IMG/VR virus record: IMGVR_UViG_3300042922_000850
Coordinates: 1 to 64,000 of that record
Origin: a virus
Length of the DNA: 64,000 nt
Reading direction: 5' to 3' (one strand)
Shown: positions 1 through 64,000 of the stretch, piece after piece
Position numbering within the stretch: position 1 is the first letter of the stretch
How the letters are laid out: each line of letters opens with the position of its first letter
Translations under genes and position numbers: made by a program
The notes under the pieces: generated by a model
What the model was told of the DNA's origin: nothing
What the model saw: only the letters and a program-made list of their open reading frames with translations
Database searches by the model: none

Positions 1-433
1 CTGCGCTTGCTACTGTGCCCATTCCAGAAATTGCTGCGTTTGTCATTCTTCCTGCATGGTCCTGAAGCATCATATTTTTAGTTTCGGGGGAAATATTTGA
101 GCTTGGGAAAAAGGTATCCATAAACCCGTAATTTGATCCGTTGCCAGAAAGGCTTCTTGCTTGTGCTCGGAATTGCTGTGCTGAAGACTGTACATTAGAC
201 ATAGGGTTCCATGTTTGGGCCATATACTGCGGAGCATATGACCCATACGGATTTATATTGGTCTGGCCGCCAATAGAAGAGCCTCCAACAGGTGAGCCTT
301 TTATATTTTGTTGCCTTTGCAAATTAAGTTGCTCTGCTTGCTGCATTGTCATATCGTTCATTTTTTGAACCGATTGTTTTTGTAGGGAAACCAGTTCATT
401 TAATGTATTTAACAATGAATTATCCATTTCCAT
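1..433 (-). CDS. Truncated tail-region protein (N-terminal 144 residues)
   Basis: Open reading frame running off the left edge, read on the minus strand. The start is the ATG at 433 (MEMDNSLL), six bases after the ribosome site AGGAGAGGGTG; it overlaps the end of the preceding chaperone extension by 14 bases. The visible part begins with a short helical stretch, then a glutamine-, asparagine- and glycine-rich linker (QAEQLNLQRQQNIKG, about residues 30-45). No family is recognised. Its position directly after the frameshifting tail chaperones is where tape measure or tail-tip genes usually lie, so a tail structural role is likely from context only. Confidence 0.75.
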   Translation of the reverse strand, partial: MEMDNSLLNTLNELVSLQKQSVQKMNDMTMQQAEQLNLQRQQNIKGSPVGGSSIGGQTNINPYGSYAPQYMAQTWNPMSNVQSSAQQFRAQARSLSGNGSNYGFMDTFFPSSNISPETKNMMLQDHAGRMTNAAISGMGTVASA

Positions 434-1064
434 GATTTTCACCCTCTCCTGTCAAGGTTATTTTGCCTTTATTTTTCCGACTTGTTTTGGGGACAATTTT
501 AATACTTGGCATATCTATAGTCGTCGTTTTTTCCACTGCTTTTTCTGGGCTCATCTGTATAAAACGTCTGTTCTTATCTTTTAAACTACCCTTACTAAAT
601 TTAGGGAGTACGAATTTGTTTTGATTAATAACAGCTGCCGGGACTATAATTGTATCCGGTACAGTGTCATAATCTCTCCTCATAATCTCTTCAAGTGCTT
701 TTTCATCAGTGATGTCAACATTATTTATTGTAGGAGCGTTACTACCATCAGTTTTTTTCTTGCTGTCGCTTGGCAATAACTTTTCTCTTATTTCGTTTCT
801 GCGCTTAGACTTCATTTCAATAAATTCTTTTGCTATCTTTGGATTTATCACCATTGCCAAAGTTTCAATATCTTCTGCTAACATGCTCTGCAATAAAATT
901 TGGTTCTGTATTTCTTGTTTTCTTAACTCAGAACGATATTTTTTTATTGCTCTGTATTGAAAATTCCATTGTATTGGCGTCATTTTCTGGAAGCGCTCTT
1001 CCGTTATAACACCATTGGTTTCAGCAAGCACAGTCGATACAACATTACCCAATGGTGTATCTAA
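420..1064 (-). CDS. Tail assembly chaperone, T extension made by -1 frameshift
   Basis: This frame is open from the slippery site to 420 and has no convincing start of its own: the first start-like codon is a TTG at 1052 without a ribosome site. It follows in the -1 frame from the 153-residue chaperone, giving a predicted G-T fusion of about 367 residues that continues LDTPLGNVV after the slip. The N-terminal half of the extension is lysine- and arginine-rich and helical; the rest has low complexity. In phage lambda and relatives the G and GT proteins coat the tape measure before tube assembly. The assignment rests on gene order plus the slippery heptamer; no sequence family is recognised. 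Confidence 0.75.
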   Translation of the reverse strand, partial: LDTPLGNVVSTVLAETNGVITEERFQKMTPIQWNFQYRAIKKYRSELRKQEIQNQILLQSMLAEDIETLAMVINPKIAKEFIEMKSKRRNEIREKLLPSDSKKKTDGSNAPTINNVDITDEKALEEIMRRDYDTVPDTIIVPAAVINQNKFVLPKFSKGSLKDKNRRFIQMSPEKAVEKTTTIDMPSIKIVPKTSRKNKGKITLTGEGENHGNG

Positions 1065-1522
1065 AAATTTTCAATATTCTTCACGGTTTCTTCTGCATTA
1101 GAATAAAGATGATTTTGCTTATCTACAATTTCGATATATGCTTCATATGCCTTTTGTATAACATACGCTGACATACTTAAAAGTTGTCGGTATAATTTTG
1201 ATCTCCTTTTAGCGATTTCATCTTTATTCCATCCCTCTTTATCTACTGACATACCATTAATAGATAAGATTGCCTGGGAGAGAATACTTGCTGATCGGAC
1301 TTTTACAACAATGTCATTGGGCACATTGCGATCCATGAGCATTATAGATTCAGCGGTCAAGAGCTCCCCGGTGTTTAAGGCCTTAAGCTTTATTGTAAAA
1401 CCCGGCACAATTTGCTTTTCATCTTCAACATGACCTTTCTTGATAAAGTTATTGAAGAATAGGTCTAGATCATCTGTTTGTTCAAAGTCTTTTGCGTCTT
1501 CTGCTATATTTTTGTCATTCAT
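1061..1522 (-). CDS. Tail assembly chaperone, G-like protein
   Basis: A 153-residue acidic protein starting at the ATG at 1522 behind AAGGAGG. It begins with an acidic segment (DFEQTDDLDLFFNNFIKKG), then a compact alpha/beta region (VPGFTIKLKALNTGELLTAE) and a helical C-terminus ending NIENF. It lies between the tail tube gene and the presumed tape measure region, the standard place for the G chaperone, and its last codons form an A AAT TTT slippery heptamer just before the TAG stop. That combination is the main support. A hairpin upstream separates it from the tube gene, so it may be transcribed at a different level from the sheath and tube. Confidence 0.8.
   Translation of the reverse strand: MNDKNIAEDAKDFEQTDDLDLFFNNFIKKGHVEDEKQIVPGFTIKLKALNTGELLTAESIMLMDRNVPNDIVVKVRSASILSQAILSINGMSVDKEGWNKDEIAKRRSKLYRQLLSMSAYVIQKAYEAYIEIVDKQNHLYSNAEETVKNIENF
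1064..1070 (-). other. Programmed -1 ribosomal frameshift site
   Basis: On the minus strand the last codons of the 153-residue chaperone read GAA AAT TTT TAG. The heptamer A AAT TTT fits the X XXY YYZ rule for tandem slippage. A -1 shift avoids the stop and continues TTA GAT ACA CCA TTG GGT into the next long open frame. Confidence 0.8.
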
Positions 1523-1555
1523 TTTTTGTTAATCCTCCTTTTTATTTCTACTCTT

Positions 1556-1561
1556 ATTATA
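1556..1561 (-). promoter_or_regulatory. Possible -10 box for the tail chaperone genes
   Basis: TATAAT on the minus strand, 34 bases before the ATG at 1522 and downstream of the hairpin that follows the tube gene. The -35 region is poor (TTTATT-like), so this is a weak prediction. Confidence 0.35.
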
Positions 1562-1586
1562 TATGAGATTAGTGGGAAAATAAAAT

Positions 1587-1632
1587 AAAAAATAACTCTC
1601 CTCGGACGTGCCAGACAGGAGAGTTATTTTTT
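1587..1632 (-). terminator. Hairpin terminator after the tail tube gene
   Basis: Inverted repeat with arms AAAAAATAACTCTCCT (1587-1602) and its complement at 1617-1632, with a 14-base loop. On the minus strand it lies eight bases after the tube stop codon and is followed by a T-rich stretch. The A/T-rich flanks could let it work in both directions. Confidence 0.75.
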
Positions 1633-1639
1633 ATTTTAT

Positions 1640-2254
1640 TTATGCTACAGGATTGCTTGCACTGGTACCTGCTGCTGCAGAATAATTAGTTACGTGTTGA
1701 TACATAACATTTACATTTTCAGCAACGATGATTTGACCAGAATTGATGCTCTCATTTCTAGCCTGTAACCAGCAAGTGCTGAACAATCTGGTATAGACAG
1801 CAGTACTTGCTTGATCGTAATAAGTGATTAGCAAATCCATAGGGATTGTTACATCTCTTAATGATCTTTTCCAACCACTCATTTGCATGTTTCCATCTAC
1901 AATATCATCAGTCGGAGCATAAAATAAGTTGGTTAAATCTATGCCGGCGATAAGAATTCGTGAAATAGAAATCTGACCGGTTGTTCTTCCAGGAATTAAA
2001 TACGGGATATCAGAGCCAAGTTCAAAAATTTGTTCGATCTGTTTTTGTTCTGACCAGTTGTATCCTTGAATAACACCTATTTTGGAGAAAATCGCATCAG
2101 CACCGGCTGCCGCAACCTTTGTAGGTCTAGCGTAAATAATACATCTTGCTGCGGACAAGAAGTTCTTATCAGTTAAATTAGTTACATGTGAGTCGTGGTA
2201 ACCCCATACGGAATCAACACCATCAACGCCGCTTGTTACTGTAACGTCTGCCAT
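1640..2254 (-). CDS. Tail tube protein
   Basis: A 204-residue protein directly downstream of the sheath gene, starting at the ATG at 2254 behind AGAGAGGTG. In contractile phages the gene after the sheath encodes the inner tube subunit that stacks in hexameric rings around the tape measure. The beta-rich pattern in the middle (for example GRTTGQISISRILIAGIDL) and the length of about 200 residues fit T4 gp19-like tube proteins. Position and size carry most of the weight. A palindrome over the sheath stop and a terminator after this gene suggest that its transcript level is tuned separately. Confidence 0.75.
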   Translation of the reverse strand: MADVTVTSGVDGVDSVWGYHDSHVTNLTDKNFLSAARCIIYARPTKVAAAGADAIFSKIGVIQGYNWSEQKQIEQIFELGSDIPYLIPGRTTGQISISRILIAGIDLTNLFYAPTDDIVDGNMQMSGWKRSLRDVTIPMDLLITYYDQASTAVYTRLFSTCWLQARNESINSGQIIVAENVNVMYQHVTNYSAAAGTSASNPVA

Positions 2255-2288
2255 TATTATTCACCTCTCTCTTTCAGATTTTAAATAT

Positions 2289-2318
2289 CACTATTCCTGG
2301 ATTAATCCAGGAATAGTG
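2289..2318. terminator. Perfect 30-bp palindrome across the sheath stop codon
   Basis: CACTATTCCTGGATT followed immediately by its complement, centred at 2303/2304 over the last codons of the sheath gene. In RNA it would form a 15-bp hairpin between the sheath and tube reading frames. There is no long T run, so it may be an attenuator or an RNA-stability or processing hairpin rather than a full terminator. Confidence 0.55.
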
Positions 2319-3702
2319 TAATCTCAATATAATTGCAAGGATAAGGGGGTTTCACACGAACGCTAATGAGTAATGTATCAGGATTAGCTTCGTCTTGCGC
2401 CATATTCGCAATGGTGCCAGTTGTGATAACTTTCTCTTTTTTCAATTGATACATTGCACTGTCCAAAGTACCCTGAATTCTTGCGATTGTCTCTCCGGTA
2501 ATATTGTACTTACCGATGTATTGTTCACAGATTCCTCTTAGATACTTCGCAACGTAGTCACCAATCATGACAATGGAGTTTTCCTTTGTCTGAACACTGG
2601 TCATATCAGTCGTTACTTGATGTCTAATTGTAATACTTGTTCCGGGGCCGTTTGGTTGAACTAAGATCATAACACCTTTTTCAGCAAGCATATTCATTTG
2701 CTTTCTGGTCATTTTAATACCTTTTAAGGTATTAAAAACTTTGATCTCGGCTCTTGTTTTAGAACGGTCTGTGGGCAATGCAGATTCAACGCCTGCATAT
2801 GCAGCTGCAATAAACGGTGCATCTAACTCATGATAATTGCCATCGCTCATTAATTTTGTTGCGGTATCCGGATAAGGAACAGAGATTCTCTTAAATGCTT
2901 TACTTGCTGCATAACCACCTACGGCTTCGTAAACATCATTAAAGTCTGTCGGAGCGGTTGCAAAAGGAGCACCGTATACGGTAGTTCTCTCTTTTCTTTC
3001 TTCGTAAGAAGAGCACTCTTCAACATGAGCATCAATTGCACTGTTAATATCTGCGCCGGCGTCAGCAGGAACGATACGCCATACGTTCGGCAGAAAACGT
3101 GCATGTTTATCAAGCGCAGCCTTGTATTCTACTGCTGTTACATTGCCGGTTGTTTCATTGGGGGCAACTTGGAGCATATAGATTGCTGGCGCTCCAGCTT
3201 CTAACATAATTCTGCCGGCTACAGATATTCTGTTAATTGGAGCAATGCCGGTTCCGGGATCTGGTTCATTTTCCTTAAATTCCGGTCCGTAGTATTGGTC
3301 TATCTCTTCATCAAGGAAAATGAGACGGGGCTCATACTGGTCCTCTGTCACTTTATAAGTATAAGTAACATAGTAGGCTTCTCCGACAGCGGGTTTATTC
3401 ACTGCTGAAGTCTCCCAAGAAATAAAATTCTCGCCTGTATTATGAATAAAATCCTTAACGTCCAGGTCAACCGTTTCAAAATACGTTGGCTTTCTGGTTG
3501 TTGTGCCAACCGCCAGAATAGTTTCTGCATTTGCAGGTAAATAATCGAGATTACCTGAAGCAGCTCTCGTGATAACGTCAGTTCTTTTCGCTATCTTCGC
3601 ACCGCTACCAATAACCATAGGGATTAACATTGGCGTTGATCCAGCGGCAAGTTTTGCATTTGTAACAAGATTCAGGTATACACCAGGCTCTTTGTACGAC
3701 AT
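2302..3702 (-). CDS. Contractile tail sheath protein
   Basis: A 466-residue protein with the characteristic sheath N-terminus KEPGVYLNL (residues 4-12) and a C-terminal region (YPCNYIEITLFLD at the end, preceded by a helix and ARIQGTLDSAMYQL) typical of the conserved sheath core. Sheath subunits polymerise around the tube and contract to drive it through the host envelope. The ATG at 3702 follows AGAGGTGG. The gene sits immediately upstream of the tube gene, the usual order. It shows the phage has a contractile tail. Confidence 0.92.
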   Translation of the reverse strand: MSYKEPGVYLNLVTNAKLAAGSTPMLIPMVIGSGAKIAKRTDVITRAASGNLDYLPANAETILAVGTTTRKPTYFETVDLDVKDFIHNTGENFISWETSAVNKPAVGEAYYVTYTYKVTEDQYEPRLIFLDEEIDQYYGPEFKENEPDPGTGIAPINRISVAGRIMLEAGAPAIYMLQVAPNETTGNVTAVEYKAALDKHARFLPNVWRIVPADAGADINSAIDAHVEECSSYEERKERTTVYGAPFATAPTDFNDVYEAVGGYAASKAFKRISVPYPDTATKLMSDGNYHELDAPFIAAAYAGVESALPTDRSKTRAEIKVFNTLKGIKMTRKQMNMLAEKGVMILVQPNGPGTSITIRHQVTTDMTSVQTKENSIVMIGDYVAKYLRGICEQYIGKYNITGETIARIQGTLDSAMYQLKKEKVITTGTIANMAQDEANPDTLLISVRVKPPYPCNYIEITLFLD

Positions 3703-3738
3703 AATTTATCCACCTCTTTCTTTTAGAATCAATTTATT

Positions 3739-4353
3739 TTATTTGTTGTCAACGGAAACTCTTATGGAAGTAAATGCCTTGCCTAATTTATTTATTGGCT
3801 TAGATACATTTCCTTCTAGATAATCAAATGGTGTTTCCTCCACTTGTAGTGTCAGCGATCCCTGCACCAAAATTGGTGTCTGAAATATTTTTTCAGGATA
3901 TTGCTCTTTTGGAGAACTAGGATTTTTTGCAACGCCACGGATATTTAACATTAAACTATCTGACATATACTTGAAAGCCCTGTAGTTTAAATAATAGAAA
4001 ACTCTATTCGCTAAATTCCTGCTGATATCATCTCGACCTAAACAAATTAGAGAAATGGAATATGGTACTTGCGACATATATAAGCTTGAGTAATTCTGTA
4101 TTCCATTCATTGCAACGTCTCGATAGAAATTATTGTTAAATCCAAACCCCGTATCATTTTGAAATCCAATGCCAGATACAACAATGTGTGGAGTTCTAAA
4201 TGGCTGCTCCTCTGATGGGAACTCAGTGGTGACTACTAATTTTGTCTGACTGTCACTATTATTATACATAAATTCATTATCAAATTCAAATATTCTTTTC
4301 AACCCTTTAACGTATCTTGCTTCAAGATCTCTTTCGATATCTGTATAGCTCAT
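3739..4353 (-). CDS. Putative head-tail connector or tail terminator protein
   Basis: A 204-residue protein. I start it at the ATG at 4353 (MSYTDIERDLEARYVKG) because AGGTG lies nine bases upstream; an in-frame GTG at 4365 overlaps that ribosome site. The sequence is a mixed alpha/beta domain with no recognised motif. It lies directly before the sheath gene, where tail terminator or neck proteins are normally found. The function is inferred from position only. Confidence 0.55.
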   Translation of the reverse strand: MSYTDIERDLEARYVKGLKRIFEFDNEFMYNNSDSQTKLVVTTEFPSEEQPFRTPHIVVSGIGFQNDTGFGFNNNFYRDVAMNGIQNYSSLYMSQVPYSISLICLGRDDISRNLANRVFYYLNYRAFKYMSDSLMLNIRGVAKNPSSPKEQYPEKIFQTPILVQGSLTLQVEETPFDYLEGNVSKPINKLGKAFTSIRVSVDNK

Positions 4354-4365
4354 ATTTTCAATCAC

Positions 4366-5157
4366 CTACATTCTCAGAGCATCCAAGCCAACGGGGATAT
4401 TATAAATAATACTGGTTTTTGGCGCCATTGTTGCTTGAACTGTCTGCCTAATTAAATAGAAGTTCTTATAACTTGGTTGCCAGGAGTTAACGATATATCT
4501 GTTATTATTGATGTCTATCAGTATATCGTCATTCTGAATTAATGGATAGTTTATGGTCCACAAAGAAATCGGTGCCTTCTTCTCGCCCACCCCAGACATT
4601 GAAAAATCTTGCATTTGCCCGGGAGCATTTAAAAAGACAGTTTGAATAATTTGCGGTTCATAATACCCTCCGGTATAATTTGTTCCGAAGCAAAAGTTAC
4701 AATCTGCTAATTGCGATTTTTTTCTGACATCGTCATAACATACGGTGCAATGCTGTCCTTCATGTTTTCTACTCAATAAAATCATTTTGCGGTTGTTGAT
4801 AGCTGTTTCTAAGTGAATTTTGTATAATTCGATTAGATAATAGGCTTCTTTGTCTGGCTCCATATTCTCCAAACTGAAAACTTCTGAAAAATGAGCCTCC
4901 CCGGTTTGGCGAAGAGTTATCTCGGCCTTATAAAAATAATGAGTGGATAGGTTTTTTAAGTTCACACCGTAATCTAAAAATGTCATCTTTGTGATGTCTG
5001 TTTTCAACAAAGAAAAGTTATCCGTTGAATTGTTCGATTTATACAAATCAATTTTGTATGCCGCAATATCTTCCGAGGTATCATTTAGAATAATCTTACC
5101 ATAAATGAAATCTACGCCGTATTGCGATGAAAGTTGGATTTCCTTTATGCTGATCAT
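4366..5157 (-). CDS. Neck or connector protein with zinc ribbon
   Basis: A 263-residue protein starting at the ATG at 5157, eight bases after AGGTGG (a GTG at 5169 lies inside the ribosome site). The N-terminal third is beta-rich (about residues 1-90, possibly an Ig/FN3-like fold). The middle is helical and carries CTVCYDDV and CNFCFG, two CxxC pairs about 15 residues apart that form a zinc ribbon. The C-terminus is beta-rich. Zinc-ribbon proteins of this kind occur in head-tail connector regions of some large phages, but I do not recognise the exact family. Its stop overlaps the ribosome site of the next gene. Confidence 0.6.
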   Translation of the reverse strand: MISIKEIQLSSQYGVDFIYGKIILNDTSEDIAAYKIDLYKSNNSTDNFSLLKTDITKMTFLDYGVNLKNLSTHYFYKAEITLRQTGEAHFSEVFSLENMEPDKEAYYLIELYKIHLETAINNRKMILLSRKHEGQHCTVCYDDVRKKSQLADCNFCFGTNYTGGYYEPQIIQTVFLNAPGQMQDFSMSGVGEKKAPISLWTINYPLIQNDDILIDINNNRYIVNSWQPSYKNFYLIRQTVQATMAPKTSIIYNIPVGLDALRM

Positions 5158-5159
5158 AA

Positions 5160-5678
5160 TTAAAACCACCTATATCCAAATTCTGAAGACACCCCTACAA
5201 AGCCAGAATTTGCACTCTTAGGAATAATTCCGGATTTGAATTCTTTCTTATCATTCAAATATTGTTGCAGGAAGAAACTCGCCCAACCTTGGTAAGCTCC
5301 GGTTTTGTTAAACAAAGCTATACTTAGCCCAGAATCGCTGTAATCCATTTGGTTTCTTATCTGTAGAATGCCTTCTGCCATGAGAGCAAATACTATGGCT
5401 CCCGTTACAATTAAATCAGAATCACCTCTCTGATATAATGTAAATATGGTAAAGTTTGTTTTTGGAGCTCCGCCATTTAAATCACTGAGTGCCATCTTGA
5501 AAAACCCAATAATCTTATCGTCAGAATATTGTTGAGACTTCTTGTTAAGAATATTCTTTTGAGGGTCGTCATCAGCCATTCTCGCACGAAAATCAACAAT
5601 TATTTCTTGCAGCGTTTGTTTTTCTTCCTGCGTATAATTTCCATTTATCTGATAAACCTTTTTCATTATAAGGGGCAT
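5160..5678 (-). CDS. Unknown structural-operon protein, 172 residues
   Basis: Starts at the ATG at 5678 behind GGTGAG; the stop overlaps the beginning of the next gene. The sequence is an alpha/beta mixture with a hydrophobic helix (VTGAIVFALMAEGILQI, about residues 90-107) and a C-terminus rich in glycine and aromatic residues. It lies in a tightly packed run of connector genes between the capsid and the sheath, so a head-completion or neck role is plausible. No family is recognised. Confidence 0.6.
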   Translation of the reverse strand: MPLIMKKVYQINGNYTQEEKQTLQEIIVDFRARMADDDPQKNILNKKSQQYSDDKIIGFFKMALSDLNGGAPKTNFTIFTLYQRGDSDLIVTGAIVFALMAEGILQIRNQMDYSDSGLSIALFNKTGAYQGWASFFLQQYLNDKKEFKSGIIPKSANSGFVGVSSEFGYRWF

Positions 5679-5679
5679 A

Positions 5680-6513
5680 TTAGCTCACCGTCCTTTGCAC
5701 ACCAATAGGAGTGTATCCGTCTTTTTCAAATACGAAATAATATTTATTTGGTTTCAAAACAAGTGACCACCCACCATTAATATCTGATGCTGTTTGTGAT
5801 ATTAGATCTTTCGTAATTAAATCATAGACGGATATCTTAACACCCGGTAACGGATTTTGTGATTCTGTTGTAATCGTCCCATCTGTACCATCTAATGACT
5901 TGAATGTTTTATTTGTAAGAATAACCGGTGGTACATTGTCCGCGTTCGTTGTCGCTTGAACCATCATTAACATTTCATTGGCATCATCAAGAATAGTGAT
6001 ATAGTATTTACTCTCTTCATCAAGAATGACAGAGTAAACCGATATACTACCCTCGATTAAGGTCATAGGAAGATAAATAGAGGATGCCTCCCACGCAGAT
6101 CCGTTCCAATACATATTGTTTAATTCTTTGCATATCTTAACATACGGCACAGTGGATATGTTGGTTAACGGGTATTTGATTGTAAATTCACTGCCGACCA
6201 TCCATTGATAGGACACAAAGTCTTCAGCATATACCTCAACTGTCTCTGTCTTGGAAACCTGATATTCATCAGACTTCGCAACAATTTCGTACAGATCAGC
6301 TGTGTCTGGAGTGAAAACATATTGGTATACGCCATCCATCACATGCTCAAGATAAATCCGGAATTCTAAACCGCCCCACGATATCCCATTCCAATAAGTG
6401 CTCTGTCCTACGTTTTTGATAATAACATAAGGGGAATCGTTTGTTATCCTTACTCCATTAATATCCGTTACTAATAACGATATATTGTGATTGCTGCCAA
6501 GTTTGATAAACAT
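5680..6513 (-). CDS. Beta-rich virion protein with repeated domain and carboxypeptidase-regulatory-like end
   Basis: A 277-residue protein with two similar N-terminal beta domains, each containing a YWNG-x-x-W element (YWNGISWGG near residue 39 and YWNGSAWEA near 134). The C-terminal 75 residues (GVKISVYDLITKDLIS, then NGGWSLVLKPNKYYFVFEKDGY) look like the carboxypeptidase-regulatory or Cna-B type of beta sandwich common in surface-exposed phage proteins. It may be a head or neck decoration or short fibre that touches host surface sugars. The ATG at 6513 follows GTAGGTG. Confidence 0.6.
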   Translation of the reverse strand: MFIKLGSNHNISLLVTDINGVRITNDSPYVIIKNVGQSTYWNGISWGGLEFRIYLEHVMDGVYQYVFTPDTADLYEIVAKSDEYQVSKTETVEVYAEDFVSYQWMVGSEFTIKYPLTNISTVPYVKICKELNNMYWNGSAWEASSIYLPMTLIEGSISVYSVILDEESKYYITILDDANEMLMMVQATTNADNVPPVILTNKTFKSLDGTDGTITTESQNPLPGVKISVYDLITKDLISQTASDINGGWSLVLKPNKYYFVFEKDGYTPIGVQRTVS

Positions 6514-6528
6514 GTTTTAGTCACCTAC

Positions 6529-7125
6529 TTACATGATAATTGATTTTGCTAATTCGACGGTAGTTTCTTTAAAATCTGCTTCGTTTTTGATTACATGATT
6601 TAAAATTTCACGAGACACAGAGAGACTTTTAATTGCAGCATTTTGCGCTCTAGTGCCCATAGCAATAAATTTATCTAATTCTGTAACTATATCCTCATCG
6701 TCTTTGAGAATTTGTGGAACTTCAACTTCTGGAACTTCAGTAACAGGAACTTCAACTTCTGGAACTTCAGTAACAGGAACTTCAACTTCTGGAACTTCAG
6801 CAACAGGAACTTCAGCAACAGGAACTTCAGTAACAGGAACTTCAGTAACAGGAACTTCAGCAACAGGAACTTCAGCAACTTCGGTTAATACAACTGCAGG
6901 TGCAGGGATAACAACTTTTCTGCCGTTCGCTTCTAAAAATTGTTGATAGTTATGTTTAATGATTTGGAACCATCCATTTGATTGCGCCTTTTCTAATTTT
7001 AAAAATACATCCTCTGTAACATCGGTTGTTGCAACGTTATTTGGAGTAAATGTCTTACCTCCAATAATTGTTCCTTTTGAATCTTTTCCTTTGTATAAAC
7101 CTGTTAATGTAACTTCCTTCATCAT
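6529..7125 (-). CDS. Virion-operon protein with EVPVx pentapeptide repeats
   Basis: A 198-residue protein with a small N-terminal beta domain (VTLTGLYKGKDSKGTIIGG), a central stretch of about eleven pentapeptides of the form EVPVT, EVPVA or EVPEV (roughly residues 82-137), and a helical C-terminus. The repeat is acidic and proline-rich, so it probably forms an extended stalk or spacer. It is encoded by perfect 15-bp DNA repeats and so is prone to length variation. The gene follows the major capsid gene after a terminator, and has a good AAGGAGG ribosome site. Confidence 0.65.
   Translation of the reverse strand: MMKEVTLTGLYKGKDSKGTIIGGKTFTPNNVATTDVTEDVFLKLEKAQSNGWFQIIKHNYQQFLEANGRKVVIPAPAVVLTEVAEVPVAEVPVTEVPVTEVPVAEVPVAEVPEVEVPVTEVPEVEVPVTEVPEVEVPQILKDDEDIVTELDKFIAMGTRAQNAAIKSLSVSREILNHVIKNEADFKETTVELAKSIIM
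6716..6880. repeat. Eleven tandem 15-bp repeats
   Basis: Eleven units beginning GGAACTTCA, ending ACTTCT, GTAACA, GCAACA or GCAACT. They code for the EVPVx pentapeptides on the minus strand. Units 1-6 alternate mostly between two variants, which suggests expansion by duplication of a 30-bp pair. Confidence 0.95.
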
Positions 7126-7164
7126 AAAAATAAATCCTCCTTTTTTATTGTCTTAAAACAAAAT

Positions 7165-7190
7165 GGGTGGGACTTTTAAAAGTCCCACCC
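7165..7190 (-). terminator. Terminator after the major capsid gene
   Basis: Perfect 26-bp palindrome GGGTGGGACTTTT and its complement, 17 bases after the capsid stop on the minus strand and followed by ATTTTGTTTT. It probably caps the highly expressed capsid transcript. Confidence 0.85.
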
Positions 7191-7207
7191 TTATTATAAA
7201 GAATATT

Positions 7208-8233
7208 TTACTTTCCTTCAAGAGAACCAAATCCAACTGCCGGGGAACCGTCTCTAGCCATTACGCTATCGCCAGAAGCAAATTTGATCTTGTCGTCACC
7301 TACTGCGAAGTCAAGGATTAACTTACCAACAGCTTTTTGGGATGCCATATAAATTCCTAAGAATTCAAACATGAACAAACCTTTTTCAAGCTTATTGCCG
7401 GTCTCTGTCAATCTAACAGTAAGATCTTTAAGGATAGGCATTCTGCCTACGTATTCAGCTTCAGCGAAGCAATAAACAACTTCCATTGCGATAATAGGAG
7501 AAGTGATTAACTTCACATTACCCCAAATAGAATACTTAACGCCAGTTTCTAACATCTCTCTTTGTGTTAACTGATCGATCTCTGATGTAGCCCAATCAAG
7601 AACATCATCAAGTCTAGCAGGGTTCATTACGAAAGATGCCAAAGGAACGTTATGCTGAGAAAGAGTCTTCTTAAGATTTACTAAGTGAGTCTTTTTCAAG
7701 CTAGTATCTGCAGTCGTAACAATCTGAGCTGCATTAGAAGGAGCTTTCTTATCAACGGATGTGCCGATAAGTAATCTTTCTACAAGGTCAAGGATTTTTG
7801 TATCCTCTGCCTTTGCAACAGACTGACCAGAAAGTTCTCTAACTCTTTCAAGATAGTTGTATTTCTGAGTCAATAATCTCTTCAGGCCGATTGTTGTATC
7901 GTCAGAAGTGATTGTCATGATTGCAACGTTTACGCCGTCACCCTCAATCTGGTATCTCGGAACTTGCATATCAGCACCGTAGAAACAAGCGTGAGAATTC
8001 ATATCCTTAGGATAGTATACATAATCCTCACCATCGATAGGGTGTAATTCTTCACTTGTTACATTATGAGCTACAAGAATTTGACGGCCAAAAGCCTCAT
8101 AATCTCTTGTTTCTCTGATGAACGGAGGAAGCTTTTCTAAAGCGATCTTCTCAAGTCCACCGGGCATATCTAATAATCTTGCTATGTTAAAATCAGCACT
8201 AGCAGTTTCAGCAGCGGTTTTAATAGCTAACAT
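7208..8233 (-). CDS. Major capsid protein
   Basis: A 341-residue protein followed by a strong terminator. I start it at the ATG at 8233 (MLAIKTAAETASADF) because GGTGAG lies seven bases upstream; an ATG at 8248 overlaps that site. The pattern fits a HK97-fold capsid protein: a helical N-terminus, a long E-loop region with DGEDYVYYPKDMNS, a central spine, and the closing beta segment YMASQKAVGKLILDFA. About 30 residues in, the sequence GGLEKIALEKLPPF contains the LEKxA motif shared with many other virion proteins here, a likely maturation cut that removes a short N-terminal piece. Gene order (decoration protein just upstream) supports the call. Confidence 0.82.
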   Translation of the reverse strand: MLAIKTAAETASADFNIARLLDMPGGLEKIALEKLPPFIRETRDYEAFGRQILVAHNVTSEELHPIDGEDYVYYPKDMNSHACFYGADMQVPRYQIEGDGVNVAIMTITSDDTTIGLKRLLTQKYNYLERVRELSGQSVAKAEDTKILDLVERLLIGTSVDKKAPSNAAQIVTTADTSLKKTHLVNLKKTLSQHNVPLASFVMNPARLDDVLDWATSEIDQLTQREMLETGVKYSIWGNVKLITSPIIAMEVVYCFAEAEYVGRMPILKDLTVRLTETGNKLEKGLFMFEFLGIYMASQKAVGKLILDFAVGDDKIKFASGDSVMARDGSPAVGFGSLEGK

Positions 8234-8266
8234 ATAGTTGCTCACCATCCTTCTTTTATTATTTTA

Positions 8267-8683
8267 TTATGCGGAAAAGATTTTCAGCATTCCATCTACT
8301 GGAGCGCCTTTTGCGTAAGCAACGAGCTTATCAGCGCTGTCCGTTGCAGATGCCCAAGGTGTTAAGATACCACCGGCCATAACTTTTAATGGAGTTATTA
8401 CTGCGGTATAAGTTCCTGTGGGGTCAAATTGATCGGTAGCTAATCTAAATGCTCCGTGTAAGAAAGGAATTTTCTTAACCGGAACACCGCTTACCTGGTC
8501 TCTGCCAGGTCTCTTGGATCCAATTGCTAAGAATGCCTTAACGGTACCATCTGCAACTACTAACTCACCGCTAGCGTTAAATGTTACCCATTGACCTTCC
8601 TCTAAAGTTGTTACAGAATCGGATAGATATTCATCACTAACTCTGTATGCGTACTCGTCAAATCTCTGTTCAGCTTTTATCAT
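8267..8683 (-). CDS. Capsid decoration or stabilising protein
   Basis: A 138-residue beta-rich protein with TLEEGQWVTFNASGELVVADG and a final small hydrophobic segment. It sits immediately upstream of the major capsid gene, and length and position match head decoration proteins of the lambda gpD type that bind the expanded capsid lattice. The ATG at 8683 follows GAAGGAGG. The assignment is from position and fold pattern; no diagnostic motif is visible. Confidence 0.6.
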   Translation of the reverse strand: MIKAEQRFDEYAYRVSDEYLSDSVTTLEEGQWVTFNASGELVVADGTVKAFLAIGSKRPGRDQVSGVPVKKIPFLHGAFRLATDQFDPTGTYTAVITPLKVMAGGILTPWASATDSADKLVAYAKGAPVDGMLKIFSA

Positions 8684-8714
8684 TCTGGGATTCCTCCTTC
8701 ATAAAAAATATAAA

Positions 8715-9782
8715 TTATTTTTTGGAACTTTCAACTACGGCTTCCTCAAGTGAATCTTCCAATGTCTTTCTATGTTCAATATTATTACTTCCTGCTAAAA
8801 AAGTCAAATCCTCAATACCGAATGCAACTTTTTCTTCTGGCTGTACATTTTGAATTGCTTGCTTAAACATAACAAAAGCATTGTGATCCATTTCTGTCAT
8901 TTCCGCAATCTTTGATTTAGAATCGGTCCTTTTTATAAGACCTTTATTTATCATCATGTCCACAACAGCTTTTGCTTCTTCGGCTTTTTCTATTGCTGAC
9001 AATTGACCATCAAGCTTTTTATTCACTTCTGCAAGCTTTAAGATATCTTCTTCCATTTCTTTTTGTTTCTTCGCAGCTATCTTCAACATATTACTAGCTT
9101 TTAGCAATAATGTTGCGTCTTCATCTGCTTTAATGGTAGATGCCGTCTTTTCTGTTGCTGGCTCTGTACTTAACGCTGCGGCTATTTTGCTTTTTAACAT
9201 TTGTCTGTATTCATTATCGTTTGCGGTACCACCCATTGCAACACCACCTTTGTTTTGATTGTTTTCAGTGGCTTTCATGATTTCTGAATTAATGTACATT
9301 GCGCCAGCTGTAGGAAGAATAGCTTTCTTTGCTTTTTCAACCGGAGCGGTTAATGCGGGCACGGAAATATGCGCCGTTTCATTCGCTACTCCATCAGGAT
9401 TTTTAGCAAATGGGATATCGTGGTCATAAACAAAAGCGTTACCCATTTTCTTTGTTACTTTATTTTTTGATAAAGTTTCATGTACTTTGCTACCGGCACG
9501 AATATCAACGTCAGTTATTTTGCGTTGTACGTTCGATAATTTTCTCTTTACAATGTCACCGACCTTTTTCTTGCCAGTCACTTTGTTTAACAACCCATTA
9601 GCTGTATCAAGAAAAATTGATCCGGATCCGCCCTTTTCATACATGATATGCCTTGCTAATTCCTCTGGGGATTTATTTGATTGAAAAACCCTGCCACCTT
9701 GTTGCAAATCGCCCAATTTCTTCACTAAATCATCAAAGCTAGATGCTTTTATTCCAGCTTCTTTAGATAGTTGTTGATGCAT
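8715..9782 (-). CDS. Scaffold-like virion protein rich in KxA motifs
   Basis: A 355-residue charged, mostly helical protein, ATG at 9782 behind GGAGGTG. It contains many copies of the virion motif: LSKEAG at the N-terminus, ATEKTAST, MLKIAAKK, DILKLAEV, KSKIAEM and EEKVAFG. The segment around residues 225-275 (KQKEMEEDILKLAEVNKKL) is a clear coiled coil. Position between protease and capsid genes, high charge and many potential cleavage sites suggest a scaffold or inner core protein that is processed during head maturation. Confidence 0.6.
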   Translation of the reverse strand: MHQQLSKEAGIKASSFDDLVKKLGDLQQGGRVFQSNKSPEELARHIMYEKGGSGSIFLDTANGLLNKVTGKKKVGDIVKRKLSNVQRKITDVDIRAGSKVHETLSKNKVTKKMGNAFVYDHDIPFAKNPDGVANETAHISVPALTAPVEKAKKAILPTAGAMYINSEIMKATENNQNKGGVAMGGTANDNEYRQMLKSKIAAALSTEPATEKTASTIKADEDATLLLKASNMLKIAAKKQKEMEEDILKLAEVNKKLDGQLSAIEKAEEAKAVVDMMINKGLIKRTDSKSKIAEMTEMDHNAFVMFKQAIQNVQPEEKVAFGIEDLTFLAGSNNIEHRKTLEDSLEEAVVESSKK

Positions 9783-9802
9783 AATAAATTAGCACCTCCT
9801 AT

Positions 9803-10447
9803 CTATTCTCCTTTTGCATCAACGAGATCACCTATGTTTAATAGGATATCGTCTGCAACTTGAAGTGGACTTCTCTCTGAAAGGAAAGCTAATTTCTCAG
9901 CTTTGTCAGCAATGAATGAAGCAACCTTTTCATCGGGAAGATAAGAAAATACATAGTCAGTTAGGCTGTAGCCTTCTGATGCTAATTTCTCTTCAGCAAC
10001 TTCATAAGCAATCTTTGTTAATTCCTCTTCGCTGTATTCGGCTGCTGTCGTAACCTTTTCTTCTAATTCTTTAGCTTCAGGGTTAACGATCTCTTCTTTT
10101 TCAGCTTTGGTTTTTGCTTCTTCCGCTTCTTCAGAGCCAGTAGCATCTCTTTCGTCCTCAACTGGTTCACCATCTGCCTTTTCAGCGTTTTGAACAGCTA
10201 AGTCCTCTTTATCTGCTTCTCTTTCCTCCTGAGTATCTTCGGCAATTTTCTCCTCGATAGTTTGCGTGTTGACTGAAGCTTTCTTTTCATAAGCTATATT
10301 TAGCTCCTGTGCGAGGATTTCCATCTCATCCGTTGAAAAAGTATCGATCATCGACTCGATAACTTCGGTATTATTGGAAGCGGTTTTCTCAGAATAAAAA
10401 TCACCACCACCGATAATATCCTCATAAAAACTATTTCTTCTCTCCAT
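9803..10447 (-). CDS. Acidic scaffold-like protein
   Basis: A 214-residue very acidic protein, ATG at 10447 behind AAAGGAG. The central part (about residues 65-135) is almost entirely E, K, A and D. Motif copies flank it: YSEKTASN, YEKKASVN, EEKIAED, TKIAYEV, EEKLASE and DEKVASF. It lies directly after the protease gene. An acidic, low-complexity, repeatedly cleavable protein next to the head protease is the usual profile of an assembly scaffold or core protein. Confidence 0.6.
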   Translation of the reverse strand: MERRNSFYEDIIGGGDFYSEKTASNNTEVIESMIDTFSTDEMEILAQELNIAYEKKASVNTQTIEEKIAEDTQEEREADKEDLAVQNAEKADGEPVEDERDATGSEEAEEAKTKAEKEEIVNPEAKELEEKVTTAAEYSEEELTKIAYEVAEEKLASEGYSLTDYVFSYLPDEKVASFIADKAEKLAFLSERSPLQVADDILLNIGDLVDAKGE

Positions 10448-10474
10448 GTTTTAAACACTCCTTTCGGCTATATT

Positions 10475-12943
10475 TTATTTTAAAGGTTCTGTTGTTGGAA
10501 CAATGGCTGCTTCATTTTTAATCGCAGGGCTCGCTCCTTGTTTAGATTTGTTAAGCAGTTTTGTTAGAACAAAACTGTCAATCAGGTTGCCAGGAAAAGA
10601 AGCCAAGAGCGATGTTCCTCTCGGATTAAATAAAACATCTCCTGCGGCATTTGCTACCATCTGCTTATTAAATTCTGCGTCCGCAATCTTTTCAATTCCT
10701 ATTTTAATGCAATCGCTCGCTGTTTTCAAGTATTCTGCTAAATCTTCTTCTAATAAAGAGTGTTTATATAAAATATCATTAGCTACATCTTGTTTTTGCA
10801 TTGCCGTAAGAATACATGCTTGCTTAATTGCCCCGAGTTGATTTTCGGAGTAATGCTTCAACATCACAGAATCGATATCGCTATCTTTAAACATGTCACC
10901 ATTATATAATGAACTTTTGCCATTATCAAATAAAGCTGTTTTTTCTTGCTCATTCTCGTTCAAATTTGATGCGAACTTCTTATATAAGAAGTTATCCAGT
11001 GTATCAAGTCCACCTATATTTTTAGCTTTTAATTTACTCAGACCTTTCGCAACGGTTGGAGCGAAAGCTAATTGCAAAATAGCTGTACTCCCAGGGTTCT
11101 CTGCTGCAAAACGGTTAACTGTATTGACTCTTTCTCCATTATTTATTCTGGCTCTCTGAATTCCAGAATAAGCATATGCAGCCGGTATACCAATTAGTAT
11201 AGCTTTCCCACTACCCCAAGGTTTTTTTGATGCTGTTTTATATATATCGTTTCCATATATATCGCCAGCAAATTTACTAATCCCACTCTGCAGTTCGCCA
11301 TTCAAATAACTTGCAACCCTTTCATCCTGATATGTTGAGTACATCAGACCAGATAATATATAAGGCACTGTCGAAGCTACTTTGCTGATTGGTAGTTTAG
11401 ATTCGCTTCCTAATAATTTTACAGGAGCAAAATGGCTCATATTCCTCGGATTTAAAGTTGGTCCATTTTTAATCATCTTTTCCAATCTTGGGATTAAGTG
11501 ATTCCTATGCATGCTTCTTTCCGCCATTAAAGACTTAACGATATGGCTCATAATATCCATCTGCATCATATCATCATTCAGTGACGGTGCATTCTTCTTA
11601 ATTAAGACAATAGTGGATTTCATTTTTTGTAAAGAGTTTTCCGTATCCGGATTTAAAGCGGCTAAAATCTTGGTTTGGTTTGGTCCAAAACTCTCCAGTA
11701 TTGTTCTGAATAATGTCGGAAGATTCATATGCTCTTCCATAGAATTTCCGTTAATTATCTGGTCCATCTCTTCAGATAAACCACAGTTTTCAACCGACGG
11801 AATATTAAATTGTCTTAGGTCTGGTGTGACATCCCCCATTAAAGCACTCGAAATATCATGCAATTCAAGTGGAGTTAATTCGATACCTGCAAAGTTTAAG
11901 ACTTTGATAAATTGATCAAAGGCAGCTTCTAAAGGCATCGCTCTTTGTTCTGCCAGATATTTTATTTTCTTTGCAATTTCAAAACACTTTTCACGATCCC
12001 AGAAATTTTCGCCAAGAAGCTTCAAGGTTTCAGCCATAGCATCTGCATTTTCTTGTCTTTCTTGAATATATTCGCCTTTTGCAATATTTAAAATTTTACC
12101 TTGCAAATCTTTTTTTATCTCAGCAATTTTTTGAACGTATGCTTTTTTATCCATGGTTTTATACATATTCATATCAAGGTCAATTGTATCTACTGCGCTA
12201 GCTATTTTTTGGCCATGATGCTCCTCACTTGTTTCTTCTGTGAAAATGCTGCTAACAGATTCTTGAAAACTCGCAACTTTCTCTAACGATGTTTCCCCTT
12301 CTTCAAAAGCAACCTTACCATCAACAATCATAAGACCGATAACTTTAGCTGCTCTTTCTGCGCCGTTTAAAACAGCGGAGATATCGTGAAATTTTGGACC
12401 AATATTAATTTCATAGACCTTTCTTCCGTCGTCTAGAATTTTACCTCTTTGAAGTTTAATATGGTCACAGTATTCGTATTTTGTTTTTGCTTTATTCCCA
12501 CAAATAGAACAAACAGAGTGAGAAATTCTGCACCCCATAGAAACATCTGTCATGAACCCCTTTTCAAATCCGCGGACGATGGTTGGAGCGATTTTTCTAT
12601 CAATCCTAAGCAAAAGGTCTACGCCTTTCATTTTATCGTTCCATTCGGCAGTTAGCACATCGCCAATTGCATTTTTAATGTCTTTGTTTTCATGGTTCTT
12701 AAACGTGTGAGCTGTTAAAAACGTCATGTAAGAAGTTTTTAACTCGGCTTCTGGAAAGAAGTCAAAGTTTTTATTACACCCCCAAAATTCACCAGCGCTT
12801 ACGCCCCTAACCTTCATATAGAAAAAGTCGGGGTCATACACTACTCCGTTAGGAAGTTTGAGTGAAGCTGTTTTTAGCAAATCTCCGTCTAAAATTTCTA
12901 CCGCATCACGTCTTATTGTAAATGTCGTCATTTTATTAAACAT
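10475..12943 (-). CDS. Head maturation protease with long C-terminal extension
   Basis: An 822-residue protein. Residues about 35-210 match the prohead protease pattern known in several large phages: a histidine in KNHENKD (H84), a serine in DVSMGCR (S135), then CSICGN and YCDH, a C-x2-C...C-x-H metal-binding set (C145, C148, C159, H161). The remaining 600 residues are helical and contain SLEKVASFQ, ISKVASTV, DIYKTASK, YKKFASN and QEKTALF, the same motif as in other virion proteins, so the protein is probably cut by itself. LLKTASLK at residues 22-29 would remove a short propeptide. It is the first gene of the head operon. Confidence 0.75.
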   Translation of the reverse strand: MFNKMTTFTIRRDAVEILDGDLLKTASLKLPNGVVYDPDFFYMKVRGVSAGEFWGCNKNFDFFPEAELKTSYMTFLTAHTFKNHENKDIKNAIGDVLTAEWNDKMKGVDLLLRIDRKIAPTIVRGFEKGFMTDVSMGCRISHSVCSICGNKAKTKYEYCDHIKLQRGKILDDGRKVYEINIGPKFHDISAVLNGAERAAKVIGLMIVDGKVAFEEGETSLEKVASFQESVSSIFTEETSEEHHGQKIASAVDTIDLDMNMYKTMDKKAYVQKIAEIKKDLQGKILNIAKGEYIQERQENADAMAETLKLLGENFWDREKCFEIAKKIKYLAEQRAMPLEAAFDQFIKVLNFAGIELTPLELHDISSALMGDVTPDLRQFNIPSVENCGLSEEMDQIINGNSMEEHMNLPTLFRTILESFGPNQTKILAALNPDTENSLQKMKSTIVLIKKNAPSLNDDMMQMDIMSHIVKSLMAERSMHRNHLIPRLEKMIKNGPTLNPRNMSHFAPVKLLGSESKLPISKVASTVPYILSGLMYSTYQDERVASYLNGELQSGISKFAGDIYGNDIYKTASKKPWGSGKAILIGIPAAYAYSGIQRARINNGERVNTVNRFAAENPGSTAILQLAFAPTVAKGLSKLKAKNIGGLDTLDNFLYKKFASNLNENEQEKTALFDNGKSSLYNGDMFKDSDIDSVMLKHYSENQLGAIKQACILTAMQKQDVANDILYKHSLLEEDLAEYLKTASDCIKIGIEKIADAEFNKQMVANAAGDVLFNPRGTSLLASFPGNLIDSFVLTKLLNKSKQGASPAIKNEAAIVPTTEPLK

Positions 12944-13042
12944 TGATCGGGTTATCTCCTTTCAATTATTTTATTATCTAAGTATATCATACTTCCTATA
13001 TTATATTAAAATTCCGATGATATTTCCAGATTTTATTTTATA

Positions 13043-13528
13043 TGGACTTGTGATTTTATTATACTGACTTATAAAATTTTCGTGTCCAAAGATGGATTCA
13101 TTGGTAATCAAGGTGAATTGATTTTGCATGGACATGTAATTTTATTGTAAAAATTTGGATGTCCATGATATTTCGTTGATACATAAGGGTTTTATTAATT
13201 GTGGACATGAAATCATGGACATCTAGAAAACAACCCCCCCCCCTCTTTGAAAAAATTTTAATGGTTATTATGCTCTTCGCTTATTTTTGAAAAAAAATTT
13301 TTTCTCAAGGGATATATCTTTAAAGTAGATGTCCATTAATTTGGTTTTACCATAGCTACTATCATTATTATTATTTATATATATAATATAATAACTGAAT
13401 ATCAAGGGGATGGGCGAAATAGTCATTGTCAAATTATGTATTGACATAGCAAAATAATGGACTTTGACATGGACTTTGATGTGGACTTTGACATATTAAA
13501 ATGGACATATAGGGTGAAAAATGGACAT
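13043..13528. repeat. Dispersed TGGACWT repeats
   Basis: Copies start at 13043 (+, TGGACTT), 13083 (-, TGGACA core), 13129 (+), 13159 (-), 13202 (+), 13216 (+), 13329 (-), 13458, 13470 and 13482 (+, TGGACTT), 13502 and 13522 (+). Most read TGGACAT. The last two lie 20 bases apart, just upstream of the first rightward gene. Confidence 0.85.
13458..13493 (+). repeat. Three 12-bp iterons
   Basis: TGGACTTTGACA, TGGACTTTGATG and TGGACTTTGACA in exact head-to-tail order. A 12-bp period puts the units slightly more than one helical turn apart, as expected for cooperative protein binding. Confidence 0.85.
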
Positions 13529-13559
13529 ATAAATAAAAAACATTCATTGTACTAGAATA

Positions 13560-13576
13560 GTATAAGGAATATGATA
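13560..13576 (+). promoter_or_regulatory. GTATAAG-type promoter motif, divergent copy
   Basis: GTATAAGGAATATGATA, 35 bases before the ATG at 13611. It matches the first half of the element found in eight other plus-strand leaders but departs in the AATAAAA half. A TATAAT box is also present at 13575. Confidence 0.45.
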
Positions 13577-13610
13577 TAATAAAAACACACTATTAAAGGA
13601 GGTTTTTTAA

Positions 13611-14606
13611 ATGACAAATTTTGAAGACTTAGGAAGTGACACTAAATCTAATGAGAAAATGTTAGAACGCTATAAACAAAAAATAATGGAAAGCATGGGT
13701 GTTCCGGCAGAGATGTTATTAAACCACGCCGACCACGCACAAAACGCAGATAATGGTAGCATTGTAAAACAAACCACTCCCGGAGGCGGCTTATACGCAG
13801 GGGCAGACTTTGGGTTATCCGGTGGTGACCAATCTATCCTATCCAGAAATATCATCCATGCAGACAATATGTTTCCCGTTTACAGTCCAACTGATCTTTC
13901 TGAAGTTGCGGCTACCGCTGAATTAAAAAAGATATTCGAAGAAGTTCCTGACCACATGGATAAATATAATAAAGATACTTCTGAAGCAGACGAGAAACTA
14001 AAAAATATCAGTAATCTTAATGCAGACGTTCAAAAACCTGCAGGTCACCTTGGAAAGCTTGGGGAGAAGGATATTATTAAAAAAGGAAATCTGGTTATCC
14101 ATAAAAGAAATAATTCTAGCTACAGAAAATTGTGGGCCTATTTCTTAGACAGCGAAGGTGATGAATATTTTAAGACCATGGGCTATACAAAAGAAGATAT
14201 CATAAGAATTGGCTATAAAAAATTCATAGACGCTCATGATTGGATGACGATTGAGGATATAAAGAAATGGAAAACCGATGCAGTGCATATTATACCTTGT
14301 GTGCATTGTGGCGATGAGTTTGTAACCTACGAACTTGATATGGGTTTATGCGACGAGTGTAAAAAATTCTATGACATGGAAAGATTTGCGCTTACTTGCC
14401 AATTAAACGAATTACAGGAACCGGGTATATCCTTTGCGATTATTACAGGATTTGTTTACGATAATCTTTTTAGAGAGACTTTTCTCCATACAAATATAAA
14501 GGACGATGGTGGCGTTAAATATCTATATAAAAATGACAGAGGCGATATTCGTCCAGATGACTTTGACGGAGATACTATGGGTTTAGTACCGTTGCATAAA
14601 AAATAA
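13611..14606 (+). CDS. Unknown zinc-ribbon protein ending in a DFDGDTM motif
   Basis: A 331-residue protein, first gene of the rightward operon, with a strong AAAGGAGG ribosome site. The N-terminal 110 residues look low in structure (glycine- and asparagine-rich). The middle has CVHCGDEF and CDECKKF about 20 residues apart, a zinc ribbon. The final residues are RPDDFDGDTMGLVPLHKK. The heptapeptide DFDGDTM is identical to the catalytic aspartate motif in the phage RNA polymerase of this window, and the DNA is nearly identical over 22 bases. No family is recognised; a role in early gene control or replication is suggested only by position beside the repeat region. Confidence 0.7.
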   Translation: MTNFEDLGSDTKSNEKMLERYKQKIMESMGVPAEMLLNHADHAQNADNGSIVKQTTPGGGLYAGADFGLSGGDQSILSRNIIHADNMFPVYSPTDLSEVAATAELKKIFEEVPDHMDKYNKDTSEADEKLKNISNLNADVQKPAGHLGKLGEKDIIKKGNLVIHKRNNSSYRKLWAYFLDSEGDEYFKTMGYTKEDIIRIGYKKFIDAHDWMTIEDIKKWKTDAVHIIPCVHCGDEFVTYELDMGLCDECKKFYDMERFALTCQLNELQEPGISFAIITGFVYDNLFRETFLHTNIKDDGGVKYLYKNDRGDIRPDDFDGDTMGLVPLHKK

Positions 14607-14644
14607 GGTCACTACAGTACATTTTAAGGAAAAATAAAAATATT

Positions 14645-14660
14645 GTATAAGTAATAAAAC
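14645..14660 (+). promoter_or_regulatory. GTATAAG-type promoter motif
   Basis: GTATAAGTAATAAAAC, 66 bases before the next gene start. One of nine copies of a conserved element in plus-strand leaders. It is followed 10 bases later by a strong hairpin. Confidence 0.6.
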
Positions 14661-14670
14661 AAGAAATTGT

Positions 14671-14698
14671 AATAGCGGCATAAATTTATGCCGCTATT
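14671..14698 (+). terminator. Leader hairpin or attenuator
   Basis: Perfect palindrome AATAGCGGCATAAA and its complement, followed by ATTTTG. It lies after the promoter-like motif and before the gene at 14726, so it may terminate readthrough from upstream, attenuate the new transcript, or protect its 5' end. Confidence 0.65.
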
Positions 14699-14725
14699 AT
14701 TTTGAAGAAAGGAGGTTTAAAAGCT

Positions 14726-15367
14726 ATGAGAACGATTTATGGTTTAAAAATGTTTACCTTGGAAGATATCACTGGTAAAACAGGAGGTAGGCCATCAGTA
14801 TGTAATCTATTAAAGGAGGACCCATCTATATTAGACCGGTTTGAAGATGGTGAAAAAATGGTTGTCGACACAGGGTTACATCAAAATTTTACAGTTTACA
14901 ATATGGCAAAATGTTTAAAGTTTGTTTTTGTGTCAATTGATTTATTTGAAGAAAAGCTTATACTAGATAATTTTACTTCTAACATAAGCGATGTATTAAA
15001 GATGCTTACTACCGTAAGCCGTACGGAGAAAGTTGAGCGGATAATAAATAAGCATATTGATAGTTATGAAAAATATTCAAACAAGTATTCCGGAGAGGCC
15101 TTACTTAAAGAGCCTTGTTTTATGTTCGTCTTTGACAACGACACAAACAAATTAGTTGACGTTTATACGGCAATACCAGGGGAAGTAATCTATTGTCTAT
15201 CAAAGCCCATTGAATACGAATGTAGTGTGTGCGGAAAAATAGAGCAGACAGAGAATACTTCATTCAATAATTTTTTACCAAAAATGTATTATAAGTCATC
15301 CGAAAAAGAAATTGATTATCGGTGTGAAGACCACAAAGAACATGATTATTCTCACGTAGGAGAATAA
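14726..15367 (+). CDS. Unknown protein with C-terminal zinc ribbon, 213 residues
   Basis: Start chosen at the ATG at 14726 (MRTIYGLKMFTLEDITG), ten bases after AAAGGAGG. The first 150 residues are an alpha/beta domain without a known motif. The C-terminal part has CSVCGKIEQ, then CEDH about 40 residues later, a likely CxxC...CxxH zinc site. It is a single-gene unit with its own promoter-like motif and leader hairpin. No family is recognised. Confidence 0.6.
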   Translation: MRTIYGLKMFTLEDITGKTGGRPSVCNLLKEDPSILDRFEDGEKMVVDTGLHQNFTVYNMAKCLKFVFVSIDLFEEKLILDNFTSNISDVLKMLTTVSRTEKVERIINKHIDSYEKYSNKYSGEALLKEPCFMFVFDNDTNKLVDVYTAIPGEVIYCLSKPIEYECSVCGKIEQTENTSFNNFLPKMYYKSSEKEIDYRCEDHKEHDYSHVGE

Positions 15368-15400
15368 ATCCATTTCCTATCAATTTTTAGAAAAAACCCC

Positions 15401-15429
15401 TTGTCAAGATAAAAAAAGATTGATAAAAT
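15401..15429 (+). promoter_or_regulatory. SigA-type promoter upstream of the HU gene
   Basis: TTGTCA, 17-base spacer, TAAAAT. The conserved GTATAAG motif begins eight bases after the -10 box, so the HU gene appears to have two overlapping start signals. Confidence 0.5.
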
Positions 15430-15436
15430 AAGTGTG

Positions 15437-15452
15437 GTATAAGAAATAAAAC
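15437..15452 (+). promoter_or_regulatory. GTATAAG-type promoter motif
   Basis: GTATAAGAAATAAAAC, 58 bases before the start of the HU gene. A perfect match to the shared element except for the last base. Confidence 0.65.
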
Positions 15453-15509
15453 AGCGGGAGAAACCTTTCCGTTGATAATAAATTATTTTAATTCAAGGAG
15501 GCCAACAAT

Positions 15510-15854
15510 ATGGCGAATTTCACACACTCAGAACTTAAAGACTGGGTAGCAGACAATTATGTATTAGAGACAAAGAAAGAGAATGGGCAAGAAGTAGAAG
15601 TAAAGTTAACAAAGAAGCAGGCTGATGATTTATTGAAATTAATTTTCGGCAAAGTAACTGCAGAAGTAACAAAGGGTAATGATGTAAAAATGCTGGGCAT
15701 TGGAACAGCAAAGAGAAATAAGAGAGAAGCTAAAATGGGCAGAAATCCTATAACAAAAGAGACACTTCCGATCCCTGCACATTATGCTTTAAAATTGGAT
15801 GCTGAGAAATCAGTAAAAGATTCTTTAAAAGCTCTTCCAATCGAAGCTGAGTAA
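15510..15854 (+). CDS. HU/IHF-family DNA-binding protein
   Basis: A 114-residue protein of the bacterial DNABII family. The family hallmark is GRNPITKETLPIPA (about residues 76-89), corresponding to the GRNPxTGE beta arm that inserts in the DNA minor groove. The N-terminal helical pair (HSELKDWVADNYVLE, then TKKQADDLLKLIFGKV) and GNDVKMLGIGTAKRNKR match the body. A roughly 10-residue insertion near residue 25 makes it longer than the usual 90 residues. HU-like proteins bend and compact DNA and help replication and recombination. It has a strong AAGGAGG site and its own promoter signals, so it is probably expressed abundantly. Confidence 0.9.
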   Translation: MANFTHSELKDWVADNYVLETKKENGQEVEVKLTKKQADDLLKLIFGKVTAEVTKGNDVKMLGIGTAKRNKREAKMGRNPITKETLPIPAHYALKLDAEKSVKDSLKALPIEAE

Positions 15855-15868
15855 CAAATTGGTTATAA

Positions 15869-15904
15869 CAAAGTAAACAGAGTATATGCAAAGTAAACAG
15901 AGTA
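15869..15904 (+). repeat. 16-bp direct repeat before the ssDNA-binding gene
   Basis: CAAAGTAAACAGAGTA occurs at 15869-15884 and 15889-15904, ending just before the ribosome site GAAGGGGG. It may be an operator or translational control site, or a simple duplication. Confidence 0.8.
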
Positions 15905-15927
15905 AAAAAAGAAGGGGGCCAATTAAA

Positions 15928-16785
15928 ATGGCAGCAGAAAAAGAAGAAAAGAAAGATTTACCAGTAGGTAACGCAACATTTAGTTTTGACGCATTTAGTG
16001 AATTCGCAACAGAAAGTGGTGTTACCGGTCTAGAAGTATTAGACAACACCGACCTTAAACTTCCTAAGTTTAAAATTGTTCAGATGACCTCTGAAGAATT
16101 TACCAAGGATAACATTACTCCTGGTAAATTCTATAACACAGTAACAAAGGAAAGCTTTGATACATTAGAGTGCATTTTACTTGCTGTAGGCAAAAGCAGA
16201 GTTATGTGGCCGGCACAGTTTAAGCGTGGAGATAAACCGTTGTGCAGATCTTTTGATGGCAAAGAAAAAACTGAAGGCTGTGGCGATGGGGTTTGCTCAT
16301 CATGTCAGTACTCACAATGGCCAAAGGATGATAGCAAGGGTAAAGACAACAAACCGCCGTGCACAATGGGTTATGTATGGCTTGCGATGGATAGTGAGAA
16401 CCATCCATTCCGTTTGTCAGCACAAGGATCTTCTGTTTCTCCTACCAAGGATTTCTTAAACGCAATCGCGCCGAAACTCCGCAGAGGTAAAAAACAACTT
16501 GGTATCTTTATATTTAAGATGGCTCTTACCACTGAAAAGTTAAGTAATGATAAAGGAACCTATTATGTTCTGAAGTATAATGAACCAATCGGAACAATTG
16601 ATCCTGCTGATTACAAGACCGTGGAGGAAATGAGTGATAGCCTTCGTGCAATCTTCCTTCAGGCTATCGACAAAGATACTGCAACAATGGATGCAGCAGA
16701 TTATGGCGACGGAGATGCTGCATCAGATGGCGCTGCACCGGATGCCGCAGTAGACGGCAAACCAGGCAACAGCGTTTTGTTCTAA
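15928..16785 (+). CDS. Putative zinc-containing single-stranded DNA-binding protein
   Basis: A 285-residue protein; the ATG at 15928 (MAAEKEEKKDLPVG) follows GAAGGGGG. It has a cysteine cluster (CRSFDGK, GCGDGVCSSCQYS, then PPCTMGY) in the middle of a beta-rich domain, and an acidic, low-complexity tail ending DGKPGNSVLF. An acidic tail closing in a hydrophobic residue is characteristic of phage and bacterial SSB proteins, which use it to recruit replication partners. The cysteine arrangement resembles a phage family often annotated as ssDNA-binding. It lies between HU and thymidylate kinase in the replication cluster. Confidence 0.6.
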   Translation: MAAEKEEKKDLPVGNATFSFDAFSEFATESGVTGLEVLDNTDLKLPKFKIVQMTSEEFTKDNITPGKFYNTVTKESFDTLECILLAVGKSRVMWPAQFKRGDKPLCRSFDGKEKTEGCGDGVCSSCQYSQWPKDDSKGKDNKPPCTMGYVWLAMDSENHPFRLSAQGSSVSPTKDFLNAIAPKLRRGKKQLGIFIFKMALTTEKLSNDKGTYYVLKYNEPIGTIDPADYKTVEEMSDSLRAIFLQAIDKDTATMDAADYGDGDAASDGAAPDAAVDGKPGNSVLF

Positions 16786-16794
16786 TATATTTCC

Positions 16795-16834
16795 TTAATT
16801 ATATCTATGGCCACGTGGCCATAGATATAATTAA
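16795..16834 (+). terminator. Perfect 40-bp palindrome after the ssDNA-binding gene
   Basis: TTAATTATATCTATGGCCAC joined directly to its complement. In RNA it makes a 20-bp hairpin just before the thymidylate kinase gene. The T run afterwards is weak, so partial termination or RNA processing is likely. Confidence 0.7.
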
Positions 16835-16863
16835 TTAAAATTGTTTCGGAGGTGCATAATCAT

Positions 16864-17571
16864 ATGTCGGCAAAAATAATCTTTTTAGAGGGCCCTAACT
16901 ATTGTGGGAAATCTACTATAACAAAAGCACTAACTGAGATATTAGACAATGAGGGACGTAGCTTTTACACAACATACGAACCCGGTGGCAATGTTATCGG
17001 AGACGGAATTAGAACATTACTTTTAAGTAAAGAAATTAATGATAAATGTGAAATGGATTATACCTGCAGGAGACTTTTGTATGCTGCGAGCCATTCACAA
17101 ATGCTTTCTGAATTTAGGGTAAAACTCAACGATTACGACTACATAATCGTTGATAGGTATAATCCGTTGTCCGACTTAATATATGGCCCAATGGATGAAT
17201 CTGATCCGGTGGCTCATATGAAAAAGATGATTAAGTCAGAGAATATTTTTTCTGTCTTTGACAATGATTTTATAAAAGATATATCGGCTCTCGTCTTTTT
17301 AGATATATCTGAAGACACAATGAAAGTAAGAGAAGCAACAAGAAATACCACGGAAAATAAAATTTATGATTATAAAGGGTGGCAATTTAAACAGACGATA
17401 CGCGATAGATATGAGTATCTATCAAATGATCTAATAAATAATTTAGATTGTCCGTACAAAAGCTTTGCCCCTATAAAAAATATATTCATGGTAGATGCGA
17501 ACGGAGAAGCAAAAGAAGTTGCGAGAAAAATAATGGATCTGTTATCACAGGAGGGAATGCATGCAAATTAG
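16864..17571 (+). CDS. tmk: Thymidylate kinase
   Basis: A 235-residue protein that phosphorylates dTMP to dTDP in the cytoplasm for phage DNA synthesis. The P-loop is FLEGPNYCGKSTITKAL near the N-terminus. DRYNPLSDLIYG is the DRY-type motif that binds the nucleotide base and phosphate, and REATRNTTENKIYD corresponds to the lid region. The start is the ATG at 16864 (MSAKIIFLEGPN) behind CGGAGGTG. It overlaps the next gene by 11 bases, so the two are translationally coupled, consistent with a joint role in nucleotide supply. Confidence 0.88.
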   Translation: MSAKIIFLEGPNYCGKSTITKALTEILDNEGRSFYTTYEPGGNVIGDGIRTLLLSKEINDKCEMDYTCRRLLYAASHSQMLSEFRVKLNDYDYIIVDRYNPLSDLIYGPMDESDPVAHMKKMIKSENIFSVFDNDFIKDISALVFLDISEDTMKVREATRNTTENKIYDYKGWQFKQTIRDRYEYLSNDLINNLDCPYKSFAPIKNIFMVDANGEAKEVARKIMDLLSQEGMHAN

Positions 17572-18187
17572 AGTTGATGGGGAAAAAACACTCCGTTTTA
17601 TTAATAATTGGTCACGCGAAGTAAGAGCATTAATTACCCAAAAAGGTTTTTCTATAGATAAAGCAGATCTTGAGGAAAAAATCGTTTTGTTACATACCGA
17701 AGTCGCGGAACTCTCCGACGCATTTAAAAAGGGAAAAGGGGCACGAGACGAGGGTCAGGAAGTGGCTGATATCCTCATCCGTTTAATGAATATCCCTTGT
17801 ATGTTTGAAGAAATCGTTACTGAAGCAAGGGCTTTACTGAAACAAAAAGAAATTGTTGGCGAAAATTACTATCTTTCTTCCAATGTAGACGTTGGAGTTT
17901 GTCGTGAAATCACCACTGTTAAAAATCCATACACTCTCACTTTCTGTTTGCATGAGAGAGTGACATATCTGGGAAACATATGTTTTGATTATTTGCATAA
18001 CGGAAGTCCAAGAATGGGCTTGCTGAGCATTCTTGAATGCATACAAGTTATCATTGCCCTTTGCGAGATTTATTCGAAACAGTTCTTAGGTAGCACTGAT
18101 ATCGAATTCCTTGTGTCTGAGAAAATGCATTTTAATTGGTCACGACCCTATCGTTATAACACTGACCCGAAAATATTTCAGGCTTAG
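17561..18187 (+). CDS. MazG-like nucleotide pyrophosphohydrolase
   Basis: A 208-residue all-alpha protein. The segment LEEKIVLLHTEVAELSDAFKKG then ... DEGQEVADILIRLMNI carries the ExxE and ExxD metal-binding pattern of the MazG/dUTPase superfamily, which hydrolyses (d)NTPs to monophosphates. The C-terminal half (from about residue 110) is helical and could be a second, degenerate copy (MGLLSILECIQVIIAL). Phage MazG proteins clean nucleotide pools or lower alarmone levels. Its coupling to thymidylate kinase fits a nucleotide role. Confidence 0.75.
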   Translation: MQIRVDGEKTLRFINNWSREVRALITQKGFSIDKADLEEKIVLLHTEVAELSDAFKKGKGARDEGQEVADILIRLMNIPCMFEEIVTEARALLKQKEIVGENYYLSSNVDVGVCREITTVKNPYTLTFCLHERVTYLGNICFDYLHNGSPRMGLLSILECIQVIIALCEIYSKQFLGSTDIEFLVSEKMHFNWSRPYRYNTDPKIFQA

Positions 18188-18207
18188 AGAAGGGATGTGA
18201 CTGTGTA

Positions 18208-18996
18208 ATGGCTAACCGACCATGGGAAAAATCAGATGTGCAGTTTTTAAGAGATAAATGGGGAGAAATGAGTATTGCGAGAATTGCGAAGAAACTAAAT
18301 CGCACTGTAAATGCAGTTAAGGTTAAGGCTATCAGAGAGAATTTAACAAATGCTCTAAACCACCTTGACGGAGTTACATTAAATCAGCTCGCAAAAGTAT
18401 TCGGCGTTAGTTACGGATGGATAATTAAAGAGATATGGATTGACCAATTAAACATTCCGTTTAAAACAAAAATTACAGCCCAAACAAAAGCCTATCGATA
18501 TATCTGCATCGATGATTTTTGGAAATGGGCTGCAAAAAATAAACATCGTATTAACTTTTCTAAATTAGAAGAAAATATACTCGGGAAAGAACCTGTCTGG
18601 GTTGCTGAAAAAAGAAAGGCTGACCAGCAGAATTTGACGTATAAAAAAACGAGTATCATGTGGTCTAAGTACGAAGATAGTTTGTTAAAAATGATGCTTA
18701 TAAGATACAAGTATACTTACCCTCAAATATCAAAGCGCCTTGGAAGAACGGAAGGTGCAATTAAAATACACATTAAAAATCTCGGTTGGCCAGAACGCCC
18801 AGTTAAGACGGAAGGCAATGTCAGGTGGTCTGATGAAGAAATAAATAAGTTAATTGAAATGAAAAACTTAGGGTATGGTAATAATTCCATCGGTGATGAA
18901 ATAAATCGTACAGCACGAGCCGTGGAGCACAAATTGTATTATATTTCTAAAGACGCCAGATTTAAGCAAAGATTAGCTGAACATTTAAGACGATAA
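18208..18996 (+). CDS. Myb/SANT-like multi-domain DNA-binding protein
   Basis: A 262-residue basic protein with three tryptophan-anchored helix-turn-helix units: PWEKSDVQFLRDKWGEMS at the N-terminus (with IARIAKKLNRTVNAVKVKA), MWSKYEDSLLKMMLIRYK with ISKRLGRTEGAIKIHIKNLG near residue 150, and RWSDEEINKLIEMKNLGY with IGDEINRTARAVEHKL near residue 210. This Myb-like arrangement, often found in phage and mobile elements, binds DNA. Between them lies a further winged-helix-like stretch (LNQLAKVFGVSYGWIIKEI). It could be an origin-binding or transcription factor and is a candidate reader of the 13043-13528 repeats. Confidence 0.75.
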   Translation: MANRPWEKSDVQFLRDKWGEMSIARIAKKLNRTVNAVKVKAIRENLTNALNHLDGVTLNQLAKVFGVSYGWIIKEIWIDQLNIPFKTKITAQTKAYRYICIDDFWKWAAKNKHRINFSKLEENILGKEPVWVAEKRKADQQNLTYKKTSIMWSKYEDSLLKMMLIRYKYTYPQISKRLGRTEGAIKIHIKNLGWPERPVKTEGNVRWSDEEINKLIEMKNLGYGNNSIGDEINRTARAVEHKLYYISKDARFKQRLAEHLRR

Positions 18997-19012
18997 GACA
19001 AGGAGAATAATA

Positions 19013-20038
19013 ATGACACAGAAAGCTAAAGTAATACTAAATGGTTTGTGTTATCTTGCACACCCCGCGACAACGTATGGAAAGCTCGAAGAAAATATAA
19101 AGAGTTCTGTACAAATTCAAAATCGTTTAGGCGAGTTATATGGAGCGTCTATAGTAAATCCCTTGATAACAATTGGGCAAAATTTAAGTTGGGAACTATG
19201 TATGGAACAATGTCACAAACTATTAAACGTATGCGAATGTTTAATCCTTAGTCCTAAGTGGTATTTGTCCCGAGGATGTAGGCAAGAAGTTATCTGGGCA
19301 ATAGAAGACAATAAATTGGCTTATGTTTATAACACAGAGACAGAGAAACTATCTGCGATATCCCGCGACGAATTAGAGCAGACGATTAGTACCAAAGAGG
19401 TATACAATGATGAAAATATTAATATAAAGCACGATGACAATCTCCTTTATATTAACTATTTTGGTAGCCGCTACACTTTTTCAAAAAATACGAAGCAGAT
19501 CATAACGCCAGACAATGATGACGCTTTGAAATCGAATGTAAACCCAGAAGATTACCTAGAAAGTATAGGCCGAGGAATACAGTTGTATTCACAACTCCCA
19601 GAAGAGTACATAAGCTTGCTTTCCGGTGGAATGGATTATTCTTTCTTTTTTGGGAAAGAAAACCAACTTTGTTTAAGGTCCGATAGGGAGAATGAATGTA
19701 TTTATCTTAACAAATATAACGCGTGGGTTTTATTCCAAATATTATTAGCCTTCGGTAACTCAAATTCCAAATTTATAAAAGACTGTTCTTTTGTTTTTGA
19801 CAGCCGCACAGAATCTAAAAATGTTACAACGTTCTTTTATTACGTAAATCCGGGTGGACATAAAATTGTCCTTGATTGCGAAGCGTCTCTAATAAAAGTG
19901 TATTACGATACAAAAATGAAAAGCGTTATAATATCGAAGGATGGAAGACATTTCGGGCTTACAAATCTGGAAACGCTCTATTTGCTAAGATTGCTTGATA
20001 TAAACCTTCCGAGCCATATGCTAATTCACAGCGCATAA
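19013..20038 (+). CDS. Deoxyribosyltransferase-like protein with unknown C-terminal domain
   Basis: A 341-residue protein. Residues 10-105 (YLAHPATTYGKLEENI, then ANIVNP-like ASIVNPLITIGQ, LLNVCECLILSPKWYLS, and GCRQEVIWAIEDNK) match the nucleoside 2-deoxyribosyltransferase / DUF4406 fold, in which a glutamate near the end acts on an N-glycosidic bond. The C-terminal 230 residues have no recognised family. Such domains in phages may salvage or modify nucleosides or act on signalling nucleotides. The gene ends in a very strong terminator. Confidence 0.65.
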   Translation: MTQKAKVILNGLCYLAHPATTYGKLEENIKSSVQIQNRLGELYGASIVNPLITIGQNLSWELCMEQCHKLLNVCECLILSPKWYLSRGCRQEVIWAIEDNKLAYVYNTETEKLSAISRDELEQTISTKEVYNDENINIKHDDNLLYINYFGSRYTFSKNTKQIITPDNDDALKSNVNPEDYLESIGRGIQLYSQLPEEYISLLSGGMDYSFFFGKENQLCLRSDRENECIYLNKYNAWVLFQILLAFGNSNSKFIKDCSFVFDSRTESKNVTTFFYYVNPGGHKIVLDCEASLIKVYYDTKMKSVIISKDGRHFGLTNLETLYLLRLLDINLPSHMLIHSA

Positions 20039-20040
20039 TA

Positions 20041-20091
20041 CAACAAGGAACAACGCTATACCCTGTTGTGGTATAGCGTTGTTCCTTGTTG
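20041..20091 (+). terminator. Strong rho-independent terminator
   Basis: A 22-bp perfect stem, left arm 20041-20062 beginning CAACAAGGAACAACG and right arm 20070-20091, with a 7-base loop and then GGTTTT. It ends the operon that starts at the ssDNA-binding gene. Confidence 0.9.
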
Positions 20092-20185
20092 TTGGGTTTT
20101 GTCATGGCATATATAAAAAGGAGGGCACTTAAGAGCAATCCTAAGTCCAATTTAATAATAATATATAAGAGGTGATTGGTTCAAT

Positions 20186-20647
20186 ATGGAAGATAAATTA
20201 AAGATGCTTGTTAATCACTCTATGGAAGAGGAATACGCAAAATACATGGAGAGGCTAAAAGCTGATTGCAAAACGGAGAGTGAGAAACATTTTAGGGCAA
20301 AATATATGGCACAACCATATTACGATAAAAAATATGGCGCTAGAGATGAACTTGTGGATTTGATAAATGGAGAGCGTCGAACGAATCCCCTGGTTCATGC
20401 AATAGTGTTGAATTGTACAGAAAGAATAGATACACAGAAGAACTATTATGACAGGCGATATGCGGGAAGTCCAATAGAACAAAATCTTGATGTTATTTGC
20501 TTAGCGCTCATAAAGACTTTACTTGATCAAAACGAGAGTTTAAAAAAGCAAAATACCGAGTTTATTATCCGACAGCCAATTAGAATAGTGGAAGTTGAGA
20601 AAGGAACCATATCCGATGATAGTAAGAATTCCATTAATAACATTTGA
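20186..20647 (+). CDS. Unknown protein, 153 residues
   Basis: ATG at 20186 behind AAGAGGTG. The protein is helical and charged (MEEEYAKYMERLKADCKTESEKHFRAKYM), with a C-terminal coiled-coil-like segment (LIKTLLDQNESLKKQNTEF). No family is recognised. It overlaps the next gene by 32 bases, so the pair is coupled and precedes the RuvC-like resolvase. Confidence 0.65.
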   Translation: MEDKLKMLVNHSMEEEYAKYMERLKADCKTESEKHFRAKYMAQPYYDKKYGARDELVDLINGERRTNPLVHAIVLNCTERIDTQKNYYDRRYAGSPIEQNLDVICLALIKTLLDQNESLKKQNTEFIIRQPIRIVEVEKGTISDDSKNSINNI

Positions 20648-20894
20648 TAAGCCAGACAGCAATGGTCTTATGTATCTTTCTGAAGAAAAAGATGAAATAT
20701 ACAAAAAATTAAAGTGTCGCATCGATGCTCCGATTTATGATAAGACAAAAGGTGGAAGCGAAATAACAGGGACCATCGTCGATATTTCTTACGGTCGCAC
20801 CGGAGAGGCGGATATCGTCGCAGAAGCGGAATTATTTTTAAGCCACGGCGCAGCAAATATACATGGCATAAGTATCTTCAAAAAGGAGATGTAA
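20616..20894 (+). CDS. Unknown small protein, 92 residues
   Basis: Start taken at the ATG at 20616 (MIVRIPLITFDKPDSNG), ten bases after AAAGGA, inside the end of the preceding gene. The protein has a beta-rich pattern (GSEITGTIVDISYGRTGEADIVAEAELFL). No family is recognised. It is followed four bases later by the resolvase gene, suggesting co-expression. Confidence 0.65.
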   Translation: MIVRIPLITFDKPDSNGLMYLSEEKDEIYKKLKCRIDAPIYDKTKGGSEITGTIVDISYGRTGEADIVAEAELFLSHGAANIHGISIFKKEM

Positions 20895-20898
20895 CAAT

Positions 20899-21582
20899 AT
20901 GATTATAATGGCATTTGATTTATCTTCTGTCTGTGTTGGTGTTACAGCCGTTGAAATGAAACGTGGCGGGGTGATAACGAAAATGCGCTCGTGTCCCATT
21001 ATGCCGCCTAATTTTGACCCGACCATCCTTGGTTATATGAAATCGAAAAAGAAACTAAAAACCAAGGATGGAAAGAAGGAACTGAATACTTACTATAAAC
21101 ATGGCGAGACAGTAATTACTGTGGCCGAAAAAACCAGAAGAGACAAAGAGGTTAGAGCGCAAAAAGATATTTATGTGATGCAGAAGATATCCCAGACTAT
21201 CAACAGTCTAATAGGAGGCGTAAGACCTGACATTGTGCTCGTAGAAAAGAATGCAATTTTTAATGGCATATTAACTTCAATTCTGCTCGGTAAAGTAATG
21301 GGGTGTCTCATAAGTCTTACAGGGATATACAGCATTCCTCTTCACGAGTATCCTGTAGGCCAAGCGCGGAGTGTATTTAATTTGGCGGAGATCATTAGAG
21401 CCTTTCAAAAAAGACATACATACGAAGAGCTACAATCTGTCCCCGACATTACAAAAAGAGCCCTTCGAGAATATTTAGAAGAGATATATGGACGATACGG
21501 GATCGTATTTCAAACAGATGATGAATCTGATTCCTGTGTGGTCTTCCACTACTGGTTAAATAAAGTATATGACGGGTCGTAG
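20899..21582 (+). CDS. RuvC-like Holliday junction resolvase
   Basis: A 227-residue RNase H-fold nuclease. The first acidic residue lies in IMAFDLSSVCVGV at the N-terminus, a second in IVLVEKNAIFNG and the last in DDESDSCVVFHYWL, the spacing of RuvC-like resolvases. Such enzymes cut branched DNA made during phage replication and packaging. It lacks the extra domains of transposase-type relatives. The ATG at 20899 follows AAGGAGATG. The terminator that follows overlaps the last codons. Confidence 0.78.
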   Translation: MIIMAFDLSSVCVGVTAVEMKRGGVITKMRSCPIMPPNFDPTILGYMKSKKKLKTKDGKKELNTYYKHGETVITVAEKTRRDKEVRAQKDIYVMQKISQTINSLIGGVRPDIVLVEKNAIFNGILTSILLGKVMGCLISLTGIYSIPLHEYPVGQARSVFNLAEIIRAFQKRHTYEELQSVPDITKRALREYLEEIYGRYGIVFQTDDESDSCVVFHYWLNKVYDGS

Positions 21583-21602
21583 TTTGACCCGTCATATACT
21601 TT
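21562..21602 (+). terminator. Terminator overlapping the end of the resolvase gene
   Basis: A 17-bp perfect stem (AAAGTATATGACGGGTC and complement) with a 7-base loop, followed by a short T stretch. It lies between the resolvase stop and the helicase start. Confidence 0.8.
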
Positions 21603-21618
21603 TAAGAAAGGAGATTTA

Positions 21619-23772
21619 ATGGACAATATTGACGAGTTCAATATTATTGAACTGGACGAGACAATGAAGATTGAAGAAGAAAAGATAAGAAACGAAATCA
21701 TGGAGGACATGGATAAAATATTTTCTGCGGATGGTCTCATTAAGAAATTTAAAGATGACTATATTCCAAGGCAAAGTCAGATTGATGCCGCTAAAAATCT
21801 AATGGACGTTTTAACAGATAGCGGACATATTATTCTCGAAGGTCCTTGTGGGTTCGGAAAAACATTTGCTTACCTGGTACCGACCTTTATGCATATGATT
21901 TACTCACCATCGCCAGTAAGAGTGATTTTAGTTACAAACGGGATATCTCTACAAGAGCAATTGTTTTATAAAGATATCCCGTTTATTAACAAGCTGTTTA
22001 ATGAAATGTATAGTCAAGATACTGCTTTTGCGATGTTGAAAGGGAAAGGAAACTTTATTTGTAAGAATAAAATGTCTGACCTGATGATGACAAGAAACAT
22101 GTCAGGGGTAGGCACAGGCAAGATATTGCAGATGTACAATAAAGAGAATATTCCAAATGGGGATATATCACATCTAAACTTCGTCCCCGACTACACGACA
22201 TTATCTGAAGTTGCTTGCACGGAAGAGGGAGAATGCTTAGGTACATCTTGTGGGTTTTATAACGTATGTTATTATCAGCTTGCGAGACAGAAAGCATCCA
22301 TCGCTAAAATTGTCGTTACAAATTACCACATGCTCTTCAGCGACTTAAGAACCGGCGGAAGAATATTAGGTGGGTACGATATTGTAATCTTTGATGAGGC
22401 TCACGAAATCCCAAGCATCTACAGGGATTTCTTAGAAGAAAAAATATCTGTCGGTACCTTTACTGGGATTAGAAATAAAATCTCAGAAGTGTCGAAGCAA
22501 GACGAAGACATTAAAGATAATATAATATCCAGGATTGTATTTGATTGGGTTCTGAAATCAGCGGAAACTTTCTTTGAAAAGGTTCAGCGAACATTGTTTG
22601 TTAACCCGGAAAAAGATGAAGTTAAAATGCTAGATGCTACAATGTCATTGTGTTCATATCCTGAAATCCAGAAAGATTTCATGGCAGCCGTATCACACCT
22701 ACAATCGGGCCTAGAAGAAATTATTGATTTTTGTAAGAATAAGATCGTGATTATATCCGCTCCTTATGAATCCGAATACGATATCCCGCCAAGTTTGAGA
22801 GAGGAGTACAATCACTATGCCGGCATTCATAATCGGATGTTGATGCAATTGGAAAAAACAGAGAAAATTACCAAGATAATCATGAGATATAAAGATATGG
22901 TAAGTGATAATAAGATCGTTTACTGGGTAGAAAATAAGGAAGGTAAGATACATATCAAACTGAAACCGGTCTCGGTATCGGATGAACTATATGAAAATTT
23001 CTTTTCTAAGCGAGATCTTTCGTGCATTGTTACATCGGCTACATTGAGTGTGAATGGGAACTTTAATTATATTAAGGAACAACTGGGATTAAACAGATCA
23101 ATTGAAAATAAATCTGTTTCAGAATTTATTGGACAGTCTCCATTTGATTTAAAATCGCAGGAGCTATGGTATCTGCCAACAGAAATTATTGACGGAGATA
23201 GCAAAAATTCGAGAGCATTTCAAGAACTATTACCAAAACAACTCATAGAAATTTTGGAAGTTTCGAAAGGTGGCGTACTCTGTTTGTTTACCTCAAATTT
23301 TAATCTAAACTACGCCCACAGCGCAGTTTCTAAAGCTCTGCCTAAAATGAGAATATTAAAGCAGGGCAATCTTCCGAGGACAAAACTTATAGAGCAATTT
23401 AAAGATGACAGAGACTCTGTTTTATTCGCGACAAGGTCGTTCTTCACAGGCGTTGACATACCAGGAGATTCTTTGCGCTGTTTAATCATTGATAAATTCC
23501 CATTTCCAAGTCCTGGTGACCCGGTTATGATGAAAATACAAAAATTACTCGGCCCAAAAACATTCGGTAAGCATTACATTCCGGAAATGGTAATTACACT
23601 AAAGCAAGCTGTTGGCAGGGGTGTAAGAACAATTACAGATAAATGTGTCATCGTAATCCTTGATGGAAGAATGGCAACAGCTAACTACAAAGGAGAAATA
23701 TTTAACAGCTTTTCTTATGAAAAGACCGGCACACGAAACATCGAAGATGTGAAGAAATTTTTGGAGGGATAA
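21619..23772 (+). CDS. DinG/XPD-type superfamily 2 helicase
   Basis: A 717-residue helicase. Motif I is ILEGPCGFGKTFAYLVP (near residue 75), motif II is the DEAH box in IVIFDEAHEIPS, motif III-like is CIVTSATLSVNG, and motif VI is QAVGRGVRTITDKC. Between motifs I and II lies a cysteine set (C...CTEEGECLGTSC...CYY) in the position of the iron-sulphur cluster of XPD and DinG. Such 5'-3' helicases unwind DNA forks, D-loops or R-loops. The ATG at 21619 follows AAAGGAG. It is the largest replication enzyme in the window; no DNA polymerase is present here. Confidence 0.88.
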   Translation: MDNIDEFNIIELDETMKIEEEKIRNEIMEDMDKIFSADGLIKKFKDDYIPRQSQIDAAKNLMDVLTDSGHIILEGPCGFGKTFAYLVPTFMHMIYSPSPVRVILVTNGISLQEQLFYKDIPFINKLFNEMYSQDTAFAMLKGKGNFICKNKMSDLMMTRNMSGVGTGKILQMYNKENIPNGDISHLNFVPDYTTLSEVACTEEGECLGTSCGFYNVCYYQLARQKASIAKIVVTNYHMLFSDLRTGGRILGGYDIVIFDEAHEIPSIYRDFLEEKISVGTFTGIRNKISEVSKQDEDIKDNIISRIVFDWVLKSAETFFEKVQRTLFVNPEKDEVKMLDATMSLCSYPEIQKDFMAAVSHLQSGLEEIIDFCKNKIVIISAPYESEYDIPPSLREEYNHYAGIHNRMLMQLEKTEKITKIIMRYKDMVSDNKIVYWVENKEGKIHIKLKPVSVSDELYENFFSKRDLSCIVTSATLSVNGNFNYIKEQLGLNRSIENKSVSEFIGQSPFDLKSQELWYLPTEIIDGDSKNSRAFQELLPKQLIEILEVSKGGVLCLFTSNFNLNYAHSAVSKALPKMRILKQGNLPRTKLIEQFKDDRDSVLFATRSFFTGVDIPGDSLRCLIIDKFPFPSPGDPVMMKIQKLLGPKTFGKHYIPEMVITLKQAVGRGVRTITDKCVIVILDGRMATANYKGEIFNSFSYEKTGTRNIEDVKKFLEG

Positions 23773-23776
23773 TAAA

Positions 23777-24106
23777 ATGAGTTGTCTTAAAAAGAAGAAG
23801 TTTTTAATTTTCCAAGTGCTACTTATAGGCACCAACACAGACAGAGATTTAGGTGAAGAAGCGGTAAAACGGTTGAATTATGACTGTGAGAAAAGAATAG
23901 AATTGTATGACCCAATGTTTGGGGATATAATGCAGGTACGTTCTGCGGAAGATAATACCATCGTCTTGACCGGAGAGATACGTGCATATACTTCTCAGGG
24001 ATGCAAAGGTCTCTATGCGGATTTTAAATACATCGCAAAAAAGTATTTCCATCAATGCAAGAAGACCAGGGACTTAATGGTTATGGAAGGCGACTGTATA
24101 TTCTAA
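23777..24106 (+). CDS. Unknown small protein, 109 residues
   Basis: ATG at 23777, with the ribosome site TTGGAGGG overlapping the end of the helicase gene, so it is coupled to it. The protein is basic at the N-terminus (MSCLKKKKFLIFQVLLIG) and then alpha/beta with several cysteines (C36, C78, C94-like positions). No family is recognised. It ends the rightward operon at a strong bidirectional terminator. Confidence 0.65.
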   Translation: MSCLKKKKFLIFQVLLIGTNTDRDLGEEAVKRLNYDCEKRIELYDPMFGDIMQVRSAEDNTIVLTGEIRAYTSQGCKGLYADFKYIAKKYFHQCKKTRDLMVMEGDCIF

Positions 24107-24110
24107 TTAA

Positions 24111-24145
24111 AATAAGTACTGCCGGCATTGCCGGCAGTACTTATT
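24111..24145. terminator. Bidirectional terminator between convergent operons
   Basis: Stem AATAAGTACTGCCGG with complement, 5-base loop, A-rich on the left and T-rich on the right. It closes both the helicase operon (plus) and the second HU gene (minus). Confidence 0.9.
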
Positions 24146-24446
24146 TATTCAGTTCTCTTACTTTATTAGAAAACTCTCGATTAAATGACATTTTGGGTAA
24201 CTTGCGTTTGGGCCTCATGACTTTGCCATTTTCTTTAAAATCAAAGGCTAGCTTTTCTGCGACATCATCCACTTTCATTGTTCCAAGATGTTGTATACCA
24301 ACGTTGTGCCCAGAGAACATTTGGTCCATGATGGTGTCAATATAACAATTGATATACTCTTCTACTACGTTCTTAGGCTTGCCGGTTTTTTCGCATACCA
24401 TTTTTACAATTTGTTTATGATTGATTTTATTAGCTTCACCCTTCAA
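24141..24446 (-). CDS. Second HU/IHF-like DNA-binding protein
   Basis: A 101-residue protein starting at TTG 24446, about nine bases after AGAGGAG. HKQIVKMVCEKTGKPKNVVEEYINCYIDTI is the helical N-terminal half of DNABII proteins and VGIQHLGTMKVDD is the GFGTF-like turn. The arm region (FKENGKVMRPKRKLPKMSFN) lacks the canonical RNP tip but keeps the basic character and MSFNREF end. It is clearly different from the HU gene at 15510. It may be a virion DNA-packing protein or an IHF-like bender used late. Confidence 0.75.
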   Translation of the reverse strand: MKGEANKINHKQIVKMVCEKTGKPKNVVEEYINCYIDTIMDQMFSGHNVGIQHLGTMKVDDVAEKLAFDFKENGKVMRPKRKLPKMSFNREFSNKVRELNK

Positions 24447-24479
24447 TGGACCGTACTCCTCTTATTCTTTGAATTTTTC

Positions 24480-24580
24480 GCATATGGTATGCACCATGAC
24501 TCTGACACTCCTTGCGGCCGCGGAAAGAGTAGTTTATTTGTTGGCCTTGAAATAAACAAATCAAAGTGCGTACCATATGC
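24480..24580. repeat. Nested inverted repeats upstream of the second HU gene
   Basis: Outer arms GCATATGGTATGCAC (24480-24494) and GTGCGTACCATATGC (24566-24580) pair over 15 bases with one mismatch. Inside lies a second pair, GTTTATTT (24532-24539) with AAATAAAC (24550-24557). The RNA could fold into a long structure in the leader of the HU-like gene, or the DNA could hold operators. No gene is supported between 24447 and 24597. Confidence 0.65.
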
Positions 24581-24597
24581 TAATTTATATAAACAGT

Positions 24598-24972
24598 CTA
24601 CTTGGCATTAACTACCTTGTCACCGTCTATTACTACTTTATCTGGAAGCTTACCATAATCTTCGAAGGCCTTGGTGACAATCCGCTTATTCTTAGCTTCA
24701 ATACTCTTTCTTTTCAAATCTTTATAATATTGCATTTTGGCTAAGTAATATTTGTTGGCACTCTCATAAGTTTCAATGTTAGTCTGAATCGCCGCTTTCG
24801 ATAAAAATAAACTCTCTTCTTCCGCGTGTTCCAGATAATCATTTAGGAAATTTAATTCCAATTGCCCTCTAGTCAGTTCTTCTCTAGCGTTGTTCAATTC
24901 TTGATTAATAATTTTCTGTTTTACTGGTAGTTCTCTTTTTTCTTTTTTGTTCACATGTTTATTATTTTCCAA
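24598..24972 (-). CDS. Coiled-coil protein of unknown function, 124 residues
   Basis: I start it at TTG 24972, eight bases after TTGGAGG; a TTG at 24990 overlaps that site. The protein is highly charged and helical (KQKIINQELNNAREELTRGQ then LELNFLNDYLEHAEEESL) with a basic middle. No family is recognised. It has its own near-consensus promoter between it and the RNA polymerase gene, so it is transcribed independently. Confidence 0.6.
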   Translation of the reverse strand: MENNKHVNKKEKRELPVKQKIINQELNNAREELTRGQLELNFLNDYLEHAEEESLFLSKAAIQTNIETYESANKYYLAKMQYYKDLKRKSIEAKNKRIVTKAFEDYGKLPDKVVIDGDKVVNAK

Positions 24973-25014
24973 TGTTAACGCCTCCAACAATTAGGATGTT
25001 TGTTCTACGACTAT

Positions 25015-25044
25015 ATTATAAAATATCTTTTACACCCTTGTCAA
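25015..25044 (-). promoter_or_regulatory. Consensus SigA promoter
   Basis: TTGACA (25044-25039), 18-base spacer, TATAAT (25020-25015) on the minus strand, reading towards the gene at 24972. The -35 box starts directly after the RNA polymerase terminator hairpin. Confidence 0.75.
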
Positions 25045-25049
25045 GACAT

Positions 25050-25088
25050 ATTATGCGGCAAACACCATAAAGATATCCGCCGCATAAT
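25050..25088 (-). terminator. Hairpin after the RNA polymerase gene
   Basis: Arms ATTATGCGGC and GCCGCATAAT around a 19-base loop, six bases after the polymerase stop on the minus strand. Confidence 0.65.
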
Positions 25089-25093
25089 AATAA

Positions 25094-28000
25094 CTATTTT
25101 ATCTTACCAAACAGATTAAACATTCTTGTAGCAACTCCATTGCCTTTGTCAGCAGGAATGTCGAAACCTTCTCCGACATTTAATAATTTTCCGGTCATTT
25201 GTCTTGATCTAGGATCGTTTAATTTATCGACCTGACCAAGTGTGGCTCCCCTTGCCAATTGAGACATAATGTCTTCGTGCCCAAGGTTACTAAGCCAATT
25301 ACTATGACCGTGTGTGGCAATAGTATTCTTAGAATGAAGCTGATTTTCAAAAACAATCAGTCTCGGCTGTACTTTAATTTCTTTATATCCCGCAGTTCTC
25401 AACGCAATTAAGGACATCTCATTAATTACTTCCCCTTTTGCAATAATAACTGTGTTGGCTCTGCTCTTATAAGTCTCTCCAGATTTCCTACCAACAATCG
25501 CTGCTGTATTACCTATGGATATCTTCCTTACGCTGTAAGGTGTACTGTTCTCGGTATTCCATTTAATCAATGCATTACGGTCAACTTCATCGCCTTTCAT
25601 AAAATGAGAATCGCCAGAATCGAGCACTTTTGCTTTCGAAGTCATTTTTCCTATAATAAGTTCTTCATGCCTTCTGTCAATAGACCCTGAGCTTGTGGTT
25701 TTCTTAAAGGCGTAATCCATAGAGTTTGTTAAATAATTTTGTACATAATCAAGCGCTGTGTCGCTATCAAATTCGGATGCCTTTAATTTATACAGTTCTT
25801 TTGGATCAGCATTAGTAAAGACAACATCTTTGTTTGATATATTTTCTAAATCTTCGCTGTCGCCAGGTGTAAGGAAATCTCCTTTTACTACCTTGTCACC
25901 AACAGATACCTTTAATGGTTGGCTTTTTCCGTCGATATGAGGAACCCCATGGGCTTTACCATTAATGAATAAGATATCCTGTGCGGGCCCTTTTTCAATT
26001 CCGGTTACTGTACCACTTATTTTTGCGAGTATAGCCGGAGTTGACTTATCTTTCCCTAAATTGAGGATGGTCTCTATTCTCGGAAGACCAAGTGTCGCTC
26101 CTGATCCAGTTCCACCACTATGAAATGTATTCATAGTCATCTGCATTACCGGTTCACCCATCGCATGAGACGCTAGCGTGCCCACAGGGGTGCCTTCTTT
26201 TGGTAGCTGTATTGTTTGAGGCATTGCCCCGTAACACAACTGACAAACGCCACCAACGGCCTTGCATTTTAACGGAGACCGAACCTTTGCTTGCTTTATT
26301 GTAGGATCTTTATAAAGTCTATTCCTAATATCCCTCGTGATCATCTGGTTTCTCTTAACCAGAATAGTACCAGCCTCACCGACGATGTCCTCTGCCGCAA
26401 TTCTTCCGTCAATGGTGTTATTGCTAATTGGCAAATAAATGCCTTCTCTGGTTTTGCAGTCCTTCTCTACAATTAAAACATCCTGCGCTGCAGACCAAAC
26501 TTCACGTGTAATTTCACCAGGTGCACTAGTAGATACAGACCTATCCGACATACCTTTACGTGAATCCTTGCCATGAATCCAATATTCCTCCGGCGATAAC
26601 CCATCAAAATGAGAACTCTTTACTGGCACAGTTAATCGTTTATTGATATCCATCCCGACGCCAGCGGTAACCATCATTCTTCTTATCTGCCCTGCATTTG
26701 CCCTCGCACCAGAAGCCATCATAATCTGCAACGGGTTCTCTGCATCTAAAATACGGCCAGCTTTCAGTTCGGTTTCAATTTCCTCTTCCGCGTTTCTCCA
26801 ACCGGTAATAAGTGCAGCCTCAGTGTCACCGAGGTCTTTTTTAGCAGCAGTAAGATTTTTATCAAAGATTGCATCTGCAGCTTCTATTTTCTTGAAATCA
26901 CTTGACCCGATAGAAATACCTGATCTCGTAGCCGCTTCAAAACCAAGCTGTTTAATATCATCCATGATAGAACTAATCTTAATCTTGGAGATTTCTTTCC
27001 ATCCTGATTCCTCCCCGTCACGATACATTGTTCGAAGCATCTTCTCAATCTCGCTCTTACCCCAAGTCTGTTTAAAATTACGGTATTTCTCAGGAAGAAG
27101 TAAGTTAAACATCATCTGCCCTGCAGTGACGTTTGATATATTGCCCATACTGATCTTGGTTCTTGCTTTAACCAACCCGTCTTTGTAATCCTTCCGCAAT
27201 TTCCTATAATCAGAATAAGTGACACCACTTCCTTCTGGCTTGTCGGAGTTTACGGTTAAGTAATAGATGCCGAGGACCATCTCGTGGCGCACATTGACAA
27301 TCATTTTACCATCGGTAGGGTTAATTAAATTATCAGATGGTTTCATCAACAGCTTAGCTTCTTCGTTTGCCCTTTCTGTTACAGCGGTATGGGCTGCCAT
27401 TGTATCTCCGTCAAAGTCTGCATTAAAACCTTCAACAACTAAGGGATTTAAATGCATGCTACGAACTACTGTGCCATCTTCAGTCTCTTTGATTACCGGA
27501 TCAAAAGCCATAATACTAAACTTGTGAAGCGAAGGCTGACGATTTAACATAATGGGTCTATCTTTGGCCACCTGTCTAATTACATACTTTGTATCCTCGT
27601 CTAGAGCCTTGTATTTTTTATTTGCTTCAATAGTGTTGGATGCGAAACCATCGTTAATTAATCCTTTAATGATAAATGGTTTATACATCTGCCTAGCCAT
27701 ATCAATAGGAATGCCGACCTCGTTCATTTTAAGCATTGGATCAACACCAATAACAGAACGACCAGAGAAATCCACTCTCTTGCTCAACATCTCACTACGG
27801 ATAAGACCTTCTTTTGAACCAAGAGCATCTTTAATTCCTTTTAGCTCTTTCTTGGTCTTAATGTCTTTCCTTGTAGTGTGACCAGTTAAGTCAGTTAGTC
27901 TATTGTAGATATTACCCACACCCTTTGCCGCGCTAAGTACATCTCTGGATTGATATAAATCACCGATTTCCGTGTCGGCCTTAACAGGATTGTTTGCTTT

Positions 28001-31000
28001 AATGAGTTCGCCGTAGAGCTTATTTAAATCATCAATAATGTACGATTTCTTATCATCAGTTTGATTAACCGGCCTTAAGTACGTTGGAGCAACTGGAACA
28101 TACCGCATCATTAAGTCTGACGCCTCCATGTGGTTGGTGTTAAGCATGGTTAAAAGCTTCATCTTCTTATAGGCTTTATCAATCTTGTCGCCTTGCGCCT
28201 TTTGAAGTTCAACCTTTGCTCTGCCGAGCTCTTTCTCCACGTTGACCTTATCCATTATGCTTTCCAGAGCTTCTCCTCCGGCCTGCCACAAAATGTATTT
28301 GCCATCCATATTTAGCTTTTCAATTTCTTCAGGAGCAACCAGAGAACCGGGTTTTAACCCAGCTTCGTCCATATCTTGCTTGTGTTTTTCCCTAACGCTT
28401 GCTGGCATAGTGTCAAACGGAGTATATTTATCAGGGTCTAAAATTAAAACTTTTTTACCCTTTGTTAACTCTTGCAGTTCTTTTGTTTTCATACCGGTCA
28501 ATAAAACATACGGATTATAAGAACTATCTTGCATCAATACTGGGTTTGGAAGCGGAACAGCAAGTTTTACAAAACCCCACTTCTTTCTCTCGTCCAAAGT
28601 TCTTTTTTCACCAAAAATCTTGGGGTCCATCAGTCCACCGATAACAGGAACATCTTCTTTAGTTTCGCTCTTCTTCTTTGATTTAGAAGCTTCCCCATGA
28701 GTATCTTTAGAGGTATATAATTTAGGTTCCTTTACTTCGGCATTCTTTCCAACCATTTTAATAAACTCGGAGGATTTCATTGGCTGGATTGATATATTAT
28801 CAAATACATCGTCAAAAGAACCAACTTCCTTGCCGTTATATAAAGGCTTAACATTAAGACCTAGCACTTTCAGTGAATCGCTCATTACCTTTAGTGACAT
28901 TGGTGTTGCAGGCATATCTAAACTGTCCAACTTACCGGTAGAAATTGCATTATACATGGCAATTCTTGTTTGAGCGTCCCCTCCACCATCGGATTTAATT
29001 GTGGAGCTCTCTAAAATATTCCAAACTGCCTGATGCCCTTGTAATGCCCTCATTTCCATTTCGCCTAAACTTTGCGGGTTGTGTTTTTCACCGGCTGACG
29101 AACCAACTTTTTTAGAAGGCATGTTAGATTTTCGGCTTGGGTCGGTCTCCAAGTTATAACGCGCTTGGATTTTATCGTCCGCTTTATGTTTTAATTTCAT
29201 GATATACATGTTGCCAGCTGTGATTGGATTTTCTACGGGTATCTGTTTGATACTTCCGTCCAAATCCTTCTGCCTTAAATAAACCTTCATTTTGCCGTCT
29301 GTGTATCCGATATCTTTTAATGCTTGAAGAACCCTATCCTTCTCTTTATGATCGAAATTCATAACATTGTAAGCTTTCCCTGTTTTCTCAGAAGCCAAGC
29401 CAGCATTTACTTCAAGCACCTGCCCAACATTCTTTCTTGAAGGAACAGCTAATGGCGAAAATAATAAATCGGGAGTGGTGTTATCTTCTAAAATTGGCAT
29501 TTCTTCATCATCCAGAATTTTTGTAATTGTGCCTTTATTCCCGTGGCGACCAGAAATTTTATCTCCAATTTTAAGAGGCTTTGAATTAACAAGAGTTATG
29601 ATGATCTTCTGCTTATTGGATGCATCGGGATTATCAATAACGGTAACCCTTTTAACAACGCCCTCTACGTAACTTGAACTTTCTATGCGAATTGGATTAA
29701 ACCTATAATTTAGGTTTTTGTCAGCTGCTAAGATAGCTTCTTCATAATCACTGCTGCCCTCGCGGATCATGGGCTTTAAAGTCGCAACGAGGATATCTCC
29801 AGGCTTTACCTTTTCTCCGACTTTAATAATACCGTCTTCATCTAATCTATTTTTAAACTCATGAACCGACGTGTAACCAACAAGTTCGCTCATGATACTG
29901 CTACCGCGCCCGCCCTTATTAATTCTTGAAATTTCAACGGTCTGTTCATCCATTTCTTCTGTCGCCATTCGGTTTGCAAAAGAGCGTTTTATAACAATAC
30001 CGTCTTCGTAGTTGTATCCTTTAAACGGAAGAAAAGCAACTTTAGCATTCAGACCAAGAGCCAAGCTACCGTCTTTAGTTTGCCATCCTTCAGCGAGCAA
30101 ATCACCACTCTTTACTTTGTCCCCAGGCTTCACAACTACTTCGTTATTAATAAAACTTTGGTTTAATGGATAGTACTCGAAGAAATTCTTTGAATATTTC
30201 TTTCCGTCGTCACCCTTAATAACAATTTTGCCATCTTTGATTGTTTGAACTTCTCCGGCAATATCGGAACGAACTGGCTTTCCGTACTGTTCGCCAATAT
30301 ATTTTTCGTAAGTTAAGTTCTTTGAGGCATCCATCATATTACCAACAAGAGGCACTTCTCTGTTCTTCAAGATAATCGCTTGTTTCTGCATGTTTGCGCC
30401 CATCAAAGCTCTATTTCCGTCATCATGAGCTACAAATGGAATTAAGTTCGCTGCGTAGCCCATAACATCACGAGAGTCTCTGTCAACGTACTTTACTTCC
30501 GAAATAGGGACCTCTGTGATTTTTCCGAGTTTTCTTGCAGGGACTTTATTTTTTGTAAACTGCAGTTTATTCCCAGACACAGTAATATAACGACTGTCAT
30601 TGAAAGCGACAACCGTATCATATTCCTCATCCGGTGATAAGTAAACTTCGTTGCTTGGAATCGCTTTTGCAACACCGCTAACGACCTTTAGGACAGGAGC
30701 CTTAATGGTTCTGTTTTCAATAATAGCGCTTTGCGTTAAGTGCTCCACCAAACCAATGTTCCCTGATTCTGGAGTTTCAATAGGATCAATTCTGTTCATT
30801 GAGTTTGCTGCTAAATTTCTAGCAGACCATTCATTTCTTGCAGCATCAGAAGATAAACCACCCTCACCAAGCTGAGTGATCTTTTTTGACATACCGGCCA
30901 TAAACAAAGGATTTGTTTCTTCTGGAGTTTGCACGATGGAACTGGAACTCATAAATTTACTTAAAGTCTGCCCTATTTTTGTTGTGGTTCTAACATCAGT

Positions 31001-31999
31001 ATACCGGATATCCTTCTTGCCGTTATCTAAAATGTTTTGAGCGGTTTGAACAAATTCGGTCCAATCTTTTTCTATTTGTTCTAAAATAAAGTCATTATCA
31101 TCATAAACATCTTTAAAGCGCAAATCGTCTTTATCATCTTCCTCTGTTTGGTCTTGAAAAACAGAAAATGTTTTTGTGACTGCGCCTGCGATAATTTTTG
31201 GCGAAAGATAATCTTCTTTCAATCCAAGACTTGCCTGAACTACAGGTATACCGGTTCCGAACTTTGCGTTATCTTTTAAATAATCAAATAACTCAACTCG
31301 CATTTGCATCGGAGCTTTTGGCCCAGGGGCTACACCCATGATGGCAGTATAGATATCACCTATGGTTTTAGGACTTCTTTTCCCGTATTTTTCGAACAGT
31401 TGGTCGGACACGTTGCCGTTACCAAGCATTTTTTTAATGTCGGCATCTTGAAATCCTAGTGCTCGAAGGAAATTAATTCCGTTAAAGTTCTGTTGTTTCC
31501 TGCCTTTAATAGAAACGACAAAGTCATTTGATGCCGGGGAATATTGAATGGTCATTTGCGGAACATATTTACCTGCCGTAAATGAGTTATCCACCATGAT
31601 ATTTGTTTTAATATCATTCATTGCAGAAGTCTTACTCGTATAAATGCCCGGTTTTAATCTCATTTGGCTAAGGATGTTTTTCTCTGTTCCGTTTACGATA
31701 TAAGTGTCTCTCTCAGTAACAATCGGCACAGGAATGAGATGGCGCATTAACCCACTTTTACTAATAATTTCGCCCTTGGCATCTCTGATTACAATCTTAC
31801 CGCCGATATATCCTTCGAGGCTATCGTTCTTAGAATACTTCATCACCAATTGCTTATTGATATCGTCAGCAGCGCTAGGCATAGTGAAATTAATATCTTC
31901 AATGGTAAGTGTTTTTCCGTCTTTCCCCTTGATTGGAGTTGTTCGGTTGATCAGGTCGATTATCGAATTTTTAAGGTTATCTGTTTTTGGCATGGCCAT
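25094..31999 (-). CDS. Fused beta-beta' multisubunit-type RNA polymerase, single polypeptide
   Basis: A 2301-residue protein holding both catalytic subunits of a cellular-type RNA polymerase. The beta part (about 1-1000) has the fork-loop cluster ETNPL...ITQLGEGG (about 360-380), IDPIETPESGNIGL, YNYEDGIVIKRSF and GRHGNKGTITKIL (about 817). A lysine/serine-rich linker (about 1090-1115) leads to the beta' part: RSVIGVDP, ADRPIMLNRQPSLHK-like KDRPIMLNRQPSLHK, the magnesium motif NADFDGDTMAAH (D1528, D1530, D1532), a zinc site (DCKT, then LKCKAVGGVCQLCYG) and the trigger helix QMTMNTFHSGG (about 1950). The N-terminal beta' zinc domain is missing: KIFGEKRTLDERKKWGFVKLAV runs straight through. No alpha or omega subunits are visible. 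It lies downstream of the portal gene, so late expression or virion packaging is possible. Confidence 0.95.
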   Translation of the reverse strand: MAMPKTDNLKNSIIDLINRTTPIKGKDGKTLTIEDINFTMPSAADDINKQLVMKYSKNDSLEGYIGGKIVIRDAKGEIISKSGLMRHLIPVPIVTERDTYIVNGTEKNILSQMRLKPGIYTSKTSAMNDIKTNIMVDNSFTAGKYVPQMTIQYSPASNDFVVSIKGRKQQNFNGINFLRALGFQDADIKKMLGNGNVSDQLFEKYGKRSPKTIGDIYTAIMGVAPGPKAPMQMRVELFDYLKDNAKFGTGIPVVQASLGLKEDYLSPKIIAGAVTKTFSVFQDQTEEDDKDDLRFKDVYDDNDFILEQIEKDWTEFVQTAQNILDNGKKDIRYTDVRTTTKIGQTLSKFMSSSSIVQTPEETNPLFMAGMSKKITQLGEGGLSSDAARNEWSARNLAANSMNRIDPIETPESGNIGLVEHLTQSAIIENRTIKAPVLKVVSGVAKAIPSNEVYLSPDEEYDTVVAFNDSRYITVSGNKLQFTKNKVPARKLGKITEVPISEVKYVDRDSRDVMGYAANLIPFVAHDDGNRALMGANMQKQAIILKNREVPLVGNMMDASKNLTYEKYIGEQYGKPVRSDIAGEVQTIKDGKIVIKGDDGKKYSKNFFEYYPLNQSFINNEVVVKPGDKVKSGDLLAEGWQTKDGSLALGLNAKVAFLPFKGYNYEDGIVIKRSFANRMATEEMDEQTVEISRINKGGRGSSIMSELVGYTSVHEFKNRLDEDGIIKVGEKVKPGDILVATLKPMIREGSSDYEEAILAADKNLNYRFNPIRIESSSYVEGVVKRVTVIDNPDASNKQKIIITLVNSKPLKIGDKISGRHGNKGTITKILDDEEMPILEDNTTPDLLFSPLAVPSRKNVGQVLEVNAGLASEKTGKAYNVMNFDHKEKDRVLQALKDIGYTDGKMKVYLRQKDLDGSIKQIPVENPITAGNMYIMKLKHKADDKIQARYNLETDPSRKSNMPSKKVGSSAGEKHNPQSLGEMEMRALQGHQAVWNILESSTIKSDGGGDAQTRIAMYNAISTGKLDSLDMPATPMSLKVMSDSLKVLGLNVKPLYNGKEVGSFDDVFDNISIQPMKSSEFIKMVGKNAEVKEPKLYTSKDTHGEASKSKKKSETKEDVPVIGGLMDPKIFGEKRTLDERKKWGFVKLAVPLPNPVLMQDSSYNPYVLLTGMKTKELQELTKGKKVLILDPDKYTPFDTMPASVREKHKQDMDEAGLKPGSLVAPEEIEKLNMDGKYILWQAGGEALESIMDKVNVEKELGRAKVELQKAQGDKIDKAYKKMKLLTMLNTNHMEASDLMMRYVPVAPTYLRPVNQTDDKKSYIIDDLNKLYGELIKANNPVKADTEIGDLYQSRDVLSAAKGVGNIYNRLTDLTGHTTRKDIKTKKELKGIKDALGSKEGLIRSEMLSKRVDFSGRSVIGVDPMLKMNEVGIPIDMARQMYKPFIIKGLINDGFASNTIEANKKYKALDEDTKYVIRQVAKDRPIMLNRQPSLHKFSIMAFDPVIKETEDGTVVRSMHLNPLVVEGFNADFDGDTMAAHTAVTERANEEAKLLMKPSDNLINPTDGKMIVNVRHEMVLGIYYLTVNSDKPEGSGVTYSDYRKLRKDYKDGLVKARTKISMGNISNVTAGQMMFNLLLPEKYRNFKQTWGKSEIEKMLRTMYRDGEESGWKEISKIKISSIMDDIKQLGFEAATRSGISIGSSDFKKIEAADAIFDKNLTAAKKDLGDTEAALITGWRNAEEEIETELKAGRILDAENPLQIMMASGARANAGQIRRMMVTAGVGMDINKRLTVPVKSSHFDGLSPEEYWIHGKDSRKGMSDRSVSTSAPGEITREVWSAAQDVLIVEKDCKTREGIYLPISNNTIDGRIAAEDIVGEAGTILVKRNQMITRDIRNRLYKDPTIKQAKVRSPLKCKAVGGVCQLCYGAMPQTIQLPKEGTPVGTLASHAMGEPVMQMTMNTFHSGGTGSGATLGLPRIETILNLGKDKSTPAILAKISGTVTGIEKGPAQDILFINGKAHGVPHIDGKSQPLKVSVGDKVVKGDFLTPGDSEDLENISNKDVVFTNADPKELYKLKASEFDSDTALDYVQNYLTNSMDYAFKKTTSSGSIDRRHEELIIGKMTSKAKVLDSGDSHFMKGDEVDRNALIKWNTENSTPYSVRKISIGNTAAIVGRKSGETYKSRANTVIIAKGEVINEMSLIALRTAGYKEIKVQPRLIVFENQLHSKNTIATHGHSNWLSNLGHEDIMSQLARGATLGQVDKLNDPRSRQMTGKLLNVGEGFDIPADKGNGVATRMFNLFGKIK

Positions 32000-32002
32000 T
32001 AG

Positions 32003-32173
32003 CTAGTTCTCCTCCTCTCTGTGGTCTTCCCATTTTAGAAAATATAGTATAATACCTTCTTTTGGGCAAGGAACCTGATTTTGTTCCACTACAACAAAAT
32101 CAGGATTATTTAGAATTGCCTCCACCGAAACTTCTTCACCGGGGAGTGTAAATACCTTTACACCTAGTTTCAT
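32003..32173 (-). CDS. Small acidic protein, 56 residues
   Basis: Short frame between portal and polymerase: MKLGVKVFTLPGEEVSVEAI at the N-terminus, acidic end EDHREEEN. The start is the ATG at 32173; its coding end carries the GGAGGAG ribosome site of the polymerase gene, so the two are translationally coupled. Function unknown. A small subunit or regulator of the polymerase is conceivable from position, but the sequence gives no direct support. Confidence 0.6.
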   Translation of the reverse strand: MKLGVKVFTLPGEEVSVEAILNNPDFVVVEQNQVPCPKEGIILYFLKWEDHREEEN

Positions 32174-32187
32174 ATACAAACACCGCC

Positions 32188-34158
32188 TTATTTTAAACTG
32201 TCTCTTCTTGGAGGCAATTTTTCTGGCATCTGCCTCATATCAATTTGAGATTTCTTTTTCATTTCTTCTGACTTTTCTAATTGTTGCATTGCGGTTCTCA
32301 CTTGTTTTTGCATACTATTCGGGAGAGTGGAAATCGGTTTATCTCGATAAGCTTTAGGGAGCTTCATGATTTGAACCACGATATTCTTTACATCTGGGTT
32401 GATGCTACTAAGTGGATCCTCTTCACTCTGCGCATTAGGCGGAGGAGCTGTATTCGCTTGGGCAGCTTCAGTTACGCCTGCTCCGGTTTGCACGTTTGGC
32501 GGTTGTTGCTTAGGAGTAGCAATTGCTTCACCGTTTGGTGGTACACCTGGCTGTTGACCTTCTGGGGCCATCATAGCCGCTGGATCCACACCCATTTCTG
32601 ACTGCACCATCTGCGAAGCGTTTGCCTGATGTGCTTGCAGTACACTGCTGATTTCTACCTGCTTTTGCTGTAATTTGAATTGAATATCCATCTCAGATAA
32701 CTGCATTTCCATACGCTTAATATTTACTTTGCTTTCAAGTTCAACAGCGGCTAATGCTTCACGCTCAAGAGCATCCCTCATTTTATCCGGATCAATGCCT
32801 ATTGTCTTCCACATATATTCGTTAGAGCATTTTCCGGCTCCGTTAAGCTGGATAATTAATTGCTTTTGTTGAACATCATCCTGCATCTTTAAATCCGTCA
32901 TTTTGACAGATACTAGTTGTTCATCATCTTTTTCATTGATCCACTCACCACGAGCCTTTGCCATCCCTTTGACACCAAAGTTCTGCATAAAGTCTTTAAG
33001 TAGAACTCTGTAGGTTATAAATTGGTTTTCCAAAATCTTTAATGATATTGAACTTCCCGAGTAACTTACACCACCAAAAATAAACTCTCTTGGCACGTTC
33101 ATACCAGCAAGAATTTCTTCTTGGATTTGTTGAATTTCAGGAGTTAGGAGCAATGATTTGCCTTGACCGCCAACGCTCAATAAGTTAACCGGCACAGGGG
33201 AAACAACTTTGTAGTTGGGGTCTTTAACAGCTTTCATTAATTCCCCAGCAAAGTTCTTAGCGACAAGGTTCCAATCGGCCTCAGGATTAAATTCCTCTGT
33301 TCGCTGTAGGTAATAAACTCTCATAGGAACAATATGCTCTCTGGCAATTGCTTCTTGTGCTTGCCTTAAGGTATTACGATACATCAATAATTTTAAAACA
33401 TTCGCAACAATGGGTGTTCCCCATACATTGTTATCACCTAAAGAATCTGTGGCTCTGGCAAAATGATAAACATTCTTTGAATTCAAAATAACCATCTTGT
33501 TTTCTAAGACCGCTTTTTTGATAATGTCTGGGATTTTATTATACTCTGCCTTTGGCTTTTTGTTCTTTACAATTCTTGCAATGCTAAATGGAATCTCCCA
33601 TTTATAAACCTTTTCTTGAGTTGTTGGATTATAATCAATGGTCATTTTGGAAGGATCAAGCCTAACCATGTTTTTCCATTCTTTCAGACCCGTCATCTTG
33701 TTTACGGCCATTTCTCCAAAAACAAAACAATTACCATAAAGATGATAGTCGATACCAATCTCAATCAGTAACTTATGAATATTTATATTTTTATGAAATA
33801 CCCTGTCATAAGTTTTTAACCTATCACTGTCCCCGTTATTCGCCTTTTCCTTATCTTCAATATCTTCCAAATAAACTTCAGTGACCGGGAAAGCTGATAG
33901 CGCATTGATAGCTCCCGAAATTAATGGATCAAACATATAGAAGTATTTGCACCAACGGAAGATTTCTTGCGATGTCTCCGGTATTTTTGTATCTGAAAGA
34001 TTAAGAAAAGGTGAGGGATACGGGTCTTGCTCCATGCCTCTGAAATTAGCGATTTTAACCATCTCGACTGCTTTCTCACGTTCCTCTTTGAGTATCTTCT
34101 CTTTTTGAGTTGAAGCGATAGAAACTTGATTTGAATGGTCTTGTGTTTCTTCAGACAT
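32188..34158 (-). CDS. Portal protein
   Basis: A 656-residue protein forming the dodecameric DNA entry ring at one capsid vertex. The body (about 60-420) has typical portal features: YFYMFDPLISGAINALSAFP, DYHLYGNCFVFGEMAVN, the long helix LRQAQEAIAREHIVP, and FIFGGVSYSGSSISLKILENQF, where portals commonly read vPxxllgg. The C-terminus (about 470-656) is Q- and P-rich with coiled-coil parts (MEMQLSEMDIQFKLQQKQ). VKIANFRG near residue 35 fits the shared KxA motif and may be a maturation cut. The ATG at 34158 follows GGCGGTG. Confidence 0.85.
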   Translation of the reverse strand: MSEETQDHSNQVSIASTQKEKILKEEREKAVEMVKIANFRGMEQDPYPSPFLNLSDTKIPETSQEIFRWCKYFYMFDPLISGAINALSAFPVTEVYLEDIEDKEKANNGDSDRLKTYDRVFHKNINIHKLLIEIGIDYHLYGNCFVFGEMAVNKMTGLKEWKNMVRLDPSKMTIDYNPTTQEKVYKWEIPFSIARIVKNKKPKAEYNKIPDIIKKAVLENKMVILNSKNVYHFARATDSLGDNNVWGTPIVANVLKLLMYRNTLRQAQEAIAREHIVPMRVYYLQRTEEFNPEADWNLVAKNFAGELMKAVKDPNYKVVSPVPVNLLSVGGQGKSLLLTPEIQQIQEEILAGMNVPREFIFGGVSYSGSSISLKILENQFITYRVLLKDFMQNFGVKGMAKARGEWINEKDDEQLVSVKMTDLKMQDDVQQKQLIIQLNGAGKCSNEYMWKTIGIDPDKMRDALEREALAAVELESKVNIKRMEMQLSEMDIQFKLQQKQVEISSVLQAHQANASQMVQSEMGVDPAAMMAPEGQQPGVPPNGEAIATPKQQPPNVQTGAGVTEAAQANTAPPPNAQSEEDPLSSINPDVKNIVVQIMKLPKAYRDKPISTLPNSMQKQVRTAMQQLEKSEEMKKKSQIDMRQMPEKLPPRRDSLK

Positions 34159-34184
34159 TATAATTCACCGCCTTATTAACAATT

Positions 34185-36122
34185 TTATTGATTGTGTAAT
34201 CCTAAATCGGTCAACATGCCGATTAATTCAAATTCCCTTTTGTCTAACACTGTATCAAGCACGACATTTTTGATTACTTGCCGAACAATAATCTCAGAAA
34301 TGTTTTTGTCTATGCCCGAATTTCCAAGAACAGCTCTTAAAAATTCTCCAAGGTTTGTATCCGGTGCTTTAGACAATTGCTCGTAAGCCGCATCCATCAA
34401 CTTTAACGATGTGTTAAAGATAAGTTCGTTCTCATTAATTATATCATTTTTTTCTTGCTCAGTACTAATTAATGCTGTGAAGCGCTTATTTAATTCTGAG
34501 AGCAAAGAATAGTTTAAAAGAGTGGCAAATTGTCGTTCTTCGTCCGTACCGGTAACATTTACTCCCCAGATGTAATTTTGCTTATCGGCCAAAGTTTTTA
34601 CTAAATAATCGTAGACCTCAGGCGAAAAATTATCATACACATTATCGTAAGGAGTTATTCTATTTATCGCATCAAGGCCAAAAACGAAATCTTCCAAATC
34701 CAAGTCCTGGGTCTCTCTTAAAAGAAAATTAACCGGTTTGCCGTTCATCGATCGAATTATTTTTTCAAAAGCATGAGGGCTCGTAAAAACCACATCACTG
34801 TTATTGGCTGCCTTAACAGACAATACCTTATTTAAAGCTATGTCTCCGATAGGCCTTGTTAAAGCAAAATCTTTTTCTATAATGCTTACTAAAGCATGAC
34901 CATCAAAATCAACCCATTCGTATCCATATTTTGCAGTCAGTAATAAAAAATAAACTGCTGGGTGGACATTGTTGTCAACAAAAATATCCTCAGCTTTTAA
35001 TTTTGTTGCGGCTGCTGTTTTTTCTTGCCCAATATTTTGAGAGGGAAATTTCTCGTTTAATCTAGCAATGCCTTTTCTGATTTCCTTTTTAAAGTAATCC
35101 TCAAAAAATGTTACATTTCTTTCTTGAAAATGTTCAAACCCTTCTTCGTTCATAGCCATTACAGATAGCGTTCCGACAAGTTTCCCATCTACAATAAAAA
35201 TTACTCTATCTGGGAAAAAGCCAATACGAACATTATTTTTAAGATAACTCGGGTTCAAATATTTGCCCTGAGCTGAAGATACTCTGTCTTCTTTATTAAT
35301 GAATGGGACCATTTTTAATACGTCTGTAATTGCACCGGCATATTTATCAAAGGGTCTCTCAAAGTTAGCTTCAGATAATACATACTCAATTTCATCATCC
35401 ATACTTTCAATAAGAATCTCGGCAACCTTATCTACAGCAGAGTTTTCTTTTTCAAAAAAATCTTCTGCTGACGAAGCATAGTGGAACAACTCAACATCGG
35501 TCAGATCTTCAAAATCTAAATCGTCAAATGCCTGTTTATTGATAGTTTTCCGTAAGTCCATCTGGTTTTCGACTATTCGTTTTGCAAACTCTTTTTCTGC
35601 AAAACGAATATCAGAATACATTTTATTTAACAAGAGATTTTTGTAATATTGATGGTCTTTGTTCTTCCAAGCTGCATACATATCTTCGTTCATCTCTTCA
35701 ATTTCAATTGTTTCTAATGGAATATCTCTCACCCCGTCTTTAACCACGTACACAGCGCTGATAGGGGTGAAAATAACTCTCATGTTCGAAGACAGATGAT
35801 TCATTTGGTCATAATAATTTTTGTGCTCGAAACCACTAGGCTGACGTCTTGTTGCTGATGGTTGGGCGGCATTTTGATTTAATGCCATTTTTGCGCTTTG
35901 TTTTTTTGCGATGGCGCCCCCAATAATAGCGCCTAAAATAGCGGCCGGTAAAGCTGTAATTCTAAACCCGCCGTTATCACGTTTATCTTCCTGTTCATTT
36001 ATAAGAGGAAAGTCATTGCTTTCCATCGGAATTGCTGCAGGCATCGGTCTGAGCATTGCATTTGGATTTGAAATTGTGCCGTTTGCCGCTTCTTTTGACA
36101 TATCTCGATCTTCTATTTTCAT
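34185..36122 (-). CDS. Large virion-associated protein of unknown function
   Basis: A 645-residue protein immediately upstream of the portal gene. The first ATG (36122) has no clear ribosome site; an ATG at 36101 (MSKEAANGTISNP) is an alternative. A glycine-alanine hydrophobic segment (ITALPAAILGAIIGGAIAKKQ) lies near residue 60. The rest is alpha/beta with motif copies VDKVAEIL, PFDKYAGAI and QEKTAAAT. The C-terminal 150 residues are helical. No family is recognised; the motif copies and position suggest an inner head or ejected protein. Confidence 0.6.
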   Translation of the reverse strand: MKIEDRDMSKEAANGTISNPNAMLRPMPAAIPMESNDFPLINEQEDKRDNGGFRITALPAAILGAIIGGAIAKKQSAKMALNQNAAQPSATRRQPSGFEHKNYYDQMNHLSSNMRVIFTPISAVYVVKDGVRDIPLETIEIEEMNEDMYAAWKNKDHQYYKNLLLNKMYSDIRFAEKEFAKRIVENQMDLRKTINKQAFDDLDFEDLTDVELFHYASSAEDFFEKENSAVDKVAEILIESMDDEIEYVLSEANFERPFDKYAGAITDVLKMVPFINKEDRVSSAQGKYLNPSYLKNNVRIGFFPDRVIFIVDGKLVGTLSVMAMNEEGFEHFQERNVTFFEDYFKKEIRKGIARLNEKFPSQNIGQEKTAAATKLKAEDIFVDNNVHPAVYFLLLTAKYGYEWVDFDGHALVSIIEKDFALTRPIGDIALNKVLSVKAANNSDVVFTSPHAFEKIIRSMNGKPVNFLLRETQDLDLEDFVFGLDAINRITPYDNVYDNFSPEVYDYLVKTLADKQNYIWGVNVTGTDEERQFATLLNYSLLSELNKRFTALISTEQEKNDIINENELIFNTSLKLMDAAYEQLSKAPDTNLGEFLRAVLGNSGIDKNISEIIVRQVIKNVVLDTVLDKREFELIGMLTDLGLHNQ

Positions 36123-36129
36123 AATAAGT

Positions 36130-36160
36130 AAGGCAGAGGCTTAAGCTTAAGCCCTGCCTT
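36130..36160 (-). terminator. Hairpin between a small gene and the 645-residue gene
   Basis: Nearly perfect inverted repeat centred on AAGCTT: AAGGCAG and GGCTTAAG pair with CTTAAGCC and CTGCCTT around one bulged A. No T run follows on the minus strand, so attenuation or mRNA processing is more likely than full termination. Confidence 0.5.
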
Positions 36161-36169
36161 ATTCACCTC

Positions 36170-36307
36170 CTACTCAGTGGTCTGTGCGGTTTCCTTATCT
36201 TTTTCCGGTTGCGGCTGCTGTGTTGTCACAGGCTGCTCTGGTGTTACCTGCTTTGCGCCAGATTGGATCCAATCTGGAGTACCTGGTATATCTCTCATTG
36301 TTGCCAT
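36170..36307 (-). CDS. Small proline- and glutamine-rich protein, 45 residues
   Basis: ATG at 36307 behind GGAGGTG. The sequence starts MATMRDIPGTPDWIQSGAKQ and ends with a Q/T/P/E-rich tail. The tail resembles the low-complexity tail of the portal. No family is recognised; the good ribosome site and clean codon structure support a real gene. Confidence 0.55.
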   Translation of the reverse strand: MATMRDIPGTPDWIQSGAKQVTPEQPVTTQQPQPEKDKETAQTTE

Positions 36308-36385
36308 AATAAAAACACCTCCATTAACTTGTTTATTTGTTTTGACATATTCATTTTATAGCAAAAAAACGCGCTTGTAAAGAAG

Positions 36386-36628
36386 TTATATTTTTATCGG
36401 CCATCTCGGAACAAAGTCCTTATCTGTCTCTCTTGCAGAGAGAATATTGTCAAGTTTGAAACAACGGATGCCTTTTTCCGTACCGCCAAAATATTGATCG
36501 CCTTTTATTTCATATGGCTCAGTATCTCTTTCCGAAATATCGTTTCCGGAAGATCGATATATAATGGTAACCATCTTCTTATCCCGCGCTGATTTAGAAA
36601 TAGTTTGTAAAATTGAATAGTCTGCCAT
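36386..36628 (-). CDS. Free-standing WYL-like domain protein, 80 residues
   Basis: A small protein consisting of one beta-rich domain: VTIIYRSSGNDISERDTEPY, then GDQYFGGTEKGIRCFKLDNI and a C-terminal PRWPIKI. The pattern of a beta strand, EPY, aromatic strand, FKLDNI resembles WYL domains, which bind ligands or nucleic acid in regulators. It is clearly paralogous to the N-terminal 85 residues of the SNF2 protein at 53913-55751 (same EPYxIxG, KGxIRxFKxxN and PxWxI positions). Here the domain exists alone. The ATG at 36628 follows GGAGGAAT. Confidence 0.65.
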   Translation of the reverse strand: MADYSILQTISKSARDKKMVTIIYRSSGNDISERDTEPYEIKGDQYFGGTEKGIRCFKLDNILSARETDKDFVPRWPIKI

Positions 36629-36633
36629 GTTAT

Positions 36634-38184
36634 TTATTCCTCCAAGCCAACCATGTGATATTGTTTTGACATTCCCGACTTTAATCCATCATAGTTGGTA
36701 AGGGTATCCTGTTTGTTTAGCTTTTTCTGCTCCAGCTTATCAATGTCGACATTGTTGACCTTTTCTTCTATGTCTTTTATCACACCCGACGCAATCTTAA
36801 ACAAATAGTCAAGCTCTTCTGAAGCTGTTTTGATTTCCGGCGCCTTTTTTGTTTCTATCGTAACCCTGGCAATTCCATCCGGAATAGGCTGACTTTTAGG
36901 GCTATCTTCCTTTTGTTCTAGCTTTTCAAGTCTGCCCTTAAGATTTCTTCCGGTCGTTGCAATAAAGAGGGCCGGGAAAATAGACCTTGATAAACCTTGC
37001 AATGCTTTCTTTGGCAATGTTTCTTTTGCCCACTCTCCCCAAGGTATGTTCCTTGGCTGTGGTATCTGACCTAGCTCAATACCTGCATCATAAGCCTGTT
37101 TTGATATGCTGCCGGTCGTTTTTCTTTTTCTTGGTTTATTCTGCTTTTGCAATGAAGATAACGGGAAGTCAACAACAACGCGCTCAACATTAGGGTCGAC
37201 AGCAGGATCAAAAATATTTTTGCCTGCAACAAATCCTGCAAGTGCAGGGGCGCCATAATATGGGATTGATTCTAATCCTGCTCGAAGAAAATCATCTCTT
37301 ACCATTTGCTTTGCTTTTGGCCGAACCTTTGAAATAGTATCTTGCACTTTGGATTGGATACTAGCAGATTTTTCAAAAACCTCATCAAGGACCACACTTG
37401 CTTGTTTCCCTGAATTATGAAGGGCATCATAAATATCTCCATCGCTATAGAGCAGACCACCCATATCTCTTCTCATGTTTGAGTGTTCCTGAGACAATTT
37501 CCTACTAACGTTCCTTGCGTTATTTATTTTTTCATTTCGAACATCCTTGGTTCCGTCTTTAACTACATCCATGACGGTCTTCATGGATTTGTTTTTCCCG
37601 AGAATTTTTCTAGGGAGTTTATGAACGAATTTATCCAGTCCCTTTTTCGCACTTTGAACCGGTGCCATTGGGTTCTTCTTCGCTAGCCCTTGGAGTAATC
37701 CGGCACCTAGCACAGCTCCTCCGGCAACAAGGTAAGGGTTAAACCCTTCATCATTGTCGTGGTAATTTTTCTCTTTGATTTCTACAAGGTTTATGGGCAT
37801 ACTCGGTTGTTGTGGTCGGTTTGACTGATAATTTCTGTTGGGACGACTATAATTGCTATTGCGGTTACCATAGGAATTGTTAGCCCTATTATTGTTATAA
37901 GGTCTGTTATTATAACTCTGGTTACGTGGTGCGGTAGCGTTACTGCCAGATGTTTCCTCAGCAGCTTTGCAAAGGAAATCAAGTTCTTCTGAAGCATTAC
38001 GGAATAAAGGGTTTGAGTTAACTGCATTAATCGTGCCGTCTCCAGAGGGTGCCTTTACTAATTTATTACCGAGGATGGCATCGTATTTACTTCCTGCTGC
38101 CATCTGAGCCTTTATATTCTGTTTCGTTTTCTTCCCGGTACCAATAATTTCGTTTCCAAGGAAAAAGGATGATATAGGATCCAT
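36634..38184 (-). CDS. Virion-associated protein with N/R-rich linker
   Basis: A 516-residue protein, ATG at 38184 behind AAGGGGGG. The segment about 80-130 is made of N, R, Y, S and Q (NRANNSYGNRNSNYSRPN), a disordered linker. A glycine-rich hydrophobic stretch follows (YLVAGGAVLGAGLLQGLA). Two nearly identical motif copies occur: NASEELDFLCKAAEE near residue 68 and TASEELDYLFKIASG near 460; EVFEKSASIQ near 270 is a third. The features suggest an internal head protein processed by the head protease. Family unknown. Confidence 0.6.
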   Translation of the reverse strand: MDPISSFFLGNEIIGTGKKTKQNIKAQMAAGSKYDAILGNKLVKAPSGDGTINAVNSNPLFRNASEELDFLCKAAEETSGSNATAPRNQSYNNRPYNNNRANNSYGNRNSNYSRPNRNYQSNRPQQPSMPINLVEIKEKNYHDNDEGFNPYLVAGGAVLGAGLLQGLAKKNPMAPVQSAKKGLDKFVHKLPRKILGKNKSMKTVMDVVKDGTKDVRNEKINNARNVSRKLSQEHSNMRRDMGGLLYSDGDIYDALHNSGKQASVVLDEVFEKSASIQSKVQDTISKVRPKAKQMVRDDFLRAGLESIPYYGAPALAGFVAGKNIFDPAVDPNVERVVVDFPLSSLQKQNKPRKRKTTGSISKQAYDAGIELGQIPQPRNIPWGEWAKETLPKKALQGLSRSIFPALFIATTGRNLKGRLEKLEQKEDSPKSQPIPDGIARVTIETKKAPEIKTASEELDYLFKIASGVIKDIEEKVNNVDIDKLEQKKLNKQDTLTNYDGLKSGMSKQYHMVGLEE

Positions 38185-38215
38185 AATAATCCCCCTTTCA
38201 TATTTTAATACTAAA

Positions 38216-38283
38216 TCAAGGCATCCCCTATCATAGTTAAGGAATGCCTTGAGCCTTTAACAACTAAAGAGGACCCTTTAGTT
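38216..38283 (-). terminator. Tandem hairpins after the 124-residue protein gene
   Basis: Two hairpins between 38184 and 38293: TCAAGGCAT paired with ATGCCTTGA (38216-38252), and AACTAAAG paired with CTTTAGTT (38262-38283). The second shares AACTAAAGAGGAC with the leader hairpin of the sigma factor gene at 49450. Confidence 0.6.
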
Positions 38284-38292
38284 CGTATTCAA

Positions 38293-38667
38293 TTATTCTT
38301 GAATATATCCGTACTGCTTAAATACTTTCAGAGCAGCTTCTTTGTAAGCGTTGGCATTTTGAAGTGCATTGTCTGCAGCTTTTTCAATTGCTTCAGCTTC
38401 TTGCCAAACAGCAGCGGCCTTCTCAATTGCTTCAGCAATTTCAGCAGCTTCTTTATCTTCTTCTTTTTCCTCTTCCTTTTCGTCTTCTTTTTTGGACGTA
38501 GCCTTTGCAATTACTGCTTGAGCTGCAGGAGAGATTGCAGGTTTTTCTGCAGGAGCAACCTCAGGAGTTTCTTCGTCCTCTTCTGCTACCTTTTCAAACA
38601 AATCGCCAGTTACGATTTCCTCAGCGAGCTTTTCTACAAATGCATCATATTCTTTTTGGTTTAACAT
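38293..38667 (-). CDS. Acidic KxA-motif virion protein, 124 residues
   Basis: ATG at 38667 behind AAAGGAGG. N-terminal motif copies DAFVEKLAEEI and DLFEKVAEED are followed by a proline/alanine linker, a run dominated by E, D and K, and a helical C-terminus. It resembles the acidic scaffold-like protein at 9803-10447 in composition. Likely an internal head or scaffold component; no family recognised. Confidence 0.6.
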   Translation of the reverse strand: MLNQKEYDAFVEKLAEEIVTGDLFEKVAEEDEETPEVAPAEKPAISPAAQAVIAKATSKKEDEKEEEKEEDKEAAEIAEAIEKAAAVWQEAEAIEKAADNALQNANAYKEAALKVFKQYGYIQE

Positions 38668-38723
38668 GGTAATAAATCCTCCTTTATGAGAAACAATTTT
38701 ATAGTTTGATATAACCTTTTATT

Positions 38724-38753
38724 ATTATAACTCTATCTAACATTACTTTTCAA
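38724..38753 (-). promoter_or_regulatory. SigA-type promoter
   Basis: TTGAAA, 18-base spacer, TATAAT on the minus strand, 57 bases before the gene starting at 38667. Confidence 0.6.
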
Positions 38754-38770
38754 GTGAATGTTAGAATGGC

Positions 38771-40447
38771 TTAATAATACAGCGCTGTTCCGGTTCCTTG
38801 ATCTCTTTTTTTAGATTCTGCTATGCCTACACCGGCACCAGCGCCAACGAGAACAGCGCCTCTTGCTTTCTTCCTGGATGAAACTGCTTTGGTATACGCT
38901 TTCTCGGCATCTTCTACAGCTTTTTTCGCACCATCAATGTCTAACTCTTGTTCAAATCCATTCAGCTTTTTCTTAGCATTTGAGATTTCGCTGTCCAAGT
39001 CATTTTGTATTCTTCTTGACTGTTGCTTCGCCATGCTCTGAGCCTGATTTAATTCGGTCTTTCCATTCATGCGTTCCATATCAGCTTTGATCTTGGTCGG
39101 AGAAAGATACTTTGACGGGTTGAGAGGATGCTTTAAGGCGTTTTCATTAAGGACTTCGTCGGTTCTACGAGCAACGCCCTCATACTTGTCAAAAGCATCA
39201 CTAAGCATCCCGTTTGCACTTTCCATGCGAGGATGAATATCCAAGTTCTTCTTGGACTTTGCTAAGTTATCGAGAGTGCTTCGTGCACCCTTTATTCGGT
39301 CATCGTTAACTTTTGCAGACAGTACACTTGACGCATTATCTAAGTTTTTTTTTGCGTTTCTTGCAGTAGACCCAATTAATGCTTTGCCGAAAGCAGCAAA
39401 ACCTTTTCCGGCAGATGCGAGTTTTTCAGCTTGCTCTTCTGTGAGACCAGCGGATTTAATAAAATCACTTCTCTTCCCCATAGCAATTTTAGCTAACTGT
39501 GCATTAGAAGAAACGTTACTCATTTTCTCGGTAAGGCCACTAACATCTTTAATTGTAACTCCATTCGTCACCACAACCGGAAGCACCTGATTACTCTTGG
39601 TTGTAAAGGCAGCTTCTTTCATAAAAGAATATTGCTTCAATGAAAACTCACTAGCTTTCTTTGTGATGTCTGCAAACTCAATTTCCAATGAATAATCTTG
39701 TGGTAACTCGCGAGCTTCTTTCATTACTCCAATTTTTTGCTCTATTGTCTTTTTTACGAGTAATTGATCCTTGGGGTTACATTGAGCCATTTTACACATT
39801 TGATCAAATACCTCTTGAGTATTCACGCCATGTCTTGAATACTGAATGAGCGCATCTGCAATGATGTGTGAATTCTCCGCAACTTTATCCATGCATTTTT
39901 GAATTTCTGTGTCGACAGATGTTAATGCCGAAGCTGTTCTTTCGAGATCAATGTTTTCTTTTGTTCGTTCTAAATCCGTGGACATAGGCGCGAATTCATA
40001 AGGAACAAAATTGAACATGTTCAAATGGTCTCCGTTATCAGCGTCCCAACTAGCTTTTTTCTCTAAGCCGTTCCGGTCAGATAAGTTTGCCTGATGTTCG
40101 GCTTTTGAACCGATAACATTGTTTTTCTCACCGAGTTCGTCTTTTATTTGCTTTAAAGATGCCAGGTCAAACACAACGTCGCGGTCCGGGGAATTATTCA
40201 TCTGATTATATTTAATTAAATAAACCTGATTATTTACTTCCTCTACTATTCTTTGTATTTGGTCACTGTTTAGATTATCTTTTTTGGCAATTTTAGCGAT
40301 GGCTTTATTTAAATCAATATGAAACTTCATATATTCGTTCACAACAGCATCTTTGTATGGTCCTAGCTTGTGAGCGAAATCGCCAGTTGAAATTTTGGTT
40401 TCAGGAGCGCTGAAACCGCCCGATAGGGCGTCTAATAATGATGGCAA
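38771..40447 (-). CDS. Helical virion-associated protein, 558 residues
   Basis: I use TTG 40447 (MPSLLDALSGGFS), eight bases after AGGAGG; a GTG at 40456 overlaps the ribosome site. The protein is almost entirely helical, with coiled coils in the C-terminal third (MAKQQSRRIQNDLDSEISN), and ends in a glycine-alanine hydrophobic segment (GAVLVGAGAGVGIAE). Motif copies include GLEKKASWD, DLERTASAL, MDKVAENS, ITKKASEF and FMKEAAFT. It could be an ejection or inner-core protein that forms a channel after cleavage. Family not recognised. Confidence 0.6.
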   Translation of the reverse strand: MPSLLDALSGGFSAPETKISTGDFAHKLGPYKDAVVNEYMKFHIDLNKAIAKIAKKDNLNSDQIQRIVEEVNNQVYLIKYNQMNNSPDRDVVFDLASLKQIKDELGEKNNVIGSKAEHQANLSDRNGLEKKASWDADNGDHLNMFNFVPYEFAPMSTDLERTKENIDLERTASALTSVDTEIQKCMDKVAENSHIIADALIQYSRHGVNTQEVFDQMCKMAQCNPKDQLLVKKTIEQKIGVMKEARELPQDYSLEIEFADITKKASEFSLKQYSFMKEAAFTTKSNQVLPVVVTNGVTIKDVSGLTEKMSNVSSNAQLAKIAMGKRSDFIKSAGLTEEQAEKLASAGKGFAAFGKALIGSTARNAKKNLDNASSVLSAKVNDDRIKGARSTLDNLAKSKKNLDIHPRMESANGMLSDAFDKYEGVARRTDEVLNENALKHPLNPSKYLSPTKIKADMERMNGKTELNQAQSMAKQQSRRIQNDLDSEISNAKKKLNGFEQELDIDGAKKAVEDAEKAYTKAVSSRKKARGAVLVGAGAGVGIAESKKRDQGTGTALYY

Positions 40448-40477
40448 ATAAATCACCTCCTATTTCTTTCTAAACTT

Positions 40478-40506
40478 ATTATATGTGTTTTGATAAGAAA
40501 AAACAA
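40478..40506 (-). promoter_or_regulatory. SigA-type promoter
   Basis: TTGTTT, 17-base spacer, TATAAT on the minus strand, 31 bases before the start at 40447. It lies back to back with the plus-strand GTATAAG motif at 40542. Confidence 0.6.
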
Positions 40507-40541
40507 GTTCAGGAGCGCATTCAAAAACAAGGCTTTTTCTA

Positions 40542-40557
40542 GTATAAGAGATAAAAG
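40542..40557 (+). promoter_or_regulatory. GTATAAG-type promoter motif
   Basis: GTATAAGAGATAAAAG, 35 bases before the ATG at 40592, preceded by a T-rich stretch. Confidence 0.65.
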
Positions 40558-40591
40558 GAATAATTGTAATAATAAAGGAGGATTTTAAAAT

Positions 40592-40771
40592 ATGGGATTG
40601 GCGAAAGCGATTGACATAGGAGCAAAAGGAATGAAAGTGGTAGTGAGTTTTGGATCGGGAATAGCGATAACAGCACTAGGAGTAAAAGCAAAAAAGATAG
40701 TAAAAGTAATTAGTAATACTCACATTGATAAGCAAGCAAAATGGATCAAAGATACATTTAATATTCATTAA
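40592..40771 (+). CDS. Small membrane-like protein, 59 residues
   Basis: ATG at 40592 behind AAAGGAGG. MGLAKAIDIGAKGMKVVVSF leads into a glycine-zipper hydrophobic stretch (GSGIAITALGVKAKK) and a basic tail. It resembles the N-terminal half of the next protein (110 residues), so the two may be diverged copies. Almost every codon ends in A. It sits in a plus-strand island inside the minus-strand head genes. A membrane role (holin-like or superinfection exclusion) is possible but not shown. Confidence 0.65.
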   Translation: MGLAKAIDIGAKGMKVVVSFGSGIAITALGVKAKKIVKVISNTHIDKQAKWIKDTFNIH

Positions 40772-40791
40772 ATAAAAAGGAGGCTTTAATA

Positions 40792-41124
40792 ATGGAAGCA
40801 CAAGTAATAATTAGAGAGATTGGTAAAGAATTAGTAAAAGGAAGAACAGTAGCAACAGCATTAAAAATACTTACGGGAGTAGGAATTGGCGTAGTATCAG
40901 TAAAAGCAGGAGCAAAAAAGAAAGAAGAAGGAGAAATGTTTGGCGACAACACAGAAGTTAAAGATAACAAAAAAATCGCAATAATAGGTATAGGAATGGC
41001 AATTGGAGCAACAGTAATTGTAGCAGCAAAAAATGCAGTACCAAGAATAATAGCAGCAACAAAAGTAGCGGCGGAAGTATGGACAGAAACAACAGAGAAT
41101 GGAGTTGAAATAACACACTTTTAA
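40792..41124 (+). CDS. Small two-helix membrane-like protein, 110 residues
   Basis: ATG at 40792 behind AAAGGAGG. Two glycine/alanine-rich hydrophobic segments (ALKILTGVGIGVVSVKAGA near 25-43, and IAIIGIGMAIGATVIVAAK near 62-80) flank a charged loop (KKKEEGEMFGDNTEVKDNKK). The codon use is strongly A-ending, as in its neighbour. The pair is enclosed by the promoter motif and a terminator. A holin-like or membrane-interfering function is one option; nothing in the sequence settles it. Confidence 0.65.
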   Translation: MEAQVIIREIGKELVKGRTVATALKILTGVGIGVVSVKAGAKKKEEGEMFGDNTEVKDNKKIAIIGIGMAIGATVIVAAKNAVPRIIAATKVAAEVWTETTENGVEITHF

Positions 41125-41134
41125 TAAAATAAAC

Positions 41135-41162
41135 GGGCAGCGTAAGCTGCCCAAACTTTTTT
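41135..41162 (+). terminator. Terminator of the 40592-41124 island
   Basis: GGGCAGC, GTAA loop, GCTGCCC, then AAACTTTTTT. The T run overlaps the end of the terminase gene on the other strand. Confidence 0.9.
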
Positions 41163-42783
41163 AAATTGTTCCACCATAGGCACTGGAAAACTCAACTGCA
41201 GTTCCTCCGCCACCGCCTTTTCCATATAATTTAGCCGCTAGATATGCATACACGCACGAATGCAACCCATCGTCGGGTTGGCCTTCCGGGTGAGTATAGA
41301 ATAAATCCTCAGATTTTCCGCTTTGAGCTTTACGATACTCCGCAAGCTCAACTAAATGATGGTCATAAAGCCATGAATATTTTGATCTATCCGAACCTGG
41401 CCATAAAATTTCTTTTTTGTGAACAGCGGTAATATATTGTTGCATTACTTCTGTACGATTAACGACCCACATTGTTTTTTGTGGATTGTATTTTGCTTTC
41501 TGATTTTGGTTAAATGAGTAGTAGCACGCGGCTACCCGACTACCAAACAGAGCTCTTAATTTTTTATACTGAACAAATCCAAATCCCCAATCGACGATAG
41601 CATATGCAATACGAAATAAATTCATCAGGTTGCAAATATCTCTTAATTGCCAATCCGGGTCTAATTCTTCGCCCTTTTCATATCGTTTATTGAATATCAT
41701 CTGAAATCTTCCTGATGAATTATATGAATAAATAGTTACAACTGTAAATGACTTTTCACCAGTTCCCCAGTCTACACCCATGAAATTCTTAGTATTAGAG
41801 AATTCTCTTTCGGCTCTAGGATATAGCTTTAAGTCATTGGTGCTGATACCGGCAAGAACCAATGAAGTAAACGGTTTATCTGCATTTTCATAGCTACGAC
41901 CAAGCACCTCGTTGTGGAATTTATCCGAGGAATAAGTCGTATACTTTGCCCAAATATCGTCTGCCTGTATCCATGGCACCATAAGTTGAGAAATACGGAA
42001 TCCTTTTAACTTTCTATCCGGTTGTAACTCATACCAAAAGCCGTTAATGATACTGGCTTTTGGTAAATCTCGCTTACATTTTCGGCATACAAATCTGGTA
42101 GGTTCAAGGTTCTTGATACCCATGACCTGATGCGTATTACAATGCGGGCATTTAACAATCCATTCGTTTTGAGTAGACCGATCCCAATATTGTTGGATTG
42201 TATTACTGAAGGTCTTAGGAGTGCCAGTATACCAAGTTACCCTCATTCTGGCTCCGGCATCCAAAGCATGCGACTGGGTCTCCTTTATAACTGGAATGGC
42301 ATCAATGTGAATATCTTGAATTTCATCACCCCACACACCGTTTACAGTGATACCACGAATATTGTCTGCCATTCCAAAACAATGTTTAAAATAATTAATG
42401 GACCCATTATTAAATTCTTTAAATTGTACAGCCTGTGAATCCTGTTTCCCAATGAAATTGTTTTTTACAACTTGATCCTGACTATACTCATATATCTTGC
42501 CAATTCTTTCTTTTGAAAACTCACGCACTTGGGAAGTCAATGGCGCAAAATATAACGCTTTAAAATGTGGCTTCGTTAATGTTAAAGTACCTATCATTGT
42601 AGAATTTGTAGTAGATTTTTCTACTTGCCGGCCCGACATAATAATGCCTTCTTCGATGTCTGCATCATAGATGGGTTTTAAGTAGTGTCGGTCCGTTAAC
42701 CGAAACGGCCTACCATCTAATTGAAATGTGGCTTCTGCGAACACAGACGGCACTACCTGTATCTTATTTGCTATTTCGCTCAA
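41161..42783 (-). CDS. terL: Large terminase subunit
   Basis: A 540-residue DNA packaging motor. The N-terminal ATPase has SGRQVEKSTTNS as the Walker A region (about 49-60), NGVWGDEIQDI as Walker B (about 149-159) and WYTGTPKT as the coupling motif. A zinc ribbon, CPHCNTHQ with CRKCKRDL, lies between the domains (about 212-238), as in several large phages. The nuclease domain begins at FMGVDWGTGEKSFTV with its first aspartate, followed by IVDWGFG. The start is TTG 42783 behind GGCGGTG. The small subunit is not evident next to it. Confidence 0.88.
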   Translation of the reverse strand: MSEIANKIQVVPSVFAEATFQLDGRPFRLTDRHYLKPIYDADIEEGIIMSGRQVEKSTTNSTMIGTLTLTKPHFKALYFAPLTSQVREFSKERIGKIYEYSQDQVVKNNFIGKQDSQAVQFKEFNNGSINYFKHCFGMADNIRGITVNGVWGDEIQDIHIDAIPVIKETQSHALDAGARMRVTWYTGTPKTFSNTIQQYWDRSTQNEWIVKCPHCNTHQVMGIKNLEPTRFVCRKCKRDLPKASIINGFWYELQPDRKLKGFRISQLMVPWIQADDIWAKYTTYSSDKFHNEVLGRSYENADKPFTSLVLAGISTNDLKLYPRAEREFSNTKNFMGVDWGTGEKSFTVVTIYSYNSSGRFQMIFNKRYEKGEELDPDWQLRDICNLMNLFRIAYAIVDWGFGFVQYKKLRALFGSRVAACYYSFNQNQKAKYNPQKTMWVVNRTEVMQQYITAVHKKEILWPGSDRSKYSWLYDHHLVELAEYRKAQSGKSEDLFYTHPEGQPDDGLHSCVYAYLAAKLYGKGGGGGTAVEFSSAYGGTI

Positions 42784-42809
42784 TAAATTTCACCGCCTTT
42801 ACATATTCG

Positions 42810-42839
42810 ATTATAACATAACCAGACAATTTTAGTAAA
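42810..42839 (-). promoter_or_regulatory. SigA-type promoter for the terminase gene
   Basis: TTTACT, 18-base spacer, TATAAT on the minus strand, 27 bases before the TTG start at 42783. Confidence 0.55.
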
Positions 42840-42880
42840 TCTCTCACAATTAACAAGCCTTAACTTGGGTGGATTTTCTC

Positions 42881-42896
42881 GTATAAGAAATAAAAC
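42881..42896 (+). promoter_or_regulatory. GTATAAG-type promoter motif
   Basis: GTATAAGAAATAAAAC, 26 bases before the ATG at 42922. The ribosome site AAAAGGAG follows closely, so the leader is very short. Confidence 0.65.
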
Positions 42897-42921
42897 AAAA
42901 AGAAAAGGAGACAAAATAATT

Positions 42922-43254
42922 ATGGCACACGCAATTTTATCAAAGAACGAAAGATATTCAGTAGATATTACGGTAGAGAACGTAGGAAGAATCGAGGATG
43001 GAAAATATAAAGAGGATGACAATCAGAATAGTGTTATCAAATATAAAAAAGAATATGAGAAAGACGATATATTAAAAATGGCAAAAGATTTAAAAAACAG
43101 TGAATTACACGGGGAATTAATAGTGTATGAAATATCAAGAGCTTACAGCATTGTAGACGAAGTTTACAAAAATAAAGATACAAAACAAGAAGAACATTAT
43201 AAAGCATTAAGATTGGTACCAAGCTATGAAAAGATAGATAAGTATAAATTTTAA
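42922..43254 (+). CDS. Unknown single-gene-island protein, 110 residues
   Basis: Start at ATG 42922 (MAHAILSKNERYSVDITVEN) behind AAAAGGAG. The protein is charged and alpha/beta, with KEYEKDDILKMAKDLKNS in the middle and a C-terminal beta segment (HYKALRLVPSYEKI). It is flanked by the promoter motif and a terminator and lies inside the minus-strand late region, the layout of a moron gene. Codons are A-rich. No family recognised. Confidence 0.65.
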   Translation: MAHAILSKNERYSVDITVENVGRIEDGKYKEDDNQNSVIKYKKEYEKDDILKMAKDLKNSELHGELIVYEISRAYSIVDEVYKNKDTKQEEHYKALRLVPSYEKIDKYKF

Positions 43255-43286
43255 AAAATCAGGGGCATTTGCCCCTGATTTTTTTT
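43254..43286. terminator. Terminator between convergent genes
   Basis: AAAATCAGGGGC, short loop, GCCCCTGATTTTTTTT. It closes the 42922-43254 gene and may also serve the minus-strand gene ending at 43293. Confidence 0.9.
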
Positions 43287-43292
43287 CGCCTA

Positions 43293-44411
43293 TTAATGTT
43301 CCCTTTTCTTTTCAAAATTATACTGCGGATAAAAATCACCCTCTTGCGACTTGAGTTTACCTTTGGATTTATCTTCATGTGCTCTGTAACCTAGATATGC
43401 TCCTCCGCCAATAGCGCCATAAGAACCTACAGTCTTTGCAATTTCTTTACCATAGTTTAATTTCGCCTCACCGAGCATACTGTCCGTAACATTTTTTAAG
43501 CTATCGTTTGGCTTATCAAAAGCTGCTAACACATGGTTGATACTTTTTGAATGAGACTTAGCGCCATTTAAAATGCCTTTTGCGTTTTTTATATTTTTTC
43601 CAGTGAGAACATCACCAACGCCCTTTAATATACTTTGATTTGAAGCTATTCTCTCAAATCCATAAGAGATAATTTCATCAGCAATTTTATCTTCTTCAGA
43701 TTGAAAAGCGGCAATTTTCTCAAAAACTTCGTCAACAATTTCAGTGGCTTGCTTAAAATCTGTGTTACTTATTTTATTCTTCTTTGATTTTATAATGGTC
43801 TCGGGGGTCTGAGTAAGCTGCACGAAATCACCAACATCACCAACAGCTTTTAATGCTCCTCCTGCAGCTAATCCTCCGCCAATGACCTTTACTGCTTTCT
43901 TCTTATCGCCCCAACTGGTTTTCCCAATAACCTTGGGTACATTCTTAACGATATCAACCATGCTGTCAGCGAGCTTACCTTTATTCTTTAGCATCATGCC
44001 AAAATAGAGTGCACTCGGTATACCTTTTACAGCACTAAGCTTCGCATAATCCTTAACACTTGGGTTGCTCCCGAGCTCTTTGTTATGAAGCTTCTGCATC
44101 CTAACATTAGGGACTACTATATCTGATGCCACACCGCTAAGTGCGTAAACCGGAAGAGCATAATTTAACACTGCTTTTCTTAGCGTTCGATTTTTTTGCA
44201 AAGAATCCATAGCTTTCCACGACTGACCAGATAACCCCTTTTTCAGGCCATAGCCAAGCGCCAGAGCAGTACTACCTTTTACGACCGGACTGATTATAAA
44301 GCTATCTTTTGTTGTTGAAAGAACCCTGTCTTTAACTACGTCTTTGGCGGTATTAATGAACTGATCCTTTTTTGTTCCTATATTATTATTTCCTGCTTGA
44401 TTAACAGACAT
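43293..44411 (-). CDS. Virion-associated glycine-zipper protein, 372 residues
   Basis: ATG at 44411 behind AAAGGGG. Hydrophobic glycine-rich segments occur at about 165-185 (AVKVIGGGLAAGGALKAVG) and 325-345 (TVGSYGAIGGGAYLGYRA). The centre has the motif cluster VDEVFEKIAAFQSEEDKIAD and YGFERIASNQ, close to VLDEVFEKSASIQ in the 516-residue protein. The profile fits an internal head protein that is cut by the maturation protease and may insert into the host membrane at ejection. Family unknown. Confidence 0.6.
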   Translation of the reverse strand: MSVNQAGNNNIGTKKDQFINTAKDVVKDRVLSTTKDSFIISPVVKGSTALALGYGLKKGLSGQSWKAMDSLQKNRTLRKAVLNYALPVYALSGVASDIVVPNVRMQKLHNKELGSNPSVKDYAKLSAVKGIPSALYFGMMLKNKGKLADSMVDIVKNVPKVIGKTSWGDKKKAVKVIGGGLAAGGALKAVGDVGDFVQLTQTPETIIKSKKNKISNTDFKQATEIVDEVFEKIAAFQSEEDKIADEIISYGFERIASNQSILKGVGDVLTGKNIKNAKGILNGAKSHSKSINHVLAAFDKPNDSLKNVTDSMLGEAKLNYGKEIAKTVGSYGAIGGGAYLGYRAHEDKSKGKLKSQEGDFYPQYNFEKKREH

Positions 44412-44446
44412 ACAAAAACCCCTTTCACACAGATATCGTTAAGTTA

Positions 44447-44476
44447 ATAATATCACAGAAGGGGCCTTGTTTCCAA
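44447..44476 (-). promoter_or_regulatory. Possible SigA-type promoter
   Basis: TTGGAA, 18-base spacer, TATTAT on the minus strand, 36 bases before the gene starting at 44411. Confidence 0.45.
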
Positions 44477-44482
44477 TAAATT

Positions 44483-44887
44483 TTAATGCCTAAGTCCATT
44501 TGCCGAAGATTTATAGAGTTTTGCAATAACCTTAGAGTTGTAATCTTCGGTTTGATAATCTTGACCAAGATAGATCTGGCGATCTTCTCGAAGAGAGACA
44601 TCATGAATAATTACGTATTTTTGGATATCCTGTTTTGTGCCGTCTACGGTAACAAGATTTTTTATATCTGCTCCGTACGCAACAAGTATTCCTTTATGTA
44701 ATAAAAATTCTTTTTCCTCATCATTTTCTTTATAAATAATATAAGCTGCTACCAAATCTCCGTATTCGGCGGATTCAAACATTGCGTCATGGTGTTCAAA
44801 GAAAACATAGTTATTTAGATAGCTAGAGATTTCCTTTATTTCGGATAAAGCACTTCGTAATTGTGTTAGTATTTTATCAAAAAACAT
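44483..44887 (-). CDS. Unknown protein, 134 residues
   Basis: ATG at 44887 behind AGGAGGG. An N-terminal helix (FFDKILTQLRSALSEIKEIS) is followed by a beta-rich body with LLHKGILVAYGADIKNLVTV. No family recognised. It is the second gene of a short leftward pair that starts at the divergent promoter region at 45236-45345. Confidence 0.6.
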   Translation of the reverse strand: MFFDKILTQLRSALSEIKEISSYLNNYVFFEHHDAMFESAEYGDLVAAYIIYKENDEEKEFLLHKGILVAYGADIKNLVTVDGTKQDIQKYVIIHDVSLREDRQIYLGQDYQTEDYNSKVIAKLYKSSANGLRH

Positions 44888-44902
44888 AATTAAACCCTCC
44901 TG

Positions 44903-45235
44903 TTATGAATTATATTTTTTTTGAAGATTAGTTTGAGTATCTACAAGTACATGGTTGTCGTGATAGTGAATACACGTGGTCCATTCACTTATCTCTGGAC
45001 TGCTCTCTTTATTAACGATATGAACTTTCTCGTTTTCTGCTACATTAAGCAATCTTATTCCCGATCCTCCTATAGATGCTAAGAAAAAGAGTTCGTCACA
45101 TTCGTCTGCCAGGGGCAACAAACTAACTAAATGCCTTACTGCATCCACACGATATTTACAACCCATCGATAACTGGAAATTATCTAATCTTTCAATCTGG
45201 TCATCATCTAATTCAATTATAAATTTTTGGCTCAT
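44903..45235 (-). CDS. Putative ribbon-helix-helix-like regulator, 110 residues
   Basis: Start at ATG 45235 (MSQKFIIELDDDQIERLDNF). The first 45 residues (a beta strand FIIELDD, a helix QIERLDNFQLSM, then a helix YRVDAVRHLVSLLP) look like a ribbon-helix-helix DNA-binding domain. The rest is beta-rich. Its leader and start region are an inverted copy of those of the divergent gene at 45346. It could regulate the shared promoter region. The DNA-binding assignment is tentative. Confidence 0.5.
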   Translation of the reverse strand: MSQKFIIELDDDQIERLDNFQLSMGCKYRVDAVRHLVSLLPLADECDELFFLASIGGSGIRLLNVAENEKVHIVNKESSPEISEWTTCIHYHDNHVLVDTQTNLQKKYNS

Positions 45236-45345
45236 ACAATACACCCCTTTCTAGTATATACTATAACCCAATATATATATAAAATCAAGTGTTGAATTAT
45301 ATAGAGTATACGTGTATAATATATATCAAGAAGGGAGTGTATTGT
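45236..45345. promoter_or_regulatory. Divergent promoter region with inverted leader copies
   Basis: Plus strand: TTGAAT (45292-45297), 17 bases, TATAAT (45315-45320). Minus strand: TTGATT (45288-45283), 17 bases, TATAGT (45265-45260). The two genes share an identical 19-base segment, GTGTATTGTATGAGCCAAA, spanning leader and first codons, in inverted orientation. Confidence 0.75.
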
Positions 45346-45651
45346 ATGAGCCAAACAAAAACTTATTTTATTGCCAGAATGATGCAAGAGATATTAGCTT
45401 ATCACGGAGAAGACGTATCAGCATATCCGGTGGGTCAGATAGAGAAAGATATTTCTCTAATGCAGACGATAGAAAAAGTTACCGCGGAGGAATTCTATAA
45501 CGCAAAGAAAATGACAACCAGTATAAATTTCGATAAACTTCCGATATCCAGACGAGCGCAGATAGGTCTTGAGGTCCGCACATATTTGAGAGCGAGGGAC
45601 TTATATGAAGAAATTTCTCATTCTTTGCTTGATGAAACGGGGGCGGAGTAA
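45346..45651 (+). CDS. Unknown small protein, 101 residues
   Basis: Start at ATG 45346 (MSQTKTYFIARMMQEILAYH), eight bases after AAGGGAG. It is helical, with KDISLMQTIEKVTAEEFYNA and SRRAQIGLEVRTYLRARDLY. It shares only the first residues (MSQ) with its divergent neighbour. It overlaps the next gene by one base (TAATG), so the two are coupled. No family recognised. Confidence 0.65.
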   Translation: MSQTKTYFIARMMQEILAYHGEDVSAYPVGQIEKDISLMQTIEKVTAEEFYNAKKMTTSINFDKLPISRRAQIGLEVRTYLRARDLYEEISHSLLDETGAE

Positions 45652-46274
45652 TGCAGAATGAACAGCACACATTTGATTTTGATCATCTATCATCGGTAAT
45701 AGAAGAGAGATTATCGAAATTTAAGAATTCCGAGGAAAACTTTTTCATCTGTGATAGATTGCATGATAACAGTAGCTTCCTGTGTATTTACAAAGATTCA
45801 ATGTTCCACTATACGGACGGAGTACTACTTTCCGAAAGAGTGTATCTTGAAAAAGCAGTAAAATATGAAGACCAGGAAATCATAAAGTACACGAATGAAA
45901 ACAAAGCACTCTATGATGAGTTCCTGCACTTTACCGAAGAAGCTTCGAAAAATGAAAATATAGCTCAGGAAGAAGTTGCTCAAAAATTAAAAGAATATAC
46001 AGATAGGTTCGAGACAGAATCCTTGCCAAAAGAAAAAATAAAGTTACCATACATCCAACTACAAGATTCTGGTAAAAAAATATTGCTGACTAAAATTAAT
46101 GATATTTCAGGAGAGGCTCTCCAAGCAATGTCTAAGGTTATGGCCGAGCATATTATCTCATTTTACAGAACGATGTTTTTTGCCACGGAAAATGATTATG
46201 GTGTTATGTTAAGAAGCGTTGAGTCTAATGATTTTATTGATATTGTTGCTGTTATAATAAAAGAGGAGAGTTGA
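45651..46274 (+). CDS. Unknown protein, 207 residues
   Basis: ATG at 45651 in a TAATG overlap with the preceding gene. Acidic alpha/beta protein with a long helical middle (EEASKNENIAQEEVAQKLKE). The last codons form part of a strong terminator. No family recognised. Confidence 0.65.
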   Translation: MQNEQHTFDFDHLSSVIEERLSKFKNSEENFFICDRLHDNSSFLCIYKDSMFHYTDGVLLSERVYLEKAVKYEDQEIIKYTNENKALYDEFLHFTEEASKNENIAQEEVAQKLKEYTDRFETESLPKEKIKLPYIQLQDSGKKILLTKINDISGEALQAMSKVMAEHIISFYRTMFFATENDYGVMLRSVESNDFIDIVAVIIKEES

Positions 46275-46293
46275 TTAACTCTCCTCTTTTATT
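46256..46293. terminator. Bidirectional terminator between convergent genes
   Basis: AATAAAAGAGGAGAGTT, loop GATT, and the full complement. It overlaps the stop of the plus-strand gene (46274) and ends three bases before the stop of the minus-strand gene (46296). Confidence 0.9.
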
Positions 46294-46295
46294 AT

Positions 46296-47564
46296 CTATT
46301 CTACTTCAGAGCTATCATCATGCATAATGATATTTGTTCCGAGTTCCTCGATGCCATCAATTTCATCCGGATTAATCATCGGATTGAGAATTCCTGCGTC
46401 TATGTCAGCGAGTTCACTATTTGCTCTCTTAATTTGTTCATCTGCAATATCTTCAATACGTCTTTTATATAATTCCATAATAACACTCTGGGAGTGTGTG
46501 TCACTAACTCCACCTTTTGCCGGGTCTACAGATTTAATCATTTCTACTTTATCATGAGCAAAAGCCATCATCTTTGCTGTTTTAACAAGAGGGTCAACAA
46601 CATCTCTGTCTTTATAACCATCTAGCTGAACAAAGCGGGTATATCCCCTTACAACGATATCAGAGAACATAGAAAGGAAATCATTTCGGTCTTCTGTTGC
46701 AGATCTGAACGCAAACTCCGAGTACATTGCGTTCAGAGTTTTAATATTATCGACAAGTTCATCAATGCGTGTTTGGCTTTGCTTTTTAATTAATAGCCGC
46801 TCTCCGAGATCCATGTCAGAATAATCGTCCAGAATATCAATATCTTTTAAAAGCTGTTCGAGAGAAACTTTTTCAGATTCTAGCGATTGAATTCTTTCTT
46901 CCACGGATTGAGTCTTGATATTGAAGAACGATTTCTTATAGCAAGCAATGTCATATCTGTTAATTTTTGTATCGAGTTTGGTCTTGAAATATTCTGCAAT
47001 TCTCATATCTGGAACGTTTTCTAAAATCATCTTATCGATTAAATATCGTTTTGGATGGAGCAGAATTTTATCAACCACTTTAAATGTGGTTGAGGAATCA
47101 AGAATTCTTTCTCCGTTTTCGTCCACAGGCAACCGCGTTGCATTGCCGTGATATTTATAAATTTCGTTAAGCCATAACTCTCCGACTTCAATATACTGAA
47201 TAAATTTACAGAATTTCACCTGCATATCTAAGTCGTTATCGATATGTAGTCGGTAATTTAAAATGTCTTTTGAGAAGTCTCCTCTGGAATTGCTTTCTCT
47301 AAGGAGTTTGTTTTTATAGTCGCTATATAATGGACTTACTCCGAACGCTTTTGTAATTGGATCAATAAGACACAGATAATAAGCGGCAAGATTTGGTTCA
47401 TGAGGTGCGGACAACCCCAACCGGTATAACTCTTTCTTGATCACAGTGGGAGAGTACCGTTTTGTTAATAAATATCTTATATATCTAACATGAGGCTTCG
47501 ATTCTATCGTCTTGATTGTACTTTTAAATTTAGGGTCAATTAAATCATAGTTTACCTCAAACAT
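46296..47564 (-). CDS. Unknown protein, 422 residues
   Basis: Start at ATG 47564 (MFEVNYDLIDPKFKSTIKTI), eight bases after GGAAGGAG; a GTG at 47573 overlaps the ribosome site. The N-terminal 80 residues include a helix-turn-helix-like stretch (RYLLTKRYSPTVIKKELYRLG). A coiled coil follows (VEERIQSLESEKVSLEQLLK), and the C-terminus is acidic. It has its own promoter and terminator among packaging and cargo genes. A small terminase or connector role could be tested, but no family is recognised. Confidence 0.6.
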   Translation of the reverse strand: MFEVNYDLIDPKFKSTIKTIESKPHVRYIRYLLTKRYSPTVIKKELYRLGLSAPHEPNLAAYYLCLIDPITKAFGVSPLYSDYKNKLLRESNSRGDFSKDILNYRLHIDNDLDMQVKFCKFIQYIEVGELWLNEIYKYHGNATRLPVDENGERILDSSTTFKVVDKILLHPKRYLIDKMILENVPDMRIAEYFKTKLDTKINRYDIACYKKSFFNIKTQSVEERIQSLESEKVSLEQLLKDIDILDDYSDMDLGERLLIKKQSQTRIDELVDNIKTLNAMYSEFAFRSATEDRNDFLSMFSDIVVRGYTRFVQLDGYKDRDVVDPLVKTAKMMAFAHDKVEMIKSVDPAKGGVSDTHSQSVIMELYKRRIEDIADEQIKRANSELADIDAGILNPMINPDEIDGIEELGTNIIMHDDSSEVE

Positions 47565-47591
47565 AATTATCACTCCTTCCTTACAGACTTA

Positions 47592-47620
47592 ATTATAATG
47601 GAATTGCGAAAATAAGTAAA
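47592..47620 (-). promoter_or_regulatory. SigA-type promoter
   Basis: TTTACT, 17-base spacer, TATAAT on the minus strand, 28 bases before the start at 47564. Confidence 0.65.
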
Positions 47621-47626
47621 TAAATT

Positions 47627-47655
47627 AAAAACAGGCGTTATTTCTGCCTGTTTTT
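47627..47655 (-). terminator. Hairpin over the end of the 48-residue gene
   Basis: AAAAACAGGC and GCCTGTTTTT pair around the TAA stop at 47638-47640. It separates the cargo operon from the next promoter. Confidence 0.75.
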
Positions 47656-47784
47656 AATTGCTTCAGCATAGATTGCTTTCTCGTGCTTTTTTACTTTCTT
47701 TTCATTCTCTTTAATCCACATAAATGTCCCTGGGATTTTCTTCATCTTTTCAAGTTCTGCAGGAGAATATTTTAGAGACAGCAT
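47638..47784 (-). CDS. Small basic protein, 48 residues
   Basis: Short frame ATG 47784 to TAA 47638: MLSLKYSPAELEKMKKIPGT, then a lysine-rich helix ending KHEKAIYAEAIKNRQK. The ribosome site is weak (AGGGT). IYAEA echoes the IYKEA virion motif. It is the last gene of the operon that starts at 49145. Confidence 0.5.
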   Translation of the reverse strand: MLSLKYSPAELEKMKKIPGTFMWIKENEKKVKKHEKAIYAEAIKNRQK

Positions 47785-47795
47785 AATTAATTACC

Positions 47796-48590
47796 CTATG
47801 CTTCTATTGTCTCAGAAGCACCCTTTAATATTTTTGCTTTCTCGGCGCTTCTGATACCTTCATAAGCATCACGCGGGCCCTGATTTTTCATTTTACTTAA
47901 ATAGATCTTTCTGGTCTCGTCGTCCGTGTATTTCTCTGTGCCAAAATCACTATTTACTAATTTATATTGGTCATCGAGTTTTTTATTAGCAACTAATGTA
48001 CCGGGGATAAGTCCTATTATGGCACCGTTTTTTACAGCTGTCGGCATATGACCGCCTCTCAGTCCTCCTATGGTTGCTCCGACAAGCGCTCCGGCTCCAG
48101 CGCCCACAGCCATGCCGCTAGCATCTTTAAGTCGTTTTTTCATCGGATAGTTTTCCTTCAAATATTCATCGTACTCTTTGGTTGTCGCTTTGCGATTTTT
48201 CCTAAGTTCTTTTCTCTGCTCAAAACTTAACATAGCTTCTTTTTCAAGACTGGATAGGTTCTGTTCGAATCCTCCAAGAATATTCAGAGCCATTTTCTCA
48301 ACATACTCTTCCGCTGGCATTTCTTCTTCTGCCATCTTTGTGATCTCGTTGGTTAAAACTTCAGCAATTGCTTGACTAAAAAGATAGCCATCGTTAGCAA
48401 CTTTTACAAAAACAGCGTCCGCAAAGTCGCTAGAATACTCAGGATCGGTCTTAACAGAACTGCAGATATTTGCACTGTACTCTGCCACTTTCTCCATGCT
48501 GATATTTGAGGAAAATCCAGAATTAATTTCTTCCTCGGCTTTCTTCTCAAATATTTTATCTAATAGTTCCGATGCTTTTACTTCAATCAT
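47796..48590 (-). CDS. KxA-motif glycine-zipper protein, 264 residues
   Basis: ATG at 48590 behind GAAGGGAG. The first 120 residues carry six motif copies (LDKIFEKKAEE, SMEKVAEYS, VFVKVAND, EITKMAEEE, EYVEKMALN, SLEKEAMLS), after which a mature domain starts with SFEQRKELRKNRK. It then has a glycine zipper (GMAVGAGAGALVGATIGGLRGG and IIGLIPGTLVA, about 160-205). This looks like a cleaved N-terminal packaging region followed by a membrane-active ejection protein. Family not recognised. Confidence 0.6.
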   Translation of the reverse strand: MIEVKASELLDKIFEKKAEEEINSGFSSNISMEKVAEYSANICSSVKTDPEYSSDFADAVFVKVANDGYLFSQAIAEVLTNEITKMAEEEMPAEEYVEKMALNILGGFEQNLSSLEKEAMLSFEQRKELRKNRKATTKEYDEYLKENYPMKKRLKDASGMAVGAGAGALVGATIGGLRGGHMPTAVKNGAIIGLIPGTLVANKKLDDQYKLVNSDFGTEKYTDDETRKIYLSKMKNQGPRDAYEGIRSAEKAKILKGASETIEA

Positions 48591-48620
48591 TGATAATTAC
48601 TCCCTTCATTATTTGATAAA

Positions 48621-49145
48621 TTATGCGATATCAACAACATCGCCCAATTTATAGCTACGTGATACTTTGCTGCGCAGAGTACTATTCGGGTTTAAAACAT
48701 CACCTTTCACTCTCACTGGTTGAATTTTCTTAGGGGATAAGCCTGCCACAGTATTTGTTACACCTTTGTCTGCAATGCCTATGTTCGTAACCGGCCCGGT
48801 TATTTGTTTTGGTGGTTGTGCAATAACAGAGGATACATCTTTTGTAACATTCGATGCGGGCACCTTCGCTTTAATTGAGCTCCCTATCATGCCACCAACT
48901 AAAGCACCTTGCAACGCACCACTAAGTTTATTACTTTTTAAATTGCCATTTTCATCAGTTGACGGTTTTGCGGTTAAAGCCCCTCCGACTGCACCTAACC
49001 CAGCTCCGGTCAAAGCCTTTTTTGTGACTGACTTCGCAGCAAAACTTTTAACTGCATTCGCAAGAACAGCTCCGGCGACAGCAATCTTTTCTGTTTCCTC
49101 TGCCATTTTATAAATACAATCTTCGTAATACGCTATTTTATCCAT
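48621..49145 (-). CDS. DKIAYYED-tagged glycine-zipper protein, 174 residues
   Basis: ATG at 49145 behind AAAGGAG. It starts with MDKIAYYEDCIYKMAEETEK, the longest form of the recurring virion motif. Two glycine-alanine segments follow (ALTGAGLGAVGGALTA and LSGALQGALVGGMIGSS, about 44-90), and then a valine/proline-rich tail. The tag and zipper suggest a small capsid-packaged membrane protein. No family recognised. Confidence 0.65.
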   Translation of the reverse strand: MDKIAYYEDCIYKMAEETEKIAVAGAVLANAVKSFAAKSVTKKALTGAGLGAVGGALTAKPSTDENGNLKSNKLSGALQGALVGGMIGSSIKAKVPASNVTKDVSSVIAQPPKQITGPVTNIGIADKGVTNTVAGLSPKKIQPVRVKGDVLNPNSTLRSKVSRSYKLGDVVDIA

Positions 49146-49224
49146 ATAAATCTCCTTTCCTATAAACCTATGCTATAACCATTATACTAGATGATTCTTT
49201 AAACATAAAGGATAATCTCGGACA

Positions 49225-49268
49225 AAAATAGTGCAGACGTGATTTTAAAATCACGTCTGCACTATTTT
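49225..49268. repeat. Perfect 44-bp palindrome in a divergent intergenic region
   Basis: AAAATAGTGCAGACGTGATT followed by TT and the exact complement, centre 49246/49247. No annotated gene ends here: the minus-strand gene starts at 49145 and the plus-strand gene at 49545. It could be a terminator for an unseen short transcript, or a large operator. Confidence 0.85.
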
Positions 49269-49357
49269 AAGGGAGAATATAAAATACGATGCAATCTTTG
49301 TTTTGTGGAAAGCAAAGACAAAGATTAACCCATATGTCAGTAATAGTTATTATATTA

Positions 49358-49412
49358 TATACCAATAAATAGAAAAAATACCATTTTTGTACTTTTTCTA
49401 TTTATTGGTATA
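49358..49412. repeat. 20-bp inverted repeat abutting the promoter motif
   Basis: TATACCAATAAATAGAAAAA (49358-49377) and its complement (49393-49412). The right arm runs into the GTATAAG element of the sigma factor gene. Confidence 0.85.
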
Positions 49413-49423
49413 AGAAATAAAAG
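49408..49423 (+). promoter_or_regulatory. GTATAAG-type promoter motif for the sigma gene
   Basis: GTATAAGAAATAAAAG, 122 bases before the sigma factor start. If the sigma factor recognises this element it would regulate itself. Confidence 0.65.
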
Positions 49424-49447
49424 GATATGATAAAAATTATATCGTGT

Positions 49448-49482
49448 AAATAACTAAAGAGGACAATGCTCCCTTGGTTATT
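49448..49482 (+). terminator. Leader hairpin of the sigma gene
   Basis: AAATAACTAAAGAGG pairs imperfectly with CCCTTGGTTATTT, followed by a T-rich stretch (TTATTT). It lies between the promoter motif and the sigma start and shares AACTAAAGAGGAC with the hairpin at 38262. A transcription attenuator is plausible. Confidence 0.5.
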
Positions 49483-49544
49483 TTATTTAAGTGTTGTGGA
49501 AATACAAAAATAAAACTATCCGAGCATGGGAAGGGGAAATAGCA

Positions 49545-50150
49545 ATGAGCGAAAAGGCAGATAGAAACAGGGATCTTATCATAAGGGCAAAGGAGGGTGA
49601 CGCGAAGGCACTGAATGAACTCTTCAGAATTAACGAAGGATTTAGCAGAAGCGTAGCAAAAAGATACTTAAACACTGGGATAGAATTTGAAGAACTGGTT
49701 AGCATGTGTAAATTAGGGATGGTAAAAGCCTACAATTCTTTTGATCTGGAGAAAAATATTTCATTTATAACTTATGCGTCACCCTGTATGATGAACGAAA
49801 TTAGAATGGTTCTTAGACAAAAATCAACTCATACCGTAGACGCATTATCCGTTTCCATAGAGGCAGAAATAGATACGAATTTAGACGGGCACCCCATAAG
49901 TTATAGCGATGTTTTAGCTGACGACAGGATTGAAAGTAACGTTTGTGATTTATGTGTTCAGAGACAAGAGATTTTAGATATGAAAAAAATTATAGCCGAA
50001 TTGCCAGAAAAGGAACGCCTAATTATTACGAACATATGGTTTTACGGTAAAAAACAGAGAGAGGTATCAAATATTTTAGGGATATCTCAACCGCAAATTT
50101 GCAGACTGGAAAAGAAGGCTCTTCAAAAAATAAAAAGAAAATTAGAATAA
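49545..50150 (+). CDS. Sigma-70 family factor, SigE/SigK-like
   Basis: A 201-residue RNA polymerase sigma factor; start ATG 49545 (MSEKADRNRDLIIRAKEGD) behind AAGGGG. Region 2 is RSVAKRYLNTGIEFEELVSM then VKAYNSFDLEKNISFITYAS, with MMNEIRMVLRQ. Region 4 is LPEKERLIITNIWFYGKKQREVSNILGISQPQICRLEKKA. The stretch between (VSIEAEIDTNLDGHPISYSD, then VLADD) resembles the region 3 linker of the sporulation mother-cell factors SigE and SigK. It may direct the host polymerase, or the phage's own core, to phage promoters. It is the only sigma gene in the window. Confidence 0.88.
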   Translation: MSEKADRNRDLIIRAKEGDAKALNELFRINEGFSRSVAKRYLNTGIEFEELVSMCKLGMVKAYNSFDLEKNISFITYASPCMMNEIRMVLRQKSTHTVDALSVSIEAEIDTNLDGHPISYSDVLADDRIESNVCDLCVQRQEILDMKKIIAELPEKERLIITNIWFYGKKQREVSNILGISQPQICRLEKKALQKIKRKLE

Positions 50151-50190
50151 TATAATTGTACTTAATACATTTATAGCTCATACTTTTATC

Positions 50191-50206
50191 GTATAAGAAA
50201 GAAAAG
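50191..50206 (+). promoter_or_regulatory. GTATAAG-type promoter motif
   Basis: GTATAAGAAAGAAAAG, 13 bases before the ATG at 50219; its end overlaps the AAAAGGAG ribosome site. The transcript leader would be extremely short. Confidence 0.6.
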
Positions 50207-50218
50207 GAGACGATTGAT

Positions 50219-50368
50219 ATGAAGGAAGAGAAGCAAACAAACATAGGGTATAAAAAAATCCTGGCAGAGAGAGGATTAGAACAAAATTCAAAGAACATTA
50301 TGAAAGTCATGGTGGAGAGAGCGATGGGGATACACAAATTTATAAAGAAAAATAAAACAGATAAATAA
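50219..50368 (+). CDS. Small basic protein, 49 residues
   Basis: ATG at 50219 behind AAAAGGAG. The sequence begins MKEEKQTNIGYKKILAERGL and ends KFIKKNKTDK; it is helical and lysine-rich. It has its own promoter motif and a strong terminator. Too short for a family call; small basic phage proteins often bind host RNA polymerase or nucleic acid. Confidence 0.6.
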   Translation: MKEEKQTNIGYKKILAERGLEQNSKNIMKVMVERAMGIHKFIKKNKTDK

Positions 50369-50400
50369 AACACAGGGGCATATGCCCCTGTGTTTTATTT
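50363..50400. terminator. Bidirectional terminator
   Basis: Perfect 38-bp palindrome: AAATAAAACACAGGGGCAT and complement. It serves the 49-residue gene (plus) and the 287-residue gene (minus), overlapping both stop regions. Confidence 0.9.
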
Positions 50401-51258
50401 ATCTGTTTTATTTAATTCATTGATCGTATCTTTAAAGATTGGTCTATTCTCCTTCACTACCGATCTCTGGAGCTTATTCCCTAGGTTCTTATTGTAAACC
50501 CCGCTCTCTCCATAATTTAATCCAAGTTCCTTGTATCCATCAAGTTCTCCGGTGACACCCCTCATTTTTTTCATATATTCTTTTGTGGCTTTTGGCGCTA
50601 TTGCGGTATCAGCGGATTCATTTAAAATAACCTTTGGACTAATATGGGAGCTGGTGTCAGCCATAGGTACTCGCTGATCTTTATAAGCGATGGAAGACCT
50701 TTTACTTTTGAGGAGGTTTGATCCATGGTTTATCTCGTTTGCTTCGTGGCGATTGATAATTGCTTCCGTAAACTTTCTGTCAGTGGGGTTTTCAAAAGAC
50801 TTTAGATCGGCCCCCATTCCCTTTAATGTCTTCGTCAACTTATTAATGTCGCCCTTGTGAGCAAATCCACCACCATGTGCCCCAAGCATTGACTGAAAGC
50901 CTCCACCAGCTTCAAAAGCATCTTTCAGGTCTTGTCTATAGTCTTCTGGGTCTCCTCCAACCGATTTAATTTGATCCATAAAAAATTTCCTCGATTTTAC
51001 AGAACTAATAGCTCTATCAGCCATGTCATCAGGTGTAAACCCAGAAACGGATTTTGCACCCTTGCTCTTTAAGATATTTTCAGTCCCCTTGTTTAACCCG
51101 GCCAACTCTTTCTCATGATTTAAAACGCCACTACTCATTAGCCGATTAACCGATTTGTCGGAAAGACCGCCTACAACCTTTTTCCATGCTCTTGCCATGG
51201 CGCTTTTCTGCATTGCCTCTTTGTAAATTATGTCTTCGTAATATGCTACTTTATCCAT
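50395..51258 (-). CDS. DKVAYYED-tagged putative cargo protein, 287 residues
   Basis: ATG at 51258 behind AGGAGG. It starts MDKVAYYEDIIYKEAMQKSA, the recurring tag. The body is alpha/beta, glycine-rich in the middle (FEAGGGFQSMLGAHGGGFAH), with RKFTEAIINRHEANEINHG, a conserved-looking RHEANEINHG segment whose H, E and H might bind metal. No family is recognised with confidence. Tag and operon position suggest an enzyme packaged in the head. Confidence 0.6.
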   Translation of the reverse strand: MDKVAYYEDIIYKEAMQKSAMARAWKKVVGGLSDKSVNRLMSSGVLNHEKELAGLNKGTENILKSKGAKSVSGFTPDDMADRAISSVKSRKFFMDQIKSVGGDPEDYRQDLKDAFEAGGGFQSMLGAHGGGFAHKGDINKLTKTLKGMGADLKSFENPTDRKFTEAIINRHEANEINHGSNLLKSKRSSIAYKDQRVPMADTSSHISPKVILNESADTAIAPKATKEYMKKMRGVTGELDGYKELGLNYGESGVYNKNLGNKLQRSVVKENRPIFKDTINELNKTDK

Positions 51259-51271
51259 AGAACCTCCTGCT

Positions 51272-53920
51272 TTATTCTTTATCGTGAATATTTTTCGCTA
51301 TCACAGCTCCACCGGCAGCAACTCCACCAATACCAAGTAAGGATAATCCCATACCTTTGCCAAATCGCTTAGGATTATTTTTGATATAATCTAAAATTTC
51401 TTTGCCGCCTAACTTTTTGTAATTCTTACTATCTTTAAATACTTCTGGCCCAACGCTTCCTTCAAAGACAGCGGTATTTTTACGCCCAATATTATTATAA
51501 TTCATGCGATACAATGATTTAATATTATCTGCGTTGGGATCCAATTTCCTCACTTCGGACAAATATTCACTAAAATCTCTGGTTCCTCTTAGCTCCGGAT
51601 TATCTACTTCTTTGAGTTTCCATGAGGGAACAGATGCCTTTAACGTCTTTCTCTTTTTAGCCTCTTCTTGAATTTTTTTCGCTTGTTCAATCGGGTCAGA
51701 GAACACCCAACCAGCAGGGTTAGTTTTCATCGCTTCTCTTTGAGCGTAAACATTACCCACACTGTCTGCTACCATCTTTTTCCTACCAAAGTATACTTTA
51801 TTCGCCTGTTGCTCTTTGGATAGTCGTACTTGACTTGTAATATTATCCTCATCAAGAGCCTTAGAAGCATCGAGGCCGCGTTCTAAAATACTATCGACAT
51901 TGTTTCTGTGAGTGTTATGATACATCTTTTCTCTTCCTGTCAGATTTCCACGGTCAAGTTGATGCTTAGTTACTGCTGCACCCGTGATAGCGGTAGCGGC
52001 AGCCACAGCGTTCTCGTTATCATTATCTTCGTCTTTTTTTGCCGCTTTATAAATTCCCTCTTCATACATTGCGATTTTATCAATGTATGCTGCCGTCTTA
52101 TCAGCACCTCTTAACTCACTCTTAGATTTTTGTGCACCGCCAGTATAAGTTCCTTTATACACAGGAACTTCCTCCATTAACAACAGCTTAGATGCCTCCA
52201 TGCGGTGATGTCCATCAAAAAGAATTTTCTTCCCAGGAGTTTGAGGACGAATACCATTTAGTTGGTTAACTATAATGAACGGCTCCACTTTCCCCTTATC
52301 TTTTTGAATACCTTCAGCAATGCTAAGGACCTTCTCTTGCTTTATAGGCTTATTAATGCCCTGTAAGTTCTTAATTTTCTCCGTGGTCTTTTCCCACTTA
52401 TAATTCTTTGCCATAGCAAGAGCACCATCTACATTTGGCGTCTTATATTCATGAGAAGTTGCCATCATCGTAGCAACCTTGCGGGCGATGTCGTCAGAAA
52501 GAGCGGCTTCAATTGCGGGAATCTTACCATCCTTACCAACTTGGTCGTCTTCTCTGGCAGATGCAGCTTTTTCAAAGTTTGAAGATTTCTTACACTTTAA
52601 TTGTTCCATGATATGTCCTGGCGAAACCTTTTTTAAAGCTACGTCATAGTGCTTTGCCATATCTCTGAAGGTTTTAAAATGTTCTTCCGATATAATATCA
52701 ACATCCTTATCAGTGTAGTGTTCAATATCATTATCGTAACGAAGGGGTTTAAAACTTCCCTTTAATTTATACATAGAACACGGTTTATCCAAGTTTACCG
52801 CATCGGTATATTCCAGCCTAGTTCCCTTGTAATTACTTTCATCAGGGACATCTTTGTTACTGGTCTCTACCACAAACCTTGCGTTCCCATCGTTCCAACG
52901 AGCTCCAAACGCCGCCGCAAAAGAAGGATCCTTGGAGACAAAGATCACCTTACCCTTGTTGTTACCGGAAGTATCCTCAGATTTCCGAAACTTTTTAATA
53001 TCCTGAACTCTGGATGCGTGATACATAAATTGTTCTTCGGCTGTTTTAAGGATTTCTTCTTCATACATCTCAGCCTTCTTTAACCACGATTTAAAGCCTC
53101 TTACTTTTTCAGGGAGCGTACTTGCGTCCCCATCAAAATTAATGCCATTATCGTCAACGTAGGCGATTGCCGGAGGTTTTTTATCGGTAACATCATCGAC
53201 TTCGATATCATTCTCTTGCAGGTATTTTTTAATTGCATCAATCCCACCTGGTTCGGCGCAACGGGTGGACACGACGATAACCTTGTGGTCTTTGCGTAAG
53301 TCCTGAATAGCTTCTTTAATCCCCGGCACAGGTTCGTCAGGGATAATATTGTTACCCTCCCACCCGCTTTTATAAGAGTGGATAACGCCATCAAAGTCGA
53401 ATACGATGTTGGGCTTCTCTTCAGAAGCTTTCTTTTCCAAGTTATTTTTATAAATCTGACGCACCTCATTGATTACGTCATTCTCTAATCGCTCGGTCGA
53501 GCCTTTTGTTTTTGAGTAGTTCTCTTGGTAGTCCTTGGTATTCTTGGCAATATTATCGCCAATTTTGGATCCTACAGCCATTCCTGCAGTCATTCCGGCC
53601 ATAGGGAGAACAAAACCAAGACCTGCGCCGGGATATTTTTTCTTTGAAAGAAACATCGGGGTCATTCCAATGGCTGTTCCGGGGAGTAACCCAACAGCCA
53701 TCCCTTTAGTTTTTGCATCTTGCGTTTTAAGATTTAATTGCTTTTCTTTTTTGGAATTTGTATAATCTGGATGACTTTCAATTAATTCTTGGGCTTTATT
53801 GTACAGAGGATCATAATCATTCGGATCACCATCTGTCATATCATAAATTTCATTGTAAATTTTTCGACTGATTAATGCCTCTTTATAAATTTTTTGTTCA
53901 AGTTCCGTTGTCTTATCCAT
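51272..53920 (-). CDS. Multidomain putative cargo polyprotein (zipper, HAD, ART-like, ParB-like, ART-like)
   Basis: An 882-residue protein; ATG 53920 behind GGGAGGG. Domains in order: tag MDKTTELEQKIYKEA and glycine-zipper segments (72-125); a HAD phosphatase-like domain (171-268) with NIVFDFDGVIHSY and AYVDDNGINF; a module starting MYHASRVQDIKKF (299-395) that resembles ADP-ribosyltransferase-like folds; a ParB/sulfiredoxin-like domain with ILFDGHHRMEASKLL (566-580); a second module starting MYHNTHRNNVDSILERGLD (666-825); and a C-terminal hydrophobic segment (SLLGIGGVAAGGAVIAK). Motif copies sit at the boundaries: NLEKKASEE (160-168), KKAEMYEEEILKTAEEQ (281-297), NFEKAASAR (448-456) and DKIAMYEEGIYKAAKK (614-629). 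HAD and ParB-like calls are firm; the ART-like calls are tentative. Confidence 0.75.
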   Translation of the reverse strand: MDKTTELEQKIYKEALISRKIYNEIYDMTDGDPNDYDPLYNKAQELIESHPDYTNSKKEKQLNLKTQDAKTKGMAVGLLPGTAIGMTPMFLSKKKYPGAGLGFVLPMAGMTAGMAVGSKIGDNIAKNTKDYQENYSKTKGSTERLENDVINEVRQIYKNNLEKKASEEKPNIVFDFDGVIHSYKSGWEGNNIIPDEPVPGIKEAIQDLRKDHKVIVVSTRCAEPGGIDAIKKYLQENDIEVDDVTDKKPPAIAYVDDNGINFDGDASTLPEKVRGFKSWLKKAEMYEEEILKTAEEQFMYHASRVQDIKKFRKSEDTSGNNKGKVIFVSKDPSFAAAFGARWNDGNARFVVETSNKDVPDESNYKGTRLEYTDAVNLDKPCSMYKLKGSFKPLRYDNDIEHYTDKDVDIISEEHFKTFRDMAKHYDVALKKVSPGHIMEQLKCKKSSNFEKAASAREDDQVGKDGKIPAIEAALSDDIARKVATMMATSHEYKTPNVDGALAMAKNYKWEKTTEKIKNLQGINKPIKQEKVLSIAEGIQKDKGKVEPFIIVNQLNGIRPQTPGKKILFDGHHRMEASKLLLMEEVPVYKGTYTGGAQKSKSELRGADKTAAYIDKIAMYEEGIYKAAKKDEDNDNENAVAAATAITGAAVTKHQLDRGNLTGREKMYHNTHRNNVDSILERGLDASKALDEDNITSQVRLSKEQQANKVYFGRKKMVADSVGNVYAQREAMKTNPAGWVFSDPIEQAKKIQEEAKKRKTLKASVPSWKLKEVDNPELRGTRDFSEYLSEVRKLDPNADNIKSLYRMNYNNIGRKNTAVFEGSVGPEVFKDSKNYKKLGGKEILDYIKNNPKRFGKGMGLSLLGIGGVAAGGAVIAKNIHDKE

Positions 53921-55751
53921 TTTTACCCTCCCGGCTTTTCTTTAATAAATCAAAGAGCAATTGATTTTGTTTGTCTTTGTGTTGAGCAACTTCATAAATA
54001 AATTCATCTGGCGTCCGGTATTGTGATTTAAAAATACCGAGTGTTTTTGGCATTGTAGCCATGTAGCGATTTACATTTACAGACCGGTCTTTAGGCTCCC
54101 TGTGGCTTAACCCACCACTACGAATACCTCGTGCCTCCATTTGTTTCATCTTCTCTGGATTAAAATGAGGGTCAAGAACACCTTCCCATGTGGTATCGTT
54201 TAAAGAAATACCTTCTCCGCCGGCGCCGCTAATCAGCATGACCTTCTTTGCCCTGTTGTTAAAATCAACAACATCCTTTTGGCGGCTCTCTTCAGTTACA
54301 CCTTTGTTACCTTTCCCAATAAACTTTCCATACTCAATCCCACGGTCTTTTAAACCCGCTTCAAGCGTATCTGTGCCGCCGTTAATTAAATGACTGAAAA
54401 GAAGTGCCTGACCGTCTGGAGTATTCTCTAAATGAGCCTCTAGGTCGTCTAAGAGTTTCTTGGTCTTAGGGGTAATCTTTGCGCTTTCTTCCAAAGAAAT
54501 ACCAGGATGAACTGAACCAACGCTGTTCATCAATTTTCTTTCCTCAATCATTTGATTATATGCTTTTGCAATTTCCTCATTTTTAAAGGTTTCCAGACGT
54601 TTTGCAACAATCATCTGCTTTATCTTGGGATTGTCAGAAAGCATATCTTTGTATATTTTAGCCTGCTTCTTACTAATTGGTACCTTTATGATATTGGTTT
54701 TCTTTTCAGGCATATTTGCGACATCTTTGATATCATCATTATCTAAATAATCAATATACTTGGATAATTTACTTGCCAATTCCTTCTTATAATTAAATCC
54801 AACGACAGGAATTCTCTTTTCATTTGTTCCTTGGTATTGCCTATCAGTACTTCGCTTCAGGTACCGTTTGGAAAACTCATCTTTGCTTTCTCCGAGATTA
54901 TGATTGCCATTTGATGCAACATCGACAAGAGGCAATACATCAGCAATTTCATTAGACACTACTGAACCGGTTAAGCCGATATAGTTTTTGTACAGTTTTC
55001 GGCTAGATTTCAATGTTTCCGTAGTAAGAGTATCTTCGTTTTTACCACGATGGCTCTCATCCGTTATGACTGTATCTGCTCCGCTTTCTTTTAAATATCG
55101 TTCAGGATCGCTACGAAACATTTCATAAGAAATAACATTATAATCAGAATTTGGGTCGACGTTGTGATGCGTTCCTTTTTTTATTTCGGTTTTGTTCCCG
55201 ATTACATTTACTGTGCTATCAGTAAATTTACTAACCCCTTGTTCTGCAAAGTTATTTCTAAGAGAAGCGGGGACAATTATAAGCGCTTTGTTTGCCTTCC
55301 CCTCTGCCTTTAGTTTCTCGAACCTAGCAATACCGGTAAGCGTTTTTCCACTACCAACGCCGTGCGCGTAGATTACACTGTCTCCTGGGCGATTAACAGA
55401 CTTTTCTTGATGCGGATATAATTTTACATCCGATTTCAGTGCAGCTTCTTTATAAATCATATCTTCATACATTGCTATCTTATCCATCTGAATACTCCAT
55501 TTCGGTTCATAGATTTGTTTGGTGGATTTAACACTGCGAAGGTTCTTTATTTTAAACCTACGGATGCCACCTTTTTCCGGATCGTATCCCCAGAAATCGC
55601 TACCATCTATTTTATAAGGTTCTACGTTCCGAAAAGAGATGTTGCCTTTTTTATCACAGTACTTTATCTGCACCATGTTCATATTATTGCCACCGAGTTT
55701 AAGTTTCTCTATGTGTTGTAAATCACGTTTTCCGAATTCTTTTTCCGGCAA
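53913..55751 (-). CDS. WYL-like domain fused to SNF2-type helicase
   Basis: A 612-residue protein starting at TTG 55751 behind AGAGGGTG. Residues 25-88 form the WYL-like domain paralogous to the 80-residue protein at 36386. Then comes the tag MDKIAMYEDMIYKEAALK (89-106), whose ATG at 55487 has a GGAG seven bases upstream and could serve as an internal start. The rest is a superfamily 2 helicase: LYPHQEKSV, Walker A AHGVGSGKT (129-137), ITDESHRGK (DEAH-type box, 229-237), SGAGGEGISLND and QMEARGIRSGG (motif VI). SNF2 proteins translocate on duplex DNA and displace proteins. The gene starts the cargo operon. Confidence 0.8.
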   Translation of the reverse strand: MPEKEFGKRDLQHIEKLKLGGNNMNMVQIKYCDKKGNISFRNVEPYKIDGSDFWGYDPEKGGIRRFKIKNLRSVKSTKQIYEPKWSIQMDKIAMYEDMIYKEAALKSDVKLYPHQEKSVNRPGDSVIYAHGVGSGKTLTGIARFEKLKAEGKANKALIIVPASLRNNFAEQGVSKFTDSTVNVIGNKTEIKKGTHHNVDPNSDYNVISYEMFRSDPERYLKESGADTVITDESHRGKNEDTLTTETLKSSRKLYKNYIGLTGSVVSNEIADVLPLVDVASNGNHNLGESKDEFSKRYLKRSTDRQYQGTNEKRIPVVGFNYKKELASKLSKYIDYLDNDDIKDVANMPEKKTNIIKVPISKKQAKIYKDMLSDNPKIKQMIVAKRLETFKNEEIAKAYNQMIEERKLMNSVGSVHPGISLEESAKITPKTKKLLDDLEAHLENTPDGQALLFSHLINGGTDTLEAGLKDRGIEYGKFIGKGNKGVTEESRQKDVVDFNNRAKKVMLISGAGGEGISLNDTTWEGVLDPHFNPEKMKQMEARGIRSGGLSHREPKDRSVNVNRYMATMPKTLGIFKSQYRTPDEFIYEVAQHKDKQNQLLFDLLKKSREGKNG

Positions 55752-55776
55752 ATATAATCACCCTCTTTCCGCGATA

Positions 55777-55823
55777 TTTTTAGCTTACAGTATGATTATA
55801 AGCTAAAAATGGCAAAATATAAA
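55777..55823 (-). promoter_or_regulatory. Promoter with overlapping inverted repeat
   Basis: Minus strand TTTATA (55823-55818), 17 bases, TATAAT (55800-55795). The -10 box lies inside the loop and right arm of an inverted repeat, TTTTTAGCTTA with TAAGCTAAAAA (55777-55809), which could be an operator or a leader hairpin. Confidence 0.55.
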
Positions 55824-55839
55824 GATTCTATTTTTTAAG

Positions 55840-55855
55840 GTATAAGTAATAAAAG
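55840..55855 (+). promoter_or_regulatory. GTATAAG-type promoter motif
   Basis: GTATAAGTAATAAAAG, 48 bases before the ATG at 55903. The motif forms the left arm of an inverted repeat. Confidence 0.65.
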
Positions 55856-55886
55856 GAAGAATCGTATTACTTCCTTTTATTACTTA
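55843..55886 (+). repeat. Inverted copy of the promoter motif in the leader
   Basis: TAAGTAATAAAAGGAAG (55843-55859) and its exact complement (55870-55886), 17 bp with a 10-base loop, just before the ribosome site AAAGGAG. Confidence 0.9.
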
Positions 55887-55902
55887 CGAAAGGAGAGTAC
55901 AT

Positions 55903-56265
55903 ATGTCGGAAGATCACAAAGCTGATCATTCCACGATTTGTTTTTGGTGTGGTACCGTGGTAGAAAAAAAGAAGATTATTAACACAGGCGATAAACACCC
56001 CCTAATGGTAATTGATTATGCGCCATGCGAGCAATGTATTGAGAAAAGAAGTAAAGGTGTAACATTTATCGAGTTCTCAGAAATCCCAAATGTTGTGGGA
56101 CAGGCGGAATTACAACCTGGTATATATCCGACAGGATCGTGGGCAGTTATGACTGAGGAAGCGGTAAGAAAATTTATGCGTCCAGAGGCGGCGCAAGATG
56201 CAATCCAAAAAAGTTTTTGTTTTTTGGACAAAGCTACTTGGAATTTATTAGGATTTAACTTATAA
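55903..56265 (+). CDS. Zinc-ribbon protein, 120 residues
   Basis: ATG at 55903 behind AAAGGAG. ICFWCGTVVEKKKI and CEQCIEKRSKG form a CxxC...CxxC zinc ribbon in the N-terminal half. The C-terminal half is alpha/beta (YPTGSWAVMTEEAVRKFM). No family recognised. It is the first gene of the rightward regulatory cluster. Confidence 0.65.
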   Translation: MSEDHKADHSTICFWCGTVVEKKKIINTGDKHPLMVIDYAPCEQCIEKRSKGVTFIEFSEIPNVVGQAELQPGIYPTGSWAVMTEEAVRKFMRPEAAQDAIQKSFCFLDKATWNLLGFNL

Positions 56266-56285
56266 TAATAGGAGGACAAACTAAA

Positions 56286-56528
56286 ATGAAGAATACTGGA
56301 ATGGTAAGAAAATTGGATGACCTTGGTAGAGTTACTTTGCCAATGGAATTAAGAAGAACTATGGATATAGCAAAGCGCGATGCTCTGGAGATTTTTACAG
56401 AAGGGGAAAGTATTATTCTTCGTAAGTACGAATCAAAGAAATGCGTGTTCTGCGGAAAAACTAATGATATCGAGGAATTTAAAAATAAATTCGTATGCAG
56501 AGAATGCAAAGAAGGTTTGAAAAAGTAA
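56286..56528 (+). CDS. AbrB/SpoVT-type transition-state regulator
   Basis: An 80-residue protein. MVRKLDDLGRVTLPMELRRT, then DALEIFTEGESIILRKY, is the swapped-hairpin AbrB DNA-binding domain, in which the LGRVxLPxExR segment contacts DNA. The C-terminal 30 residues have CVFCGKTND and CRECKEG, a zinc ribbon also found in clostridial AbrB-like regulators. AbrB proteins repress stationary-phase and sporulation genes. The ATG at 56286 follows ATAGGAGG. Confidence 0.9.
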   Translation: MKNTGMVRKLDDLGRVTLPMELRRTMDIAKRDALEIFTEGESIILRKYESKKCVFCGKTNDIEEFKNKFVCRECKEGLKK

Positions 56529-56554
56529 CTTAATAATTGGGGGTGTAGTAACAA

Positions 56555-56842
56555 TTGAATCGCAATATTAACAAGCGGACCGATGAAATACACAGAAGAG
56601 CAATCGAAATAGCAGAATATGTTATCGAAACAGGATGCACCGTACGCCAAGCAGCAAAACGTTTTGGTGTGAGTAAAAGCACAATTCACAGAGATTTAAC
56701 AAAAACATTAATTGCAATGCATGAATATAGTCTTCATGATAATGCTGCCGTTATCATATCTGTGAATAAAGCGGAACGACATGTTCGTGGTGGTCAAGCA
56801 ACAAAGGCTCGTTGGAGAGATTTCTCAAAAGACGGCAAATAA
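56555..56842 (+). CDS. spoIIID: SpoIIID-like sporulation regulator
   Basis: A 95-residue protein starting at TTG 56555 behind GGGGGTG. RRAIEIAEYVIETGCTVRQA, then AKRFGVSKSTIHRDLTKTL and VNKAERHVRGGQATKARW match the host SpoIIID regulator closely, including the helix-turn-helix and the C-terminal basic helix. In spore formers SpoIIID acts in the mother cell to switch genes of the SigE regulon. A phage copy next to AbrB, with a SigE/SigK-like sigma elsewhere, suggests control of host sporulation or re-use of these factors for phage genes. Confidence 0.88.
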   Translation: MNRNINKRTDEIHRRAIEIAEYVIETGCTVRQAAKRFGVSKSTIHRDLTKTLIAMHEYSLHDNAAVIISVNKAERHVRGGQATKARWRDFSKDGK

Positions 56843-56878
56843 ACCTTTTGTGGTAATGTCTACATAATTAAAACATCA

Positions 56879-56914
56879 AATAGATGCGCTGGTAATCAAC
56901 GTGTCTATTTTTTT
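56879..56914 (+). terminator. Terminator after the SpoIIID-like gene
   Basis: AATAGATGCG and CGTGTCTATT pair over 10 positions (two G-T wobbles), 11-base loop, followed by a T run. Confidence 0.75.
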
Positions 56915-56946
56915 ATTTATCTTTTTTTAAAAGAAAGGAAGAAAAC

Positions 56947-57498
56947 ATGGGAAACATAGTTAATATTTATGCTGATGGAGCAAGAAGAGGAAAAGAGCCA
57001 AACTTTATCGGAGGATGGGGAACTATATTGGAAGCCCAAGGCCAAAGAAAAGAAATTTGGGGCGGACTAGTCGGAGCTTCTAATAACCAGATGGAGATGA
57101 CTGCAGTTCTCGAAGGTCTAAAAGCCATCAAAACAAACGAAGCTAGTATTAAGGTATTTTCTGACAGCGCCTACATAGTAAACTGCTTCAGAGACAAATG
57201 GTATGAAACTTGGTTAAAGAACGGATGGATGACCTCACAAAAGAAACCAGTAGAGAACAAACAAATGTGGCTTGAAATACTTAAACTGGTGTCCAAATTT
57301 ACATCGGTTACTTTCTTTCATATCGATGGACATATCAGTTTAAAGAAGCCGGATGAAGTGGCAGAGTTCCATAAGAAATTTAATCAAAAGAATAACGTAA
57401 AATTCTCACTAGAAGAATTTATTCACGTCGCAGAAAACAATGCGCGAGTAGATGTCTTAGCAGGGCAAGGCGCAGAAGATATTAAAAAATCCCTATAA
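56947..57498 (+). CDS. rnhA: Ribonuclease HI
   Basis: A 183-residue enzyme that cuts RNA in RNA-DNA hybrids. The catalytic residues are visible: D in NIYADGARRG, E in NNQMEMTAVLEGL, D in KVFSDSAYIVN and the final D in NARVDVLAGQ, with H in HIDGHISL. About 30 residues (KKPDEVAEFHKKFNQKNN and following) are inserted between the histidine loop and the last aspartate, longer than in cellular RNase HI. Likely removes replication primers or R-loops. ATG at 56947 behind AAAGGAAG. Confidence 0.88.
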   Translation: MGNIVNIYADGARRGKEPNFIGGWGTILEAQGQRKEIWGGLVGASNNQMEMTAVLEGLKAIKTNEASIKVFSDSAYIVNCFRDKWYETWLKNGWMTSQKKPVENKQMWLEILKLVSKFTSVTFFHIDGHISLKKPDEVAEFHKKFNQKNNVKFSLEEFIHVAENNARVDVLAGQGAEDIKKSL

Positions 57499-57515
57499 TT
57501 TAAAGAGGTGATGAT

Positions 57516-58190
57516 ATGTCCCGTAATACATTGGTAAAACAAAATCAAAGTGCTATTGCTTCTCGTGACCATCGTGCCGAAGCAATAGCGTTCCTTGAAC
57601 AATTAATAATCGAAAAGAATAATTTCTCCGAGGAAAAACATCGTTATCATGTTGAAACAGCTAAAATGGTGTACGACGAAACATTACAATATACAACGGA
57701 AAAGGCGGGGCGTATACCTACTTTAAATGAAATCTTATCAAAAATGTATGAGTTTAACTACAAGATTTTATGGGAACTATCTACCTACGATCTGTTAAAT
57801 GGACTTGGGGAATATGGGTACAGCGACCAATTAAGTCCTGATGAACGTTATTTTTTATCAGAAAACGATTGCATTGAAGAGATATTTGAACATTGGGAAA
57901 ATTATTTGTCTATGGAATTATGTTTCAACCCACAAGAGTACCTCGGTGAATTATTATGTGAAAGTAATCTTAGCTACTATGATGATATGAATTTGCAATA
58001 CAGGCTATTAACTTTATATGATCATGCAGTGTGCGTTAATGACTGCCAAAATCTATTACTTCCCTCTTGGCATTATCAAAGTGCCGCAAGAGGGAGTGTG
58101 GCCGAAGACGCAGATTATATTATGCGTCTTCGGTTTTTAAGCGAAGAAATCAAAGAAATCAATTATGAGGAGGAAAATGATAATGAGTAA
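57516..58190 (+). CDS. Unknown protein, 224 residues
   Basis: ATG at 57516 behind AAAGAGGTG. Acidic, mostly helical, with many aromatic residues (ELSTYDLLNGLGEYGYSDQL). No motif recognised. It overlaps the next gene by eight bases and carries that gene's ribosome site GGAGG in its last codons, so the two are coupled. Confidence 0.65.
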   Translation: MSRNTLVKQNQSAIASRDHRAEAIAFLEQLIIEKNNFSEEKHRYHVETAKMVYDETLQYTTEKAGRIPTLNEILSKMYEFNYKILWELSTYDLLNGLGEYGYSDQLSPDERYFLSENDCIEEIFEHWENYLSMELCFNPQEYLGELLCESNLSYYDDMNLQYRLLTLYDHAVCVNDCQNLLLPSWHYQSAARGSVAEDADYIMRLRFLSEEIKEINYEEENDNE

Positions 58191-58908
58191 ATTTAAATGT
58201 CCATGTGGTCTAGAGTTTACAGAGGAGAACAACACAGAAAAGTTCTCCTCCAATGTGTTGATGAGCAGGGTGTACAAGGACGAGAAACAAGCGGCTAAGA
58301 ATTATGTTAATGCCACCTGCTTAGCATGTAAGATTGAGGGCAGAAGAACAATTGAAAGACCACGCTCCTTAATGGATATGACAACATTTAATGATGCAAG
58401 CGCAACAGATCTTATGTGCATCGCAACCAACAAAGAGTGGAAGGAACGAGAGACAGTAAAGGATTATGGAGACCAGTGCATGAATACAAAGCGTACACAA
58501 ACAATTGAAGTAATATTCCAAACGGACGATTACAGAAAAACAGTGTACAGTACATTTACAGGGAATTGCTCCATGTACGATTTAATAGAAAATGTCGTAG
58601 AAGATGTCTGGAATGCTCCAAGTGAAGCAGATAATTCACTATCCTTGCCAGCATTTTATTTCACGAACGAAGATGGTGAATGCGTGAATATTGAATTGGA
58701 ACGAGAATCAGAATTGTTCAATATGATCATCAGTGCTCGCGTCGTTGAGTTTAAGAACGAAATACTTAGCGCAGAGGAAGAAGAAAAGCAGATGGAAAAA
58801 CTCTTCGGCAGAACCGTCAAAGTACAAGATGCTAATTCTGACGAAGTAATATCGTCCGATGCAGATTATGATTTCGACGATATTGACGATGACGATGATG
58901 AAAACTAA
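58183..58908 (+). CDS. Zinc-ribbon acidic-tail protein, 241 residues
   Basis: I start it at ATG 58183 (MSKFKCPCGLEFTEENN), nine bases after GAGG. The N-terminal CPCG with CLACK near residue 46 suggests a zinc ribbon. The middle is alpha/beta (TIEVIFQTDDYRKTVYST) and the end is an almost pure aspartate/glutamate tail (DYDFDDIDDDDDEN). No family recognised. The acidic tail may mimic DNA or recruit a basic partner. Confidence 0.65.
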   Translation: MSKFKCPCGLEFTEENNTEKFSSNVLMSRVYKDEKQAAKNYVNATCLACKIEGRRTIERPRSLMDMTTFNDASATDLMCIATNKEWKERETVKDYGDQCMNTKRTQTIEVIFQTDDYRKTVYSTFTGNCSMYDLIENVVEDVWNAPSEADNSLSLPAFYFTNEDGECVNIELERESELFNMIISARVVEFKNEILSAEEEEKQMEKLFGRTVKVQDANSDEVISSDADYDFDDIDDDDDEN

Positions 58909-58941
58909 TAAAAACACATATGAAAGACGAGAGGAAATAAT

Positions 58942-59529
58942 ATGAAGGTAACAATACTATTAGGAGAAAGCACACAGTATTCTATGGAGCTAGGCAATGA
59001 TAAAGCAACTGAAATGTATGCCGATTTAATAAAATACTTGCTAATGAAATCAATACAAATCATACCGGAACCAGAGCCGGAGTGTGTGCCCATAATACCA
59101 ATCTTTCACGCAGAGAATATGCAACAATCCGCAAAAGAAATTGTCTCTGTTCACGAATCTGCCGATGATGAGTCTATACCAAACCCTTTTGCAGGTATGA
59201 ATACTTTTAGCTATAAAAAGATAGTTGCATATCAATGTCCTGATTGCGGGCAAATCACAGTGAGGTTTATGGTATTGGGCGAAAGTAATATTGCTCATTG
59301 TCACTTCTGTAGAAAAGAAGGTATTGTAATCGAGACTGCAGAGATAGCTTCCTACATCTGTGAAGAATGCGCCGCTTCTGCGTATATTTGGGTTTGCAAT
59401 GGATTAAGGGAGGTTCATTGCAAAGACTGTAAAACTCCGATCAATCTATTCCGCGATAGTATGGATGAAAATAAATTAAAGTCAGCAGGCTTAATAAATA
59501 AGAGCGGACACAGTAAGAAAAGGAGATAG
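58942..59529 (+). CDS. Protein with two zinc ribbons, 195 residues
   Basis: ATG at 58942 behind GAGAGG. The C-terminal half has CPDCGQITVRF with CHFCRKEG, then CEECAASAYIWV with CKDCKTPINL: two successive CxxC...CxxC ribbons (about 95-165). The N-terminal third is alpha/beta. Tandem ribbons of this type usually bind nucleic acid or a polymerase. No family recognised. Confidence 0.65.
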   Translation: MKVTILLGESTQYSMELGNDKATEMYADLIKYLLMKSIQIIPEPEPECVPIIPIFHAENMQQSAKEIVSVHESADDESIPNPFAGMNTFSYKKIVAYQCPDCGQITVRFMVLGESNIAHCHFCRKEGIVIETAEIASYICEECAASAYIWVCNGLREVHCKDCKTPINLFRDSMDENKLKSAGLINKSGHSKKRR

Positions 59530-59534
59530 CCTAT

Positions 59535-59765
59535 ATGCCAAGACAATTAGGAGAGCTACATCCTTGCAATGGAGGTTGTTGGTTCTGCCACAATGGATTT
59601 AGTGATCTAAAAGACAAAGCATTTTCTTATGAGTTTGATACTAATTTACATATCTCTTGCTTGTTAGATGAGTTAAGAGAAAACCCGAATAATGAAGAAG
59701 CAAAATTGATAGCAAAAGAATATGGCATCAAGTATAATAATAATGAGTTGAGCGGGGAGATATAA
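59535..59765 (+). CDS. Small cysteine-rich protein, 76 residues
   Basis: ATG at 59535 behind AAAGGAG. CNGGCWFCHNGFSD with H and C further on (NLHISCLLDEL) could form a zinc site (C-x3-C-x2-C ... H-x2-C). A similar arrangement (CSLCIVCSKGF ... HKHCL) is seen in the protein at 63053-63247, so the two may be related. Function unknown. Confidence 0.6.
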   Translation: MPRQLGELHPCNGGCWFCHNGFSDLKDKAFSYEFDTNLHISCLLDELRENPNNEEAKLIAKEYGIKYNNNELSGEI

Positions 59766-59768
59766 CAT

Positions 59769-60497
59769 ATGAGAAAAATAGTAATATTATTTTTGGTAAG
59801 TTTAGTTTTGACGGCTCCAGTTAAGGTAAAAGCTTTTGAGGAACCGGTTGCCGGCATAACTAAATCGCTAGAGAATTATCACTATGAGAAAAAAGAAAAC
59901 GTATTTTATGAACAGTCCATTGCCGGAATATCCCCGGCAATGGAAAACTATTATAACAATTACGAGGAACCGGCTGCTTATGAAGAATCTATTGCCGGAA
60001 TATCAGTATCTCTTGACGCCTATGAAAAAGATAGGCGTCACAGAAAATACGATATTCCTCTTTCTTCAGAATTACAGAGATACGTATACGATGTATGTAA
60101 AGAATATGATAATGTAAGACCTAAATTGGTATTTTCTGTACTGGATAAGGAAAGTGATTTTGATTTTGATGCGGTCGGATATAACGATAACGGAACAAAA
60201 GATGTGGGCGGTATGCAGATCAACTCATCCAATCATAAGTGGTTAACAAAAAAACTTGGTGTTACAGATTTTTTTGACCCTAAACAGAATATACTAAGTG
60301 GCGTATATATGCTATCGTTGTTTGGCGGGATGAAAGATTTACACCAAACATTAGTGTCTTATAACGCTGGTCCAGATAACTGGAAAGAATATGTATCAGA
60401 AGGGATCTATTCTACAAAATATAGTCGAGACGTTCTGAGAATAATGGATGAGATAGAAAATAAGAAAATAAATGAAAGAGGGATTATGCCATGGTAA
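59769..60497 (+). CDS. Secreted lytic transglycosylase with N-terminal repeats
   Basis: A 242-residue protein. Residues 1-22 (MRKIVILFLVSLVLTAPVKV, cut after KA) form a signal peptide. Three repeats follow: EPVAGITKSLENY, QSIAGISPAMENY and ESIAGISVSLDAY. The C-terminal domain has a catalytic glutamate in VLDKESDFD, then VGGMQIN and SYNAGPDNW, the hallmark motifs of SLT-type lytic transglycosylases that cut peptidoglycan. Being exported while encoded away from the late genes, it may alter the host wall before lysis or act at release. ATG at 59769. Confidence 0.85.
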   Translation: MRKIVILFLVSLVLTAPVKVKAFEEPVAGITKSLENYHYEKKENVFYEQSIAGISPAMENYYNNYEEPAAYEESIAGISVSLDAYEKDRRHRKYDIPLSSELQRYVYDVCKEYDNVRPKLVFSVLDKESDFDFDAVGYNDNGTKDVGGMQINSSNHKWLTKKLGVTDFFDPKQNILSGVYMLSLFGGMKDLHQTLVSYNAGPDNWKEYVSEGIYSTKYSRDVLRIMDEIENKKINERGIMPW

Positions 60498-60916
60498 GAG
60501 AGATTGTAAAGGACAAGGAGATTTTAAAACAGCCTTGCGAGAAAGTAGAAAAAGGAGAAGATGTTCTCTACATAATTCAAGATCTGATTGATACCGCAGA
60601 AATCTATAAAGATAAGTGTATCGGTCTTGCGGCTAATCAAATCGGCTATAATAAAAGAATCGTTTTAATTAAGAACGGGGCATCATGGGTTCACTTCATT
60701 AATCCGGTAATTTGCGAGAACCGAAAACACGGAAAATGTATCTCCGAAGAAGGATGTTTATCACTGGATGGTGTAAGAACTGTTCCTCGGTGGAACCGGG
60801 TTACACTAAGATATAGGGATGACAAAGGCGATATTAAGGTGTTAAAAGATTTACGTCGTCCTTACTCCATTGTTCTTCAGCACGAAGTGGACCATCTGAA
60901 TGGAATTCTAATCTAA
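60491..60916 (+). CDS. def: Peptide deformylase
   Basis: A 141-residue metalloenzyme that removes the formyl group from new proteins. The three signatures are present: GLAANQIG, EEGCLSL (metal-binding cysteine) and QHEVDHLNG (two metal-binding histidines and the catalytic glutamate). Near the short length seen for other phage deformylases, with almost no C-terminal helix. It overlaps the transglycosylase gene by seven bases, so the two are translationally coupled. A phage copy may support rapid maturation of phage proteins. Confidence 0.93.
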   Translation: MVREIVKDKEILKQPCEKVEKGEDVLYIIQDLIDTAEIYKDKCIGLAANQIGYNKRIVLIKNGASWVHFINPVICENRKHGKCISEEGCLSLDGVRTVPRWNRVTLRYRDDKGDIKVLKDLRRPYSIVLQHEVDHLNGILI

Positions 60917-60935
60917 GCAAAGGTGGGTAAATGAT

Positions 60936-61121
60936 ATGGGTATCCAAGAACTTAAACAGTTAGAAGCAGGTAATATTGTTAGAAGCAACCAAACAAATGA
61001 GGAATACCAAATACTTATGAAGTTTCAATATTCCGTTAACTGTTATCTTGGATCCGGAAAGTCAGGGCACAAGAGAATTGGCGAGACGAACATGAATGAA
61101 TTTGACTTAGTAAAAAGATAG
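60936..61121 (+). CDS. Unknown small protein, 61 residues
   Basis: ATG at 60936 behind AAAGGTGGG. A small beta-rich protein (GNIVRSNQTNEEYQILMKFQ). No family recognised. Its stop codon lies within a strong terminator. Confidence 0.6.
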   Translation: MGIQELKQLEAGNIVRSNQTNEEYQILMKFQYSVNCYLGSGKSGHKRIGETNMNEFDLVKR

Positions 61122-61145
61122 CTGCGATATCGCAGCTATCTTTTT
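61112..61145 (+). terminator. Terminator
   Basis: Perfect 34-bp palindrome AAAAAGATAGCTGCGAT and complement, ending in five T residues, overlapping the stop of the 61-residue gene. Confidence 0.9.
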
Positions 61146-61167
61146 CGTGAAGAAAGGAAGGGATAAA

Positions 61168-61641
61168 ATGCGAATTAATCAATATACTGTTTTGCTAGAC
61201 GAAAATAAACTACCATTTTTGGTAAAAGAAAGGGGGTTAAATTACACTGATGAGGTTAAAGGTGTAGGTTCTCTCGTTCGCTTGTGCAACACTATTTTTA
61301 ATGCTAGTAAGCAAGCAGAAGAACATGTGTACCTTGTTTGTTGTACAACGAGCGGAAAAGTATGTGGGTTGTTTGATGTCTCTCATGGCACGGTTAATAA
61401 TTGCCTTATGGGGCCAAGAGAAATCCTCCAAAGAGCCTTGTTATGCGGGGCGGCAAAGATATCTATCGCACACAATCATCCAGGGGGAAGTATAAAACCA
61501 AGCGCAGAAGATATTCGTGCTACAAGACGAATTAAAGAGGCTGCAGAAATGATAGGCCTTCAGTTAGACGACCATATCATTATCGGTGATAATGATACAT
61601 ACTATAGTTTTGCACAAGAAAATTCGTTGAAGGAGAAATGA
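61168..61641 (+). CDS. radC: RadC-like JAB domain protein
   Basis: A 157-residue protein; start ATG 61168 (MRINQYTVLLDENKL) behind GAAGGAAGGG. AKISIAHNHPGGSIKPSAED is the JAB/MPN metal site (HNH, then S and D) of the RadC family, and EEHVYLVCCTTSGKV gives the preceding strand. It lacks the N-terminal helix-hairpin-helix of bacterial RadC, as usual for copies in phages and mobile elements. The biochemical role of RadC is not settled. Confidence 0.85.
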   Translation: MRINQYTVLLDENKLPFLVKERGLNYTDEVKGVGSLVRLCNTIFNASKQAEEHVYLVCCTTSGKVCGLFDVSHGTVNNCLMGPREILQRALLCGAAKISIAHNHPGGSIKPSAEDIRATRRIKEAAEMIGLQLDDHIIIGDNDTYYSFAQENSLKEK

Positions 61642-61642
61642 A

Positions 61643-61816
61643 ATGACGCGCTATTTTGATTTAATAGGAAAACGTGTGGTAGCAGATATTACAATTGACG
61701 ATGGAACGCCCGCTTGTACAGCGACCGCAGATAAATTCGAAAAATTGTTCCACTGCAGTATTAGAGAAGTAGATAAGGTAGAACGTGATAAATTGGTCAA
61801 GGAATACAGTGATTAG
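61643..61816 (+). CDS. Unknown small protein, 57 residues
   Basis: ATG 61643 to TAG 61816, behind GAAGGAG which lies in the end of the RadC-like gene. The protein starts MTRYFDLIGKRVVADITIDD and is alpha/beta. No family recognised; the ribosome site and tight spacing support a real, coupled gene. Confidence 0.6.
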   Translation: MTRYFDLIGKRVVADITIDDGTPACTATADKFEKLFHCSIREVDKVERDKLVKEYSD

Positions 61817-61826
61817 GAGATAAGAT

Positions 61827-61982
61827 ATGAGATATAAAATTATGCTGTTCTTAGATAAATTATTGCAAATTTCTCACCACCGTTGCGTGTGGTGTGGTAG
61901 AATATTAACGGACATCGAAATTACCTATTACGAAAACAGTTGTAACAAGTGTGAAGAAAAAATAATGAAGAAGCTGAGATAA
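61827..61982 (+). CDS. Small zinc-ribbon protein, 51 residues
   Basis: ATG 61827 to TAA 61982. HHRCVWCGRIL and NSCNKCEEK form a CxxC...CxxC ribbon after a hydrophobic basic N-terminus (MRYKIMLFLDKLL). Ribosome site AGGAG. One of a set of tiny zinc proteins in this region. Confidence 0.6.
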   Translation: MRYKIMLFLDKLLQISHHRCVWCGRILTDIEITYYENSCNKCEEKIMKKLR

Positions 61983-61998
61983 GCGGAGGTGCTTAAAA

Positions 61999-62556
61999 AT
62001 GAATTTGTACAATGCTACACATATCGTTCTGAAAAAAGAAGATGTTGACAAATATTTAACTCTGGGAGAAGTGGAAATACTTGCTAGACTCTGTGAAAAG
62101 ATTGTTAGCCGCAGGGGAAAAGAGGACAAGCCACACAATGAATATATTGTGTGCGATACGGATGAAACCTATGCCGAAGAAATCTTGAACACAATTCAAT
62201 GGCACGAAGAAAAGAAAGAAATGCGTACATACGGAGACATTATCCAATCATTAAAAGCTGGCGAGAAACCAGCTTATGAAGAAATTAGGCTGGCAGCTCT
62301 CATGGGCTCCAATTTACTTTTCTTCGCAAATAATGATATTAAGCGTCTCGCAGGTGAGCCGTCAAAAATTTTTACAAAAGAATGGTATCTGAGTGAGAGT
62401 TACACCAGATATCACAAAGCATTAAACACAACACCTTTTAAATGGCTTGGCAATGACCACCCAGATAACCCGCAATATAGAGAAAGATTTAATCTCAGTA
62501 ATAAGATATTAGATAAGGTACTTAATGGCATGGAATCTAAGGATAGTACAAACTAA
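61999..62556 (+). CDS. Unknown protein, 185 residues
   Basis: ATG at 61999 behind GCGGAGGTG. Helical and charged (TLGEVEILARLCEKIVSRRG; DETYAEEILNTIQWHEEKKE). No motif recognised. Last gene of the run before a new promoter motif. Confidence 0.65.
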   Translation: MNLYNATHIVLKKEDVDKYLTLGEVEILARLCEKIVSRRGKEDKPHNEYIVCDTDETYAEEILNTIQWHEEKKEMRTYGDIIQSLKAGEKPAYEEIRLAALMGSNLLFFANNDIKRLAGEPSKIFTKEWYLSESYTRYHKALNTTPFKWLGNDHPDNPQYRERFNLSNKILDKVLNGMESKDSTN

Positions 62557-62588
62557 CATTACCATATATTCTCAGATAAAACGGTATG

Positions 62589-62604
62589 GTATAAGAAATA
62601 AAAG
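62589..62604 (+). promoter_or_regulatory. GTATAAG-type promoter motif
   Basis: GTATAAGAAATAAAAG, 42 bases before the ATG at 62646. The motif is the left arm of an inverted repeat. Confidence 0.65.
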
Positions 62605-62631
62605 GAAATTGACTTTCCTTTTATTTCTTAT
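62591..62631 (+). repeat. Inverted copy of the promoter motif in the leader
   Basis: ATAAGAAATAAAAGGAAA (62591-62608) and its exact complement (62614-62631), 18 bp with a 5-base loop, followed by the AAGGAGG ribosome site. Confidence 0.9.
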
Positions 62632-62645
62632 TAAGGAGGTAATTT

Positions 62646-62939
62646 ATGTGCAATTGTGTCAAGGAAGCAGAAGATAAGTACAAAGAATTTTATTTAAAGC
62701 AACATCCTGAAAGTGCCCCTGAAAGCGTTAATGTATATTGCGACTGCATAGCGTTAATTTTCGGGAAGAACGGGGGTACGAGATTTTCAATACCGTTCTC
62801 AGTTACAGATACCACGAAGTCAGCAAGAAGGCCAAAAGTGAAAAAGATTAATGTTCTTCCCCAATATTGTCCGTTCTGCGGCGAAAAAAGAGAGGAGAGT
62901 GATCTCAATGAAGAAGGACACACAAGCGTTCTGCAATAA
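62646..62939 (+). CDS. Small zinc-ribbon protein, 97 residues
   Basis: ATG at 62646 behind AAGGAGG. MCNCVKEAEDKY at the N-terminus and VLPQYCPFCGEKREE near the C-terminus hold paired cysteines, with CDC in the middle. It overlaps the next gene by 32 bases. Function unknown. Confidence 0.65.
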   Translation: MCNCVKEAEDKYKEFYLKQHPESAPESVNVYCDCIALIFGKNGGTRFSIPFSVTDTTKSARRPKVKKINVLPQYCPFCGEKREESDLNEEGHTSVLQ

Positions 62940-63051
62940 ATTTAATTGCGAAGATAACATTAAAGGAAAGTGCTCTTCGCAAAAAATAACCGGGAAAGAT
63001 GGCCGGTGCCTTTTTTACAACAGGAAGACCGTCGTTAAAGGGGGTAGCTAG
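62908..63051 (+). CDS. Small cysteine-rich protein, 47 residues
   Basis: ATG at 62908 (MKKDTQAFCNKFNCEDN) behind AGAGGAGAG, inside the end of the preceding gene. Four cysteines (CNKFNC, GKCSS, GRCLFY) could hold one zinc. Function unknown. Confidence 0.55.
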   Translation: MKKDTQAFCNKFNCEDNIKGKCSSQKITGKDGRCLFYNRKTVVKGGS

Positions 63052-63052
63052 T

Positions 63053-63247
63053 TTGCTTAAAGAAATGGAAGATAAACGTAAAGAGGCTATTCACAAACTA
63101 GCTACTTGTTCACTGTGTATCGTGTGTAGTAAGGGGTTTTCAGAAAAGGATTTGGAGGATGAGAACTTCCACCATATAGTGACTAAGCGTAGTACAGATT
63201 TATTTGCACATAAGCATTGTTTGGTGGATGGGCAATCAAATAAATGA
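63053..63247 (+). CDS. Small cysteine/histidine-rich protein, 64 residues
   Basis: I place the start at TTG 63053, eight bases after AAAGGGGG; an ATG at 63065 is the alternative. CSLCIVCSKGF and HKHCLVDG give a possible zinc site like that of the protein at 59535. Function unknown. Confidence 0.5.
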   Translation: MLKEMEDKRKEAIHKLATCSLCIVCSKGFSEKDLEDENFHHIVTKRSTDLFAHKHCLVDGQSNK

Positions 63248-63267
63248 ATTACAGGGAGGATATTATT

Positions 63268-63618
63268 ATGAATGCCGTTGAAGTAATCTTCGACTTATTG
63301 GATGAGGAGCAGAAACCTTCTGTTTTCGTATTTGTAGTGACAAAGGAGACGAAAACAGACTATCTGGCAAAAAGAAAGTCAGAGGACAGGCCGAGCAGAA
63401 GGTTTTGTAAAGAGGGTCTTGATAAAATCATACGTCAAAAGCCATTATATTATGTTTATCGGTATCTGACAGAAGAAACCCCGGAGCAAATTAATACATC
63501 TGAAAAAATGAAAGATGTCGGCAAATTAATGATGAGCGAGATTGGCTACGACATTCAATCTTACAACCATCAATTAACAAAGCTATCGAATCACTTTGTT
63601 AATTTCATCACGCATTAA
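63268..63618 (+). CDS. Unknown protein, 116 residues
   Basis: ATG at 63268 (MNAVEVIFDLLDEEQKPSVF) behind AGGGAGG. Alpha/beta with a basic middle (KRKSEDRPSRRFCKEGLDKI). No family recognised. Confidence 0.65.
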   Translation: MNAVEVIFDLLDEEQKPSVFVFVVTKETKTDYLAKRKSEDRPSRRFCKEGLDKIIRQKPLYYVYRYLTEETPEQINTSEKMKDVGKLMMSEIGYDIQSYNHQLTKLSNHFVNFITH

Positions 63619-63629
63619 CGGGAGGGCTT

Positions 63630-63863
63630 ATGTGGAAAATAAGATTTATCTATGGTGACGGCGGTAAAATAACACTAACCAACAAGAGATCTGCCTTATC
63701 AGAAGAATTGTATGATAAGTATATGCTACTCTATGGCAGATTATCTGATAAGGCTTTATATCAGCAATATCCAAAAAAGAATTATAATGAAGTGGATTTA
63801 AAACAAAATCCGGACTTATCTTTTTTGGATAAAATGAAGCGCATAGAGAAAACTGGAAAATAG
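63630..63863 (+). CDS. Unknown small protein, 77 residues
   Basis: ATG at 63630 behind CGGGAGGG. A short beta hairpin (WKIRFIYGDGGKITL) followed by charged helices. No family recognised. Confidence 0.6.
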   Translation: MWKIRFIYGDGGKITLTNKRSALSEELYDKYMLLYGRLSDKALYQQYPKKNYNEVDLKQNPDLSFLDKMKRIEKTGK

Positions 63864-63884
63864 GAAAAGGAGTGTGGATTAACG

Positions 63885-64000
63885 ATGGTAGGATATTTTA
63901 CTGTAAGAAGCGGTCCTCTTTACGATAGATACTTGGCGCGTAAAGAGATGGCCGACAAAATAGACGAGGCTTTTAATGAGGTCCGTAGAGAGTTCGGGAT
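63885..64000 (+). CDS. Truncated gene at the right edge
   Basis: ATG at 63885 behind AAAAGGAGTG. Reads MVGYFTVRSGPLYDRYLARK and continues helical past the window end; about 38 residues are visible. No family can be assigned from this piece. Confidence 0.55.
   Translation, partial: MVGYFTVRSGPLYDRYLARKEMADKIDEAFNEVRREFG

Follow-up and report, generated by a model that had tools for sequence, protein, structure and literature searches.

How does a phage make use of a single open reading frame (ORF) in which several unrelated modules follow one another and the same short motif recurs at their borders? We address this question for an 882-residue ORF, here called P0001, in the IMG/VR record IMGVR_UViG_3300042922_000850. 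The record comprises 166,758 bases, and the whole stretch that was analysed, referred to as the window, covers its positions 1–64,000. The phage is contractile-tailed, with a tail sheath, portal, major capsid protein, head maturation protease, and fused β–β′ RNA polymerase. Among annotated phage records, the closest capsid proteins belong to Bacillus phage G (26% identity) and to two more phages of very large size. A genome bin with the label Clostridia bacterium SKW48 contains the relative L039 (JAOAHC010000014.1), whose capsid protein shows 77% identity, and this label may hint at the host. The polymerase is a 2301-residue ORF (25094–31999, minus strand) that joins Rpb2 and Rpb1 (β–β′) in one frame; it shows 41–51% identity to its counterparts in the phages G001 and G002, and distant long matches occur in some Vibrio and Salmonella phage records.

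P0001 spans positions 51272–53920 on the minus strand (ATG at 53920, stop at 51272; 98.8 kDa), and a ribosome-binding-like sequence, GGGAGGG, is located upstream of its start. As the earlier note described, this is one open frame with modules joined by a recurring motif, and all the motif copies quoted there were found. The core of the motif is hydrophobic-x-Lys-x-Ala. Module 1 (residues 1–165; 53426–53920, minus strand, as are all features in this paragraph) consists of an N-terminal tag with the predicted cleavage site IYKEA (residues 11–15; 53876–53890), a helical segment, and a glycine-rich hydrophobic zipper-like segment, and closes with the predicted site LEKKA (residues 161–165; 53426–53440). 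Module 2 (residues 166–283; 53072–53425) is HAD-family phosphatase-like and closes with the predicted site WLKKA (residues 279–283; 53072–53086), which was absent from the earlier motif list; the next predicted site, ILKTA (residues 290–294; 53039–53053), lies within the internal tag EMYEEEILKTA. The MYHAS module, module 3 (residues 295–453; 52562–53038), closes with the predicted site FEKAA (residues 449–453; 52562–52576). Module 4 (residues 454–617; 52070–52561) is ParB/sulfiredoxin-like and contains FDGHHRMEA. The internal double tag IDKIA-MYEEGIYKAA (residues 613–627; 52040–52084) provides two predicted sites, IDKIA (613–617) and IYKAA (623–627), and is followed by module 5 (residues 628–882; 51275–52039), which comprises the MYHNT module and a glycine-rich hydrophobic C-terminal tail. 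The membrane-like tail had been counted as a module of its own, but tail and MYHNT are regarded here as one module because they are colinear in two relatives and no motif lies between them. The seven core motifs in P0001 exceed the 2.55 expected from composition only modestly (p = 0.016). All seven are located outside the module cores, although the cores, drawn by the analyst from the ends of homology, make up 68% of the chain (p about 3e-4).

The identities of the modules are known to different degrees. The HAD assignment is supported by matches to phrog_1238 and phrog_23773 (E about 1e-18), by the DFDG, STR, K, and DD motifs (DxD, S/T, K, DD class), which are conserved in the alignment, and by a confident AlphaFold2 (AF2) fold (pLDDT mostly 72–93); a Foldseek search returned a weak match to phage AfhF (9iqw, E = 3e-3). 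The ParB-like assignment of module 4 also held: the ortholog in G002 matches ParB_N with E = 0.0025, Foldseek gives ParB, Noc, and sulfiredoxin structures (E about 4e-4), and the GHHR-type motif is conserved. A ParB/sulfiredoxin identity is therefore supported by a weak sequence match together with a consistent fold match. The two modules proposed to be ADP-ribosyltransferase (ART)-like fared differently. MYHNT gave sub-threshold matches to KptA (E = 0.021), DarT (0.11), and a DarT1 structure (0.4), and the weak KptA/DarT/PARP matches centre on the YHNT..N..IL..GL stretch; these matches are only suggestive of an ART. The AF2 model of the MYHNT module has a pLDDT of 32. For MYHAS, an ART identity is unsupported: no Pfam match and no useful structure match were found, and the AF2 confidence of this region in the larger model is <40. 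Structure prediction by module, which had been proposed as a check, gave a confident fold for HAD and low-confidence models for MYHAS and MYHNT, which were set aside; in module 1, AF2 predicts helices with partial confidence. P0001 has no match in PADLOC or NCBIfam, and no peptidase match in Pfam, PHROGs, or NCBIfam. Elsewhere, a 461-residue ORF of G002 (56188–57573, minus strand; L024:18188–19573) resembles, by eye, a WGR domain with a PARP catalytic domain.

The genes around P0001 carry similar tags. A SNF2-family helicase with a WYL-like domain upstream and the internal tag MDKIAMYEDMIYKEA is encoded at 53913–55751 (minus strand), and its stop overlaps the start of P0001. This internal double tag could be a second start, because a possible ribosome-binding site precedes its Met. 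The helicase resembles those of defence and anti-restriction systems, a likeness that would suit early action on entry and proves nothing. Downstream, also on the minus strand, are a single-module cargo gene with the tag MDKVAYYEDIIYKEA (50395–51258), a single-module glycine-zipper cargo gene with the tag MDKIAYYEDCIYKMA (48621–49145), and a glycine-zipper-like gene with seven core motifs (47796–48590; p = 4.2e-5). A sigma-factor-like ORF, recognised by eye, lies between the cargo genes on the opposite strand (49491–50150, plus strand). A matrix scan seeded from gene-start tags (MDKIAYYEDCIYKMA and similar) found strong copies at several ORF starts and inside P0001; its scores are not independent because the seeds were drawn from the same genomes. 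Twelve copies of the exact double tag, in which two core sites are ten residues apart, are spread over three phages; four are internal to ORFs, among them the copy at residue 613 of P0001, and the other eight lie at or close to ORF starts. The tag differs among phages (YEExIYKxA here, YKEEIVKMA in G001, MEKISMEKIA in G002, and YKEQIEKQA in G004) around a constant core, and some sites are imperfect or missing: the ParB protein of G002 starts with MEKISLEKV, and that of G004 has no N-terminal tag. Across these genes, the putative tags at gene starts and those at module borders resemble each other in sequence. In G001, an ORF at 145767–146912 (minus strand) contains three mutually similar segments, each beside a YxEEMYKxA-type tag.

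As a whole query, P0001 found no relatives in IMG/VR, and annotated phage records matched only its HAD module; relatives were gathered via the neighbouring helicase, capsid, and protease. Their comparison lends good support to the proposals that separate cargo genes were joined by the same motif and that modules are swapped between related phages: the modules occur alone, in other orders, or with other partners, and in one case inserted in a head protein. The ParB module, in the middle of P0001, stands alone in G002 and comes first in a 527-residue ORF of G004. In L073 (3786–6287), it is located inside a homologue of the head protein encoded at window 34185–36122, framed by core motifs, with LLKAA and IEKGA in front and EKTA behind; segment clustering links ParB to a head protein by way of this insertion. 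MYHAS, which follows HAD and precedes ParB here, has a counterpart with 61–66% identity in G004, where it comes after ParB and a small THRAC module. HAD in G004 belongs to an ORF of its own with a different partner, whereas MYHNT opens a three-module ORF in G001 and stands almost alone in G004. In G001, the SNF2 helicase has the THRAC module as a C-terminal extension, and the SNF2 gene carries different C-terminal modules behind a phage-specific tag in G001 and G002. The protein encoded at 50395–51258 in the window recurs in G002 as the second module of a 451-residue ORF, behind an internal tag. Altogether, tag-separated multi-module ORFs are found in three other phages (496 and 800 residues in G001, 451 in G002, and 527 and 382 in G004). 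At the sequence level, there is good support for a polyprotein organisation and for the shuffling of cassettes. In the more distant L114 and L117, ParB-like proteins recognised by eye (L114:3787–4764 and L117:4074–5075) have LIKIA near both ends.

Where the core motif concentrates was analysed over all 1049 ORFs of eight relatives' genomes or fragments, without prior choice of genes. It was Bonferroni-significant in 12 ORFs, led by the head protease, whereas none of the others among 400 comparable patterns of residue pairs in the same frame reached more than two. Five of the 12 encode head proteases, two of them identical (G004 and G006), and not all of the 12 are independent because the set includes near-duplicate phages. 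The others are a glycine-zipper gene from the cargo region and conserved ORFs with no assigned function, which are mostly situated among the head genes. The motif was again the top pattern in L114, L115, and L117 (protease 48–53% identical), distant relatives that came to light only after it had been defined: 99 sites were found where 29.3 would be expected (z = 12.9), and the runner-up pattern had z = 4.4. In hand-picked head and cargo gene sets of three phages, K.A is about 1.65-fold over expectation, and KA, K..A, R.A, E.A, and K.S show no rise. In the remaining genes, 71 core motifs were seen versus 56.7 expected in G000 and 75 versus 44.8 in G001; being short and present in other genes too, the motif cannot suffice for cutting. 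A logo of 299 sites in analyst-assigned gene sets shows Ser at P1′ (3.3-fold) and Glu at P4 (4.0-fold). Tyr at P9 is present in 42% of cargo sites versus 6% of head-protein sites (both sets analyst-assigned), which suggests a cargo-specific part beside the cut site, comparable to the arrangement in the capsid targeting sequence of T4.

The leading gene, an 822-residue ORF (10475–12943, minus strand), encodes a head maturation protease joined to a region rich in the motif; the ORF and all seven orthologs match the PHROG family of this name (phrog_18299). The ORF has 11 core-motif sites (p = 1.1e-5), and the protease ORFs of L114, L115, and L117 have 11, 14, and 13, respectively. Core motifs flank the protease core on both sides, LLKTA (12866–12880, minus strand) on the N-terminal and LEKVA|S (12272–12286, minus strand) on the C-terminal flank. 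K24-x-A26 and K222-x-A224-S225 in these flanks are invariant in seven orthologs with otherwise variable linkers, and Lys-x-Ala occurs on both flanks in 10 of the 10 orthologs examined, including three distant ones. His84 and Ser135 are also invariant and would suit a serine protease as candidate active-site residues. An unnamed gene of phage G, gp19 (L120:16840–17742), is by eye a homologue of the head protease with Lys-x-Ala on both flanks. The sites at the ends of gp19 read LVKTA, VVKIA, and LEKVA|S. Over the approximately 300 kb of the 497-kb phage G genome that were examined, the core motif was not the top pattern, and no strong enrichment was seen outside gp19. Candidate maturation sites are also present in the portal N-terminus (MVKIA, 34048–34062, minus strand) and in the N-arm of the major capsid protein (LEKIA, 8141–8155, minus strand); the latter is weak evidence because its stretch is generally conserved. 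The head proteases of T4, phiKZ, and 201phi2-1 cut after Glu. In SPN3US, gp245 is reported to cut after AXE with Ser favoured at P1′ (PMC10052503). Since the site logo, with Ser at P1′ and Glu at P4, parallels the style of gp245, the cut in the core motif is predicted to occur after Ala.

Here, we propose that P0001 is a cargo polyprotein that is directed into the prohead and cut after Ala by the head protease, and that its pieces are ejected with the DNA; we assign this reading a probability of roughly three in four. The tag, (MDKIA)-x-Y-E-E-x-(IYKxA), would serve two purposes: its tyrosine and acidic stretch would take the chain into the prohead core, and its hydrophobic-x-Lys-x-Ala core would be cut after Ala by the protease. 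This would release a glycine-zipper piece (16.7 kDa), HAD (13.1 kDa), MYHAS (18.3 kDa), the ParB/sulfiredoxin-like piece (18.1 kDa), and MYHNT with its membrane-type tail (28.3 kDa), and would also free the N-terminal tag and two excised peptides of 10–11 residues. Ejected alongside the DNA, the pieces would act early in infection. The gene may have formed when cargo genes, each with a tag of its own, were fused; with these tags, every module would remain usable wherever it is placed. Cleavage, packaging, ejection, and the biochemical roles are the parts of this reading that we infer. The earlier idea that the chain is cut apart in the head is supported indirectly by the motif, which is found on either side of the protease core and is over-represented in the head and cargo genes and not in the rest; the cut itself is a prediction, and head-protease cleavage is the best explanation of the motif distribution. 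That the pieces are delivered host-targeting enzymes would be a reasonable reading by precedent.

The chain might instead remain whole when it is packaged or used, as a polyvalent protein of the beads-on-a-string type; the motif would then be an uncut linker, flexible or helical, or a peptide that binds the scaffold. Unrelated domains are known to share one chain in polyvalent proteins, the virion RNA polymerase of N4 is packaged unprocessed (PMC5512222), and the cargo-specific Tyr at P9 is not common to head proteins. We nevertheless regard intact use as unlikely: the core also lies in the portal and other head proteins and on the protease flanks, whose linkers vary except for the constant K and A, and a module in the middle of a head protein, as in L073, would be hard to use uncut. 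The motif could also be a targeting signal only, with processing by another enzyme or an internal metallopeptidase, as proposed for P1 DdrB; Iyer et al. 2017 (PMC5512222) suggest zincin-like self-processing for polyvalent proteins. This appears improbable, as P0001 matches no peptidase family in Pfam, PHROGs, or NCBIfam and the enrichment peaks in the gene for the head protease and in a small number of further conserved ORFs. That the ORF is an artefact of assembly or gene fusion could be considered for a record from an uncultivated virus without an isolate, but the comparable ORFs of three other phages make this very improbable. Returning to the cargo polyprotein, we consider a broader statement likely, if less firmly held: in a myovirus clade with a capsid distantly related to that of phage G, a head protease with a predicted new specificity, hydrophobic-x-Lys-x-Ala with the cut after Ala, may free several functional effectors from cargo polyproteins, and any module framed by sites could be delivered, even inside a structural head protein.

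If the cleavage is true, the predicted cargo of every phage in the group, including many modules without an assigned function, could be read off the genome by a simple sequence rule, and a head protease with cuts after Ala rather than Glu would be defined. It would also show concretely how phages can gather, shuffle, and deliver early-acting proteins; the same was proposed earlier for polyvalent proteins, where direct evidence on processing is scarce. A laboratory test is possible because phage G is cultured and its homologous protease gp19 has the same flanking sites.

Our search of open-licence papers found no report of a head protease freeing several modules from one cargo chain. The closest known systems are the capsid targeting sequences of T4 and the class of polyvalent proteins described by Iyer et al. 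2017. Polyvalent proteins join unrelated domains in a single phage polypeptide, and ParB-like, ART, and SWI2/SNF2 helicase domains are represented in the class; they are predicted to be injected with DNA, and their processing has been proposed to occur via an embedded zincin-like metallopeptidase, which is common and not universal (PMC5512222). P0001 likewise holds disparate domains, HAD and ParB/sulfiredoxin, plus two further conserved modules, but no zincin-like metallopeptidase was detected in it and its linkers match the head-protease motif. P1 DdrB and DarA are proteolytically processed and incorporated into the head, and DdrB has a ParB-like domain; unlike here, no repeated tag between interchangeable modules is described for them. 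For SPN3US gp245 and phiKZ, a short P3-x-P1 motif (AXE), a P1′ Ser preference, self-processing, and ejection-protein substrates are comparable with the system proposed here (PMC10052503, PMC5694885), whereas the cuts reported in the available text of these papers remove propeptides, after Glu, and multi-module release from one chain is not reported there. The T4 capsid targeting sequence is a short N-terminal tag with separate targeting and processing residues, found on the unrelated, fast-changing injected proteins IPI–III and Alt, and Alt is cut at both ends (PMC9026906). The present phages similarly place one common tag on unrelated proteins; T4 uses one protein per tag and gene and cuts after Glu, whereas here the tags also stand between modules and the cut is predicted after Ala.

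Follow-up and report, generated by a model that had tools for sequence, protein, structure and literature searches.

A candidate head-packaging and cleavage tag between the WYL domain and SNF2 helicase of an uncultured phage

Introduction

Does a phage gene that joins a WYL domain to a SNF2 helicase yield one protein or two, and if two, do they arise from two translation starts or from the cutting of one chain? This question is raised by a 612-aa ORF on the minus strand (53913-55751) of the 64,000-base stretch analysed here (the window), which is part of a 166,758-base record of an uncultured phage. A preliminary description had noticed the fusion, a free-standing paralogue of its first domain and a start codon inside the gene, and had suggested that the gene might make both a fusion and a helicase alone, or be cut into two products. 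From the genes alone, we infer that the protein is probably a head-packaged precursor that the prohead protease would cut into a WYL part and a helicase. One precursor split during head assembly, not two separately translated proteins, appears the most likely source of two products.

The phage encodes its own terminase, a major capsid protein (7208..8248, minus strand; PHROG major head protein, 5.1e-24) with a distant relative in Bacillus phage G, and an RNA polymerase whose beta and beta-prime parts are fused in a single 2301-aa ORF (25094-31999, minus strand; Rpb2 domains followed by Rpb1 domains). A long counterpart of this polymerase ORF is present at L013 11448-17603. On the plus strand, a SpoIIID homologue (56555-56842; Pfam 1.2e-28), a MazE/AbrB-type DNA-binding protein (56286-56528) and a sigma-70-type factor (49491-50150) together point to a spore-former-like (Firmicutes) host. 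The relatives compared below are metagenomic records, some of them fragments, and motif counts cover the 64-kb window plus retrieved stretches of the record.

Results

The precursor gene contains three segments. It opens with a TTG codon (55749..55751, minus strand) preceded by GAGGG, and the gene in the relative L002 has a similar leader and also starts at TTG. A WYL domain (residues 11-89; 55485..55721, minus strand; detected by BLASTP, PADLOC and HMM) is followed by the tag MDKIAMYEDMIYKEA (residues 89-103; 55443..55487, minus strand), which we identify from motif statistics and position and whose core, [hydrophobic]-x-K-x-A, retains its K and A in orthologues. The remaining 509 residues (104-612; 53916..55442, minus strand) form a SNF2 helicase, the predicted mature head cargo, with orthologues 53-63% identical. 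Pfam finds SNF2-rel_dom (PF00176, 3.3e-23) and Helicase_C (PF00271, 4.5e-8), and the Walker A and B motifs (GSGKT and DE(S/A)H) are conserved across the helicase orthologues, so that the protein has the SNF2_N and Helicase_C modules and the Walker motifs of a SNF2 helicase-like ATPase. AlphaFold models of the full precursor (4 sequences) reach a mean pLDDT of 48-49, too low to judge the WYL fold or the exposure of the tag; across the WYL part pLDDT is about 30-40, a confidence at which an Sm/SH3-like barrel is not readable. The fusion is present in two separate records, and we therefore reject an assembly artefact as its source.

The fused domain is homologous to a free-standing WYL protein of 80 aa (36386-36628, minus strand), which matches the Pfam WYL family at 9.6e-8 (32.4 bits against the PF13280 curated cut-off of 21.8). 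BLASTP pairs residues 11-89 of the long protein with residues 7-80 of the 80-aa one, with 28/79 identities (35%, E 5e-12). The preliminary description had put the match at the first 85 residues, position by position; the homology holds, but 5 columns of the alignment are gaps and residues 1-10 are unmatched. Its observation that the domain ends where the tag starts is exact: M89 both closes the match and opens the tag. The fused copy has no Pfam match. However, its residues 24-89 match the PADLOC WYL model (E 0.0024), and a profile built from WYL copies other than the helicase-fused ones retrieves the 612-aa ORF at E 4e-20, with the runner-up among 321 window ORFs at 0.59. In L002, the fused WYL scores 21.4 bits in Pfam, just under the 21.8 cut-off, and 2.8e-9 with PADLOC. 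Pfam, BLASTP and the WYL profile thus bear out both the fusion and the paralogue. Two arginines, R34 and R55 (P0002 numbering), are invariant in five WYL copies, and we take them, by the pattern in the literature and without a structure, to lie at the WYL ligand groove.

The free WYL gene comes after the same tagged 473-602-aa gene in three phages (G000, G001 and G002); in the window, its upstream neighbour is a 516-aa head-region protein (36634..38184, minus strand) with 5 tag-core sites. In a further phage (G005), WYL is fused to the end of this tagged head-region gene, and a core site precedes the WYL. Both helicase-fused WYLs form one clade (support 0.988), so the helicase fusion is most simply a single event predating the split of the two phages. 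The free WYL gene carries no conserved tag: an I-S-K-S-A in it was set aside as a chance fit, since it falls within the region of the first helix and lacks conservation. Viral contigs searched with patterns from the 80-aa protein, and genome contigs searched by an alignment-based scan, yielded no relatives.

The tag recurs across the head genes. The preliminary description had named the tag and missed its likely nature as a packaging and cleavage signal. Near copies head three other minus-strand genes, encoding a glycine-zipper protein (MDKIAYYEDCIYKMA... at its start; 48621..49145), a cargo-like protein (MDKVAYYEDIIYKEA...; 50395..51258) that belongs to a tagged paralogue family, and an 882-aa multidomain neighbour (51272..53920) in which the tag also occurs twice in variant form. 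Elsewhere in the record, near 95.5 kb, the tag heads a further gene. The strict form of the tag pattern matches 5 times across the record, always on the same strand, and its reversed control never matches. Counts of the core show the same asymmetry, with 76 on the late strand against 28.1 expected and 10 on the other strand against 11.0. Among 17 head-region genes, the core occurs 68 times against 18.3 expected (z 11.6), the top of 400 two-residue variants, whereas tail genes (3 vs. 3.1 expected) and early genes (10 vs. 10.3) are at chance level; this set of 17 was chosen partly with knowledge of the tags. Because some head genes were picked in this way, we recounted in relatives and, with the effector genes left out, on the core of capsid, portal and scaffold genes, where K-x-A is still top. 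Head blocks are enriched in G001 (10 vs. 2.6 and 25 vs. 5.7 expected), G002 (24 vs. 5.3 and 18 vs. 6.4), L017 (19 vs. 4.7) and G007 (20 vs. 5.5), while tail blocks are at chance in G002 and L017 and reach 10 vs. 5.8 in G001. Elsewhere, a share of the motif copies must have arisen by chance. The 2301-aa RNA polymerase, considered as a multi-cut substrate, was dropped for want of a motif excess (3 vs. 4.3 expected). Together, a tag common to several head-region proteins and a motif whose enrichment is confined to head genes are the pattern expected of capsid targeting. In the 612-aa protein the tag is internal (residues 89-103), whereas it is N-terminal in the G002 and G007 orthologues, so targeting of the fused protein would rest on an internal tag.

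Positions of the core in the capsid protein and scaffold are as expected of prohead-protease substrates, judged by sequence and by analogy. In the capsid N-arm, the site GG[LF]EK[IL]A/LEKLPPF (here GGLEKIA/LEKLPPF) is conserved in four phages, and a matching site is found by alignment in Salmonella phage Arash. The predicted prohead protease forms the N-terminal about 230 aa of a protein that continues into a scaffold-like region (10475..12943, minus strand; PHROG head maturation protease, 1.1e-9) and that has 11 core sites where 2.0 are expected (11 to 13 vs. about 2 across three phages). Its homologues include gp19 of phage G and gp222 of Arash, and a His (FKNHENKD region) and a Ser (SMGC) are conserved. 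A conserved CxxC...CxH insertion, zinc-ribbon-like, is common to it and both of these homologues, which are annotated merely as gp19 or structural protein. AlphaFold models of the protease domain (3 sequences) have a mean pLDDT of 48-49, and Foldseek with these low-confidence models returned no match. Arash and Vibrio phage D69, both of which carry the homologous protease, likewise have the core as the top motif of their head blocks (32 vs. 5.7 expected and 37 vs. 6.4, respectively). Phage G has a modest excess (11 vs. 3.9) and a capsid protein without the exact motif, and Mycobacterium phage Alice, which encodes a distant relative of the protease, has no general K-x-A excess, so the motif is not common to all protease homologues.

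Within the helicase orthologues the core marks the joints between modules. The L002 protein (phage G001; helicase 62% identical) has the order tag, WYL, tag, helicase, tag, extra domain. The inner tag recurs with 38/39 identical bases; the two copies, at positions 100 and 619 of this 710-aa protein, differ by one synonymous base in 39, and such near identity suggests that the tag was copied recently or served as a site of recombination. The L003 helicase (phage G002; 63% identical) has no WYL and begins ...MLKRA/ALNKDVKL, and its second tag leads into another domain. That domain (TSAWKSRV...) is duplicated, again after a tag, in the adjoining gene (L003 9028-9927 and 9992-12115), which by sequence would be another sign of tag-bounded module shuffling. 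The G007 helicase (53% identical) begins MNTRKILEKIA/KLNPDIKL and also has no WYL. In four orthologues, 8/8 core sites fall at module joints and none inside the helicase cores, where 3.5 are expected and zero sites arise in 2.9% of shuffles; the cores are related, so this zero does not amount to four independent tests.

These orthologues also bear on translation from two starts, in which the TTG at 55751 would give the WYL-helicase and the ATG at 55487 (55485..55487, minus strand) the tagged helicase alone, both being packaged. The internal ATG does have its own GGAG, as had been described, at a 7-base spacer; helicases start at the tag in two relatives; and genes of the same operon overlap and re-start, the helicase stop overlapping the ATG of the next gene. 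However, comparable upstream motifs occur by chance at 2 other in-frame internal start codons, of 24, which makes the GGAG at 55487 weak evidence by itself. Furthermore, the sole other fused orthologue, L002, has GTT at the homologous codon and no start with a Shine-Dalgarno sequence nearby, so that internal start and motif are not conserved among orthologues. We consider two starts unlikely. Of the two routes to two products that had been proposed, cutting is strongly favored by the core, which behaves as a prohead-protease site would across the head genes of this phage and its relatives and stands at every joint of the helicase orthologues. By sequence, the internal ATG is probably a start left over from before the fusion, like the one used in L003 and G007, and could still work.

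The genes around the helicase repeat this arrangement. The 882-aa neighbour has 7 core sites (after residues 15, 165, 283, 294, 453, 617 and 627) at the apparent joints of modules in the order gly-rich, HAD-like, ART-like, ParB-like and second ART-like. Residues 157-297 are HAD-like (PHROG 1.7e-18), and the ART and ParB calls come from motifs seen by eye plus a weak PHROG ParB match (E 0.045). From its sequence, it looks like an effector polyprotein that could be cut. The tagged paralogue family has members at L029 4583-5548 (G000 about 94.6-95.5 kb), window 50395-51258, L003 12124-13479, and L021 1562-2458 and 5291-5737. At their N-termini they share a conserved core (W[KR]...G.LS......L.......GL.KG) that matches no known domain, and on this pattern they are likely to be unrecognised head cargo.

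The same sites help to weigh a stable two-domain enzyme, in which the WYL would be a permanent nucleic-acid-binding accessory and the tag would target the uncut protein to the head. There are precedents for WYL domains as accessory ssDNA-binding modules in Pif1 helicases (PMC9964779) and for their binding of ssDNA in PafBC (PMC11804915), and Arg positions are conserved in the WYL set. Yet the helicases of G002, G007 and Arash do without a WYL, the same core stands where cutting is to be expected, in the capsid N-arm and the scaffold, and in other proteins copies of the tag lie between modules that are unrelated. We regard an uncut enzyme as very unlikely.

Evidence from virions comes from Arash, whose Gp217 is the nearest named helicase relative within a head-gene block and whose Gp217 gene adjoins an RNA polymerase subunit gene. 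Gp217 was detected in purified virions at 100% coverage, with 38 unique peptides and 1148 spectra, against 1333 for the capsid protein; the preparations held 116 proteins, some clearly non-structural, and the authors allow for carry-over (PMC10585845). By alignment, Gp217 has neither tag nor WYL, so a helicase can possibly be packaged without the tag.

Discussion

The reading that we favor runs as follows. The WYL-tag-SNF2 precursor would enter the prohead as one of its internal (ejection) proteins, with the tag serving as capsid-targeting peptide and cleavage site combined. The prohead protease would cut after IYKEA (A103), and possibly also after MDKIA (A93), releasing a WYL peptide and the mature 509-aa helicase, which would stay in the head, be injected with the DNA and most likely act as a dsDNA translocase early in infection. 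One possible task, like that of RapA, is to clear or recycle polymerase on behalf of the large RNA polymerase that the phage encodes; another is protection of incoming DNA, for which P1 DarB offers a precedent (PMC5512222). The sequence favors neither decisively, and by analogy Arash and a jumbo-phage survey (PMC7824862) would favor the polymerase partner. The fusion itself may go back to a helicase gene that already opened with a tag and then gained a duplicate of the free WYL gene, which would make the internal ATG the old start.

By analogy, the WYL piece may bind nucleic acid as an accessory, control the helicase before cutting or be passive cargo. A refinement compatible with packaging and cutting is that the WYL, as a pro-domain, holds the helicase in an inactive state or off cytosolic DNA until it is cut away in head maturation. 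The order of WYL, cut site and helicase in two phages and the single clade of their fused WYLs agree with this idea, but two related phages manage without a WYL, and we think it improbable. More broadly, and only tentatively, the portable tag could be both a packing ticket and a scissors mark, so that the head protease would cut tag-separated polyproteins in trans, modules would move between phages by recombination at tags, and the WYL would be a removable controller or loader of the helicase until it reaches the head. If the motif is right, the injected cargo of this phage group and of cultured relatives, among them Arash and the Vibrio phages with this protease type, would become readable from sequence alone: rightly placed [hydrophobic]-x-K-x-A tags would mark candidates for head cargo, and the cut sites would define the mature pieces. 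Tag-bounded modules would then offer a concrete evolutionary route to multi-enzyme payloads.

Parts of this arrangement are known from other systems. WYL-containing Pif1 helicases of thermophilic bacteria also carry a WYL on the helicase polypeptide (PMC9964779), but Pif1 belongs to superfamily 1 and its WYL is C-terminal and permanent, whereas here a superfamily 2 helicase has an N-terminal WYL across a predicted cut site. Jumbo phages link a Swi2/Snf2 helicase to the phage multisubunit RNA polymerase (PMC7824862). Like them and Arash, the present phage has both a SNF2 gene and its own multisubunit polymerase; unlike them, it adds a tag and a WYL, and its helicase gene lies away from the polymerase gene.

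Polyvalent proteins (Iyer et al. 2017, PMC5512222; P1 DarB-type SNF2) similarly join SNF2, ART-like and ParB-like modules in a head-gene context, with two modules in the 612-aa protein and more in the 882-aa neighbour. In that study, WYL is named only as a CRISPR-associated nucleotide sensor. The embedded peptidase that is frequent, although not universal, in polyvalent proteins was not found in the 612-aa (P0001) or 882-aa (P0003) protein by Pfam, PHROGs or NCBIfam. The present proteins differ in their predicted cutting in trans, by a head protease at repeated tags, and in having no fused methylase.

The closest parallel is with cleaved targeting propeptides on the head proteins of T4 and SPN3US (PMC7411985). 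In T4, internal proteins and Alt carry a capsid-targeting sequence cut by gp21, and head proteins of SPN3US and phiKZ are cut by the prohead protease, which in SPN3US is gp245 (PMC7411985, PMC10052503). As in these phages, a short tag or propeptide is common to several internal head proteins, here read from genes alone, and ends in a protease motif also present in capsid, portal and scaffold proteins. The motif differs, being [hydrophobic]-x-K-x-A rather than A-x-E as in SPN3US or that of T4 gp21, and here the tag also stands between unrelated domains, so that one gene would give several predicted products.
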